A stretch of 39,620 nt of DNA from a virus (IMGVR_UViG_3300009080_000978:1-39620), one strand, 5' to 3'. Shown: positions 1 to 39,620, counted from the stretch's first letter. Numbers and translations are program-made. Notes: generated by a model not told the origin, from the letters alone.

Positions 1-132
1 AACATTGTAGAGAAGACACCTACTGCCGAGACAATGGTAAACGAGACGTTTGAGTTGCTGCTATCAGCACTTGAAGAGCCAGACGATATGGGCTTTGATA
101 GTCTAGATGATTTGTTGGGATTCCAGGAATAG
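1..132 (+). CDS. C-terminal end of an unknown rightward gene (partial)
   Basis: The frame is open from the window edge to a TAG at 130-132, giving the last 43 residues of a protein that begins outside the window. The tail is acidic and ends in DSLDDLLGFQE, with a predicted amphipathic helix (FELLLSALEEP). Short acidic C-terminal tails are common on phage replication and structural proteins, but nothing here identifies the family. A short C-rich/G-rich inverted repeat (135-150) follows and could be a weak terminator, without a clear T tract. Confidence 0.6.
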   Translation, partial: NIVEKTPTAETMVNETFELLLSALEEPDDMGFDSLDDLLGFQE

Positions 133-313
133 ATAGGCCCCTCTGGGGGTCGACCACATATATCACCATTTGTCAAGTATGATCATTTAAGAAAAGACAT
201 TAAGAACCTCCGAAATCTTTCTCGTATTGTAGGGTATTAAGAACAATAGGATTATTTCTCATAAAATTAGGGCATCCTTACCTATTAAGATCATATGATG
301 CTATACTATATAT
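133..313. other. Gene-free spacer with repeated ATTAAGAA words
   Basis: No open frame with a start and ribosome site was found. The + strand carries TTTAAGAA at 186, ATTAAGAA at 199 and 236, and ATTAAGAT at 284; two further ATTAAGAA copies lie at 547 and 667. Spacing is irregular, so this is not a classical iteron array. It may be regulatory, or a chance product of AT-rich sequence. The spacer ends in the promoter of the 314 gene. Confidence 0.4.
299..307 (+). promoter_or_regulatory. Extended -10 promoter of a leaderless gene (TGCTATACT)
   Basis: TGC plus TATACT, followed after 6 nt by the ATG at 314. The expected transcription start coincides with the start codon, so the mRNA should have no leader. 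Confidence 0.55.
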
Positions 314-520
314 ATGACTAGATATCACTTCTTTAATTTTATGTATCCTACTGAGGCTACTAAGATACATCAGGGATATGCTGATATGGCTACCGCCTTT
401 ACAAAGCTTACTGGTATAGATAAGCTTATGGTATTCTTTAAGTTTACTCCCAGGGACTGGGATCGTCCAAAGGACGAGGGTACAGAGGTATGGTCATCTG
501 ATGAAATATCTATAGAATAA
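314..520 (+). CDS. Small hypothetical protein, 68 aa
   Basis: I do not recognise this protein. It has an aromatic N-terminus (MTRYHFFNFMYP), a helical middle and a charged C-terminus with several acidic residues. The start is chosen because TGCTATACT ends 6 nt before the ATG, the same geometry seen at a dozen other genes in this window; there is no Shine-Dalgarno site. It lies alone on the + strand in a gene-poor stretch and is followed by a weak AT-rich hairpin with a T run. A longer antisense frame exists across it but has no promoter or ribosome site. Confidence 0.55.
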   Translation: MTRYHFFNFMYPTEATKIHQGYADMATAFTKLTGIDKLMVFFKFTPRDWDRPKDEGTEVWSSDEISIE

Positions 521-537
521 ACACTTTCCCCCTTAGT

Positions 538-569
538 AGAATATACATTAAGAAAAGCATATTCTTTTC
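538..569 (+). terminator. Weak AT-rich terminator-like hairpin
   Basis: AGAATAT (538-544) can pair with ATATTCT (559-565) and is followed by a short T run, 18 nt after the stop of the 314 gene. The stem is AT-only apart from one pair and the loop is 14 nt, so strength is doubtful. Confidence 0.3.
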
Positions 570-849
570 CCCAAAATCCAGATATTCCATATATGTTTAT
601 ATAAATAATTAAAGATATATGAATATTTTTGCACATATTTATCTGGCTATTTGGGGCTGCAAAGGTATTAAGAAAGCGTATTATACTCTCATATTGCAGA
701 TATGTCAATAACAATTTGGTCCCAATTTGATTACGATTGTATAACAATGTGGCCCATTACCTATATCAAATAATCATATCTCATTCTACACTAAGTAGAA
801 CATAGGTCAGTAAGATGTATTTATCATATCAAGACATATAAGCATAGCT

Positions 850-876
850 CTCAGAAGCCATAGAATGGATTCTGAG
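850..876. repeat. Inverted repeat / stable hairpin
   Basis: CTCAGAA pairs with TTCTGAG and, past one mismatch, CCAT pairs with ATGG around a 3-nt loop. There is no T run on either side, so it is not a standard terminator. It lies 68 nt beyond the stop of the leftward operon and may protect the mRNA 3' end or be a protein site. Confidence 0.5.
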
Positions 877-944
877 GGGGTAATGCATATCTCTTTGTGT
901 CATATGGGGTGATATCGTCATATCGTCATATAAGGCTTTATGGG

Positions 945-1055
945 CTAATCTTCTTTGAGGATATAGATCCAAAGCAGAGCAGCAACTGATATCCAGAATA
1001 CTAAGGGATGTATATCTATAGAGGATACTTCTACTATAGCTGATGTGTCATTCAA
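945..1055 (-). CDS. Single-pass membrane micropeptide, 36 aa
   Basis: A frame of 36 codons starting at TTG (1055), with GAGG seven nt upstream, one nt after the stop of the preceding zinc-ribbon gene. Residues about 18-33 (LVFWISVAALLWIYIL) form one clear transmembrane helix; the N-terminal half is polar and the C-terminus is LKED. It is the last of four coupled small genes (1560 to 945). Function unknown; small phage membrane peptides often affect lysis or the host membrane, but nothing here proves this. The TTG start is the main uncertainty. Confidence 0.5.
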   Translation of the reverse strand: MNDTSAIVEVSSIDIHPLVFWISVAALLWIYILKED

Positions 1056-1056
1056 T

Positions 1057-1167
1057 TTATACCCTCAAAATTTTACAGTGTGGACATTCAAAGTCAAATC
1101 CATTAGAGGAGAATGTATAGTACATTGTTGACTTACATTTTTGACAGATATGTTCTTCTGTTATCAT
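1057..1167 (-). CDS. Zinc-ribbon micropeptide, 36 aa
   Basis: A 36-codon frame whose ATG overlaps the TGA of the upstream gene (ATGA). It carries two CxxC knuckles, CQKC near residue 8 and CPHC near residue 28, separated by a short aromatic linker, the classical layout of a zinc ribbon. It is probably metal-binding and may touch nucleic acid or protein. Position inside a four-gene coupled operon and the intact CxxC pairs argue that it is a real gene despite its size. No specific family is claimed. Confidence 0.65.
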   Translation of the reverse strand: MITEEHICQKCKSTMYYTFSSNGFDFECPHCKILRV

Positions 1168-1307
1168 TCCCCATTGGCCTTGTCTCTAAATCCCTCTGGA
1201 GGATGCTTCTTATCTTCTGGCCATCCATCCAGGTCTGCTTGTTCCCATTGTTCTTGTAGTTCTTTATCTGTCATGCCCTCAGCATGTAGTCCTGCCATCT
1301 TAGCCAT
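1164..1307 (-). CDS. Small acidic hypothetical protein, 47 aa
   Basis: The ATG at 1307 overlaps the last codons of the upstream gene and is preceded by AGGA about nine nt away, so translation is probably coupled. The protein contains MTDKELQEQWEQADLDGW, a charged helical segment followed by a Pro-rich stretch and a Lys/Asp tail. No family is recognised. Its stop overlaps the start of the zinc-ribbon micropeptide in an ATGA arrangement, which supports the reading frame. Confidence 0.6.
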   Translation of the reverse strand: MAKMAGLHAEGMTDKELQEQWEQADLDGWPEDKKHPPEGFRDKANGE

Positions 1308-1560
1308 CACTTACTGTCCTTTCAGATACCCAGTCTGGTCTGTAGCCAAAAGCCATATACTTATATTCAGGTAGGTATAGGCCTATCTCGTCAGGCTCTA
1401 GGTATTTAGTTTGGTTAGGGCTTGTCTCATGGAACATTAGGGTGCCCTCGGTTATTTCAAATTCCGTGTCTAAATCTTTCATAAGAGTAATGTGCGTATC
1501 ACGGATAGCCTTTACGAATACCGTCTTGCGGACTTCTGGTTTAATCTTAGTGTCTCTCAT
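1300..1560 (-). CDS. Hypothetical protein, 86 aa, first gene of small-gene operon
   Basis: I do not recognise this protein. It looks like a small beta-rich domain (alternating hydrophobic residues around FEITEGTLMF and YKYMAFGYRP), perhaps an SH3- or OB-like barrel. The start ATG at 1560 lies 6 nt after TACAAT, which is itself 17 nt after TTGACA; the mRNA should be leaderless. It heads an operon of four overlapping tiny genes ending at 945. Confidence 0.7.
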   Translation of the reverse strand: MRDTKIKPEVRKTVFVKAIRDTHITLMKDLDTEFEITEGTLMFHETSPNQTKYLEPDEIGLYLPEYKYMAFGYRPDWVSERTVSDG

Positions 1561-1566
1561 ATATCC

Positions 1567-1595
1567 ATTGTACCCGTTCTACTTGTGAATGTCAA
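1567..1595 (-). promoter_or_regulatory. TTGACA-N17-TACAAT promoter, leaderless
   Basis: On the minus strand TTGACA (1595-1590), a 17-nt spacer and TACAAT (1572-1567), then 6 nt to the ATG at 1560. It is one of the few sites here with both a consensus -35 box and leaderless geometry. Confidence 0.75.
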
Positions 1596-1643
1596 GTGCT
1601 TTGCACTTGGATAGTCTCATCCGCCGAACTTTACCGCCGAAAC

Positions 1644-1823
1644 TCAACCTACTTTTCGCTCGCCTTTAGAATATAATCTGCCAACCTTATTTGGATTAAA
1701 AAGCTTTTCGTAATACTTTGCCTGGTCAGGTTCTATGTGCTGGATGATAGCCAAGATCCGCATCCTCTCAAATACGATTCCCTCTTCATATGCTGCCTTT
1801 AGATCATGTGCATTGAATGCCAT
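1644..1823 (-). CDS. Small helical hypothetical protein, 59 aa
   Basis: A 59-codon frame starting MAFNAHDLKAAYEEG, with GGGAG six nt before the ATG. It is predicted almost entirely helical, with a hydrophobic stripe (GIVFERMRILAIIQ) and a basic C-terminal tail, compatible with a small DNA-binding or adaptor protein. No family is recognised. It has its own promoter upstream (TTGACT-N17-TATCAT) that faces away from the promoter of the thioredoxin-like gene. About 70 nt separate its stop from the next leftward promoter-gene unit. Confidence 0.7.
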   Translation of the reverse strand: MAFNAHDLKAAYEEGIVFERMRILAIIQHIEPDQAKYYEKLFNPNKVGRLYSKGERKVG

Positions 1824-1848
1824 ACTTCTCCCTTAATTTCTTAATTAA

Positions 1849-1877
1849 ATGATACCAAAACTGCTAATAAAAGTCAA
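1849..1877 (-). promoter_or_regulatory. TTGACT-N17-TATCAT promoter
   Basis: Minus-strand TTGACT (1877-1872), 17-nt spacer ending TGG, then TATCAT (1854-1849), giving a leader of about 20 nt that contains the GGGAG ribosome site of the 59-aa gene. Confidence 0.6.
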
Positions 1878-1891
1878 TGTTGTTATTTTTA

Positions 1892-1900
1892 TGTTATAAT
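1892..1900 (+). promoter_or_regulatory. Extended -10 promoter, leaderless (TGTTATAAT)
   Basis: TGT plus TATAAT, 7 nt before the ATG at 1908. It is divergent from the 1849-1877 promoter, whose -35 box lies just 15 bp away. Confidence 0.75.
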
Positions 1901-1907
1901 AAAAAAT

Positions 1908-2174
1908 ATGCAAAAAGAACTAATACACTTTACACAGCCAAATTCAGAAGTTTGTGCGGGCATGGAGCTAGTCATTAAGAAGCTTATTAAGGATAACCCA
2001 GACATTACTTATGTTAGGATTGATGTCACACAAGATCATGAGCTTTTCGAGTACTATGCCAAGAAGTATCCGATCAACTACTGCCCATCTTTCCTAGGGC
2101 TTGTTGACGGAAAGGTTCAGGATGGTCACGTTGGAGAAGCAACGCAGCTCATCCTGGAATCTTTGGTTGGCTAG
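1908..2174 (+). CDS. Thioredoxin-fold protein with a single active-site cysteine
   Basis: This 88-aa protein has the order of a small thioredoxin: beta strand (LIHFTQ), the active-site loop with C16-A-G-M19, a helix, strand YVRIDV, and a cis-proline region NYCPSFLGLVDGK, with an extra Cys at 59 just before the cis-proline. The second cysteine of the usual CxxC is replaced by Met, so a dithiol mechanism is unlikely; a monothiol/glutathione-like role or a scaffold role are possible. The first gene of a rightward trio, it is leaderless. Its stop overlaps the GTG start of the next gene (TAGTG). It may serve the phage ribonucleotide reductase, but NrdH at 9324-9545 is the better candidate for that. 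Confidence 0.75.
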   Translation: MQKELIHFTQPNSEVCAGMELVIKKLIKDNPDITYVRIDVTQDHELFEYYAKKYPINYCPSFLGLVDGKVQDGHVGEATQLILESLVG

Positions 2175-2335
2175 TGGAGTCTAAGTTTAGATACCTTATA
2201 TTCCCAGAGAATATTTATACGATTCATCTGGAAGAGGGGGCAAACCCTATTACCATTGAAATATCTGGCAAAGAGTTAATCAGTAAGCTAAAGAAGCAAA
2301 TGCTGCTTGACATGCCTACAGACTATGAGGTATAA
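2174..2335 (+). CDS. Small hypothetical protein, 53 aa
   Basis: A 53-codon frame starting at GTG, whose G is the last base of the preceding TAG stop, implying coupled translation. The N-terminal half is beta-like (FRYLIFPENIYTIHLEE) and the C-terminal half is a basic helix (ELISKLKKQMLLDM). Not recognised. Its TAA stop lies inside the TATAAT box that drives the next gene. Confidence 0.6.
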   Translation: MESKFRYLIFPENIYTIHLEEGANPITIEISGKELISKLKKQMLLDMPTDYEV

Positions 2336-2336
2336 T
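2331..2336 (+). promoter_or_regulatory. -10 box overlapping a stop codon, leaderless
   Basis: TATAAT at 2331-2336 contains the TAA stop of the 53-aa gene and ends 6 nt before the ATG at 2343. Confidence 0.6.
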
Positions 2337-2342
2337 TAGTCT

Positions 2343-2516
2343 ATGAATGAAAATGAAAACGTAGAAGATGAAACACAGAAGATTGCTGGCTATGCCCTCG
2401 AAGATCTTCAGAAATACTTAGCTACTGCTGGTGCCAGCACAACTGAGCAAGAGCTCCTGGCTTGGCAGAATGGTTATATTACAGGTGTGAACAGGGCTAT
2501 GGGTATTAGCCTATAG
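2343..2516 (+). CDS. Small acidic helical protein, 57 aa
   Basis: A 57-codon frame starting MNENENVEDETQKIAGYALE, then a helix rich in Leu/Ala and a WQNGYITGVNRAMG segment near the end. The spacing TATAAT-6 nt-ATG matches the leaderless rule of this genome, and the length is free of stops in a region where the other frames are closed. No family is recognised. Its last 11 bp overlap the end of the convergent zinc-finger gene. Confidence 0.65.
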   Translation: MNENENVEDETQKIAGYALEDLQKYLATAGASTTEQELLAWQNGYITGVNRAMGISL

Positions 2517-2697
2517 TAGCTGTCTCATTGCAGCTATAGCAATAGTGAGTAGGGTTGTTGATGTGCACAGTGCATCCACCCAAAGCAATGATATCTTGTC
2601 TAGCTAGATCAATCATTTCTGGTGTGGGAAAGCCATATAGCACTGGTGCCATGTCTCCTGTCTTGCAATGTGGGCAGCTTATTCCTTTATAGTCCAT
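2506..2697 (-). CDS. Small zinc-finger protein, 63 aa (CPHC/CYSC)
   Basis: Two CxxC pairs, CPHC at residues 8-11 and CYSC near 53-56, enclose a middle segment with YGFPTPEMIDLARQD and LGGC. This resembles a widespread small bacterial protein in which a CPxC knuckle is followed by a YGLP-type motif and an LGGC motif; the function of that family is unknown to me. The start is leaderless: TGATATAAT ends 7 nt before the ATG. It ends inside the tail of the opposing 57-aa gene. Confidence 0.8.
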   Translation of the reverse strand: MDYKGISCPHCKTGDMAPVLYGFPTPEMIDLARQDIIALGGCTVHINNPTHYCYSCNETATIG

Positions 2698-2704
2698 ATA
2701 TATT

Positions 2705-2713
2705 ATTATATCA
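2705..2713 (-). promoter_or_regulatory. Extended -10 promoter, leaderless (TGATATAAT)
   Basis: Minus-strand TGATATAAT, 7 nt before the ATG at 2697. Only 7 bp separate it from the opposing -10 box at 2718-2723, so the two promoters probably exclude each other. Confidence 0.75.
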
Positions 2714-2717
2714 TGTG

Positions 2718-2723
2718 TATAAT
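2718..2723 (+). promoter_or_regulatory. -10 box of a possible leaderless rightward gene
   Basis: TATAAT on the plus strand, 5 nt before the ATG at 2729. The spacing is slightly tighter than at the other leaderless genes. Confidence 0.4.
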
Positions 2724-2728
2724 TGGAT

Positions 2729-2851
2729 ATGCTCCCAATTATCTATAAATGTGAAAATTGTGAGAATATTTTTTATGGAGACAACTTTCAAGACTTAGAG
2801 TCTAAAATATTTCTCCACTATGAGCAGTTCTCCGCCTGTATTGCTGTATGA
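2729..2851 (+). CDS. Possible CxxC micropeptide, 40 aa
   Basis: A 40-codon frame starting MLPIIYKCENCENIFYG, with CENC near residue 8 and a later HYEQFSAC segment, consistent with a one-knuckle zinc finger (C, C, H, C). A TATAAT box lies just upstream. It overlaps the 3' end of the leftward glycosyltransferase by 50 bp, in a different frame on the other strand, which lowers confidence. The plausible zinc-ligand order is the main reason to list it. Confidence 0.45.
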   Translation: MLPIIYKCENCENIFYGDNFQDLESKIFLHYEQFSACIAV

Positions 2852-3731
2852 GACCTGCATGCTCCCACCACTCTTCTGGCTTTTTAATTGCATTAACTAT
2901 CTTAAAGGGTCCCGTGTTGTATAGATATGCTTGAAATATTCTTGGACTCACATACGGAAGATAATCCATTTGATAATCCCAGGTATCTACGAAATGTCTC
3001 TCATGAGAGGCTGGAGCTGTCAGGTATACAGCATCGTAATACTTCTTTGGGCTATGAATAATTATTTTATAACCAACCATCAGCCTTTTTGTCCAACCAA
3101 GCATAAAGGTTTCATAAGATAGAAATGGCTCCTCCTGGTCATTCTGCCAGTACTGCCCCCATCTAATTTCCCTTGCGAACTGCCCCCTAGTAAAAAACAT
3201 TCCAGCCTGCAAGTAGCTGACTTCTGGCAAGCTCCCCTTGTCATACTTTGCAGGATACCATTCTTTCATAACTATCCTTGGGAATTCATTTGAGTCGTCA
3301 ATCCCCATTCTAAGCTTCTCGTAGTGGCCCTCTTCAAGGTTTTCATGAGTTTCCTCAGCAACTATAATGCTCTTATATTCTTTTTGTGACTCCAGAATAC
3401 GTATAAGATTAGTGTCCCACGACTCTTCTAGATCTGTATGCGAGTCTATGCTTAGATAATAGTCCTCATTTGCGTAAAGTTTATTTAACAAGTGACGAAG
3501 CCTATAGACCCCAGGCCTATTCTCTGGATGAATGGAAAGGATCCTAAGCTGCTTAGAATTAAACTCAGACAGGTCTGGCATAGGGATTTCATCATCGTAC
3601 TGAGCACCTACCGCAACGTAAATTCTTTCTGGGTAATCTGCATTATTAAAAATTTGCTTAAGAGTGTCTAGTAATACGGGGTCCCTGTAGGCAGGTATCA
3701 TTACAAAAATGGTTGATGGCTTTTCCTTCAT
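2802..3731 (-). CDS. GT60-like (Skp1 GlcNAc-transferase type) glycosyltransferase
   Basis: This 309-aa protein starts FVMIPAYRDPVLLDTL, the first strand and loop of a GT-A fold, and carries DYYLSIDSHTDLEESWD, the signature around the metal/nucleotide site of the family that includes the Skp1 GlcNAc-transferase (PF11397, GT60). It should transfer a sugar from a nucleotide donor to a hydroxyl acceptor in the cytosol; no signal peptide or membrane segment is present. The start is leaderless (TGGTATAAT, 7 nt). A clear paralogue lies at 4443-5369 and a more distant relative at 27075-27905. The acceptor is unknown. Confidence 0.82.
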   Translation of the reverse strand: MKEKPSTIFVMIPAYRDPVLLDTLKQIFNNADYPERIYVAVGAQYDDEIPMPDLSEFNSKQLRILSIHPENRPGVYRLRHLLNKLYANEDYYLSIDSHTDLEESWDTNLIRILESQKEYKSIIVAEETHENLEEGHYEKLRMGIDDSNEFPRIVMKEWYPAKYDKGSLPEVSYLQAGMFFTRGQFAREIRWGQYWQNDQEEPFLSYETFMLGWTKRLMVGYKIIIHSPKKYYDAVYLTAPASHERHFVDTWDYQMDYLPYVSPRIFQAYLYNTGPFKIVNAIKKPEEWWEHAGLIQQYRRRTAHSGEIF

Positions 3732-3738
3732 ATGGTTA

Positions 3739-3747
3739 ATTATACCA
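3739..3747 (-). promoter_or_regulatory. Extended -10 promoter, leaderless (TGGTATAAT)
   Basis: Minus-strand TGGTATAAT ending 7 nt before the ATG at 3731. It is back-to-back with the plus-strand promoter at 3757-3765. Confidence 0.75.
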
Positions 3748-3756
3748 TGGCATGGG

Positions 3757-3765
3757 TGATATAAT
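3757..3765 (+). promoter_or_regulatory. Extended -10 promoter, leaderless (TGATATAAT)
   Basis: Plus-strand TGATATAAT ending 7 nt before the ATG at 3773; the opposing -10 box lies 15 bp away. Confidence 0.75.
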
Positions 3766-3772
3766 GTAAGAC

Positions 3773-4459
3773 ATGAAAGAAAATCTTATAACTTTAATAG
3801 ACAACGATACACTTAAGATAACCTATTTCGACAAAGACTCCGATGACATATTCCTTGCATTTTCCAGCACCCCGAGGCTGGCACAAGGTGAAGAGGTTGC
3901 CATAGAGCAATTCATAGGAACACTGAGTCATAATGAAAAGGCTGCGATATTTATTATTGACAAGCAATCCTCTTATGGTAACAAGATAGACATGAATGAA
4001 ATAGCAGATCTCATTGCTCCAATAGTTAATGGCAGAAAAACAAATGCTATCGGGTATTGTATGGGAGGCTTCTTGGCAATAGATATGTCAAGGTATATTA
4101 AGATAGAGTCTGTGGTTGCCATAACTCCACAGTGGAGCATTCATCCTAGCATTCTTCCAGAGGATAGCTACTTAAATGTATTTACTAAGAGAGTGGATTC
4201 CTGGAAGATAGTAGACCTGTCTCAGTCATTCAATAACATCACAAACTATTTTATATTTAATAGCAATGATGGTGACGATCAATACCAGATAAGGTTCTTC
4301 CCAAGTATAGACAACCTTAAGATCTTTGAGTTTGGTCCTGCTTTTGGGCATGATCTACCAGAGGCCTTAAACGATGGAACTCTAGAGTCTCTGATGCTGG
4401 ACTGCGTATACGGCAATAGTGATTTAGTCTCAGGGTTTATCTCTAGTTATTACGAATAA
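3773..4459 (+). CDS. Alpha/beta hydrolase with Cys nucleophile (dienelactone-hydrolase-like)
   Basis: The 228-aa protein has a nucleophile elbow G94-Y-C96-M-G-G98, the form found in dienelactone hydrolases, where Cys replaces Ser. A candidate acid lies at D166/D168 (NSNDGDD) and the catalytic His at H193 (FGHDLPEAL), in the right order. The fold is otherwise a small alpha/beta hydrolase without lid insertions or signal peptide. It probably cleaves or transfers an ester. A leaderless rightward gene between two GT60-like genes, it overlaps the end of the second by 17 bp. A role in esterification or de-esterification of the same glycan is inference. Confidence 0.7.
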   Translation: MKENLITLIDNDTLKITYFDKDSDDIFLAFSSTPRLAQGEEVAIEQFIGTLSHNEKAAIFIIDKQSSYGNKIDMNEIADLIAPIVNGRKTNAIGYCMGGFLAIDMSRYIKIESVVAITPQWSIHPSILPEDSYLNVFTKRVDSWKIVDLSQSFNNITNYFIFNSNDGDDQYQIRFFPSIDNLKIFEFGPAFGHDLPEALNDGTLESLMLDCVYGNSDLVSGFISSYYE

Positions 4460-5369
4460 TCCTATCAAATACTGATCTTGCCATTAAGAACTTCTCCCCC
4501 ATGCCCTGCAAGTTCCAGTAATCTTCTGGCGACATGGCGGCATTCTTAATAGCATACTTAGAGTAATCGTTGTAAATATAAGCCAACGACATTTCGTACC
4601 AGGTTGCAGGATGCTCTGAAACCGCATCTGAGCTAAACCTATTTATAATCTTCTGGCTATCCTTTGGGGTTGAGTCCCACACTTCTTTCAGGTACCTGGC
4701 ATCATTCTGCCACAGTATTCTTTCATTAATCTGAAACACCCGATAGCCAGACATAATAAGCCTATAGGAAAAATATGTTATTTCCATGGTCGTATGAGAA
4801 TACTCGTCAAACCCGACTTCTCTAATATATCTGGCTGGCAAAAAGATCTGACCAACCCTGCCGAAGTATATCTCATGATATGCTGAATAGTCATTTGACT
4901 TGCCATTTACGGGTATTGGGTGTAGCACTGAACCAATCTCATGCTGCTCAATGGTAGGATCAAAGTATGATGTCATGACACCATCGCCATACACCTCTAA
5001 TGGAAAAAGGATTACCTTATCAGTCTTAGTCTGCTCGGATATGTCTCTGTAATATTTTATTAGCTTTGTATCCCAGCCATCACTAAATAGATAGTGAGAG
5101 TCAATCTGAAGGTAATAATCCTCACCATCGTATAGATCTCTGGATATGTTATACCTTATTCTTACAATGCCTGGCCTGGTATTTGTATCATAGCTGGTAG
5201 TCCTAAGATTGTTACCAGAAAACTCAGATAGATCTGGTTCATCTCTATACTGCAGGGCAACGCCAAAGCTAAGCCTATCTGGATTGTCTGCAGACGATAT
5301 GGCACTACGAATTGTATCGGAAAGGCTTGGATCATTGTATGCAGCAATAGATATAAATATTGTTTGCAT
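4443..5369 (-). CDS. GT60-like glycosyltransferase, paralogue of the 2802 gene
   Basis: The 308-aa protein opens with IFISIAAYNDPSLSDTI and carries DYYLQIDSHYLFSDGWD, the same landmarks as the 2802-3731 protein and the Skp1 GlcNAc-transferase family. Between them, PGIVRIRYN matches PGVYRLRHL of the paralogue. It is cytosolic by sequence. The ATG at 5369 lies two nt after the TAG stop of the 2OG oxygenase gene, so the two are probably co-translated. The pair suggests that a hydroxylated product could serve as glycosyl acceptor, as in Skp1 prolyl hydroxylation followed by GlcNAc transfer; that analogy is inference. Confidence 0.82.
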   Translation of the reverse strand: MQTIFISIAAYNDPSLSDTIRSAISSADNPDRLSFGVALQYRDEPDLSEFSGNNLRTTSYDTNTRPGIVRIRYNISRDLYDGEDYYLQIDSHYLFSDGWDTKLIKYYRDISEQTKTDKVILFPLEVYGDGVMTSYFDPTIEQHEIGSVLHPIPVNGKSNDYSAYHEIYFGRVGQIFLPARYIREVGFDEYSHTTMEITYFSYRLIMSGYRVFQINERILWQNDARYLKEVWDSTPKDSQKIINRFSSDAVSEHPATWYEMSLAYIYNDYSKYAIKNAAMSPEDYWNLQGMGEKFLMARSVFDRIIRNN

Positions 5370-5371
5370 GG

Positions 5372-6028
5372 CTACTCAAAGAATAGGATGTCTGACGGGT
5401 TCTGGCCTTCTTCTATTGAAGGCGTAGCTAGTTTTGGATCTATGCTATCCTCTACGTCAAACCCAAAGAACATTGGCATAGTGTATCTATCACCAGAAAC
5501 AAGATGATGAATACAATGCCTATATCTACTTGGAAACATTAGGAGGTCCCCTGCTTTTGGCTTTATCTTTAGATTATCAAATTCTGGGAAAGCTATCTCC
5601 CCACCCAAATACTCGTCTGTAATATAGGCAATTGCTGTAATGTTATATCTATAGAATCCACCAGCGATTGCAGGAAGCCTTGACGGCGTTTCTGCATCAC
5701 TATGAACTGACATAGACTCACCTATCAGCATATCCCACTTGACGAGATGGGCGGGTTGTCTAGGCTCCTCAAGCATCTTTATGCCATATGGCTCTGAGTA
5801 GTTGCTCAGAACCTCTGCATAGGCTGCCTCCTGGCAAGACACAAGCATTTCTTTTACAATATCACTGTCTATCTGGTCACTATAAAAATTCCCAAATCCA
5901 TAAACATTTCTTAGATAGGATGCTAGGGTATACAGGTCTGACCCATGAATAAAGTTTTTTACATGAGTGATACCAGCTCTAGAGTAGCCTATCTTATTGT
6001 ATTGCTCCATATAGTTTTCATAGCTCAT
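5372..6028 (-). CDS. 2OG-Fe(II) oxygenase (prolyl-4-hydroxylase-like), 218 aa
   Basis: The double-stranded beta-helix core is visible: iron ligands H109-S-D111, distal His in YRHCIHHLVSGDRY (H174 or nearby) and R181 for 2-oxoglutarate. GGEIAFPEF and KPKAGDLLMFPS are typical of P4H-like phage oxygenases. It should hydroxylate a protein or small-molecule substrate using O2 and 2-oxoglutarate. It is a leaderless gene whose promoter overlaps the end of the thyX region. It is followed after two nt by a GT60-like glycosyltransferase. One of six such oxygenases in the window; substrate unknown. Confidence 0.85.
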   Translation of the reverse strand: MSYENYMEQYNKIGYSRAGITHVKNFIHGSDLYTLASYLRNVYGFGNFYSDQIDSDIVKEMLVSCQEAAYAEVLSNYSEPYGIKMLEEPRQPAHLVKWDMLIGESMSVHSDAETPSRLPAIAGGFYRYNITAIAYITDEYLGGEIAFPEFDNLKIKPKAGDLLMFPSRYRHCIHHLVSGDRYTMPMFFGFDVEDSIDPKLATPSIEEGQNPSDILFFE

Positions 6029-6034
6029 AATTAT

Positions 6035-6043
6035 ATTATATCA
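6035..6043 (-). promoter_or_regulatory. Extended -10 promoter, leaderless (TGATATAAT)
   Basis: Minus-strand TGATATAAT, 6 nt before the ATG at 6028. It overlaps the stop of the upstream thyX gene. Confidence 0.75.
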
Positions 6044-6757
6044 TTCTTCGTATAGCAAGCTGATTGTTTCTGGGAATGCTTCTTTAGTTAGTTTAAGAAC
6101 TGCCTCTGCATACTTTTGGATCTCCCATTGTGCATCATGCTCTAGCCTTTGATCTAGGAATGTTAGGATACCCTGTAGGGATACCGTCCATCGCCAGCGG
6201 ACATACATTCCATATGCTGGTAGAAATAGTCTAGCAATCTCTGGAGCAACGCCATCATTCATTGCATCGTGGTATGCCTCTGTACCCTGTACTACCGTCT
6301 CGCATAGCCTCTGGAAGTGCTTAGCTCCAAGCTCTTCATCCAGTGGCTCTCCCGAGCCCTGCTTGCTATTCTCTGGCTTGCTACGCCACTCTCCTGGTAA
6401 TGGGATATAAAACTTCTCATCTTCTGTGATGTAACGTCTAGATGACTCGTTCCATCCGTTCTGTTCATCTACATGTGTAGAAGACACAGCATACTTCCAC
6501 CACTGCCTCGCAACAAATAGCGGAGCGTATACCTCAAAAGTTGCAGCTGCGTGTCTGAACGGGCTGGTGTGCTGCTCCCTTAGCAAAAACTTCAGTAGCT
6601 TTGCATCTCGCTCTTCAAAGGTGGTAGTCTCTTTATCGTATGACACTCTGGCAGCATTAACTACTGATACGTCATCTCCAAGTACGTCTACCAGCCTTAC
6701 GTAACCTTCATCAAGCACACTTACTGGATCTGGTGTAGTTCTAATATAAGTTGTCAT
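6041..6757 (-). CDS. thyX: Flavin-dependent thymidylate synthase ThyX (variant signature)
   Basis: ThyX makes dTMP from dUMP with FAD, NADPH and methylene-tetrahydrofolate. Family features are clear: NAARVSY near the N-terminus, HTSPFRH, RQWW, NESSRRY, RLFLP and FLDQRLEHDAQWEIQKYAEAV near the end. The usual RHRxxSxNExSxRY signature is altered: RQWW is followed by KYAVSSTHVDEQNGW before NESSRRY, so the RHR part is lost and several residues are inserted. The start is set at the ATG at 6757, which overlaps the preceding TGA (ATGA); a TTG four codons upstream is less likely. It is translated with the DUF1599-like gene. Confidence 0.93.
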   Translation of the reverse strand: MTTYIRTTPDPVSVLDEGYVRLVDVLGDDVSVVNAARVSYDKETTTFEERDAKLLKFLLREQHTSPFRHAAATFEVYAPLFVARQWWKYAVSSTHVDEQNGWNESSRRYITEDEKFYIPLPGEWRSKPENSKQGSGEPLDEELGAKHFQRLCETVVQGTEAYHDAMNDGVAPEIARLFLPAYGMYVRWRWTVSLQGILTFLDQRLEHDAQWEIQKYAEAVLKLTKEAFPETISLLYEE

Positions 6758-7041
6758 TCGTTTGGCCAATCTCCATCTAGCACCATCAATCCAATGGCAC
6801 TGTAGTTCATCATATCTAGAAAGCTATCTCTTAGGCTTTCGTTTTCTGGTGTAGCTCCAGAATCAACAAGGTTATTAATCCTAGAAAGCTTATCGTGCAT
6901 TCGTACACGCAACCCATTTACTGGGCCGCCTGGACTAAAGGCAATGTTTTTTGGACCATAGTCCATCTGCTTCTTAACTAGTACATCTTTTGCTTCACTA
7001 TAGTACTTCTGTGCCATGGCCTCGAAGTCTTTAATCTCCAT
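6754..7041 (-). CDS. DUF1599-like nucleotide-metabolism protein, 95 aa
   Basis: The sequence KQMDYGPKNI, then RMHDKLSRINNL, then SLRDSFLDMMNYSAIG follows the pattern of DUF1599 (PF07659, nucleotide modification associated domain 1), an all-alpha family related in layout to MazG/dUTPase-type pyrophosphohydrolases. It is helical, with conserved acidic residues that could bind metal. It is coupled by ATGA to thyX, which supports a role in dUTP/dTTP handling. An AAGGA site lies eight nt before the ATG, and the gene overlaps the end of the epimerase gene by 11 bp. Confidence 0.75.
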   Translation of the reverse strand: MEIKDFEAMAQKYYSEAKDVLVKKQMDYGPKNIAFSPGGPVNGLRVRMHDKLSRINNLVDSGATPENESLRDSFLDMMNYSAIGLMVLDGDWPNE

Positions 7042-7978
7042 TATATTCCTTAGCTATATCATTTATTATTTGCTCTAAAGAATACTGTGGCTCCCACCCA
7101 GTATCATTAGTTATCTTTTTAGTATCTGCAACTCTTCTGTCGGTGTCTTCGTATCCAGGACCATAGGCGGTATCGTAATCTATCATAGAAACAGTTGACA
7201 TTGATCTTGTCTGCCTAATCACGGTGTCTGCAAGGGAGAGGATTGACACTTCTTTGCTACCGCCAATGTTGTATGCCTCACCAAACCTGCCAGACTGTGT
7301 GAGCATATAGATAGCCCTCACTGTGTCTAAAACATGGCAGAAAGATCTAGTCTGAAGCCCAGAGCCATATACTGACAAAGGCTTATTCTCCACGGCAGCC
7401 TTTACAAATCTAGGAAGGACCATTCCGTATTCCCCAGACTGCCTTGGACCAACAGAATTAAAAATTCTTCCAGTAACAAATCTTAGGCCCCTATCTTTTT
7501 GATAAAAGTTTGCAAGGGCCTCCCCAATAGCTTTAGACTGTCCATACGACCATCTAATTACATCTGGTGATCCAAATACGCTGGCTGTAGTCTCTTTAAA
7601 TGGCACTTCTGGGCTTGTACCATATGCCTCAGATGTGGATGCAAAAAAGATTGGCTTATCCAACATGGCAGCGACACGAAACATCGTGTCTGTATTATTA
7701 ATATTATTATTAATAAGCTGTGGAGTCTTGTCCATTGTATTTTTAACTCCAACAGTTGCAGCCAAGTGAATTATCCAGTCAGCATGCTGTGCCTCAACTA
7801 TCATAGCTTCGTAGTTAGCCATGTTTATTGGAGCCAGCCTAACACCAGCAGATAACAGATTGTCTACCTTACCAGTAGACATGTCATCTACAACGACTAC
7901 CTCATGCCCCTCCTCTACCAACAGGTTAGACAGATGAGATCCTATAAACCCAGCACCACCAGTTACTAAATATCTCAA
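7031..7978 (-). CDS. NAD-dependent sugar-nucleotide epimerase/dehydratase (extended SDR)
   Basis: The 315-aa protein has the NAD-binding motif TGGAGFIGSHL at residues 6-16, the catalytic Y145-x3-K149 in WSYGQSKAIGE, and the Ser/Thr in FFASTSEAYG. GRIFNSVGPRQ and the C-terminal half match UDP-glucose 4-epimerases and UDP-glucuronate decarboxylases. It acts on UDP- or dTDP-sugars in the cytosol. The start is TTG at 7978, overlapping the TGA of the upstream dehydrogenase (TTGA), so the two are co-translated. A dehydrogenase followed by an SDR suggests a UDP-glucuronate-type route to UDP-xylose or UDP-galacturonate, but the exact sugar cannot be read from sequence. Confidence 0.87.
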   Translation of the reverse strand: MRYLVTGGAGFIGSHLSNLLVEEGHEVVVVDDMSTGKVDNLLSAGVRLAPINMANYEAMIVEAQHADWIIHLAATVGVKNTMDKTPQLINNNINNTDTMFRVAAMLDKPIFFASTSEAYGTSPEVPFKETTASVFGSPDVIRWSYGQSKAIGEALANFYQKDRGLRFVTGRIFNSVGPRQSGEYGMVLPRFVKAAVENKPLSVYGSGLQTRSFCHVLDTVRAIYMLTQSGRFGEAYNIGGSKEVSILSLADTVIRQTRSMSTVSMIDYDTAYGPGYEDTDRRVADTKKITNDTGWEPQYSLEQIINDIAKEYNGD

Positions 7979-9066
7979 TACAGCCTTTCACAATCTATCG
8001 TAGGAATCTTTGGCAGCAGACTCTGCTCTAAAGTTTTATGTCTGTTCACAATTATAGCAAGGTCGTATCCATCTGTCAATGCCCTTGATGTCTCGTCACC
8101 GTACCGTTTTATAACATCGTCATGCCAGTCCACTGAAGCACCAGAATCTCTAAGCATTGCGATTAACTCCAATGCCTTTGACTCCCTTACATCGGCAGTG
8201 TCAGCCTTATATGTTATGCCAACCACCAAAATCTTTTTACCGCTTAGATTGCCCAGCTTACGCATAGCCAGCTCATGTATAAACTGTATACCGTCTGCAT
8301 TAGCCATCAGAGCTGCTTCTAACGTCTTTATAGGTAGCCCTAATCTATTTGCACTGTCAATCAGGAATTGTGGGTCTACGGGTATACAGTGACCTCCCAC
8401 GCCAAGTCCAGGCTTAAATGGCATAAAACCATATGGCTTAGTGGATGCCAGCTCTATAACATTAGAAGCCTTCACGCCAGATCTATACAGGAACTTGCTC
8501 ATTTCATTTACAAAAGAAATGTTAAGTAGTCTAAATGAGTTCTCTAAAAGTTTAGCTGCTTCGGCTTCTTCTGGTAAATTAGCTGTAATAACCTCTTCGC
8601 ACATTGAAGAGTAAAACTCTGTTGCAATTGCAGCAGCCGTTGGCCCAATGCCCGACACAATCTTTGGAGTGTTTGTAATAGTATAACTAGAGTTGCCTGG
8701 ATCAATTCTCTCTGGTGAGTAAGCTACGAATACATTACGATCCTTATACTCTTCGGCTACCAAGGAGGTAAAACCAATAGAAACTGTAGACTCTATACAT
8801 AGCAATGCACCAGCCTTAATGTGCTGCATTACACGATATATTGCATCAGATATGCCAAGGTGTCCGTCTGCTGGGGTTGGCGTGCAGATTAGAACTATGT
8901 CGGATTGAGATATGTCATCATACAGGGTACTAGTCTTGTACTCAGATACCGAATCTAATACCGCCTGTGAAGTATCAATCCCGATAACAGAATGACCAGA
9001 GGCAACTGCTGCTAAAGAAATCTCTCTACCAACGTACCCCTGGCCAATTACTGCTACTGAACTAAT
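7975..9066 (-). CDS. UDP-sugar 6-dehydrogenase (UDP-Glc/GlcNAc type), apparent AUU start
   Basis: Three regions of the UDP-glucose/UDP-ManNAc dehydrogenase family are present: an N-terminal Rossmann segment (VAVIGQGYVGREI), CIESTVSIGFT in the middle, the catalytic Cys in GVGGHCIPVDP, and a C-terminal NAD-like domain with ILVVGITYKADTADVRES. It oxidises the C6 hydroxyl of a UDP-hexose to a uronate. The first ATG in frame is at 8829, which would delete the Rossmann fold. The frame is open upstream to a TAG at about 9082, with no ATG, GTG or TTG. The best start is ATT at 9066, eight nt after GAAGG, giving about 363 aa. A sequence error or a programmed frameshift from the upstream 66-aa gene are alternatives. 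Confidence 0.85.
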   Translation of the reverse strand: MSSVAVIGQGYVGREISLAAVASGHSVIGIDTSQAVLDSVSEYKTSTLYDDISQSDIVLICTPTPADGHLGISDAIYRVMQHIKAGALLCIESTVSIGFTSLVAEEYKDRNVFVAYSPERIDPGNSSYTITNTPKIVSGIGPTAAAIATEFYSSMCEEVITANLPEEAEAAKLLENSFRLLNISFVNEMSKFLYRSGVKASNVIELASTKPYGFMPFKPGLGVGGHCIPVDPQFLIDSANRLGLPIKTLEAALMANADGIQFIHELAMRKLGNLSGKKILVVGITYKADTADVRESKALELIAMLRDSGASVDWHDDVIKRYGDETSRALTDGYDLAIIVNRHKTLEQSLLPKIPTIDCERLY

Positions 9067-9067
9067 A

Positions 9068-9268
9068 CTAATATCCTTCGTCGTGCTCTACACCATGCTT
9101 GTTGTCAATATATTTGTGTGCTTTACGTAATGCAATTCCTCGTGTAAGTAGAAATGTTGCGGCAACGAATACTGCATTCCAAAAGAATTCTGCAACTACA
9201 TGCTCTAATCCAAAAGTAATCTCAATAATACCTTCTAGGAAGGTCTCACCCTCGTGTCCGTGTTCCAT
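9068..9268 (-). CDS. Small single-pass membrane protein, 66 aa
   Basis: An acidic N-terminus (MEHGHEGETFLEG) is followed by one hydrophobic helix (residues about 29-47, FFWNAVFVAATFLLTRGIAL) and a basic, His-containing C-terminal tail. Family unknown. It has the best sigma-70-type promoter in the window and a purine-rich ribosome site (GAGAGAGAC). It is followed one nt later by the probable AUU start of the UDP-sugar dehydrogenase, so it may act as the leader gene that brings ribosomes to that start. Confidence 0.75.
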   Translation of the reverse strand: MEHGHEGETFLEGIIEITFGLEHVVAEFFWNAVFVAATFLLTRGIALRKAHKYIDNKHGVEHDEGY

Positions 9269-9298
9269 TTTTTGTCTCTCTCTTATTGTGTTATAACA

Positions 9299-9327
9299 AT
9301 TATACCCTTATTGAAAACGATTGTCAA
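9299..9327 (-). promoter_or_regulatory. Consensus TTGACA-N17-TATAAT promoter
   Basis: Minus-strand TTGACA (9327-9322), exactly 17 nt, then TATAAT (9304-9299), about 30 nt before the ATG at 9268. The -35 box overlaps the nrdH stop. A 10-bp palindrome TGTTATAACA (9289-9298) directly follows the -10 and could be an operator. Confidence 0.85.
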
Positions 9328-9545
9328 GCGGCTAATAGATTTAGCTTATCTGGTTGGAAACCTGCCCAGTTGCCTGCATCTGAAACAACTACTGGTGCTG
9401 CCTGAAAACCCATTCCTAGAATCATCTCTAGTGCTGCTGGATCTTCTGTGATATCAACAGTATCATACTCTACCCCTGCCTTGTCTAGGTATCTCTTTGT
9501 CATGTCGCATTGCACGCATGCTGGCTTGGTATAAACTGTTGTCAT
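9324..9545 (-). CDS. nrdH: NrdH-type glutaredoxin-like electron donor
   Basis: The 73-aa protein has the redox motif C10-V-Q-C13 after a short strand (TTVYTKPA), the YDTVDITEDP strand, the cis-Pro region AAPVVVSD and the GFQPDKL C-terminal segment characteristic of NrdH. NrdH reduces the class Ib ribonucleotide reductase. The nrdE, nrdF and nrdI genes lie 25 kb away in this window, so the phage has a complete class Ib set split into two places. AGGAGA lies five nt before the ATG, and a consensus promoter lies upstream. Confidence 0.92.
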   Translation of the reverse strand: MTTVYTKPACVQCDMTKRYLDKAGVEYDTVDITEDPAALEMILGMGFQAAPVVVSDAGNWAGFQPDKLNLLAA

Positions 9546-9571
9546 TTAAATCTCCTAAGGTCGTTACATCT

Positions 9572-9601
9572 ATTATACCTTTAGATTTGCCTAGCTGTCA
9601 A
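9572..9601 (-). promoter_or_regulatory. TTGACA-N18-TATAAT promoter of nrdH
   Basis: Minus-strand TTGACA (9601-9596), 18 nt, TATAAT (9577-9572), then a leader of about 20 nt containing AGGAGA. Confidence 0.85.
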
Positions 9602-9629
9602 TATGTAGATTACATTTTTATAACAAAGG

Positions 9630-10232
9630 CTAACAAGATATGTCTACATTTAGATTTATCGTTGCCCTGTAGTCATGTTTTGAGGGGTGCTCCCATGTAT
9701 GGAAGTAGTCACCGTTAAAGAGAAGTGCACCACCGCCAACAGGAGAAAACCTCTTTAGCTCCTCTAGATCCTCTTCTGTGTGGAAATGGCCGTCTACTTT
9801 CTGTGTAAATAGAATTGTATCTCCATCTGAGTCGTTTAGATAGTATATAAAAACAAAATGCTTATTTTCATTTCTTAGATCAACGTGTGGTACTGTTGGC
9901 CTGGTGTCTAGGCTAGTAAAAGATATGTTTGTCCTAGTCCTAAATACCTCATTAAGAACTAGGCTGTGCTTTTCAGCAAACTTTAAAAATATAGATTTGG
10001 CTATTGGCCTCATCATATCTGCTTCATGTATGTTGTTGCTTCCAGCAACCATGATTGGTCTGTCTAGAAACCTATCTCCAGGAATGCCAGTATAGCCATC
10101 TGTTGCAGCCCCAATGCTATGGGTCTCAAAGTGAAAGTCAGCGTCCCTAGTCTGCATTAAGATCTCATGAGCCTCATCTTTAGAAAGAAGCTCAGTATCA
10201 TAAATGTATATTGGGAGATTGCTTTCAATCAT
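9630..10232 (-). CDS. 2OG-Fe(II) oxygenase, 200 aa
   Basis: Iron ligands H116-V-D118 and H178 (GDYFHTW) and the 2-oxoglutarate Arg R189 (HDYRATINLNV) are in the right order and spacing. YYLNDSDGDTILF and GGGALLFNGDYFH closely match the oxygenase at 15351-15923, so these two form one subfamily, distinct from the P4H-like group at 5372, 22333 and 26406. It probably hydroxylates a small molecule or peptide. The gene follows the 10239 gene by 6 nt with a weak ribosome site; regulation is probably by readthrough. Confidence 0.85.
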   Translation of the reverse strand: MIESNLPIYIYDTELLSKDEAHEILMQTRDADFHFETHSIGAATDGYTGIPGDRFLDRPIMVAGSNNIHEADMMRPIAKSIFLKFAEKHSLVLNEVFRTRTNISFTSLDTRPTVPHVDLRNENKHFVFIYYLNDSDGDTILFTQKVDGHFHTEEDLEELKRFSPVGGGALLFNGDYFHTWEHPSKHDYRATINLNVDISC

Positions 10233-10238
10233 TGATGG

Positions 10239-11108
10239 CTAAAACAACTCTCTAAGGCTAACAGACTTGGTGTGGTCCTTGCCAAAATCAGCAAATAATG
10301 CCTTGTCTTCGGTTTGCTTAACTATGTTTATCGACCAGGAGTACCCTGCCTCTCGACCCAAGGCGTCCCACATGATACGTCCATTAGATGGATTGCTGGT
10401 ATTGTTAAAGTCTTTGCCCTTTTTGTCCACTTCATGACGAGAGAAGAAAGAATACATACGCTTAACTACACTAAGAGACATTGATCGCCCTGCTACGATG
10501 TCTCTTGCCCTGCCCCAACCGACTGGAGTTCCAGCACCCGTAGCCTTACCATCCTCTTTCCACTTAATTGCTCGTCTTGCAGCGGATTTCATTCCAGCTG
10601 TAGGTGCGTAACCGTCTGCCTTCAAAAACTTTTCATTCTCTTCATCATTAATGCCGATCTTTAAGTCATCAACAATGGTGGCGTCGCTAGCTAGCATACC
10701 GATAGAGTAGGCTGTTGGATAGTACATATCGTCATCTTTTTCATAGACCCTAACAGCCATAGCTGGGTTTTCTGGATTGGACTCGATTGCATACTCTGTT
10801 CCTGGTACACCATACACACCGCCCTCAAGCATGACATGCTCTACAAGACCAACTACTGGGCCTTCGCTAGTCATACCAATAACCATATCCCCCTCGTGTG
10901 GAATCCAGTCTGCCATTAGTGTGCCATCTGGCATTCTGTGGTATCCCTCTGGAGTGTCAGCCTTGTCCATCGAGTCAGCTTTCTTAGATGGAACGCAATT
11001 TGGAACTGGTTTGCCACCTTTTCCAGGCTTCATCCCACGCTGAACGTACCCATCCCAACAGGGTGCCTGCTTGTCTAGACTATCTTCTGTGCTCATCCTA
11101 TTCGCCAT
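10239..11108 (-). CDS. Conserved phage protein with C-terminal DNA-packaging/head-region type domain
   Basis: The 289-aa protein has an N-terminal PCWDGYVQRGMKPGKGGKPV-NCVPS segment of a type found near the ends of many myovirus and siphovirus head-region proteins. A middle beta-rich part follows (residues about 55-135). The C-terminal domain (about 165-275) starts APTAGMKSAARRAIKWKEDG and contains GRARDIVAGRSMSLSVVKRM, SFFSRHEVDKKGKDF and GRIMWDALGREAGYSW. That last domain recurs in phage proteins fused to proteases and other enzymes; its function is not known to me. The ATG at 11108 overlaps the previous gene by 11 bp; an ATG at 11096, one nt after the stop, is an equal candidate. Confidence 0.65.
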   Translation of the reverse strand: MANRMSTEDSLDKQAPCWDGYVQRGMKPGKGGKPVPNCVPSKKADSMDKADTPEGYHRMPDGTLMADWIPHEGDMVIGMTSEGPVVGLVEHVMLEGGVYGVPGTEYAIESNPENPAMAVRVYEKDDDMYYPTAYSIGMLASDATIVDDLKIGINDEENEKFLKADGYAPTAGMKSAARRAIKWKEDGKATGAGTPVGWGRARDIVAGRSMSLSVVKRMYSFFSRHEVDKKGKDFNNTSNPSNGRIMWDALGREAGYSWSINIVKQTEDKALFADFGKDHTKSVSLRELF

Positions 11109-11349
11109 CTTTCTTTAAGATGCCTTTAGCACCAAAATAACCACCAATAATACCGATAACACCACCAAGTGCTGTTTGAACAAGAGTCATAACTTCAGCG
11201 GATACGTCTACTGGCTCTCCAGTTTGGGTTGTCTCAATGGCCGCAACCACATAGTCACCAACAATTGCAACTAAAATTGCAAGCATTACACCAGTGGCAA
11301 GCACTAGCATTACCTTATCCTTTATAATAGAATCTTTTTTATCATTCAT
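11098..11349 (-). CDS. Two-helix small membrane protein, holin-like, 83 aa
   Basis: Two hydrophobic helices (about residues 12-37 VMLVLATGVMLAILVAIVGDYVV and 55-74 LVQTALGGVIGIIGGYFGAK) flank an acidic loop, with a charged tail KKDGE. The size and layout fit a class II holin, but no lysin is adjacent (the lysin is at 21510-22301), and other holin-like proteins exist at 17553 and 32517. The start is leaderless, with TGATATAAT 6 nt before the ATG. Confidence 0.65.
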   Translation of the reverse strand: MNDKKDSIIKDKVMLVLATGVMLAILVAIVGDYVVAAIETTQTGEPVDVSAEVMTLVQTALGGVIGIIGGYFGAKGILKKDGE

Positions 11350-11355
11350 AGATTA

Positions 11356-11364
11356 ATTATATCA
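11356..11364 (-). promoter_or_regulatory. Extended -10 promoter, leaderless (TGATATAAT)
   Basis: Minus-strand TGATATAAT, 6 nt before the ATG at 11349; it overlaps the stop of the carbamoyltransferase gene. Confidence 0.75.
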
Positions 11365-12984
11365 TAACAATATAAGCTTAGAGATCTCTGGGCAGTATAG
11401 ATACTTAATACCAGACTCCTTGCAAGTTCTGATTGCATCATCCATATTTTCTACCAGGGTGTCTCCAGCCAGATTAAATGATGTATTCAATAGCATTGGG
11501 ATTCCAGTGATATTATAGAATGATTCGATTAACTCATAGTAGTTACTGTTTTGATCGGCTGATACCGTCTGAATCCTTGATGTTCCATCGTTGTGCTGTA
11601 GGGCAGGGACGACATCCCTCTTGTCTGGCAAAGTCTCGACGGCGAACATCATCTCTGGGCTGCTAGAGAGTGTTTGCATGTCAAACCAGTCGGGGGCACG
11701 CTCCTCTAGAACTGAGCCAGCAAATGGTCTGAAGTATTCTCTTTTCTTGATAGTATTAACAACATCTCTTCCATCTGGATCTCTTGGGTCATAAAGAATT
11801 GACCTATTACCTAGGGCCCTAGGCCCTGACTCAGCCCTTCCCTGGTAGATAGCCACTACATTTCTCTCAGATAGCAGCTTAGCTACATGGTCTGACGTCA
11901 CGTCAATGGACTGGGTGTCTGAGAAGACCTCGTGGTTAGCCTGTGATCCAAGATACATCCTATTGATTGGCATAGATGGCTTGTTGGTTAGCTTCTTATA
12001 AAGCCACTGGGCTGCCCCGATAGCGGTACCAGAGTCACTGGAGTTTGGCTCTACATAGAAGTTAATGTCTGGAAACTCTTTAAGATACTTGTAGTTATTG
12101 ACACAGTTAAGAAAGTACCCACCGCTAAGGCAAATATTTTTGCTGCCAGACATCTCTATAGTTTTCTTAATAAGGCTAATAGATACATCCAAAGAATCAT
12201 TCTGTACCCTATATGCCAAATTCTCATCCGAGATATCGCTATTCAAAATTTCTGGGTTGGCAACTCCATCAACAAATGCCCTGGGATCTGATGGATTATC
12301 AACGCCATAGGCAGATAGGCCCATAACTTTTCCTGCATTATGATAAGAATTAAATATTTTAATGCCTGCTGCACTGAACATTTTACCTAAACTCAAATTG
12401 GAGGGGTATATTGTATAGGGGTAATTTAGTGGCAGCCTCTCAGAGCATTTGGTGAAGTGTGGCATGCTGCTTAGCTCAATCGCAAGCTCCCCGTATCTCC
12501 AGGATGAATGCTGAGTAATCAAGTTTTTATGAAGAGTCTCAATATCTTTAGAGGCATGGTAGATAGTTTCGGATTCCCTGTAAAGATTCTCTCCGTCATA
12601 GAATGCTTGGCCTGCTCCGTCTGCCACCAAGATCCCAGCATCTTCAAAGCCTGAGTTATAAAATGCAACGCTTGCATGTGCCAAGTGATGATCTCTGAGC
12701 CAGTATGCCTGGTACTTCTCATTGTTACTAAGATGCTTAGTCTTACCAATTGATACAAGTAGGTATGAAAGCAGGTCTCTGGCATTTAGCTCATATGGGA
12801 AGGCACCAACAAAAACAATATGCCGTGGGTCATGGAGTCTCATGGCCTTGGCAAAGCTATTTATGAAACCAGTAGTGTGCTTCTCGTGTGTAATCCTTTC
12901 CTCTTCTTGGTAAAAGATTACTGAACCATCCTCGATAACGCATACGCTACCGTCATGCGACATGTTTACGCCAAGGACCTTCAT
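11362..12984 (-). CDS. Carbamoyltransferase (NodU/CmcH family), 540 aa
   Basis: The N-terminal kinase-like (ASKHA) domain carries VLGVNMSHDGSVCVIEDG and HHLAHASVAFYNS (metal/phosphate-binding His at about 99-103), followed by ADGAG. The C-terminal domain has GRAESGPRALGNRSILYDPR and LLNTSFNLAGD, hallmarks of PF02543/PF16861. It makes carbamoyl-adenylate from carbamoyl phosphate and ATP and puts the carbamoyl group on a hydroxyl of a sugar or similar acceptor. Full length for the family. It overlaps the PIG-L gene by ATGA, and is the last enzyme of a four-gene cassette. A second, shorter family member lies at 22989-24428. Confidence 0.92.
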   Translation of the reverse strand: MKVLGVNMSHDGSVCVIEDGSVIFYQEEERITHEKHTTGFINSFAKAMRLHDPRHIVFVGAFPYELNARDLLSYLLVSIGKTKHLSNNEKYQAYWLRDHHLAHASVAFYNSGFEDAGILVADGAGQAFYDGENLYRESETIYHASKDIETLHKNLITQHSSWRYGELAIELSSMPHFTKCSERLPLNYPYTIYPSNLSLGKMFSAAGIKIFNSYHNAGKVMGLSAYGVDNPSDPRAFVDGVANPEILNSDISDENLAYRVQNDSLDVSISLIKKTIEMSGSKNICLSGGYFLNCVNNYKYLKEFPDINFYVEPNSSDSGTAIGAAQWLYKKLTNKPSMPINRMYLGSQANHEVFSDTQSIDVTSDHVAKLLSERNVVAIYQGRAESGPRALGNRSILYDPRDPDGRDVVNTIKKREYFRPFAGSVLEERAPDWFDMQTLSSSPEMMFAVETLPDKRDVVPALQHNDGTSRIQTVSADQNSNYYELIESFYNITGIPMLLNTSFNLAGDTLVENMDDAIRTCKESGIKYLYCPEISKLILL

Positions 12985-13565
12985 CCTAGAAGATTGCCTG
13001 CCATGAATACCTCTGCCTTTTTAGCATGAATAAATGTTCCACGCCAGCTATCGTGTGACCTAACGCCAGTCTCCCAGTAACCTGGCAAGTTGTCGTACTC
13101 AGTAATAGCCTTATACTTTAGGTGAGCGTGCTCGCTTACGTCAACATATATGTCTGGGCTAAATTCCCTGTACTTAAGATGATATGGGTGAGAAGACATA
13201 TACCAAAGCTCAGTGGGCTGCTTACGGGCCAACACTCTTCCTAGGTTATGACAAACCTGATGATCCTGATGCCAATCCTCTCTCCAATGAGTAACTATTC
13301 TATCAAAGTCTACGTCTACGAAGTGTGCCTCGATGTCTGCAATCATATCAGAGTTTACGGAGAGGCTACCCCTATCTCCTGGCCAGAGGATTGCTTCGTA
13401 GCCCAGGTGCTCCCTAGCAAAGCCAAGGGAGTCTATCTGCTTAACATCGGAAACAAGAATTAAGTTTACAACATTGTGCCCCTCTGACACCCATTTGGCA
13501 ACAGATCCACCACATGACATCTCTAAGTCATCTGGGTGTGCAGAAATAATTAGAATATTCTTCAT
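12981..13565 (-). CDS. PIG-L/LmbE-type N-acetylglucosaminyl deacetylase
   Basis: The 194-aa protein starts with IISAHPDDLEMSCGG, the zinc-binding AHPDD motif, and carries HWREDWHQDHQVCHN with the third zinc ligand, as in PF02585. The family removes acetyl groups from GlcNAc-containing or related N-acetylated compounds, including mycothiol and GPI intermediates. It is cytosolic. Between a nucleotidyltransferase and a carbamoyltransferase, it probably exposes an amine on the same product. Leaderless start: TATAAT ends 6 nt before the ATG and contains the TAA stop of the upstream gene. Confidence 0.9.
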   Translation of the reverse strand: MKNILIISAHPDDLEMSCGGSVAKWVSEGHNVVNLILVSDVKQIDSLGFAREHLGYEAILWPGDRGSLSVNSDMIADIEAHFVDVDFDRIVTHWREDWHQDHQVCHNLGRVLARKQPTELWYMSSHPYHLKYREFSPDIYVDVSEHAHLKYKAITEYDNLPGYWETGVRSHDSWRGTFIHAKKAEVFMAGNLLG

Positions 13566-13571
13566 GCTTAA

Positions 13572-13577
13572 ATTATA
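13572..13577 (-). promoter_or_regulatory. -10 box overlapping a stop codon, leaderless
   Basis: Minus-strand TATAAT at 13577-13572 shares bases with the TAA of the nucleotidyltransferase gene and ends 6 nt before the ATG at 13565. No TGn extension. Confidence 0.6.
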
Positions 13578-14235
13578 TCCTATCTGCTAGATACCTGTCA
13601 AGGGCTTGTGGCGTACCTAGGTCGTGCATCTTGCTAACGTAGATAGGAACAATGCTTAAGCCATCACTAATAGCATAGTTGTAAACTGGTGCAATATAAA
13701 ACTCTCCGTTTACCCTGTCATTCCTAGAAATCATTTGTTCAGCATATTTAACAAAATCTTTTCCACGCTTCCAGTAGTGTATTCCCACCAAAGCATCCTC
13801 ACTAATAGGATCTTTCTCTGCCACTTCAACCACCCTGTTACCTATCACTCTTGCAAAGGACCACCTATTACCGCCTGCCTTGAATAGCATAAGTCCACCG
13901 TCGTGTGCTTGAGCTAGGCTCAGGTCTGAGGGGTTCCACTCTATCATCTGATCAGAATTCATTATTACAAGCTCTTCATCATTGTTTATATAATCTCTAG
14001 CTAATAGTGCACTAACAGCTGGGCCATCTAAAACTCTGTCAACATTTATTACGAAGTAGTTATTTCTTTCCAGCTGGAAGCGTGAGACTGCTATTACCAT
14101 TCCATCTAGCCCAAGTGATTCTATGGCATGCTCGTACATTGGCTTGCCATTAATTTCTATCAGTGGTTTTGGTAGGCTGTATCTACTGCCAGCGAACCTG
14201 CTTCCTGCTCCTGCCATAAGCAGTAGAATATTCAC
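13573..14235 (-). CDS. Sugar-/polyol-phosphate nucleotidyltransferase
   Basis: The 220-aa protein opens with ILLLMAGAGSRFAGSRY and KPLIEINGKPMYEHAIESL, the nucleotide-binding loop and Lys of the NTP_transferase (GlmU/RmlA/LicC-like) fold, and has MNSDQMIEW as the metal-binding Asp region. It should join a phosphorylated substrate to CTP, UTP or another NTP. The start is GTG at 14235, its first G shared with the TAG of the kinase gene (TAGTG). A kinase/nucleotidyltransferase pair recalls LicA/LicC and capsule-modification routes; the substrate is unknown. Confidence 0.85.
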   Translation of the reverse strand: MNILLLMAGAGSRFAGSRYSLPKPLIEINGKPMYEHAIESLGLDGMVIAVSRFQLERNNYFVINVDRVLDGPAVSALLARDYINNDEELVIMNSDQMIEWNPSDLSLAQAHDGGLMLFKAGGNRWSFARVIGNRVVEVAEKDPISEDALVGIHYWKRGKDFVKYAEQMISRNDRVNGEFYIAPVYNYAISDGLSIVPIYVSKMHDLGTPQALDRYLADRI

Positions 14236-15086
14236 TATGCCCCCAGCTCCATCAAAATCTTTTCAGCAGCATCTAAAAACTTTTCTACATGGTCTGGTCT
14301 ATCCGAGTGTAGTGGGCACATCGATATAAACAAAGATGCCTCATATATACGTAGCATCTCGTATGAAAGTCCAACAGACTTTATGTATTGCAAGAAATAT
14401 TCCTGTATATCTCTGCTATGATTCTCTGGGACATCATTAACTATAAAGTCATATCCACCCAAGATGCACTGGCTCAGCTTAGCCATGTCATAATACTCAT
14501 CCATCCAGATGCTGTCACTGCCCCTTGGATCTATAAATCTAACCATACCGTCTTCACAAAGAATTATATTTGACAGGCAAAGGTCACCGTGTGACTCTAT
14601 GCTGTCTATACTATAGGGTGTGATATTAAGAATGTGCTCTTCAAGCCTGTCACAAAGTGGGATGGCACGATCGCCAACAAAGTCAGTCACCCTTGACCTT
14701 GCTTTTATTGTTGTTGACTGAAGCATACTGTTCCAGGAATTAGCTGTCGTCCTTGTATTTCTCTTAGCTGCTTTCTTAAATGAATCTACAGAGTCCACAA
14801 TCTTTACAAAGTCAGACATCTCCAGGCTTTTAGATGAATAAAGACCTCCTGCGTCTGGAGATCTCCAGAACTTCATCCTATAGCTTGCCCTACCTTCTGA
14901 GATAGACAACTGATAGGGCTGAACCATGAAATGCTTTAAATCGTCAGATATACTATAAAAGTATGCGTGCTCATTAATAATCTTTTCTAAATTTCTGGAA
15001 GACTTTATAACTTCATCTCCAGATACAGTAACAGAGTTAAAGCTTCTGGATATAAAGCTTCCATAATCTAAATTAAGTTTATTCAT
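14235..15086 (-). CDS. APH/choline-kinase-like phosphotransferase
   Basis: The 283-aa protein has the catalytic loop ESHGDLCLSNIIL (Brenner motif HGDxxxxN) and the metal-binding FIDPRGSDSIWMDEYYDMAKL, typical of the aminoglycoside-phosphotransferase/choline kinase fold. It probably phosphorylates a small alcohol or sugar before the next enzyme activates it with a nucleotide. The start is set at the ATG at 15086 (MNKLNLDYGS); a GTG 51 nt upstream would put the promoter inside the gene. TGGTATAAT lies 10 nt before this ATG. Confidence 0.8.
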   Translation of the reverse strand: MNKLNLDYGSFISRSFNSVTVSGDEVIKSSRNLEKIINEHAYFYSISDDLKHFMVQPYQLSISEGRASYRMKFWRSPDAGGLYSSKSLEMSDFVKIVDSVDSFKKAAKRNTRTTANSWNSMLQSTTIKARSRVTDFVGDRAIPLCDRLEEHILNITPYSIDSIESHGDLCLSNIILCEDGMVRFIDPRGSDSIWMDEYYDMAKLSQCILGGYDFIVNDVPENHSRDIQEYFLQYIKSVGLSYEMLRIYEASLFISMCPLHSDRPDHVEKFLDAAEKILMELGA

Positions 15087-15096
15087 TATGAAAACA

Positions 15097-15105
15097 ATTA
15101 TACCA
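15097..15105 (-). promoter_or_regulatory. Extended -10 promoter of the kinase cassette (TGGTATAAT)
   Basis: Minus-strand TGGTATAAT, 10 nt before the ATG at 15086, so the leader should be only 2-4 nt. It faces away from the -10 box at 15117-15122, 14 bp away. Confidence 0.65.
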
Positions 15106-15116
15106 GGATAATGGTG

Positions 15117-15122
15117 TATAAT
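15117..15122 (+). promoter_or_regulatory. -10 box of the HNH/oxygenase island
   Basis: Plus-strand TATAAT, 8 nt before the ATG at 15131; near-leaderless and back-to-back with the kinase promoter. Confidence 0.6.
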
Positions 15123-15130
15123 ATTTGTAC

Positions 15131-15382
15131 ATGTCAATATTTGCAGAGTTTCAAGCTTATAAGGAGAGTAAGGGTTGCCATGACTGTGAGGTCAGATACC
15201 CCCACTATATCCTTGAATTTGATCACCGCCCAGAGAAAAAGAAGGTGGACATAGTCTATCGTGTTTTGAAAAAATATGGTCGGGAAGCTGCTTGGCAGGA
15301 AGTAAGTAAGTGTGACGTTGTTTGCTCCAACTGCCATAAGAAAAGAACATATGAAAGAGAGCAACGTGCTAATAGACGATAA
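15131..15382 (+). CDS. Small HNH-like nuclease, 83 aa
   Basis: The protein carries a zinc knuckle GCHDC near residue 15, then FDHRPEKKK (the H/D of the HNH core) and CDVVCSNCHKKRTYER (second knuckle with CxxC and the final H). That is the small HNH layout found free-standing in many phages; it should nick or cut DNA. A TTG two codons upstream is open but the ATG at 15131 fits the -10 box. The oxygenase gene begins inside its last 32 bp. The pair forms a rightward island between leftward operons. It might be a homing or packaging-associated nuclease. Confidence 0.8.
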   Translation: MSIFAEFQAYKESKGCHDCEVRYPHYILEFDHRPEKKKVDIVYRVLKKYGREAAWQEVSKCDVVCSNCHKKRTYEREQRANRR

Positions 15383-15923
15383 CTTTTTGCCAGATGCCGC
15401 CGTCAGGGACATATCTGATAGGGTAATTATAAATGGTTTAGACATTCCATGGACCCTTGCATATCGAACAGATACCCCAAATGGGCCATATGCAGTTGAT
15501 GACCAAAATGTTACCCAGAGCTATCAGTTTGCAGCAGGACTTAGAGAGGGTACTCAGGCCTATGAATATTTTATGCAGGTCTTTAGGGCCTTCACACTGA
15601 AGCATAGGATAGAGGTTAATAAAATTATCAGAGTTAAGCTAAACTGGTTGCCCAGATCTTTTTCTTCTTCTGGGTATCACACCCCCCACGTTGACTTTGA
15701 CTCTGAACATAAAGTATTCCTGTATTATATAAATAACTCTGACGGAGACACTGTATTTTTTAATGAAACGCTGTCCGAACAGGTGCCAGAATCATTTAGC
15801 GAAGATGTTAGGGTTAACCCTGTAGCAGGCAGAGGAGTAGTTTTTAATGGCAACGTATACCATGCATCATCATCCCCAGTAAATAATGAGTTCAGGTGTA
15901 TTCTAAATATTGACTTTGCTTAA
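15351..15923 (+). CDS. 2OG-Fe(II) oxygenase, 190 aa
   Basis: Iron ligands H113-V-D115 and H171, 2-oxoglutarate Arg R182. YYINNSDGDTVFF and GRGVVFNGNVYH make it a sister of the 9630 oxygenase. The ATG at 15351 lies inside the HNH gene in another frame; an upstream ATG at 15312 is open but would place the start deep in the HNH gene. There is no good Shine-Dalgarno site, so reinitiation or coupling is likely. Its stop overlaps the stop of the convergent glycosyltransferase by 4 bp. Confidence 0.85.
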   Translation: MKESNVLIDDNFLPDAAVRDISDRVIINGLDIPWTLAYRTDTPNGPYAVDDQNVTQSYQFAAGLREGTQAYEYFMQVFRAFTLKHRIEVNKIIRVKLNWLPRSFSSSGYHTPHVDFDSEHKVFLYYINNSDGDTVFFNETLSEQVPESFSEDVRVNPVAGRGVVFNGNVYHASSSPVNNEFRCILNIDFA

Positions 15924-16918
15924 TAATTCTTTAGATAGTCAAACATTGGGGTAGATCTAATTCTACTTGCCACATCAATTCCATCTCTGTATTCAACAAC
16001 TGGTACTGAAACCTTATTTAGGTTGACTGAAAAGGCTAGATCCGATAGGTGGTGGTGCCAGCTAGGGCGAAGTCGGCGTGCTGAGTCTGGAGCAAGAATT
16101 AGTGTAGAAATCTCAACTACCGTGGTTCCTGGTCTCATGAATACTGAGCTGGTTAATCCAGCACCACTTACACCAGCAACAATTTTAGATTCTTTCATTA
16201 TGGACATCTGCTCAACAAAGCTTCCTATCTCTTCAAAGTAAACAATCTCGAATCCCATCTCTACAAAAAGCTGCTCAAGGTGCTCTTCATTATACACTCG
16301 GCAGTCGTCTGTAAGCATAGAATTATTTGTATAGTGTTCATCTGAAAAGCCCCTGCCGTTAATTTTAGATCTAGAGATGTATACTTTTCTATATGGCTTC
16401 TCGGAGGTAGCAAGACCATCTGCCAATGAGCCTAGAGCCCTGTAGGTATGTACGGTCTTAGGTATGGAAAATCCTGGTGATGAAACTTCATAAAAGTTAT
16501 TTATCAATATTTTCCCAGTTATCCTTGTAATTTTTGCACCACGTTCCTGGAGTATAGCTATGCATACATCAAGAACGTCTGTGTCATACTTAACCGACCT
16601 AGGGTCTTTGGGGTTATGAATATATAGATCTTCTAAAATGATAATCTCTGCTTCTGGGTATGCGTCAAACCACTCTGCCATAAGGGCTATACCGTCTAAT
16701 ATGGTATGTGCAATAGATGGCATAATTACAACAACAAGCTTTTCTGTTTCGGACCTTAAGTCCGATGCAGCATCTAAAGGATCTGTACTGCTTTGATCAA
16801 CTATAAGCTCTAGACCATTAATTCCTGCATGGGCATGAATTATGTAGTCTTCTTTACGGAAAGTAAGAAAGTCGTATAGAGGATTGTTTATAGAATCTTT
16901 AGAATTATTATATAGCAA
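15920..16918 (-). CDS. GT61-type (DUF563) glycosyltransferase
   Basis: The C-terminal half has KVYISRSKINGRGF, NEEHLEQLFVEMGFEIVYFEE, and IVAGVSGAGLTSSVFMRPGTTVVEI, the signature block of GT61 (PF04577). The N-terminal half is divergent. It transfers a sugar (xylose, GlcNAc or other) from a nucleotide donor. The start is TTG at 16918, seven nt after AAGG. About 100 nt of leader, containing a structured RNA, separate it from its promoter, unusual in a genome where most first genes are leaderless. It is convergent with the 15351 oxygenase. Confidence 0.85.
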   Translation of the reverse strand: MLYNNSKDSINNPLYDFLTFRKEDYIIHAHAGINGLELIVDQSSTDPLDAASDLRSETEKLVVVIMPSIAHTILDGIALMAEWFDAYPEAEIIILEDLYIHNPKDPRSVKYDTDVLDVCIAILQERGAKITRITGKILINNFYEVSSPGFSIPKTVHTYRALGSLADGLATSEKPYRKVYISRSKINGRGFSDEHYTNNSMLTDDCRVYNEEHLEQLFVEMGFEIVYFEEIGSFVEQMSIMKESKIVAGVSGAGLTSSVFMRPGTTVVEISTLILAPDSARRLRPSWHHHLSDLAFSVNLNKVSVPVVEYRDGIDVASRIRSTPMFDYLKNY

Positions 16919-16940
16919 TGCAGTACCTTACTTAGTTAAA

Positions 16941-17024
16941 GCCCCCACACAGCGACCCTGGATTGGCCCAGAAAATGGTAACTAATCATCCTAAGGTTAG
17001 CAAACCCTTGCCCTGTGTGGGGAC
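16941..17024 (-). ncRNA. Structured RNA of about 85 nt (leader element or small RNA)
   Basis: Read on the minus strand, the RNA starts about 7 nt after TGGTATAAT. CCCCACACAG (17022-17013) pairs perfectly with CTGTGTGGGG (16952-16943), closing a multi-branch structure. Inside are a hairpin AAGG(GUU..AA)CCUU at 17009-16993 and CUGG-GCCAAU-CCAG at 16971-16958, plus a weaker 4-bp stem around 16988-16974. The closing stem is followed by GGCUUUAAC. It is either a riboswitch-like 5' leader of the GT61 gene (its ribosome site lies 15 nt further on) or a free small RNA. I recognise no known class. Confidence 0.6.
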
Positions 17025-17030
17025 CTTTTA

Positions 17031-17039
17031 ATTATACCA
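17031..17039 (-). promoter_or_regulatory. Extended -10 promoter of the structured RNA (TGGTATAAT)
   Basis: Minus-strand TGGTATAAT; the expected start lies at about 17024, exactly at the 5' strand of the closing stem. It sits just after the hsp20 stop. Confidence 0.7.
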
Positions 17040-17043
17040 CTAA

Positions 17044-17445
17044 CTAATCGATAGCGATAGTTTTTGGCTTCTTCTCTTCTGGAACATCCTTGTACAAGTC
17101 AATGTAAAGAATGCCGTCTGACATACCTGCTCTCCCCACCTCAAAGTATTCTGGCAGTGAGAACGAGCGAACAAACTTTCGTCCAGCAATTCCCTTATAC
17201 AGGTAATCACTATCATCAGACTCGGCTAGTTCGCCCTTTACGGTTAGGATAGACTTCTCGACAGAGATGTCAATGTCTTCCTTTTTAAATCCAGCTACCG
17301 CAAATTCCATAACGAATCGTTCGTTATCTAGTTTACGAACATTGTAGGGTGGGTAGTTGGTTTTCTGTAGTGGTGCATTAAACATTCTGTCAATGTCCTG
17401 ACTGAATGTTGCAAATGGATCCTTCATGTATAGCGATGCCATCAT
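17044..17445 (-). CDS. Hsp20-family small heat-shock protein
   Basis: The 133-aa protein carries an alpha-crystallin domain (NVRKLDNERFVMEFAVAGFKKEDIDISV, then LTVKGEL and FVRSFSLPEYFEV) and ends KKPKTIAID, which contains the C-terminal IxI motif. It is an ATP-independent chaperone that should hold unfolding proteins, as in cyanophages and other large phages. The start is the first of two ATGs (17445), six nt after a perfect AAGGAGG; an upstream frame extension passes through the promoter and leader. The leader of about 50 nt contains a 7-bp hairpin. Confidence 0.92.
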   Translation of the reverse strand: MMASLYMKDPFATFSQDIDRMFNAPLQKTNYPPYNVRKLDNERFVMEFAVAGFKKEDIDISVEKSILTVKGELAESDDSDYLYKGIAGRKFVRSFSLPEYFEVGRAGMSDGILYIDLYKDVPEEKKPKTIAID

Positions 17446-17472
17446 TTTTGTCCTCCTTATAAAGCGACTGTT

Positions 17473-17491
17473 GCTCCCCGAATGGGCAAGC
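17473..17491 (-). promoter_or_regulatory. 5'-UTR hairpin of the hsp20 gene
   Basis: GCUU-g-CCC pairs with GGG-GAGC around an AUUC loop in the hsp20 leader, about 15 nt upstream of the ribosome site. It could tune mRNA stability or act as a temperature-sensitive element; only the structure is seen. Confidence 0.35.
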
Positions 17492-17497
17492 AAATAT

Positions 17498-17506
17498 ATT
17501 ATAGCA
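17498..17506 (-). promoter_or_regulatory. Extended -10 promoter of hsp20 (TGCTATAAT)
   Basis: Minus-strand TGCTATAAT directly downstream of the terminator of the holin-like gene, followed by a ~45-nt leader with AAGGAGG. Confidence 0.7.
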
Positions 17507-17507
17507 T

Positions 17508-17540
17508 AAAAAATAGCCCCTGGAAATATCCAAGGGCTAT
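17508..17540 (-). terminator. Rho-independent terminator
   Basis: An 11-bp stem (17540-17530 with 17523-17513, one G-U pair) with loop AUAUUU, followed by five U. It ends the leftward transcript containing the holin-like gene and lies just before the hsp20 promoter. Confidence 0.9.
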
Positions 17541-17552
17541 CCTTTATATTGT

Positions 17553-17909
17553 CTACTGAACTTTCTTTGCAGTTCCTCCGCCACCAGCAGATGGCTTCTT
17601 GGCTGCAGGCTTCTTAGCTGGAGCCTTTGGTGCAGACGACTTGGCCTTTGTTGCTGCCTCATCAATCTTAGCTGCAATTTCTCCAGCCACTGAGTCAGCG
17701 ATACGACCAAAAGCTGGGTCCTTAGTATTTAGGTAGCGAATGACAGTTGGTACTGCAGCTGCCCAAACACCATTAAGAACTCCTAGCCATTCTCCAGTGC
17801 CTAGATCTAGTGGCGATGAGACGCCAGCAGATGCCATTGCAGTGGTTACTAGTGCTAGGACTACACCCAGCAGGTTACGTAGATATGAATCAATCATAGC
17901 CTTATTCAT
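17553..17909 (-). CDS. Holin-like membrane protein with Ala/Lys/Pro-rich tail, 118 aa
   Basis: The N-terminal half has a helix YLRNLLGVVLALVTTAMASA (residues 8-27) and a second hydrophobic segment LGVLNGVWAAAVPTVIRYLN followed by TKDPAFGR. This pattern resembles actinophage holin-like proteins. The tail (after 85) is KAPAKKPAAKKPSAGGGG, a basic low-complexity stretch similar to the linker of the lysin at 21510. AAGGAGAG precedes the ATG. It ends in a strong terminator. Whether it is the holin is not proven. Confidence 0.7.
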   Translation of the reverse strand: MNKAMIDSYLRNLLGVVLALVTTAMASAGVSSPLDLGTGEWLGVLNGVWAAAVPTVIRYLNTKDPAFGRIADSVAGEIAAKIDEAATKAKSSAPKAPAKKPAAKKPSAGGGGTAKKVQ

Positions 17910-17921
17910 GTTTCTCTCCTT

Positions 17922-18089
17922 TTACCAAAGAACTTCATCAGCTATTTGGTGATAGTGTGTATTGCATAATTGTATGCTTCTATTTTCAGTTGTAGTATAG
18001 GTTTCTTCTTGTCTATTAAAGCAAGTAGACTCCTCACAAACATCATACAGATACTTGCGTTTTTGTATAGCATCTTTTAGTGCTAACAT
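17922..18089 (-). CDS. Small Cys/His-rich protein, 55 aa
   Basis: A 55-codon frame starting MLALKDAIQKRKYLYDVC with GGAGGA five nt before the ATG. It has CEESTC near residues 18-23 and CNTHYH near 42-47, a likely C2-CH or C3H zinc site. Its stop overlaps the ribosome site of the holin-like gene, so the two are co-translated. No family is recognised. Confidence 0.7.
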   Translation of the reverse strand: MLALKDAIQKRKYLYDVCEESTCFNRQEETYTTTENRSIQLCNTHYHQIADEVLW

Positions 18090-18124
18090 TGTGTTCCTCC
18101 AAATTAGATATACAGTGTATCATA

Positions 18125-18487
18125 CTAATTATCTTTCGGAAGAAATCTTTTAAGCTCTCTAAACTTGGTTAAAAGTTCTTGGGTATCCTGCCCTGGCTTA
18201 TTAAGCATTTCGAAAAGATCTTTAAGTGTTACCTGGATTTCATCTATGAAGTCAAATGCCCACTGTCTAGATGTAGACAAGAATTTAACAAACTCCTCTG
18301 TCTCTCCAAGTCTGAAGTTCTCAAGCTCCTGATGAGCATCCAACAAGGCATTTGATACTGTAAGCTTATCTATCTCAAGCTGTGTTACACGCTCTATTGC
18401 TTTGCGATACTTAAGATGCCTATTAATAGATATAGCAGCACCAGAAACAATAGATACTATTGTAGCTATAAACAGTCCTAGCTCCAT
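18125..18487 (-). CDS. Membrane-anchored coiled-coil protein, 120 aa
   Basis: One N-terminal transmembrane helix (residues about 3-22, LGLFIATIVSIVSGAAISIN) precedes RHLKYRKAIE and a long heptad-rich region to about residue 85, then a charged helix. The layout (short outside, helix, cytosolic coiled coil) is that of small phage lysis-control or inner-membrane spanin-like proteins, but that is inference. The ATG at 18487 is preceded by GAGGAG, itself the last codons of the upstream gene. Confidence 0.7.
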   Translation of the reverse strand: MELGLFIATIVSIVSGAAISINRHLKYRKAIERVTQLEIDKLTVSNALLDAHQELENFRLGETEEFVKFLSTSRQWAFDFIDEIQVTLKDLFEMLNKPGQDTQELLTKFRELKRFLPKDN

Positions 18488-18488
18488 G

Positions 18489-18650
18489 CTACTCCTCACT
18501 AATTAGCTTAATGATATTCTCCTTAGAAATTGTATCAGATTCTTCAGCATTAATCAAGCTCAAGATCCTATCTCTTTCTCCTAGCACACCCTGTGCGAGA
18601 ATATAATTAACAAGTTTGTGTTGCTCTTCTGTTAGTTTAGTTTCAGACAT
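18489..18650 (-). CDS. Small helical protein, 53 aa
   Basis: A 53-codon frame starting MSETKLTEEQHKLVNYILAQ, all-helical and amphipathic with an acidic C-terminus (ISEE). GGAGG lies nine nt upstream of the ATG inside the end of the previous gene, which it overlaps by 8 bp. Its own last codons (GAGGAG) provide the ribosome site of the next gene, one of the neatest couplings in the window. Function unknown. Confidence 0.7.
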   Translation of the reverse strand: MSETKLTEEQHKLVNYILAQGVLGERDRILSLINAEESDTISKENIIKLISEE

Positions 18651-18891
18651 CTTCCTTACCTCCTTCTCTAGTTAACATTACGATAGCACCATTGTCTTCC
18701 AGTGCTTTCTTGATCCTAATCATGTAGTCTACGGCCATTCTCTTTGTCTCCACATTTGGCAAAGACATGAATACCCTCTCGCTTGCTCTCACTACAAGGA
18801 AGTGGTCCTCGTCAATGATATCTAGGTAGAAGCCTTTTGGTGCATAGCTAGACAGTGATTGAACTGCCCTTCTCATTGGATCAGTGTACAT
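18643..18891 (-). CDS. Hypothetical protein, 82 aa
   Basis: The start is set at the ATG at 18891, overlapping the last 11 bp of the whiB gene; a longer frame upstream is open only because it shadows whiB. The protein alternates strands and helices (GFYLDIIDEDHFLVVRASERVF, then AVDYMIRIKKALEDNGAIVML), suggesting a small alpha/beta fold. No family is recognised. It belongs to a tight leftward run: whiB, this gene, the 53-aa gene and the coiled-coil membrane protein. Confidence 0.7.
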   Translation of the reverse strand: MYTDPMRRAVQSLSSYAPKGFYLDIIDEDHFLVVRASERVFMSLPNVETKRMAVDYMIRIKKALEDNGAIVMLTREGGKEDV

Positions 18892-19168
18892 TTTGTGTAA
18901 GCCTCTTCCATGTTTCTGCCCATTGCTTCTTGGTCTTGTGCCGACCAAATTCCCTGGAAACTTTTCCATGCTCCAGATAGACACCACCCCAGACACCGTA
19001 TTCCTTTTGAGAAACTCCAACTGCAAAACATTCTCTTGCAACTGGACATCCACCACAAAGCTGCTCTACTGCAGGACGGAGCTGCTCATTTTCCTCATAG
19101 GTTTCAAAGAATATGTTTACATCGTAGTTTAGGCAAGACGCATCCTGCTTCCACGCTTCCTTACTCAT
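18881..19168 (-). CDS. WhiB-family iron-sulfur transcription factor
   Basis: The 95-aa protein has the four cluster-binding cysteines C12, C38, C41 and C47 in C-x25-CxxC-x5-C spacing and the G-V-W-G-G turn at residues 58-62, followed by a basic C-terminus (GRHKTKKQW) for DNA contact. WhiB proteins are found almost only in Actinobacteria and their phages, where they bind RNA polymerase sigma and change transcription; phage versions can inhibit host WhiB2 and block division or superinfection. GAGG lies eight nt before the ATG. This is the strongest host marker in the window. Confidence 0.95.
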   Translation of the reverse strand: MSKEAWKQDASCLNYDVNIFFETYEENEQLRPAVEQLCGGCPVARECFAVGVSQKEYGVWGGVYLEHGKVSREFGRHKTKKQWAETWKRLTQNVH

Positions 19169-19171
19169 GAG

Positions 19172-19381
19172 CTACCTCACAAGCTTATTCGGAATCTCCC
19201 AGCCGTTTGACCCAACCTCAAAGATGTCTTGAGAGTACCATACGCCCTTTACAAATGCACCATTCTTGTTAGACCATGCACCAGGATATGCCTTTGAAAA
19301 GACTACGTCCCAACCACGCCATGATAGCATCTTATTTCTTGAAACAATTTTTTCCATTTGCTCTAGTGAAGTGATGTTCAT
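19172..19381 (-). CDS. Hypothetical protein, 69 aa
   Basis: A small protein with a helical N-terminus (ITSLEQMEKIVSRNKML) followed by several Trp-containing strands (SWRGWDVV, GAWSNKNGAFVKGVWYS, GSNGWEI). Unknown family. GGAGA lies seven nt before the ATG, and the stop is 3 nt before the whiB start. The mixed helix-then-beta layout would suit a small winged-helix or Sm-like fold, but this is only a guess. Confidence 0.7.
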   Translation of the reverse strand: MNITSLEQMEKIVSRNKMLSWRGWDVVFSKAYPGAWSNKNGAFVKGVWYSQDIFEVGSNGWEIPNKLVR

Positions 19382-19395
19382 TTCTTTCTCTCCGT

Positions 19396-19749
19396 CTAGT
19401 ATCGAAACACGTTCAGGTCTGGTCTACCCTTTTTATCTACTAGGGTTGCCATGTCAGATAGTGCTTCTTTTGGGTTACATAGGTAGATGAATTCATCTAA
19501 CTCGTCGAGATTGTCTCGTACCCAGGACCTGGTCACCTTTACGACCTTGCCCTTAATTCCATTAGCCTTCAGAGTGTTCTCTGAAATATTGGTGAACTCG
19601 TAGGCCATCGAGTTAATATTAGCTGGACCTAGAGAAAACAAGGTTAGCTCATGGTCTTCGCTATCCATAGATCTTATAGACCTGCCAAGTGCATTAATAA
19701 ATATTTCGTAGTGGCTAAAAGCCTTAGTTCCCTGAATAAGGATTTTCAT
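19396..19749 (-). CDS. Rossmann-like protein, possibly SLOG/DUF2493 type, 117 aa
   Basis: The N-terminus MKILIQGTKAFSHYEIFINAL resembles the start of SLOG-like/DUF2493 proteins (strand, then a G-x-R/K-x-F loop, then helix), and ELTLFSLGPANINSMAYEF suggests a second strand and nucleotide-binding turn. A C-terminal part has EFIYLCNPKEALSDMATLVDKKG. The family may bind a nucleotide or NAD-derived ligand. It overlaps the upstream membrane-protein gene by 26 bp. The assignment is tentative. Confidence 0.6.
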   Translation of the reverse strand: MKILIQGTKAFSHYEIFINALGRSIRSMDSEDHELTLFSLGPANINSMAYEFTNISENTLKANGIKGKVVKVTRSWVRDNLDELDEFIYLCNPKEALSDMATLVDKKGRPDLNVFRY

Positions 19750-20143
19750 TGTCTTGGCCTTTCGTTAGTGTCTCAACAATAAATGCTATAGTATCTAATT
19801 CTACATTACTCATGGACATTGTGTCAACTGTTTTTGTAGTTTCTTCAATTATTTTTCCGTTAACGATCTCTGCTGCTAGAAGAGCATCGTTCTTTATCCA
19901 ATATGCCGTGTCTTCGGTTAGAACAACCTTAGTAGAATGCTTCTCTAGGTAGTCAAAGGACTGGCCTACTGGCTTCTTTTGTATCTTGGCTGGCATGACT
20001 CCCCAGGGTTTTAGTACATCAAAGTTATAGCTTTGCGTATACTGAACATCAATTCTCTTTATACTATCTATGTTAAACTTAAAAAAGTTATACGTGATTA
20101 GCACAGCAGACAATGCTGTAAGTGCTCCAATAACGTACTCCAT
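19724..20143 (-). CDS. Single-pass membrane protein, 139 aa
   Basis: An N-terminal helix (YVIGALTALSAVLITYNFF, residues 3-21) is followed by a soluble alpha/beta region rich in Thr and acidic residues, with WIKNDALLAAEIVNG. No family is recognised. GGGAGG lies eight nt before the ATG and a TATAAT box a further few nt upstream. The 3' end overlaps the SLOG-like gene by 26 bp. Confidence 0.65.
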   Translation of the reverse strand: MEYVIGALTALSAVLITYNFFKFNIDSIKRIDVQYTQSYNFDVLKPWGVMPAKIQKKPVGQSFDYLEKHSTKVVLTEDTAYWIKNDALLAAEIVNGKIIEETTKTVDTMSMSNVELDTIAFIVETLTKGQDNENPYSGN

Positions 20144-20160
20144 TAATAGCCTCCCATATT

Positions 20161-20166
20161 ATTATA
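20161..20166 (-). promoter_or_regulatory. -10 box with very short leader
   Basis: Minus-strand TATAAT (20166-20161) with a leader of about 10 nt that is mostly the GGGAGG ribosome site of the 139-aa gene. Confidence 0.5.
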
Positions 20167-20168
20167 CT

Positions 20169-20498
20169 TTATAGTTTTAATAGTCGTATAATGTATTCTA
20201 AAGTTTCTTTTAAGTTTTGAGGCAAGCAATCTCTATCATTCTGAGACAGGGCCCTGCTAGATAGCCTAACGACTGGGTTAGATTCTGTCACATTCATATC
20301 CAAGAAGCCCCTCTCCCAAAGTTGATTAACCTCGTCAAGAAATAGATCATCCATTCTTTGCTTAAGCTCTTCGTCTATCTCCTTGATTTTTTCTGTAAAC
20401 GAGTACATAAACTCTCCCGTTTCAGAGTCTATTCCAGCTACTTCGATGGCACCAGCAAGGATTAGCTTTTCTATGTAGTCATCTGCAGAGCTAGCCAT
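20169..20498 (-). CDS. Conserved small phage protein, 109 aa
   Basis: An all-helical protein starting MASSADDYIEKLILAGAIEV, with GIDSETGEFMYSFT, LWERGFLDMNV and VVRLSSRAL segments. The alternation (helix, G-E-x-x-Y strand-turn, helix, G-F-hydrophobic) recalls a winged-helix-like small protein I believe recurs in phages of aquatic bacteria, but I cannot name a family. It overlaps the nuclease gene by 8 bp. Confidence 0.65.
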   Translation of the reverse strand: MASSADDYIEKLILAGAIEVAGIDSETGEFMYSFTEKIKEIDEELKQRMDDLFLDEVNQLWERGFLDMNVTESNPVVRLSSRALSQNDRDCLPQNLKETLEYIIRLLKL

Positions 20499-20895
20499 TA
20501 GACTTTCTCTTGGCTAGTAGTTCGTCAAAGTTTTTAACTTTCGTGTCACCTAGATATCCCCAAGCATAGCCCTTCTCCACCATCTCCATATTCACAGACT
20601 TATCATTGTGGTCTAGATGGATCCAGCCAAGAACACGACCATATTTACCAGCACTATTACTCTTCTCTGTACGAATAGTCACAGTCTCTGCTTCTTTAAT
20701 CTTTGTTTCTAGATAGTGCTTAGCTTCTAGGCCAAGCCTCTTCTCATTAAGATCCCTGGTCCTTGACTCTGGTGTGTCAATACCAGCCAACCTAACCCTA
20801 GACTTGAAGTGAATGTCAAACCCTAAGTCCATGATTACGTCAATAGTATCGCCATCTACAATTTTTGTAACTTCTTTTACGTAATACTCATACAT
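20491..20895 (-). CDS. Staphylococcal-nuclease-like (SNase) endonuclease
   Basis: The 134-aa protein has the three active-site blocks of PF00565: VDGDTIDV with the metal-binding Asp, RLAGIDTPES with Arg and Glu, and GKYGRVLGW with the second Arg. It cleaves DNA or RNA with calcium. There is no signal peptide, so it acts inside the cell, for example on host DNA or in repair. Its start ATG shares a base with the preceding TAA (TAATG), and AGGAG lies about ten nt upstream. Confidence 0.9.
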   Translation of the reverse strand: MYEYYVKEVTKIVDGDTIDVIMDLGFDIHFKSRVRLAGIDTPESRTRDLNEKRLGLEAKHYLETKIKEAETVTIRTEKSNSAGKYGRVLGWIHLDHNDKSVNMEMVEKGYAWGYLGDTKVKNFDELLAKRKSNG

Positions 20896-21149
20896 TATAC
20901 GTTGTCTCCTATCAGGCGGTTCTCTATTAGTTTATCTCTCTCGTCTATCGTCTCAAAGGAGAATGCCTCTATCTTTTGTTTGCCCGAATCTGACATCACT
21001 ATATCGTTATAATCATGGGAGCAGAACATTAGCTCTCCACTCATCCCTCGCACCAGGACGTATGCCTGAGCACCGCATAGATCGCACCTATCTTGCTGTG
21101 AAAGAATGGGGCTATCGCTTGTTGTCGGTACTGTAGAATCCTCCACCAT
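20895..21149 (-). CDS. DUF7455-like CxxC protein, 84 aa
   Basis: The segment DRCDLCGAQAYVLVRGMSGELMFCSHDY matches the actinobacterial DUF7455 pattern (CDRCGAQAYVRV, then LxFCxHH), a likely zinc-binding domain of unknown function. The ATG at 21149 lies inside the FmdB-like gene in another frame, giving a 38-bp overlap; an open stretch further upstream is a shadow of that gene. The presence of this family is another actinobacterial marker. Confidence 0.75.
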   Translation of the reverse strand: MVEDSTVPTTSDSPILSQQDRCDLCGAQAYVLVRGMSGELMFCSHDYNDIVMSDSGKQKIEAFSFETIDERDKLIENRLIGDNV

Positions 21150-21294
21150 TAAACTGAACACCCCCCACTGCAAATTTTCTAGACAAGGGCTCGCTGCAAT
21201 CTTTACATTGGTACCCAGGATCTTCCTCATTAATGCCACGAAAAATCGGAGAAGAGACTCCGCACTTTAGGCACTCATACTCATAAAGCGGCAT
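21112..21294 (-). CDS. FmdB-like zinc-ribbon protein, 60 aa
   Basis: It opens MPLYEYECLKCG, then carries YQCKDCSEPLSRKF, the two CxxC knuckles and spacing of the FmdB/CxxC_CxxC_SSSS family. It is a putative regulator or small metal-binding protein. The start follows directly after the TAA of the DUF2061 gene, with GGGGG-containing sequence upstream as a weak ribosome site. Confidence 0.85.
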   Translation of the reverse strand: MPLYEYECLKCGVSSPIFRGINEEDPGYQCKDCSEPLSRKFAVGGVQFNGGGFYSTDNKR

Positions 21295-21495
21295 TTATTT
21301 TAGCCCCCTACCCCATTTGGCCCAGAGGCGTTCGTGTAGAAAATATCCTATTGCCTCCCACGCTATATAGATCAATGCACCTAGGCTGGCATACTCCCAC
21401 TCACCAGTAAACAGGTATATTACACCAGCTACACCGACAAGATGAAAAGTCTCCCAGCTTGCAGTCTTTACCAGACTTTTACGCTTAGACTCCAA
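21295..21495 (-). CDS. DUF2061-like two-helix membrane protein
   Basis: The 66-aa protein has KTASWETFHLVGVAGVIYLFTGEW, then ASLGALIYIAWEAIGYFLHERLWAKW, matching DUF2061 (K-T-x-T/S-x-R/E start, two transmembrane helices, and the YxLHERxW ending). The function is unknown. The start is TTG at 21495, with GAGAGG seven nt upstream, two codons outside the M23 stop region. Confidence 0.8.
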   Translation of the reverse strand: MESKRKSLVKTASWETFHLVGVAGVIYLFTGEWEYASLGALIYIAWEAIGYFLHERLWAKWGRGLK

Positions 21496-21509
21496 ATGAA
21501 TACCTCTCT

Positions 21510-22301
21510 TTAAGAAAGCTTAATCTTTTGGCCAACTCTAATCAGGTTAGGATTCTTAATGCCATTAAGCTTTGATAGTGCAGAGATTGTGGTTTTATTT
21601 GCCCTAGCAATCTTACCAAGGGTATCTCCGCTCTTAACAGTATACACCTTAGGTGCTGGCTTGTCAACCTTCTTTGCAGCTGGCTTTTTTGGAGCACCTA
21701 CTGGCATCTTGCGTGCAACACCATAAGGATTAATCTTTTTCTTCTTGGCTGGCTCATGCACTGGTGCAGGAGCCGTTGGCTCCTTCTCATCTGTTGCTAC
21801 GTTTGCGTAAGCCTTGGCTTTTTCTGCAGCGGTCAGTGCCTTTACAAAGCTGATTGGCTCAACAAAGCCCTTACCGTCTGCGGACCACCCGTGAGTCTTG
21901 CCCTTCCAAATTTCCCAGTGAAGATGAATACCAGTTGACATCCCAGATGTCCCCATTTTTCCTAGGACAGTTCCAGGCTTAACCTTTTGTCCTGGCTTTA
22001 CCTGGATGGACCCTGGCTCTAGATGTGCGTATAGAGATGTGTAGTACTCTCCGTCAATCATATGGCGGATTACAACATAGTGCCCAAATCCACCACCAGC
22101 TGCATCAGAAACCCTAGCCTTTAGAACTGTACCCCCAGCGAAGGCTTCGACATACCATGGGGCTCTGCCTAGTCCACAGATGTCTGTTCCGTTGTGGTGC
22201 TTTCGTGTCTTCTTGACTGGGTGAATTCTCCAACCCATCTTAGAAGTAATCTTCCAAGTTTTTCCGTATGCCCCGTCAATGGGCTGTTGATACTTTGACA
22301 T
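21510..22301 (-). CDS. M23 peptidase with C-terminal LysM (endolysin)
   Basis: The 263-aa protein has the M23/lysostaphin zinc site H36-N-G-x-D40 and H126-L-H128, with SLYAHLEPG (H93) between. A Lys/Ala/Pro linker (about 170-218) joins it to a LysM domain [19 protein letters not shown] (220-263) that binds peptidoglycan. It should cut peptidoglycan cross-bridges at lysis. There is no signal peptide, so a holin is required. AAGGAG lies six nt before the ATG. It could also be a virion-associated hydrolase. Confidence 0.92.
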
Positions 22302-22332
22302 GCTGTCTCCTTATTGTTTGTATGTTATAACG

Positions 22333-22992
22333 TTATTCTGTGCCATCTGACATTCTAGGTTTTTCTAGATGGTGATACCAATGAGGCATAGAGTACCTTG
22401 TTCCACTAGTGATTGGCATAATCTCGTGGACATAAAGATAGTTTGATGGGAAAAATACAATACTTCCAGCCTCTGGCTTAATCTTTACACCAGACTGCCT
22501 AAACTCAATCTCTCCACCATCGTAGTTATCATTTAGATAGCTGACAGTAGAAATTAGCCTGCTGCTTACCCCCAGATCCTGGTGTGCTGGGAGGTGACCC
22601 CCATCGTCCTCATACCTAAGAATACCATCAAGTGGCTCTTCTGACTTTACAGCCGCTTTGGCCCAAGGATATAGCGACTCGGAATAGTGCTTAAATGCCT
22701 CATCCAGTGAGCCATATAGAGAATCTGCAATTTGAATTAGGTCATCCCTATAGAAGTCATCATTTTGAATCTCATTATGGCGGAATATATAGAACTTGTG
22801 GTTAAATGGCTTTGGCATGTGCGGATCCCACCAGGCCTCCCATGGGCGTACTGCTGTCCAATTATCGCCATGCTCTCCGCTATCGTACCTATCTGATAGT
22901 TTCTTTACAAGATCTACAATATACTCTGTTCTTGGTATGATATTCTTATAGTACACTAGCCCTAGGTCTAACACTTCAAACTCTAAACTCAT
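22333..22992 (-). CDS. 2OG-Fe(II) oxygenase (P4H-like), 219 aa
   Basis: Iron ligands H137-Q-D139 and H189, 2-oxoglutarate Arg R199; YLNDNYDGGEIEF and KPEAGSIVFFPSNYLYVHEI are typical of the P4H-like subfamily shared with 5372 and 26406. The start is the ATG at 22992, whose ATGA overlaps the stop of the carbamoyltransferase; an open TTG-type extension upstream is a shadow. Co-translation suggests that one product is hydroxylated and carbamoylated in sequence, which is inference. Confidence 0.87.
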   Translation of the reverse strand: MSLEFEVLDLGLVYYKNIIPRTEYIVDLVKKLSDRYDSGEHGDNWTAVRPWEAWWDPHMPKPFNHKFYIFRHNEIQNDDFYRDDLIQIADSLYGSLDEAFKHYSESLYPWAKAAVKSEEPLDGILRYEDDGGHLPAHQDLGVSSRLISTVSYLNDNYDGGEIEFRQSGVKIKPEAGSIVFFPSNYLYVHEIMPITSGTRYSMPHWYHHLEKPRMSDGTE

Positions 22993-24428
22993 CTTATCAC
23001 TTTCTGCCCGTAGGTCTTTTCCCATTCAATTATATCATGTTCGTCATTTAAAAGGGGCTGACCTTTTATGTTAAGGCTAGTATTTAGTAGGACTGGGACC
23101 CCAGTCTCTTTATAGAATAAGGTTAGTAGCCTGTGTAATCCTGGGTGCTGGTGCCTATTTACTGTCTGTACCCTAGATGTTCCATCAACATGAACCACGC
23201 TTGGTATCAGGTTTGGCTGCTTACACCTAACCGTATACTGCATATATGGCGAAGTGGCTGGTAGGTCAAACCATTCAGATGCGTGCTCTTCTAAAACTAC
23301 TGGTGCAAAGGGTCGGAATAGCTCCCTCTTCTTAATTCTATTAACCTTGTCCTTTATCTCTGGATCTCTTGGATCAGCTAGGATGCTCCTATTTCCTAAA
23401 GCTCTTGGGCCATACTCTGCCCTGCCGTATACAACTGGTGCAACACCATCGCTTAGAATTGCATTAAGGGCTGACTCTGCTGGATACCTAGACTCTCCTA
23501 GATTGTAACCCAAGTAGGGATTTCTCCAGTTAAGGTGTTTGCCATAAGCGGCTGCTGCTGCTCCAAGTGAGCTACCAGCATCTCCTGGGTTTGGCATAAT
23601 CCATACGTCTGCGAACTGACTCCAGAGAGAAGTGTTAGCCGTAGCATTAAGAGCACATCCGCCCATGAAAACTAGGTTATGCTTGCCAGTCTTTTTCTTG
23701 GCAAACTCCATAAACTCATATAGTCTATCCTCGTATACCTTTTGAACAGCTGCTGCTATATCGTACTTGTTAACGTCCGTCACCCCAATGTCCCAGTCTA
23801 CAATGCCCTTGTGAAAATTATATTTTTGACCATTGATTGTGCTGAAGTATTCAGATACTTTCTTATAAAACCTTTTTGGCTTTCCATATGATGCCATGCC
23901 CATCATAATGTATTCCTCTTCGTTAGGCTTTAGGCCAAGTAGCTGGGTAAAAGCTGAGTAAAATAGTCCAAAGCTAAAGGGATAGTTTTTCTTATAGACA
24001 CTCTTGATCTTATCACCTTCTCCTACCCAGATGCTGGAGGTGTTCCACTCTCCTATAGCATCAAGAACTACGATTACTGCGTCATTAAACCTGCTTGTAT
24101 AGTATCCAGCAGCAGCATGTGAATAGTGGTGGCTAAAGTATTTTACTGGAACACTCTGTAGGGCTGGGTGGTCTTTAAACTTTGGTTTTCCCCCACCAAG
24201 ACCACCGCTGATTGCAATCCTGGTTTTCTTTAGCATTGGGTGCTCGTAGTATGCTATGAGGTCAGGCTGGCCGTACTTAAGTGCATCATCAATTAAAGAG
24301 TCATTGACAAACCAGTCGTTCTTTTCTTTACTGTACCTCTCCGCATGCCCTGCAAATAAGATTATGTTATCTTTTATCAGGGTTACTGAAGCGTCGTGGG
24401 TAGTCTCGTTTACCCCCAAGATGATCAT
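22989..24428 (-). CDS. Carbamoyltransferase (NodU/CmcH family), 479 aa
   Basis: The N-terminal ASKHA domain has ILGVNETTHDASVTLIKDN and FSHHYSHAAAGYYTS, and the C-terminal part has GRAEYGPRALGNRSILADPR and LLNTSLNIKGQP, as in the 11362 protein. It is about 60 residues shorter than that paralogue and at the low end of the family, yet keeps both domains, so it is probably active. The ATG shares its A with the TAA of a 28-codon upstream gene (TAATG). Its acceptor may differ from the first enzyme. Confidence 0.9.
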   Translation of the reverse strand: MIILGVNETTHDASVTLIKDNIILFAGHAERYSKEKNDWFVNDSLIDDALKYGQPDLIAYYEHPMLKKTRIAISGGLGGGKPKFKDHPALQSVPVKYFSHHYSHAAAGYYTSRFNDAVIVVLDAIGEWNTSSIWVGEGDKIKSVYKKNYPFSFGLFYSAFTQLLGLKPNEEEYIMMGMASYGKPKRFYKKVSEYFSTINGQKYNFHKGIVDWDIGVTDVNKYDIAAAVQKVYEDRLYEFMEFAKKKTGKHNLVFMGGCALNATANTSLWSQFADVWIMPNPGDAGSSLGAAAAAYGKHLNWRNPYLGYNLGESRYPAESALNAILSDGVAPVVYGRAEYGPRALGNRSILADPRDPEIKDKVNRIKKRELFRPFAPVVLEEHASEWFDLPATSPYMQYTVRCKQPNLIPSVVHVDGTSRVQTVNRHQHPGLHRLLTLFYKETGVPVLLNTSLNIKGQPLLNDEHDIIEWEKTYGQKVIR

Positions 24429-24514
24429 TAGTATATATACTTTCTAGGCTTTAGCTTGTCTCGATTTTTTCTTTTCCAGATAAAGAATTTTATGGTTTCT
24501 ATAATTTTTTTCAT
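24428..24514 (-). CDS. Basic membrane-associated micropeptide, 28 aa
   Basis: A 28-codon frame starting MKKIIETIKFFIWKRKNR and ending in a Lys/Arg/Tyr tail. It has a leaderless start: TATAAT ends 6 nt before the ATG. Its TAA shares one base with the carbamoyltransferase ATG (TAATG). Such a translated mini-gene lets ribosomes load on a leaderless mRNA and pass to the next gene without a Shine-Dalgarno site. The amphipathic, strongly basic peptide could also bind membranes or act by itself. Confidence 0.6.
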   Translation of the reverse strand: MKKIIETIKFFIWKRKNRDKLKPRKYIY

Positions 24515-24520
24515 AATATA

Positions 24521-24526
24521 ATTATA
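24521..24526 (-). promoter_or_regulatory. -10 box overlapping a stop codon, leaderless
   Basis: Minus-strand TATAAT (24526-24521) contains the TAA of the SGNH-like gene and ends 6 nt before the ATG at 24514. Confidence 0.65.
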
Positions 24527-25463
24527 CCCCATAATCATCAATATATTTTATCAACTCTGATGCATAAAATGATTGTTCTGCTATACCAGGGTGTGCTAAA
24601 TCTAAGGCCCTATACTTTAGAATTCCAATATCCTTATACTGATCTTCCATCCTAAAATTGTCTACGTATTCCTGCATGTCATCATGGGGCATTTCTTTAA
24701 AGTTTTTTATTTCAGATTCTGGATTACCTAGTGGCCAGAAGTAAACCTCTTTGTCAGTCTGACTATCTACTGGTGCATAAAAGTTTTCATTGCTCCAAGA
24801 AGTATAGACTATGCGTGATCCTACTAAATCCAGAAAGTCTGCAAGGATATTTGCCGATGCAGAAAATGCATCTTTAACATCTAAGATTACTTTTTCACTA
24901 ATAGAATCTTTTGCAAACTGTCTAAAAGTGTCTGGAAGATTTGCTACTATTAGGTCTGGTATTCCATAACTATTTATATATTCATATATCTGAGACAATA
25001 TTTGAAGCCTCGTTATTCCTGGGTGGCCTAAATTAAAAAATCCGCTCAGCTTCGAGCCATTGCTTAGGTGGTCATATACTATCTTAGGCCACGTAACATC
25101 TAGTGGCAGACCTTGTCCAAAGGTTATACTGCAGCCAACAAATAGGACATGCATACCATCGTGATCTTTAGTAAACTCGTCTGAACGATAGTTCAAACTA
25201 TTTAAAGAATATATATCACTAAGCTCCATACCCTGCGATCTTAGCATCTCCCTTTCAACAAAAAATGATCTCATGTCTTGTGGTGGAATTATCGGCCTAA
25301 GACCTTCTGGCCAGGGGTCTGGGCTATAAAATATCTCAGAGAGTATCTCTTTGTTTATCTTATCTTGTAGTTTCCAGTAAGTGCCCATCGCAGACTTGTC
25401 AAAAGAGTACATGTGGTACTCTTCTTGTGCTGGAATTTTTAACATGTCCCGTATAAGAAGCAT
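24522..25463 (-). CDS. SGNH-hydrolase-like protein A, about 313 aa
   Basis: VLFVGCSITFGQGLPLDVTWP carries the GxSxTxG-type nucleophile block of SGNH/GDSL esterases, GHPGITRL fits the second block, and the C-terminal DLAHPGIAEQSFYA fits the D-x-x-H block with catalytic His. The N-terminal ~90 residues are outside the family core. It may add or remove acyl groups on a glycan in the cytosol; no signal peptide is seen. The start is uncertain: ATG at 25463 follows the upstream stop by 5 nt, GTG at 25487 overlaps it. Confidence 0.75.
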   Translation of the reverse strand: MLLIRDMLKIPAQEEYHMYSFDKSAMGTYWKLQDKINKEILSEIFYSPDPWPEGLRPIIPPQDMRSFFVEREMLRSQGMELSDIYSLNSLNYRSDEFTKDHDGMHVLFVGCSITFGQGLPLDVTWPKIVYDHLSNGSKLSGFFNLGHPGITRLQILSQIYEYINSYGIPDLIVANLPDTFRQFAKDSISEKVILDVKDAFSASANILADFLDLVGSRIVYTSWSNENFYAPVDSQTDKEVYFWPLGNPESEIKNFKEMPHDDMQEYVDNFRMEDQYKDIGILKYRALDLAHPGIAEQSFYASELIKYIDDYGV

Positions 25464-25468
25464 TAGAA

Positions 25469-26416
25469 CTACTCTGAATATTTCCACTTTTCATATGCAA
25501 AGTTAGCATAAAAGTCTTGCTCCGCAATGCCTGGGTGCACTACATCAAATGCATTAAAGAAATATTCTTCTAGCTCATGCCCCTTATTTGCCTGGGCAAA
25601 CTGCATCTTATGCCGTAGCCTATCATTTTCAGCAAATCTGTAGAATCCTTTATGCCAGATTAGTCTTGGGTCGTTCACATGGCCTTGTATCAGATCATGT
25701 GGGTCAGCGTCCCTGCTAGGACTGCCCTCTAGAAATACATGCCTATCCCAGGAAAACATTATAAGCTTTATATTTTTTTCCTCGCAGAGAAGTTCTAGGG
25801 CGAGGTGCATTGGTGCGACAACACGATCTAATACACTAAGTTCTATGCCAGCATCGAGGGTCCTTAGAAGGTCTGGAAAGTTAATAAATAAAACGTCTGG
25901 AGCACCGTATAGCTCAATATATTTAAATATCTGGTGATAAATGTTTAAGTGGTTTGCACCTGGAATAGCTATATTGTAGTAGCCAGATACGCTTTGTTCT
26001 GAGGCTATTCTATCATAAACCTTTTTGGGCCAAGTGTGCTCTTCTATCATTCCATCACCAAAAGTTACGGAGCAGCCAGCAAACAACATATGCATTCCAT
26101 TGTGACTACTAGAGAATTCGTCTGACCTGAGACCAGAAGAATTAATAGAGAACTCTGAGTCATAAGATCTCCCCACTGACTCTAAATTTTTATTAGTAAA
26201 GTATACATTAAACGGAGAAACTGTTGCTGGTTGAAGTAGCATTAGATCATTCACCCCTGACTTATGCTGATGGGCCAATGAGAACTTTTTAGCAATATAC
26301 GCAGTCAACTCTTCTTTATAAGGGTACCACTCTTCATATGAAAAACCAAATTGACTATAGAACTCAGTAACTTCTAGTGGTGGATCAAGGAGTATTTCGT
26401 CTGCATCAATTCCCAT
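25469..26416 (-). CDS. SGNH-hydrolase-like protein B, 315 aa
   Basis: A paralogue of the neighbouring gene: MLFAGCSVTFGDGMIEEHTWP (nucleophile block), IPGANHLNIYHQIFKYI (second block) and FDVVHPGIAEQDFYA (Asp/His block) align with the same stretches of protein A. The N-terminus is MGIDADEILLDPP; an ATG 23 codons upstream lies inside the oxygenase gene. The ATG at 26416 overlaps the oxygenase stop by 11 bp. The pair arose by tandem duplication and has diverged outside the catalytic blocks. Confidence 0.78.
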   Translation of the reverse strand: MGIDADEILLDPPLEVTEFYSQFGFSYEEWYPYKEELTAYIAKKFSLAHQHKSGVNDLMLLQPATVSPFNVYFTNKNLESVGRSYDSEFSINSSGLRSDEFSSSHNGMHMLFAGCSVTFGDGMIEEHTWPKKVYDRIASEQSVSGYYNIAIPGANHLNIYHQIFKYIELYGAPDVLFINFPDLLRTLDAGIELSVLDRVVAPMHLALELLCEEKNIKLIMFSWDRHVFLEGSPSRDADPHDLIQGHVNDPRLIWHKGFYRFAENDRLRHKMQFAQANKGHELEEYFFNAFDVVHPGIAEQDFYANFAYEKWKYSE

Positions 26417-27044
26417 AACCAGGTTCGCCGCTCTCTGCCTGCTCAATAGCGTGTGGATGTCTGTGTGCCTCCCAGTCATTTGCATTTGTCAAAACTCTGC
26501 CGCCAATGAAGTCTGGGTCTGCATGGCCTGGCTTACTCGTATGCATATATAGGCATGTCCTTCTAGTGCCAGAGGTTACCTTCGATACTCCATGGATGTA
26601 CTCGGATCCAGCACTTGGGAAAAAAACTGCAGAGTACTTATTGGGAGAAATTTCCACACCTTGATTGGGGAAATATATTGTTCCCCCCTCGTACTCATCA
26701 TTTAGATATATGATCGTACTCCATTCAATAAAGGGTTCTGGATCCTGTGCGTCTTCATGCAGGCCTCCCATGCTCCCTGGATTCCATACGGAGCCAAATG
26801 ACTTGAATACATATATAGGGTTAAGAAAACCGTTTACCTCTTTGTGAACCTCATTAGACATTTCTCCATACTTTATCTGAAGGTCTAAAATTCTTTTATT
26901 GTATGGAAAGGCTGTGCCGCCAAACCTATCGGCGTAGTATGGTGGGTAGGGGTTCACCTCTGATGGCCTGTCCTGCTCTTGCATCATTATTGCGGCATCT
27001 TCTGGAGTAATAAAGTTTTCTATTACGTGTATTCTATGGCTCAA
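26406..27044 (-). CDS. 2OG-Fe(II) oxygenase (P4H-like), 212 aa
   Basis: Iron ligands H96-E-D98 (GGLHEDAQ) and H151, 2-oxoglutarate Arg R161 in SGTRRTCLYMH. YLNDEYEGGTIYFPN and SPNKYSAVFFPSAGSEYIHGV are typical of the P4H-like group. The start is TTG at 27044, seven nt after a perfect AGGAGG, so a non-ATG start is well supported. Its C-terminal 40 residues, rich in His, Ala and Asp, extend past the core fold. Confidence 0.85.
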   Translation of the reverse strand: MSHRIHVIENFITPEDAAIMMQEQDRPSEVNPYPPYYADRFGGTAFPYNKRILDLQIKYGEMSNEVHKEVNGFLNPIYVFKSFGSVWNPGSMGGLHEDAQDPEPFIEWSTIIYLNDEYEGGTIYFPNQGVEISPNKYSAVFFPSAGSEYIHGVSKVTSGTRRTCLYMHTSKPGHADPDFIGGRVLTNANDWEAHRHPHAIEQAESGEPGYGN

Positions 27045-27065
27045 TGCTCTGCCTCCTGTAATAAT

Positions 27066-27074
27066 ATTATACCA
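27066..27074 (-). promoter_or_regulatory. Extended -10 promoter (TGGTATAAT)
   Basis: Minus-strand TGGTATAAT immediately after the stop of the glycosyltransferase gene; a leader of about 15 nt holds AGGAGG for the oxygenase. Confidence 0.65.
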
Positions 27075-27905
27075 TTAATAGATAGCTTTTACTAGACCTA
27101 TAAACCTATCTTGTTCCACATCGTTAAATTTAAGGTCATAGGGGTTGTATAAAACATCATCTATTTGGTATGGTAGCTTTTTGGGCAATCTATCAGATAA
27201 GCCGTGAAACTCTACCCAGCCAGAATACTCTTCTGACAGCATCATGTCTATGCAACTATTATAGTTGTGCTCTGTCGAGAATGGCACGTAAAGATTTTCC
27301 ATTGTCCTGTCACCAAAATCTTTCTTCAGAATGTTGGATGGTGCACAGACGACATCAACATTTTTTATAAATGCATCCATTGATAACTTCTCTGCCTCGC
27401 CAAAATACTTTACATCATCTGGATACTTCAGGTTTCGAAGGGTTTCAGTCCTGGCGAATATAAAGTTGGTGTTTATATAGTTAGTGGTCGCAAATCCATC
27501 CGAGGCTATGACCTCCTGACGAAGGAAATACTTATCGTGAACCATGAGCTTGCCACTACTAAAGCCAGACACTATCTTATTATTTTCTGATATATACCTA
27601 ATTAAAGTTTTATCCCAGCCATCAGCAAGCTGTATGTCATCAGAAATAAGCATGGAATATGGTGCTACAATGTTTTCATCATTTAGTCCACCTGCCTTGT
27701 AAGATGTTGGGCTTAAGATTTCATCCCAAAAAATATGCCTGTACTGAATATTGTGAAGCTTAGAAAGCTTTTCTTTTCTATCCATAGGATGCTGGTCATA
27801 GACGGTAATGTGGATCTCGCTAGATGCAGATTCAAGTAGGCTTTCCAGCACGTCAGCTAGATTTTTCCCCTTGTATGAGTAAATTACTATGCTAATATCT
27901 GTCAT
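27075..27905 (-). CDS. GT-A fold glycosyltransferase, 276 aa
   Basis: SIVIYSYKGKNLADVLESLLESA (first strand and helix of a GT-A fold), PYSMLISDDIQLADGWDKTLIRYI (metal-binding SDD with the same DGWD-T-L-I run as in the 4443 protein) and NTNFIFARTETLRNL support a nucleotide-sugar transferase related to, but diverged from, the GT60-like pair. The ATG overlaps the TGA of the upstream gene (ATGA). The acceptor is unknown. Confidence 0.78.
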   Translation of the reverse strand: MTDISIVIYSYKGKNLADVLESLLESASSEIHITVYDQHPMDRKEKLSKLHNIQYRHIFWDEILSPTSYKAGGLNDENIVAPYSMLISDDIQLADGWDKTLIRYISENNKIVSGFSSGKLMVHDKYFLRQEVIASDGFATTNYINTNFIFARTETLRNLKYPDDVKYFGEAEKLSMDAFIKNVDVVCAPSNILKKDFGDRTMENLYVPFSTEHNYNSCIDMMLSEEYSGWVEFHGLSDRLPKKLPYQIDDVLYNPYDLKFNDVEQDRFIGLVKAIY

Positions 27906-28657
27906 GACTTGCCCAAGCCCCTAAATATTTTCTTTCTCCAAGCAAACCACTTATAGTATCCGTGAGCCCTTGTTCTTCTTTTTTCGGCTGCAAAGGTATG
28001 CTTCTCAATTTCTTCGTGAGAATCTAAAATCTGCATTTGCCAGTTGTCTCTTTTAAATGGAATAATCTGAAATAGTGGGGTGCCCTTTGGTATGATTCCA
28101 CGGAACCCCCTCTTTAGAAAGAAAGCTACGAATACTGGCAAGCCCCAAATGTCGGATTCAACTATGCCAGACTGAACAGTAAATGGTAGGTCGTACCTAT
28201 TCATTGGGTGCGTTATTAATACAGAATGCCCTGGGGGCGTTTCGTAGTACCATGCCATCTTAAATCCATAGTGTATTGGGTGATGACCCTCTGGCACTGG
28301 CAGCTCGATGGTTGGCCTGTGATCTACAAGCATCATATCGCTATCCCACCACAAGATTGGCTTGCCGTCATCGTCAATATCGACATGAAGATCACCGCTT
28401 AGAACGTACTGATAGCCAGCAGTCATGGCGTCCAAAAATGGCGGACACTGCTTTGTTGCAACAGTAGCACCGTCTGATCCAATAAAGTTTACAGGGTATA
28501 AGGTTTTTTCACTATTAGACCTATTATGTTTTGCAAGGCTTTTGTACCATTCTGGAACATGCCAAGTAGATGGCTCTGGTGGCAGAAGGCCGATTTGCCT
28601 ATGGTCTGGAGTGCTTGGAACAAAGGTGATTTTTAAAAAATCTTCTTCATCACTCAT
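27902..28657 (-). CDS. Phage protein of unknown function, tandem family member 1 (251 aa)
   Basis: It shares with its upstream neighbour a W-Y-K-x-L start segment (VPEWYKSL), a CPPFLDAMTAGYQYVLSGDLHVD block, GHSVLITHPMNR, and GFRGIIPKGTPLFQIIPFKRDNWQ. This resembles a family found in marine and freshwater phages and some bacteria; no activity is known to me. It is predicted mostly beta-stranded and soluble. ATGA coupling joins it to the genes on both sides. Confidence 0.72.
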   Translation of the reverse strand: MSDEEDFLKITFVPSTPDHRQIGLLPPEPSTWHVPEWYKSLAKHNRSNSEKTLYPVNFIGSDGATVATKQCPPFLDAMTAGYQYVLSGDLHVDIDDDGKPILWWDSDMMLVDHRPTIELPVPEGHHPIHYGFKMAWYYETPPGHSVLITHPMNRYDLPFTVQSGIVESDIWGLPVFVAFFLKRGFRGIIPKGTPLFQIIPFKRDNWQMQILDSHEEIEKHTFAAEKRRTRAHGYYKWFAWRKKIFRGLGKS

Positions 28658-29379
28658 TTGTATTCTTTCTTTGACCTAAACTTATTTTTGTATCCATTAA
28701 TAAAAGTACTTCTAAGATTAAACCTTTGCTTATCAAAGAACGACCTTGCCTCGTCTGGATCAATTGCTTCTGATGTCCAGGCCTCTCTCTTAAACGGTAT
28801 TAGCTGTGCAATCGGAGTTCCTTGCTTAATTGTTCCCTTAAATCCCTTCTTTACCAAAAAGGAAAGATGACCGTCTGTGACAAACTTATCAGTATCTACG
28901 ATTGCCGTAAAGGCCCATAGTGGTGAGGCATCTGAATGGTATGGATTAGTATACAGGGTACTGTACCCCTCATCAGTTCCTACTGCCCATGTTGGCAGAA
29001 TTCTAAAAATTTGTTTATGATACTGATCTGGATCTACTGGATAATTCTCATATTGTTCTGGAGAGTGAAAGGCAAACATGTCCGCCTTTAAAGATTGCAA
29101 CTGGGCAGGGATGGACCACTCAAGCTTTTCTGGATTTGTTGCGTCTAAGTGTATATCGCAAGGTGCAACAATGATGTAGCCAGCAGTAATAGCATCGAAG
29201 ATAGGCATACATCTCTTTACTGTGGAAGCTGCTACTCCTATTGCTGGGATCATTTCGCTATCGCCCTTGTTGCCTGGCTGAGCCTTGTACCAGTCTGGTA
29301 TAAACTTAATGCCAGGCTGTGGCAAAGGTGCGAATTCCTGAGAGACTTCGCTAAATGGGTAAAACCTAATTGTGGGCAT
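28654..29379 (-). CDS. Phage protein of unknown function, tandem family member 2 (241 aa)
   Basis: A paralogue of the preceding protein: IPDWYKAQPG, CMPIFDAITAGYIIVAPCDIHLD, GYSTLYTNPYH and GFKGTIKQGTPIAQLIPFKREAW align with it in order. AAAGGAG lies six nt before the ATG, and TGATATAAT is upstream inside the end of the third gene, so this gene can be transcribed separately. The conserved G-T-P-x-x-Q-x-I-P-F-K-R block suggests a binding or assembly surface. Confidence 0.72.
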   Translation of the reverse strand: MPTIRFYPFSEVSQEFAPLPQPGIKFIPDWYKAQPGNKGDSEMIPAIGVAASTVKRCMPIFDAITAGYIIVAPCDIHLDATNPEKLEWSIPAQLQSLKADMFAFHSPEQYENYPVDPDQYHKQIFRILPTWAVGTDEGYSTLYTNPYHSDASPLWAFTAIVDTDKFVTDGHLSFLVKKGFKGTIKQGTPIAQLIPFKREAWTSEAIDPDEARSFFDKQRFNLRSTFINGYKNKFRSKKEYK

Positions 29380-30064
29380 ACTGCTCCTTTATTCTCTTTA
29401 ACATTATATCACTAACTGAAGCTACCATGTCAAAGATTGGTGCCCCCCTTCTTGGTATTCCAAAAATGTCATCCTCCATGTGACTACCGTATTTCTTAAA
29501 TTTAAAAGAAACAAAGTGCGGTGACAAGAACATGGGTCTGGATATAGACTCCGAATTGATAACTGGTTTATGCCAGAAGTCATTAGTGGCCTCTACTAAA
29601 ACTGGAGACTCCACATCGCTGCATTGTTCATATCTAACCTCTAGGTTGTCTTCTATAAACCATGGTACAAAGAACTTAAACGTTCCATCGAAACATTGGT
29701 TGTCTGGATCATTGAGGTGCTTGTCTGTAAGATAGTATTGCCTCATCCAGGTCCTATCTACATTATAAAAACTATCATTCTCACCCAAAAGGTAGATGTC
29801 TGCATAAAGATAAAACCTAAACCTTACTGTATTCCCTATAATGCTGACAATCGAAGGCTCAGTACCTATGTTCTCTACATAGTTACTTAGTGGTTTAAGG
29901 ACACTACTTGAATATCTACCCTGCAACACTGGCCTATAGTCTAGCCAACTTGGGCGTACAAGAGACCTTAGGCTTATCTCTACAAAGTCTGGATCTTTTG
30001 TTGTATACCAGATGTTCTTATCTGCAAGTGCACCCTGCGAATCACTAACCATTTCTTTTTCCAT
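29366..30064 (-). CDS. Probable third, diverged member of the same family (232 aa)
   Basis: Only part of the family pattern is kept: LVRPSWLDYRP near the start and FGIPRRGAPIFDMVASV in place of the GTPxxQxIPF block, with HFVSFKFKKYG before it. The ATG at 30064 begins 4 nt after the discriminator base of tRNA-Thr, so cutting of the tRNA 3' end would release an mRNA with only three leader nucleotides. A second ATG at 30052 is also possible. The gene overlaps the next by 14 bp. Confidence 0.65.
   Translation of the reverse strand: MEKEMVSDSQGALADKNIWYTTKDPDFVEISLRSLVRPSWLDYRPVLQGRYSSSVLKPLSNYVENIGTEPSIVSIIGNTVRFRFYLYADIYLLGENDSFYNVDRTWMRQYYLTDKHLNDPDNQCFDGTFKFFVPWFIEDNLEVRYEQCSDVESPVLVEATNDFWHKPVINSESISRPMFLSPHFVSFKFKKYGSHMEDDIFGIPRRGAPIFDMVASVSDIMLKRIKEQYAHN
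29403..29411 (-). promoter_or_regulatory. Extended -10 promoter (TGATATAAT)
   Basis: Minus-strand TGATATAAT inside the 3' end of the 29366 gene, giving a leader of about 20 nt with AAAGGAG for the 28654 gene. Confidence 0.55.
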
Positions 30065-30067
30065 AAG

Positions 30068-30139
30068 AGCCCCAAGTCAGGATTGAACTGACGACCTACG
30101 CATTACAAGTGCGTTGCTCTACCACTGAGCTATCGGGGC
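30068..30139 (-). tRNA. tRNA-Thr (anticodon TGT)
   Basis: The acceptor GCCCCGA pairs with TTGGGGC (one G-T pair), the D-arm GCTCAGTGGTAGAGC, the anticodon stem ACGCA/TGCGT with loop CTTGTAA, and the T-arm GTCAGTTCAATCCTGAC are all intact. CCA is not encoded; the discriminator reads U. It reads ACA and, with modification, other ACN codons. Confidence 0.93.
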
Positions 30140-30154
30140 AGGTATTTCTACCAG

Positions 30155-30228
30155 CGATCTGTATGGGACTTGAACCCACGACCCCCACCGTGACAGGGTG
30201 GTGCTCTAACCAACTGAGCTAACAGACC
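30155..30228 (-). tRNA. tRNA-Asp (anticodon GTC)
   Basis: Acceptor GGTCTGT with ACAGATC (one G-T pair), anticodon stem CCACC/GGTGG with loop CTGTCAC, T-arm GTGGGTTCAAGTCCCAT, discriminator G as expected for Asp. CCA is not encoded. It lies 15 nt upstream of tRNA-Thr. Confidence 0.93.
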
Positions 30229-30232
30229 TGAG

Positions 30233-30304
30233 CTCTCCCTCGTGGACTCGAACCACGAACCTTAGAGTTAACAGCTCTCTGCTCTGCCATTGAGCTAAGG
30301 GAGA
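30233..30304 (-). tRNA. tRNA-Asn (anticodon GTT)
   Basis: Acceptor TCTCCCT pairs fully with AGGGAGA, D-arm GCTCAATGGCAGAGC, anticodon loop CTGTTAA, T-arm CGTGGTTCGAGTCCACG, discriminator G. The first anticodon-stem pair is a G-A mismatch. CCA is not encoded. Only 4 nt separate it from tRNA-Asp, so the three are one transcript. Confidence 0.92.
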
Positions 30305-30315
30305 TCATACATCAT

Positions 30316-31539
30316 TTAATAAATTTCGTTTAAATATGTATACATTGTATCATAGAAAGCTTCTCTGCCTCCGTAGTGCCTAGAAAAAGATTCTTGCCAT
30401 GTAATACCAGAGGCTATGTCTGAAAGAAAAGTCATAAACTCCTGATAGCCATGCACCCCGATCAAATATTCGACTGCCAGGCCTCCAGTTATATAAGCAT
30501 TATATTTCTCAATTTTTGATCGCGTCGTGTTTGTCGACAATGACTCAAGTTCGATGAAGATTTGCACAAATTCTTCTTTTGAAATATTTTTAATGACGTT
30601 GTTCCAGCCAAACCCATAGTTGACAGTCAGCCAGTCTGTGGCCCTTGTTGTGGCCCTGTCAGCAATCGTTTTACCTACTCCGAGTGTTGTGCCAAAGTAG
30701 GTAGCGGAACCTTCAGTTATCCACATCGGAAGCTGCCAAGTCTTAGCAACTTGCATGTGTACTATGTGAAAGTACTCGTGGATTATTGTTTCCCTTTGTG
30801 CCGCCAACTGACTCCTTGAGGGATTAGAGGATACACATAAGTAGAACGCCCGTGGTGTTGCATCACCTGGTCCGCAATCTGGTCCAGACCAGTACTTACT
30901 TTTAAGAATATAATTTGCCCAGCCCCCTTCAGGTCCATAACCTCCATAGGTCTTTACCATTTCGTCAGCCCAAGAAAGGTCCTCTAAGCTATTAGTAAAG
31001 AAGACACCAATTTGATTTGGATTATTACCCACATACTCATCCCAGGCGTCTACTGACAAGGCGAAAACTGAGTAAAGCTCATTCCTGTAGCTATCGCCAA
31101 TGGACTCGGATGTGACGACCTGACTCTCTTCGGGATATGCGGAGTTATTAAGGCTGCCGACAACTTCCTGGTATGCCCTTAACGCTATGGACCTATCTGG
31201 CTCAGAAGGCTGTTCCTTTAATTCTGATGCTTCAGGTGTGATCGCAGACGTGCCCTGAGATACTGAATCTTTGGCTATGGGAGTGGATGTCTCTTCTGCA
31301 ACTGCACTTTCCGAGCTTGATCGCTCCTCAGACTCTCTAACATTTTGCAGAAGTTCCTTTTCTAAGGCGTCATTTTCTGCAACCCGTTGCAAAAGTTCTA
31401 AATACTCTTGCTCCGACATTTCATCTTCAATAGCTATTTCTTGACTCGCAGTAGAAGTTGCTTCTAGGATAGAGACACAGCCAGCAAGAATGCTTGCCAT
31501 TAAAGAATATACTACAATATTTTTAATACGTGCATGCAT
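30316..31539 (-). CDS. Secreted lipoprotein zinc metalloprotease (HExxH gluzincin-like)
   Basis: From the ATG at 31539 the 407-aa protein has a signal peptide and lipobox (LMASILAGC, Cys 21), a Ser/Glu/Thr-rich linker (about 30-115), and a C-terminal domain with HEYFHIVH (zinc site, 254-261) and, 18 residues later, WITEGSATYFG, giving the third ligand Glu of gluzincins. It should be lipid-anchored on the host surface and cut proteins or peptides there. Surface lipoproteins of phages often alter host receptors or exclude other phages; that role is inference. It overlaps the 56-aa gene upstream by 28 bp. Confidence 0.82.
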   Translation of the reverse strand: MHARIKNIVVYSLMASILAGCVSILEATSTASQEIAIEDEMSEQEYLELLQRVAENDALEKELLQNVRESEERSSSESAVAEETSTPIAKDSVSQGTSAITPEASELKEQPSEPDRSIALRAYQEVVGSLNNSAYPEESQVVTSESIGDSYRNELYSVFALSVDAWDEYVGNNPNQIGVFFTNSLEDLSWADEMVKTYGGYGPEGGWANYILKSKYWSGPDCGPGDATPRAFYLCVSSNPSRSQLAAQRETIIHEYFHIVHMQVAKTWQLPMWITEGSATYFGTTLGVGKTIADRATTRATDWLTVNYGFGWNNVIKNISKEEFVQIFIELESLSTNTTRSKIEKYNAYITGGLAVEYLIGVHGYQEFMTFLSDIASGITWQESFSRHYGGREAFYDTMYTYLNEIY

Positions 31540-31682
31540 GGGTCCCCACCATCTTCCCACTCTTGTGACTCTTCTTCTGTCATATACGGATCGCCGTCGT
31601 GAGTGTGGCAGAAAGGTTCTGATACCCATCCCTTTTCAATGCCGTAGTCAACCCACTGACCAATATTCATTTCTTCTCTCAT
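31512..31682 (-). CDS. Small actinophage-type protein, 56 aa
   Basis: A 56-codon frame with FCHTHDGDPYMTEEESQEW and GGDPCMHVLKIL. The order C-x-T-H-x-G, then acidic helix, then DPC followed by a hydrophobic C-terminus resembles small proteins that I believe are common in actinophage genomes, with Cys and His likely binding zinc. Leaderless: TATAAT ends 6 nt before the ATG at 31682; an in-frame ATG follows four codons on. Confidence 0.75.
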   Translation of the reverse strand: MREEMNIGQWVDYGIEKGWVSEPFCHTHDGDPYMTEEESQEWEDGGDPCMHVLKIL

Positions 31683-31688
31683 GTTAAA

Positions 31689-31694
31689 ATTATA
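31689..31694 (-). promoter_or_regulatory. -10 box, leaderless
   Basis: Minus-strand TATAAT (31694-31689), 6 nt before the ATG at 31682, preceded by GGG rather than TGn. Confidence 0.6.
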
Positions 31695-31713
31695 CCCAAT
31701 CTTGAAGTATTTG

Positions 31714-32439
31714 TCAATAGATTTTAGGAAGTGGGAAGTAGTGCTGCTCCCAGAATGGCTCGTCTTTCATGTCTGCATCTAAGAATGCTTCTTGGGTCAT
31801 AATCTTTAGAGGAATAACGTCATAGGCGATGGTAATCCTTTCGCCTTCCCATTCCCATGGACCCATAGCATGCTGGTAGCCAACCATAGACATTACGGCA
31901 CGATTATTTTTGTTGTCATTAACCTTCATCTCACCATTTACATCATAGTGAGTTGTAGAGGGCTCAGCATTTACTGAATAGTAGCCATGGAAGGCTGGCA
32001 CCTTGATGTTCTTGTCTAGGTGATCATGCCACTCTAGCTTTGCACCCTTTTCACGGCTATTAATGTTAAACCATGCCTGTGCCATCCACTGCTCAGAGTT
32101 ATAGTCAATTTCGTAGTACTCGCAAGCCTCACGTGTCATATCTACAACTGCAGAGAAAAGCTCATGCATAAATGGGTAGTACATCTGAAACGCATTATAC
32201 TCCCTAGACTTATGAGTAGACAATGACTTAGAATAAGTAAAGATATCCTTATCATCGTCGTGCGGAAGTATTCCGTGCATCTCTAGTTTTTCAATTCTAG
32301 AATACTCTAGCTTTAGCCTATCCGAAACGTAATCAAGGTCATTGTCCAAGAATCTTTCAAAGAACTTCTGTGGCTTTGAGTCCCTGTCAAAGTCCCAGCT
32401 CTCTGGGAAATTGGCACCATCTTCATCATTGTCTTTCAA
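31714..32439 (-). CDS. 2OG-Fe(II) oxygenase-like protein, 241 aa
   Basis: The core has AQAWFNINSREKGAKLEWHDHLD (iron ligands H140 and D142, or H138), FHGYYSVNAEP, GYQHAMGPWEWEGERITIAYDV (distal H190, Arg 201). This matches the phage-type 2OG-FeII_Oxy fold with a long N-terminal helical part (1-115). It differs from the other five oxygenases in the window and probably has a different substrate. The start is TTG at 32439 with only a weak ribosome site; its promoter (TATAAT at 32483-32488) gives a leader of about 37 nt. Confidence 0.78.
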   Translation of the reverse strand: MKDNDEDGANFPESWDFDRDSKPQKFFERFLDNDLDYVSDRLKLEYSRIEKLEMHGILPHDDDKDIFTYSKSLSTHKSREYNAFQMYYPFMHELFSAVVDMTREACEYYEIDYNSEQWMAQAWFNINSREKGAKLEWHDHLDKNIKVPAFHGYYSVNAEPSTTHYDVNGEMKVNDNKNNRAVMSMVGYQHAMGPWEWEGERITIAYDVIPLKIMTQEAFLDADMKDEPFWEQHYFPLPKIY

Positions 32440-32482
32440 GTTACGCTCTCTTTCTAAAGTACAAAAAAATATCCTAATGAAT

Positions 32483-32488
32483 ATTATA
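32483..32488 (-). promoter_or_regulatory. -10 box of the 31714 oxygenase
   Basis: Minus-strand TATAAT (32488-32483) between the 88-aa membrane gene and the oxygenase; a leader of about 37 nt follows. Confidence 0.5.
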
Positions 32489-32516
32489 CACCATAAACAG
32501 ATGCGTGTCTATAGGA

Positions 32517-32783
32517 TTACTCCTGGTTCTTATCTACTTTTGAAAATGCCTCGTCAACTTCATCCATAGTAAGCTTGCCGTCATCAATAAACGACCTGGC
32601 AAGTTTTTCAATTACGCTTGCTACTCCTAGAATACCAGCCATTAGAACGGCCTGTATTACGTCAACGCCTACAATGGCTCCTGCACCCAAAACGCTAAGG
32701 CCAGACGCAACAAAAACGGCGGTAATCCTTTTTGCTATATTTTTTGCCATAGCAGACTTGTCGGTTCCCATTCCTTCGTTCAT
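32517..32783 (-). CDS. Holin-like protein with acidic C-terminal motif, 88 aa
   Basis: Two hydrophobic helices (about 20-42 ITAVFVASGLSVLGAGAIVG and 43-58 VIQAVLMAGILGVASVI) are followed by LARSFIDDGKLTMDEVDEAF, a calcium-loop-like acidic turn often seen at the end of actinophage holin-like proteins. AAGGAGG lies six nt before the ATG. It is the third gene of a coupled set with the exported coiled-coil protein and the 66-aa membrane protein. A holin function is likely but not shown. Confidence 0.75.
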   Translation of the reverse strand: MNEGMGTDKSAMAKNIAKRITAVFVASGLSVLGAGAIVGVDVIQAVLMAGILGVASVIEKLARSFIDDGKLTMDEVDEAFSKVDKNQE

Positions 32784-32794
32784 ACTTTCCTCCT

Positions 32795-32995
32795 TTATTC
32801 TTTAGGGTTTCTAAGCCTAAAAGTTATAATCCACAGTGCTAGAGTTCCAAGGATTACGTAACCAGTCATTTCTCTGGCAGATCCTTCAAGAACAATCCAA
32901 GCTACAAACATACCTACCAGGGTCCAAGACTCTGCTACTACGTCAGCAAATACATTTTTGATGCCTGTGAAAATCTTTTTAATAAACTTTTTCAC
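32795..32995 (-). CDS. Two-helix membrane protein, 66 aa
   Basis: A basic N-terminus (KKFIKKIFTGIKNVF) precedes a helix at about 24-38 (LVGMFVAWIVLEG) and a second at about 44-60 (GYVILGTLALWIITF), with an Arg-rich end. It may be an antiholin or accessory holin. The start is GTG at 32995, overlapping the TGA of the coiled-coil gene (GTGA), with a perfect AAGGAGG seven nt upstream. Eleven nt then separate it from the 88-aa gene. Confidence 0.75.
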   Translation of the reverse strand: MKKFIKKIFTGIKNVFADVVAESWTLVGMFVAWIVLEGSAREMTGYVILGTLALWIITFRLRNPKE

Positions 32996-34452
32996 TCTAC
33001 TTTCCTCCTTGCTCCACTAGCTGCGGATGCTCCTGCCGATGCTGCAACATTTCCTGCAATAACAGATGCAACAACAATCTCTTCTGCTCGCTCTCGCTGT
33101 TCTGGTGCAATGTCAGCACCAATATTTCCCAGGTTGTTCATAACCTCTAGCACCTGTTCAGCTACTGCACCCACGACTGGTATCACAGCAATTTCTTCTG
33201 CCAAGTCTGGGTCATCTGCTTCTGCTGCAACTGCTAGCAGCTCCAGAGCCACCAGGTATTCTTCTGAATCTTTTTCTGAAGTTTGAAATTTTGCCATTGC
33301 AATTTCTTTAACCTCTTCTGCCAAAGCTAGATTTTGCTCAGCCTTTGGGTTATTTAGAATAGCCTGTAAATCTTCTATCTTTTTCTTCTGCTCGTCTATG
33401 GTTGCATTGGCAGCTGTAAGCTGGGCCTTTAGGCTTTCTATGGTCGCTCTCGCTGCCTCTAGCTCTTTTTGAGTAGATCCTTGCTTAGCTGTCATATCAT
33501 CTAGTCTCTTGGTTACATCTGCTAGCTTTGCCTCAAGCTCTTCTACCCTAGCCTTAGATGCTGCAAGCTGTTTGCCAAGATCAGCGGACTTAGCCTTCTC
33601 TAGCTCGTAGTCAGACTTGCTTTTAGCCAGACTAGTTAGTGCGTCTTTTAGCTCTTTGCTAACTGTAGCAAAATTATCTTCTGCAATTCCCAGCTTAAAG
33701 TTTGCATCTTCCAGGTCAGCCTTAAGGGTGGCAATTGATTCTTGTGCTGTAGCAAGTTCCTTTACTTTATCTTCTAGCTCTGCAGACTTGGTCGCAAGGC
33801 TCTCAGTAAGCGAGTCCACCTTCTTGATATATCCAGCAATTGTTATTTGATCTTGTTCAATCTGTGCCTTTGCACTGTCTTGATAATTAATATAGGCTGT
33901 TTTTAGCTCATCGTAAGATGCCTGCAAGCTATCATAACTTGACTTAAGCTGATTGTAATTAGTCTGTAAGGCTTGGTACTGAGCATTAAGAGCATCGTAC
34001 TCTGCTTGTGATACAACTGGTGTGGTTAAAGTTACGGATACCGCTGTAGACCAACCAGAGTAGACTGAGTTAGTGTCATTGTCAGCCCTAACTTTAAAAT
34101 TAAAACTACCCACACAATCATCCAATTGAAATACCTGCTTAAGATAGTTACAGGTAAAAGTGTACGTGGTGTTAAGAGAGTTAGCTCCGCCAACATTGCC
34201 TGTTGCAACTCCGTATGGCCAGCTACTGTTCATGCCAAATCCAATGGCATATCTTTCTGGTTTATATTGCCCTTCTACAGCTGCTGCCTGGGTCCAAGTT
34301 ATTGTAATATTACGCTCTGAAGATACAGATGCGGATAGGTTAGTAGGCGTGTTGGGGTGGTTAGCACTTGCTGAAATAGGAAAAAGAAGCACTACGAAAA
34401 GAGCTAACAGTGCTGACAATGAAAGCTTAAATAATCTGTTAATTAACCTCAT
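32992..34452 (-). CDS. Exported FnIII plus coiled-coil protein, 486 aa
   Basis: Residues 1-30 form a Sec signal peptide (LFKLSLSALLALFVVLLFPISASA). Residues about 32-143 resemble a fibronectin type III domain (PTNLSASVSSERNITITWTQ start, NFKVRADNDTNSVYSGWS end). Residues about 148-390 are an almost unbroken coiled coil, and the end (about 395-486) is Ala/Glu-rich helical. With a signal peptide it should leave the cytosol, unlike a tail fibre, and may sit in the host wall, bind glycan, or help lysis. The ribosome site AGGAG directly abuts the ATG, which is odd; no better start is seen. Confidence 0.78.
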   Translation of the reverse strand: MRLINRLFKLSLSALLALFVVLLFPISASANHPNTPTNLSASVSSERNITITWTQAAAVEGQYKPERYAIGFGMNSSWPYGVATGNVGGANSLNTTYTFTCNYLKQVFQLDDCVGSFNFKVRADNDTNSVYSGWSTAVSVTLTTPVVSQAEYDALNAQYQALQTNYNQLKSSYDSLQASYDELKTAYINYQDSAKAQIEQDQITIAGYIKKVDSLTESLATKSAELEDKVKELATAQESIATLKADLEDANFKLGIAEDNFATVSKELKDALTSLAKSKSDYELEKAKSADLGKQLAASKARVEELEAKLADVTKRLDDMTAKQGSTQKELEAARATIESLKAQLTAANATIDEQKKKIEDLQAILNNPKAEQNLALAEEVKEIAMAKFQTSEKDSEEYLVALELLAVAAEADDPDLAEEIAVIPVVGAVAEQVLEVMNNLGNIGADIAPEQRERAEEIVVASVIAGNVAASAGASAASGARRKVE

Positions 34453-34492
34453 CTCCTAGTTTTGGGGTAGCTGGGGAATGTATTCTAATACT

Positions 34493-34498
34493 ATTATA
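34493..34498 (-). promoter_or_regulatory. -10 box of the exported-protein operon
   Basis: Minus-strand TATAAT (34498-34493), just after the nrd terminator, with a leader of about 35-40 nt. Confidence 0.5.
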
Positions 34499-34514
34499 CT
34501 GGACTTTATAAATG

Positions 34515-34543
34515 AAAAAGGGGCACAGCCTAAGCCATGCCCC
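34515..34543 (-). terminator. Strong Rho-independent terminator after nrdF
   Basis: GGGGCAUGGC pairs with GCUGUGCCCC (10 bp with two G-U pairs) around a UUAG loop, followed by five U. It ends the terminase-nrdI-nrdE-nrdF transcript 19 nt after the nrdF stop. Confidence 0.95.
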
Positions 34544-34561
34544 CCATTCCAACTTATTTAA

Positions 34562-37612
<3,051 letters not shown>

Positions 37613-37626
<14 letters not shown>

Positions 37627-38026
37627 ATAGTAGCTCCAGTCTCCTTGTAATTTCTTCTACGTCTTCTGGTGTCCCCATAATTTCTACACGTCCTATAAGT
37701 GGTACACCAGTCTTATTGCAGATCATATCTGCTGCCTTACAGTAGTGCTCGCCAAAGTTTGTGTTGCCTGTGCCTATGACACCACGCAATAAATCCCTGT
37801 TGGCAGGATTATTTAAAAATACCTTTACTGACTTTGGGATAGCAGGTGATTCATTGCCACCACCATAAGTCGGTAAAACGAGTACATACTCAGCATCCAC
37901 AGTGAAGCCCCGAGCGTCGCTAGGACGAGTGGGAATACGAATTCCTGCATCTGTGAGCCTTTCTACAAATCGTTTAGTGTTCTCGGAGTAATTGGAAAAG
38001 TAGACTATAGAAATTGGCAATACCAT
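37613..38026 (-). CDS. nrdI: NrdI flavodoxin-like activator
   Basis: The 137-aa protein has [20 protein letters not shown] (FMN phosphate loop), [15 protein letters not shown] (flavin loop) and [19 protein letters not shown], the NrdI pattern of PF07972. It supplies oxidant to assemble the dimanganese cofactor of NrdF. The ribosome site is weak, and the start is 14 nt after the terminase stop, so it is probably translated with the upstream gene. Confidence 0.95.
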
Positions 38027-38040
38027 TAGTACACCGCTTT

Positions 38041-39620
38041 CTATATGACCTCAAATTGGGATAGATAATCCTCAATCTTTTCTTTACTGGGTTTATATTG
38101 TATCACGTTTTTAGAATTATCTTCAAGTGGATCTTTTGGCCTATCCCTGAAAGTGTGAATCTCTACTTCCTGGTTAACGTTTTTGGGAGTATGAGAGATT
38201 GCTCCAAAGACTGCACCACACACCGCATCTGCAAGGTCCTTAGATAGCTTTCTGGGGTGGTCCACACGGTTCTGCTTTACAATCTTAAGCTCTGTTAGCT
38301 CCTCAAACAGTAGCTCAATTGCTGGCATAGCTAGACGCTCTTCGTAAACAAGCATAGCCATATCTTCGTAGTGCTTCTTGGCGACCGATACCGTTTCAGT
38401 TCTCATTCCCACAGCCTTTAGCTCATTCTGAATATCGAATGACTGCCAGCGGTCGAAGGATACCATTCCGACGTTAAATCCTTGGCGACGTAAATTCTGA
38501 ATCCACTGCTTAACTTCTGAAAGGTTAACTGGCCCCTCAACCCTTGGCTCCCAGTATACTACGGCATCTACGACTACCATTGGCACTACCTGCTCATAGT
38601 CTTTCATTACCTGAACAGATACCCACTTCTCTACGTGGGCAATTGCTACGGCACACTTGTCATGCTTCTGAGCAAGGTCTGCGTGGACATAGTAAACTTT
38701 GTCTGGATCTGGTTTGAATGTTTCGTCGAACCTCTTAGAGCTATCAATAGGATTTCTTACTGTCATACACGCTCTTACCTTGTCACGCTGCTTAAAGAAT
38801 GCATCAGATGCGAAGGTTGGCACACAGGCAAAGCGTTGCATAGCATCGCCCATATCTGTATAGAATGCTAGCTTAAAGTCATCAACCTTTCTTGTAGGGT
38901 TGACAATCCAGGTTGGCCTCTTTAGTGCAAACACTCCTGGATACTTATAGTTTACGATAGTATCTTCATCCCAGCTAATTTCCAGACTGTTACCATCTGC
39001 ATCCTCTGGTAGGTCTGGATTCATAACAAACTTATGAGTCTTGGTTATCACCTCTTTGTCTGCAATAACATCGTCATACCGCTGAGAAATAAAGTCGCCA
39101 GGGAAACGTGGGAATGATAGCAATGCAACCTTGCCGAGATCTGGGAAACGAGAATCTACAGAGGCACGGAAAGCTTTGTAGATGTTATCTGCTGTTTTGC
39201 CCTGGTCATTACCAGTGCCAACCTCCTGAGCAAATCCAGAAATCTCGTCTAGAACTGCTAGTATAAGGTTTAGACCCTCGTGAGATTCTCGCTCTGAGTG
39301 ACCAGAGTATACTGTGATAGCGTGATCAAACTCAATGCTGTCTGCCTTGGCATAATACTTGCCTGCAAACCATGGAGACCTTTCAATCTTGGACTTGAAG
39401 CCCTTAAAGAAAACGTTCTTTGCCTGCTGTGCGTTGATAGCAACGTTGATGATATCAATGGCGTCACCAGAAGGCTTTCCGAAGTATCTCGCTGGGTCTT
39501 TAAGGCATAGCAGCTTGTATACGATGTAGCTACATGCTACAGTAGATGTAAAGTCTTTACCACTACCCTTGCCAAGCTGCAAAATTACTTCATTCTTAGT
39601 ATACTTCTTGTAGTACTTGG
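38041..39620 (-). CDS. Terminase large subunit (partial at the right edge)
   Basis: The first ~12 residues visible end in EVILQLGKGSGKD, the Walker A loop of the packaging ATPase, and LNLILAVLDEISG is Walker B. The nuclease half has YYVHADLAQKHDKCAVAIAH (metal Asp), VGMVSFDRWQSFDIQNEL, and KDLADAVCGAVFGAI (late Asp), as in terminase large subunits. The protein packages DNA through the portal and cuts it. The frame runs off the window edge, so the N-terminus is missing; the TTG inside the Walker region is not a start. Confidence 0.95.
   Translation of the reverse strand, partial: KYYKKYTKNEVILQLGKGSGKDFTSTVACSYIVYKLLCLKDPARYFGKPSGDAIDIINVAINAQQAKNVFFKGFKSKIERSPWFAGKYYAKADSIEFDHAITVYSGHSERESHEGLNLILAVLDEISGFAQEVGTGNDQGKTADNIYKAFRASVDSRFPDLGKVALLSFPRFPGDFISQRYDDVIADKEVITKTHKFVMNPDLPEDADGNSLEISWDEDTIVNYKYPGVFALKRPTWIVNPTRKVDDFKLAFYTDMGDAMQRFACVPTFASDAFFKQRDKVRACMTVRNPIDSSKRFDETFKPDPDKVYYVHADLAQKHDKCAVAIAHVEKWVSVQVMKDYEQVVPMVVVDAVVYWEPRVEGPVNLSEVKQWIQNLRRQGFNVGMVSFDRWQSFDIQNELKAVGMRTETVSVAKKHYEDMAMLVYEERLAMPAIELLFEELTELKIVKQNRVDHPRKLSKDLADAVCGAVFGAISHTPKNVNQEVEIHTFRDRPKDPLEDNSKNVIQYKPSKEKIEDYLSQFEVI

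Follow-up and report, generated by a model that had tools for sequence, protein, structure and literature searches.

An oxygenase and two GT60-type transferases in a phage genome fragment

The three genes considered here lie on the minus strand of an IMG/VR virus fragment of 39,620 bases, the whole of which is referred to as the window. They encode a prolyl-hydroxylase-like 2-oxoglutarate (2OG)-Fe(II) oxygenase of 218 aa (5372..6028) and two GT60-type glycosyltransferases, of 308 aa (4443..5369) and 309 aa (2802..3731), and are named below by their lower coordinates. An earlier note on this DNA had placed three open reading frames at these positions and on this strand, and Pfam bears out the families to which it assigned them: the oxygenase scores just above the cut-off for PF13640 (E=1.2e-6; 29.8 bits, cut-off 27), and both transferases match PF11397 (4443, E=8.1e-19, 68.7 bits; 2802, E=3.2e-22, 79.9 bits; cut-off 21), with the DSH metal motif aligned as QIDSH (within DYYLQIDSH of 4443) and SIDSH. 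The same note described the oxygenase as translated just ahead of transferase 4443, and indeed only 2 nt separate the stop codon of the former from the ATG of the latter, with no evident Shine-Dalgarno sequence at the junction (TTTGAGTAGCCATG). Transferases 2802 and 4443 are not contiguous, since a plus-strand alpha/beta-hydrolase-like gene (3773..4459; weak DLH match of 0.0044, below cut-off) lies between them, convergent with 4443 and covering 17 nt of its 3' end.

Directly upstream of the oxygenase is a gene for ThyX, the FAD-dependent thymidylate synthase (6041..6769, minus strand; PF02511, 1.5e-37; TIGR02170 above cut-off). Further upstream on the same strand are a nucleotide-sugar epimerase/dehydratase (7031..7978; PF01370, 1.2e-47; PHROG nucleotide-sugar epimerase), for which no equivalog cut-off was reached, and a UDP-sugar dehydrogenase (7975..8829; PF00984, 1.1e-26). 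The dehydrogenase frame stays open to ~9087, upstream of the listed ATG, and its NAD-binding N-terminus, marked by the motif VAVIGQGYVG, lies ahead of that ATG.

Besides 5372, the window holds at least four further 2OG-type oxygenases and several glycan genes. Two of these oxygenases are on the minus strand at 22333..23025 (PF13640, 1.2e-16) and 26406..27044 (PF13640, 3.2e-8), the latter 30 nt downstream of a minus-strand gene for a GT-A protein (27075..27905), which was found with an iterated GT60 HMM (PF00535 match of 0.01, below cut-off) and in which the DSH motif is absent from the alignment. By their sequences, 26406 and 27075 appear to form a second hydroxylase/transferase-like pair in the window. 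Sequence likewise indicates that the phage is actinobacterial; its terminase is ~55% identical to those of the Stanwilliamsviridae (e.g. Streptomyces phage Gilson and kin), and a WhiB-like gene was recognised by eye.

Conservation in related contigs

The only close relative found was G001, a 54 kb IMG/VR contig collinear with the window, which keeps ThyX, the oxygenase (61% identical), transferase 4443 (58% identical) and the convergent hydrolase (67% identical) in the same order. Transferase 2802, which had been proposed as a further member of the system, is missing at that site: no counterpart was present in G001 between the hydrolase and a thioredoxin-like gene. G001 has instead another PF11397 gene (22972-23970), flanked on one side by the orthologue of the 22989 carbamoyltransferase and on the other by that of the 22333 oxygenase (22326-22991), which it adjoins; G001 also preserves the gene order of 26406 and 27075 (28069/28732). 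The absence of 2802, the insertion of a different PF11397 gene and the closeness of 27075 to 26406 together show that transferases come and go in these genomes, repeatedly beside oxygenases; 2802 itself is accessory and mobile. The window transferases group (92/92) with those of four further contigs (L022, L006, L015 and L016); in L022 and L006 an oxygenase adjoins the transferase. In single-query scans, 5372 retrieved one contig, the oxygenase of L025 two and transferase 2802 none; among cultured phages, XacN1 was the only match for the transferases.

Predicted folds and nearest families

Enzymes of the PF13640 family act on diverse substrates. In 5372 the metal triad HxD...H is complete (H109/D111/H171), all three residues being invariant in 14 oxygenases from the window and its relatives, and the 2OG residue is R181, in the stretch SGDRYTMP. 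A profile of transferase-linked oxygenases, built from these 14 sequences, had the P4H of B. anthracis as its best match among solved structures (2.9e-21), and TET-like enzymes came last, at only ~7e-4. The predicted model of 5372 (pLDDT 77, with a low-confidence loop at residues 114-125) is nearest in fold to vCPH, the viral collagen prolyl hydroxylase of chlorovirus PBCV-1 (Z 17.2; 16% identity), with P3H1 and PHD2 tied (matches within 1 of each other counted as tied). Profile and predicted fold thus place 5372 nearest to the prolyl hydroxylases.

These comparisons bear on a reading in which the oxygenase oxidises a pyrimidine in DNA, a glycosyltransferase or carbamoyltransferase decorates it, and ThyX and the product of a DUF1599 gene supply the nucleotide. 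The window offers some encouragement for such hypermodification, in the position of ThyX directly upstream, in the DUF1599 ('nucleotide modification associated') gene itself and in NodU-like carbamoyltransferases. However, 5372 had no match to Tet_JBP (PF12851) at E up to 1, TET-like structures fell far behind prolyl hydroxylases, G001 lacks a counterpart of the DUF1599 gene, and no ThyA-type hydroxymethylase was recognised among the open reading frames examined; we rank this reading lowest and regard it as very improbable.

The predicted model of transferase 4443 (pLDDT 85) adopts the fold of GalNAc-T2 along almost the entire chain (Z 21.8 over 255 residues at 3.2 A), and the next family after the polypeptide GalNAc-transferases follows at Z 16.9; a PDB sequence search with the transferase profile gave no match. 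The polypeptide GalNAc-transferases (GT27), which carry out mucin-type O-glycosylation, are therefore the best structural match across the catalytic domain, but 4443 shares only 12-15% identity with them, is without their lectin domain and belongs to a different sequence family. A fold does not prove function; those predicted for the two enzymes nevertheless suggest protein substrates, and we infer that a protein is what the pair modifies.

The surrounding genes allow another interpretation, namely that the oxygenase acts on a sugar or small molecule and the transferase builds a polysaccharide or a modification of the host surface. In its favor, the UDP-sugar dehydrogenase and epimerase share a run of genes with the oxygenase/transferase pair, and PIG-L, nucleotidyltransferase, GT61 and two carbamoyltransferase genes are found in the same region. 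Set against this gene content are the fold and profile matches, which are to protein-acting enzymes, and the GT60 genes of relatives, which are paired with tail adhesins and not with polysaccharide genes, so that a role in a glycan or nucleotide-sugar pathway seems unlikely to us.

Pairing of GT60 and oxygenase genes in phages and bacteria

Adjacency was assessed with GT60 and oxygenase profiles built in this analysis and with permutations. In a first phage set, 10 of 32 usable GT60 clusters had an oxygenase as immediate neighbor (4.05 expected, p=0.002), and none did (0/17) among the more distant phage GT60 clusters that served for validation. Pooling of the dereplicated clusters, the validation set included, gave 10/49 against 5.1 expected (p=0.01), under shuffles that do not remove relatedness. 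Contigs of cyanophage type carry arrays of up to ~10 oxygenases, in which chance neighbors are common, and the enrichment is real, modest and partly derived from these oxygenase-rich contigs. A count based on Pfam matches only, with four tight oxygenase-upstream pairs versus ~2.5 expected (a rough figure obtained by hand), was unconvincing alone.

The linkage is clearer in bacteria. The SAR86 genomes checked (~1 Mb each) encode one PF13640 gene each, divergent and adjoining a GT60 gene, and in Pseudoalteromonas rubra, with three PF13640 genes in ~5.7 Mb, one is in the gene directly after GT60. Two proteobacterial proteins fuse the domains in opposite orders: in L125, a 2OG domain (2.5e-14) is followed by GT60 (1.6e-65) and a TTL domain, all above cut-off, and in L099, GT60 precedes a 2OG domain that is below cut-off. 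In most of the remaining proteobacterial GT60 proteins seen, the fusion partner is a methyltransferase, and in some it is a SPASM radical SAM domain, which makes the oxygenase one of several GT60 partners.

The earlier note had named random pairing in relatives as an outcome that would speak against its proposal. Pairing is not random, in view of its retention in G001, the pooled phage excess, and the bacterial adjacency and two fusions. What survives of the proposed hydroxylase-transferase pair is this non-random association and the resemblance of both partners to protein-acting enzymes; its standing as a fixed unit does not, because a hydroxylase neighbor is not always encoded beside GT60 in relatives (39 of the 49 phage clusters are without an adjacent oxygenase, among them the whole validation set).

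Candidate substrates in relatives

In relatives, a tail-adhesin-like gene is often found a short distance upstream of a phage GT60 gene. Several of these genes have FN3 domains, PHROG tail matches occur among them, and the C-terminus of their products is a repeat rich in Thr or Pro that leads into a Cys-rich tip. A gene with such a T/P-rich linker occurs no more than four genes upstream of GT60 in 23 of 49 clusters versus 8.0 expected (0/2000 shuffles), a signal that is weak in the 17-cluster validation set by itself (3 vs 1.4, p=0.14). The presence of these genes near the transferases of relatives favors modification of a protein, a virion adhesin, over modification of DNA. An oxygenase adjoined GT60 for 4/6 Pro-dominant and 3/17 Thr-dominant linkers (Fisher one-sided p=0.045, in a post hoc comparison in which one Pro-dominant contig ends just past the transferase). 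The most clear-cut example is L053, in which a PPFF/PPYF repeat without Thr or Ser lies beside a GT60 gene that is overlapped by an oxygenase gene.

These linkers also lend themselves to a reading in which both enzymes act on proteins but independently of each other, GT60 on Thr/Ser of the stalks and the oxygenase elsewhere, having come together in shared tail-modification cassettes. Most phage GT60 genes do follow a Thr-rich linker and are without a neighboring oxygenase, the cyanophage-type arrays make chance neighbors common, and the fold of 4443 resembles that of transferases acting on Thr/Ser. Independent action is harder to reconcile with domain fusions in both orders, with a single oxygenase per SAR86 genome located beside GT60, or with the Thr/Ser-free linker of L053, and we consider it a minority possibility, albeit the foremost among the competing readings.

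No Thr- or Pro-rich adhesin was present in the window or in G001, so that the case for adhesin stalks as substrate comes from other phages. The only Pro-rich candidates in the window were linker parts of an endolysin (21510) and similar proteins, and not an adhesin stalk; a further candidate, 32992, combines an FN3-like start with a coiled coil and has no Pro-rich stalk.

A possible hydroxylation-then-glycosylation system

Our preferred reading is that 5372 and 4443 are translationally coupled and modify protein, with proline as the likely residue and adhesin stalks as the likely targets, and we would give this account as a whole a probability of about 0.5. With Fe(II), O2 and 2-oxoglutarate, the oxygenase would hydroxylate a side chain in a phage protein, proline being the most likely residue, and the transferase, as a polypeptide-type GT-A enzyme, would then add a UDP-activated HexNAc to the new hydroxyl or to a nearby Thr/Ser. 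The low-complexity stalks of tail adhesins would be the likely targets, and transferase 2802 and the UDP-sugar genes may serve to lengthen the glycan or to make it more varied. For this particular phage, it is speculative that the hydroxylated residue is proline, that the sugar is GlcNAc and that the target is a tail adhesin.

In the Skp1 pathway of Dictyostelium and Toxoplasma, the prolyl hydroxylase PhyA acts first and is followed by the GT60 enzyme Gnt1; these are the same two enzyme families as in the phage pair. Toxoplasma Gnt1 is classified as CAZy GT60, and the dependence of its activity on PhyA indicates a hydroxyproline acceptor (PMC6939170; PMC3515798). Protein modification is the part of the preferred reading with the better support; by analogy with the Skp1 precedent, and from the fusions and the linker trend, hydroxyproline is a possible acceptor for the phage enzyme also. 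The systems differ in that the phage genes are coupled and the bacterial ones fused or adjacent, with no Skp1 known there. The genes 5372 and 4443 are a real, conserved and non-random pair, and the idea of the earlier note is plausible and partly borne out; the pair resembles that of Skp1 in outline but cannot be filed under the same pathway. A broader proposal, in which phages and some bacteria carry out Skp1-like hydroxyproline O-glycosylation, with P4H plus GT60, as coupled or fused partners, acting on Pro-rich stalks of adhesins and secreted proteins and GT60 alone acting on Thr-rich ones, we put forward only tentatively and judge to be more doubtful than the preferred reading.

The coupling of these two families in phages and their fusion in bacteria suggest an earlier origin or a broader distribution of this chemistry, which is documented in protists. 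Since the families occur together in unrelated phages and bacteria, modification of proteins by hydroxylation and then glycosylation may occur in the prokaryotic world as well. It would give phages a possible route to glycosylate, and hence to vary or protect, their receptor-binding tips. These are small systems with nearby candidate substrates, the Pro- or Thr-rich adhesin stalks, on which the chemistry could be tested.

The open-access papers searched contained nothing direct on phage P4H-GT pairs or on glycosylation of Thr-rich tails. Among viruses, the bifunctional L230 of Mimivirus joins a lysyl hydroxylase and a glucosyltransferase that act on collagen lysine (PMC9614988), and resembles the predicted phage pair as a virus-encoded hydroxylase and transferase working in sequence on a viral protein; it differs in belonging to a eukaryotic giant virus, in being a single protein, and in the lineages of both its transferase and its hydroxylase. 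The Thr-rich linkers beside phage GT60 genes, for their part, recall the acceptors of mucin-type O-glycosylation.

Additional candidate modification genes in the window

Besides its main GT60/oxygenase pair, the window carries a second pair of neighbouring genes (26406-27905), a 2OG oxygenase at 26406 and a GT-A gene at 27075, and comparison with the collinear 54 kb contig (G001) showed that this pair is kept there too. Two NodU/Nol-like O-carbamoyltransferases are encoded at 11362-12984 and 22989-24428, the latter directly adjoined by an oxygenase gene. Two further products (9630-10232 and 15312-15923) are 2OG-oxygenase-like and labelled 'DNA endonuclease V' in PHROGs, apparently a misannotation. 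Because the open frame of the UDP-sugar dehydrogenase (7975-9087) extends 5' of the listed ATG and there codes for the NAD-binding motif, the predicted gene must either start further upstream, at a codon other than ATG, GTG or TTG, or contain a sequence error.

Gene neighbourhoods of GT60 in phages and bacteria

Two copies of phrog_7084 proteins are encoded at 27902-29379 of the window, and several paralogues occur in another relative, G002 (L133-L138); across the pooled set, 12 of the 49 dereplicated phage clusters have a phrog_7084 gene no more than two genes away from GT60, against 5.4 expected.

In Pseudoalteromonas rubra (L087:4992-9267), GT60 is followed by a 934-aa GT2-PqqD-2OG protein, whose PqqD domain hints at a peptide-recognition mode, and then by a gene whose product ends in poly-Pro/PPTTF repeats. 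Bacterial fusions of GT60 with a SPASM radical SAM domain also occur (L091:5001-6869). In three phage lineages, the gene immediately 5' of GT60 encodes, as judged by eye, a Cys motif of the CNAKCWFC type that resembles those of radical SAM proteins (L026:2120-3154; L040:5297-6313; L045:9030-10001).

In several phages, a small Cys-rich protein (CGCxMxxKT...CPxGkW) is encoded immediately 5' of GT60, with the tail-adhesin-like gene on its other side (L019:9678-10001; L049:9703-9975; L053:7231-7545; L153:650-916). Inspection of L016:41-613 by eye revealed a Gly-Val repeat followed by intein- or Hint-like sequence, with GT60 shortly downstream.
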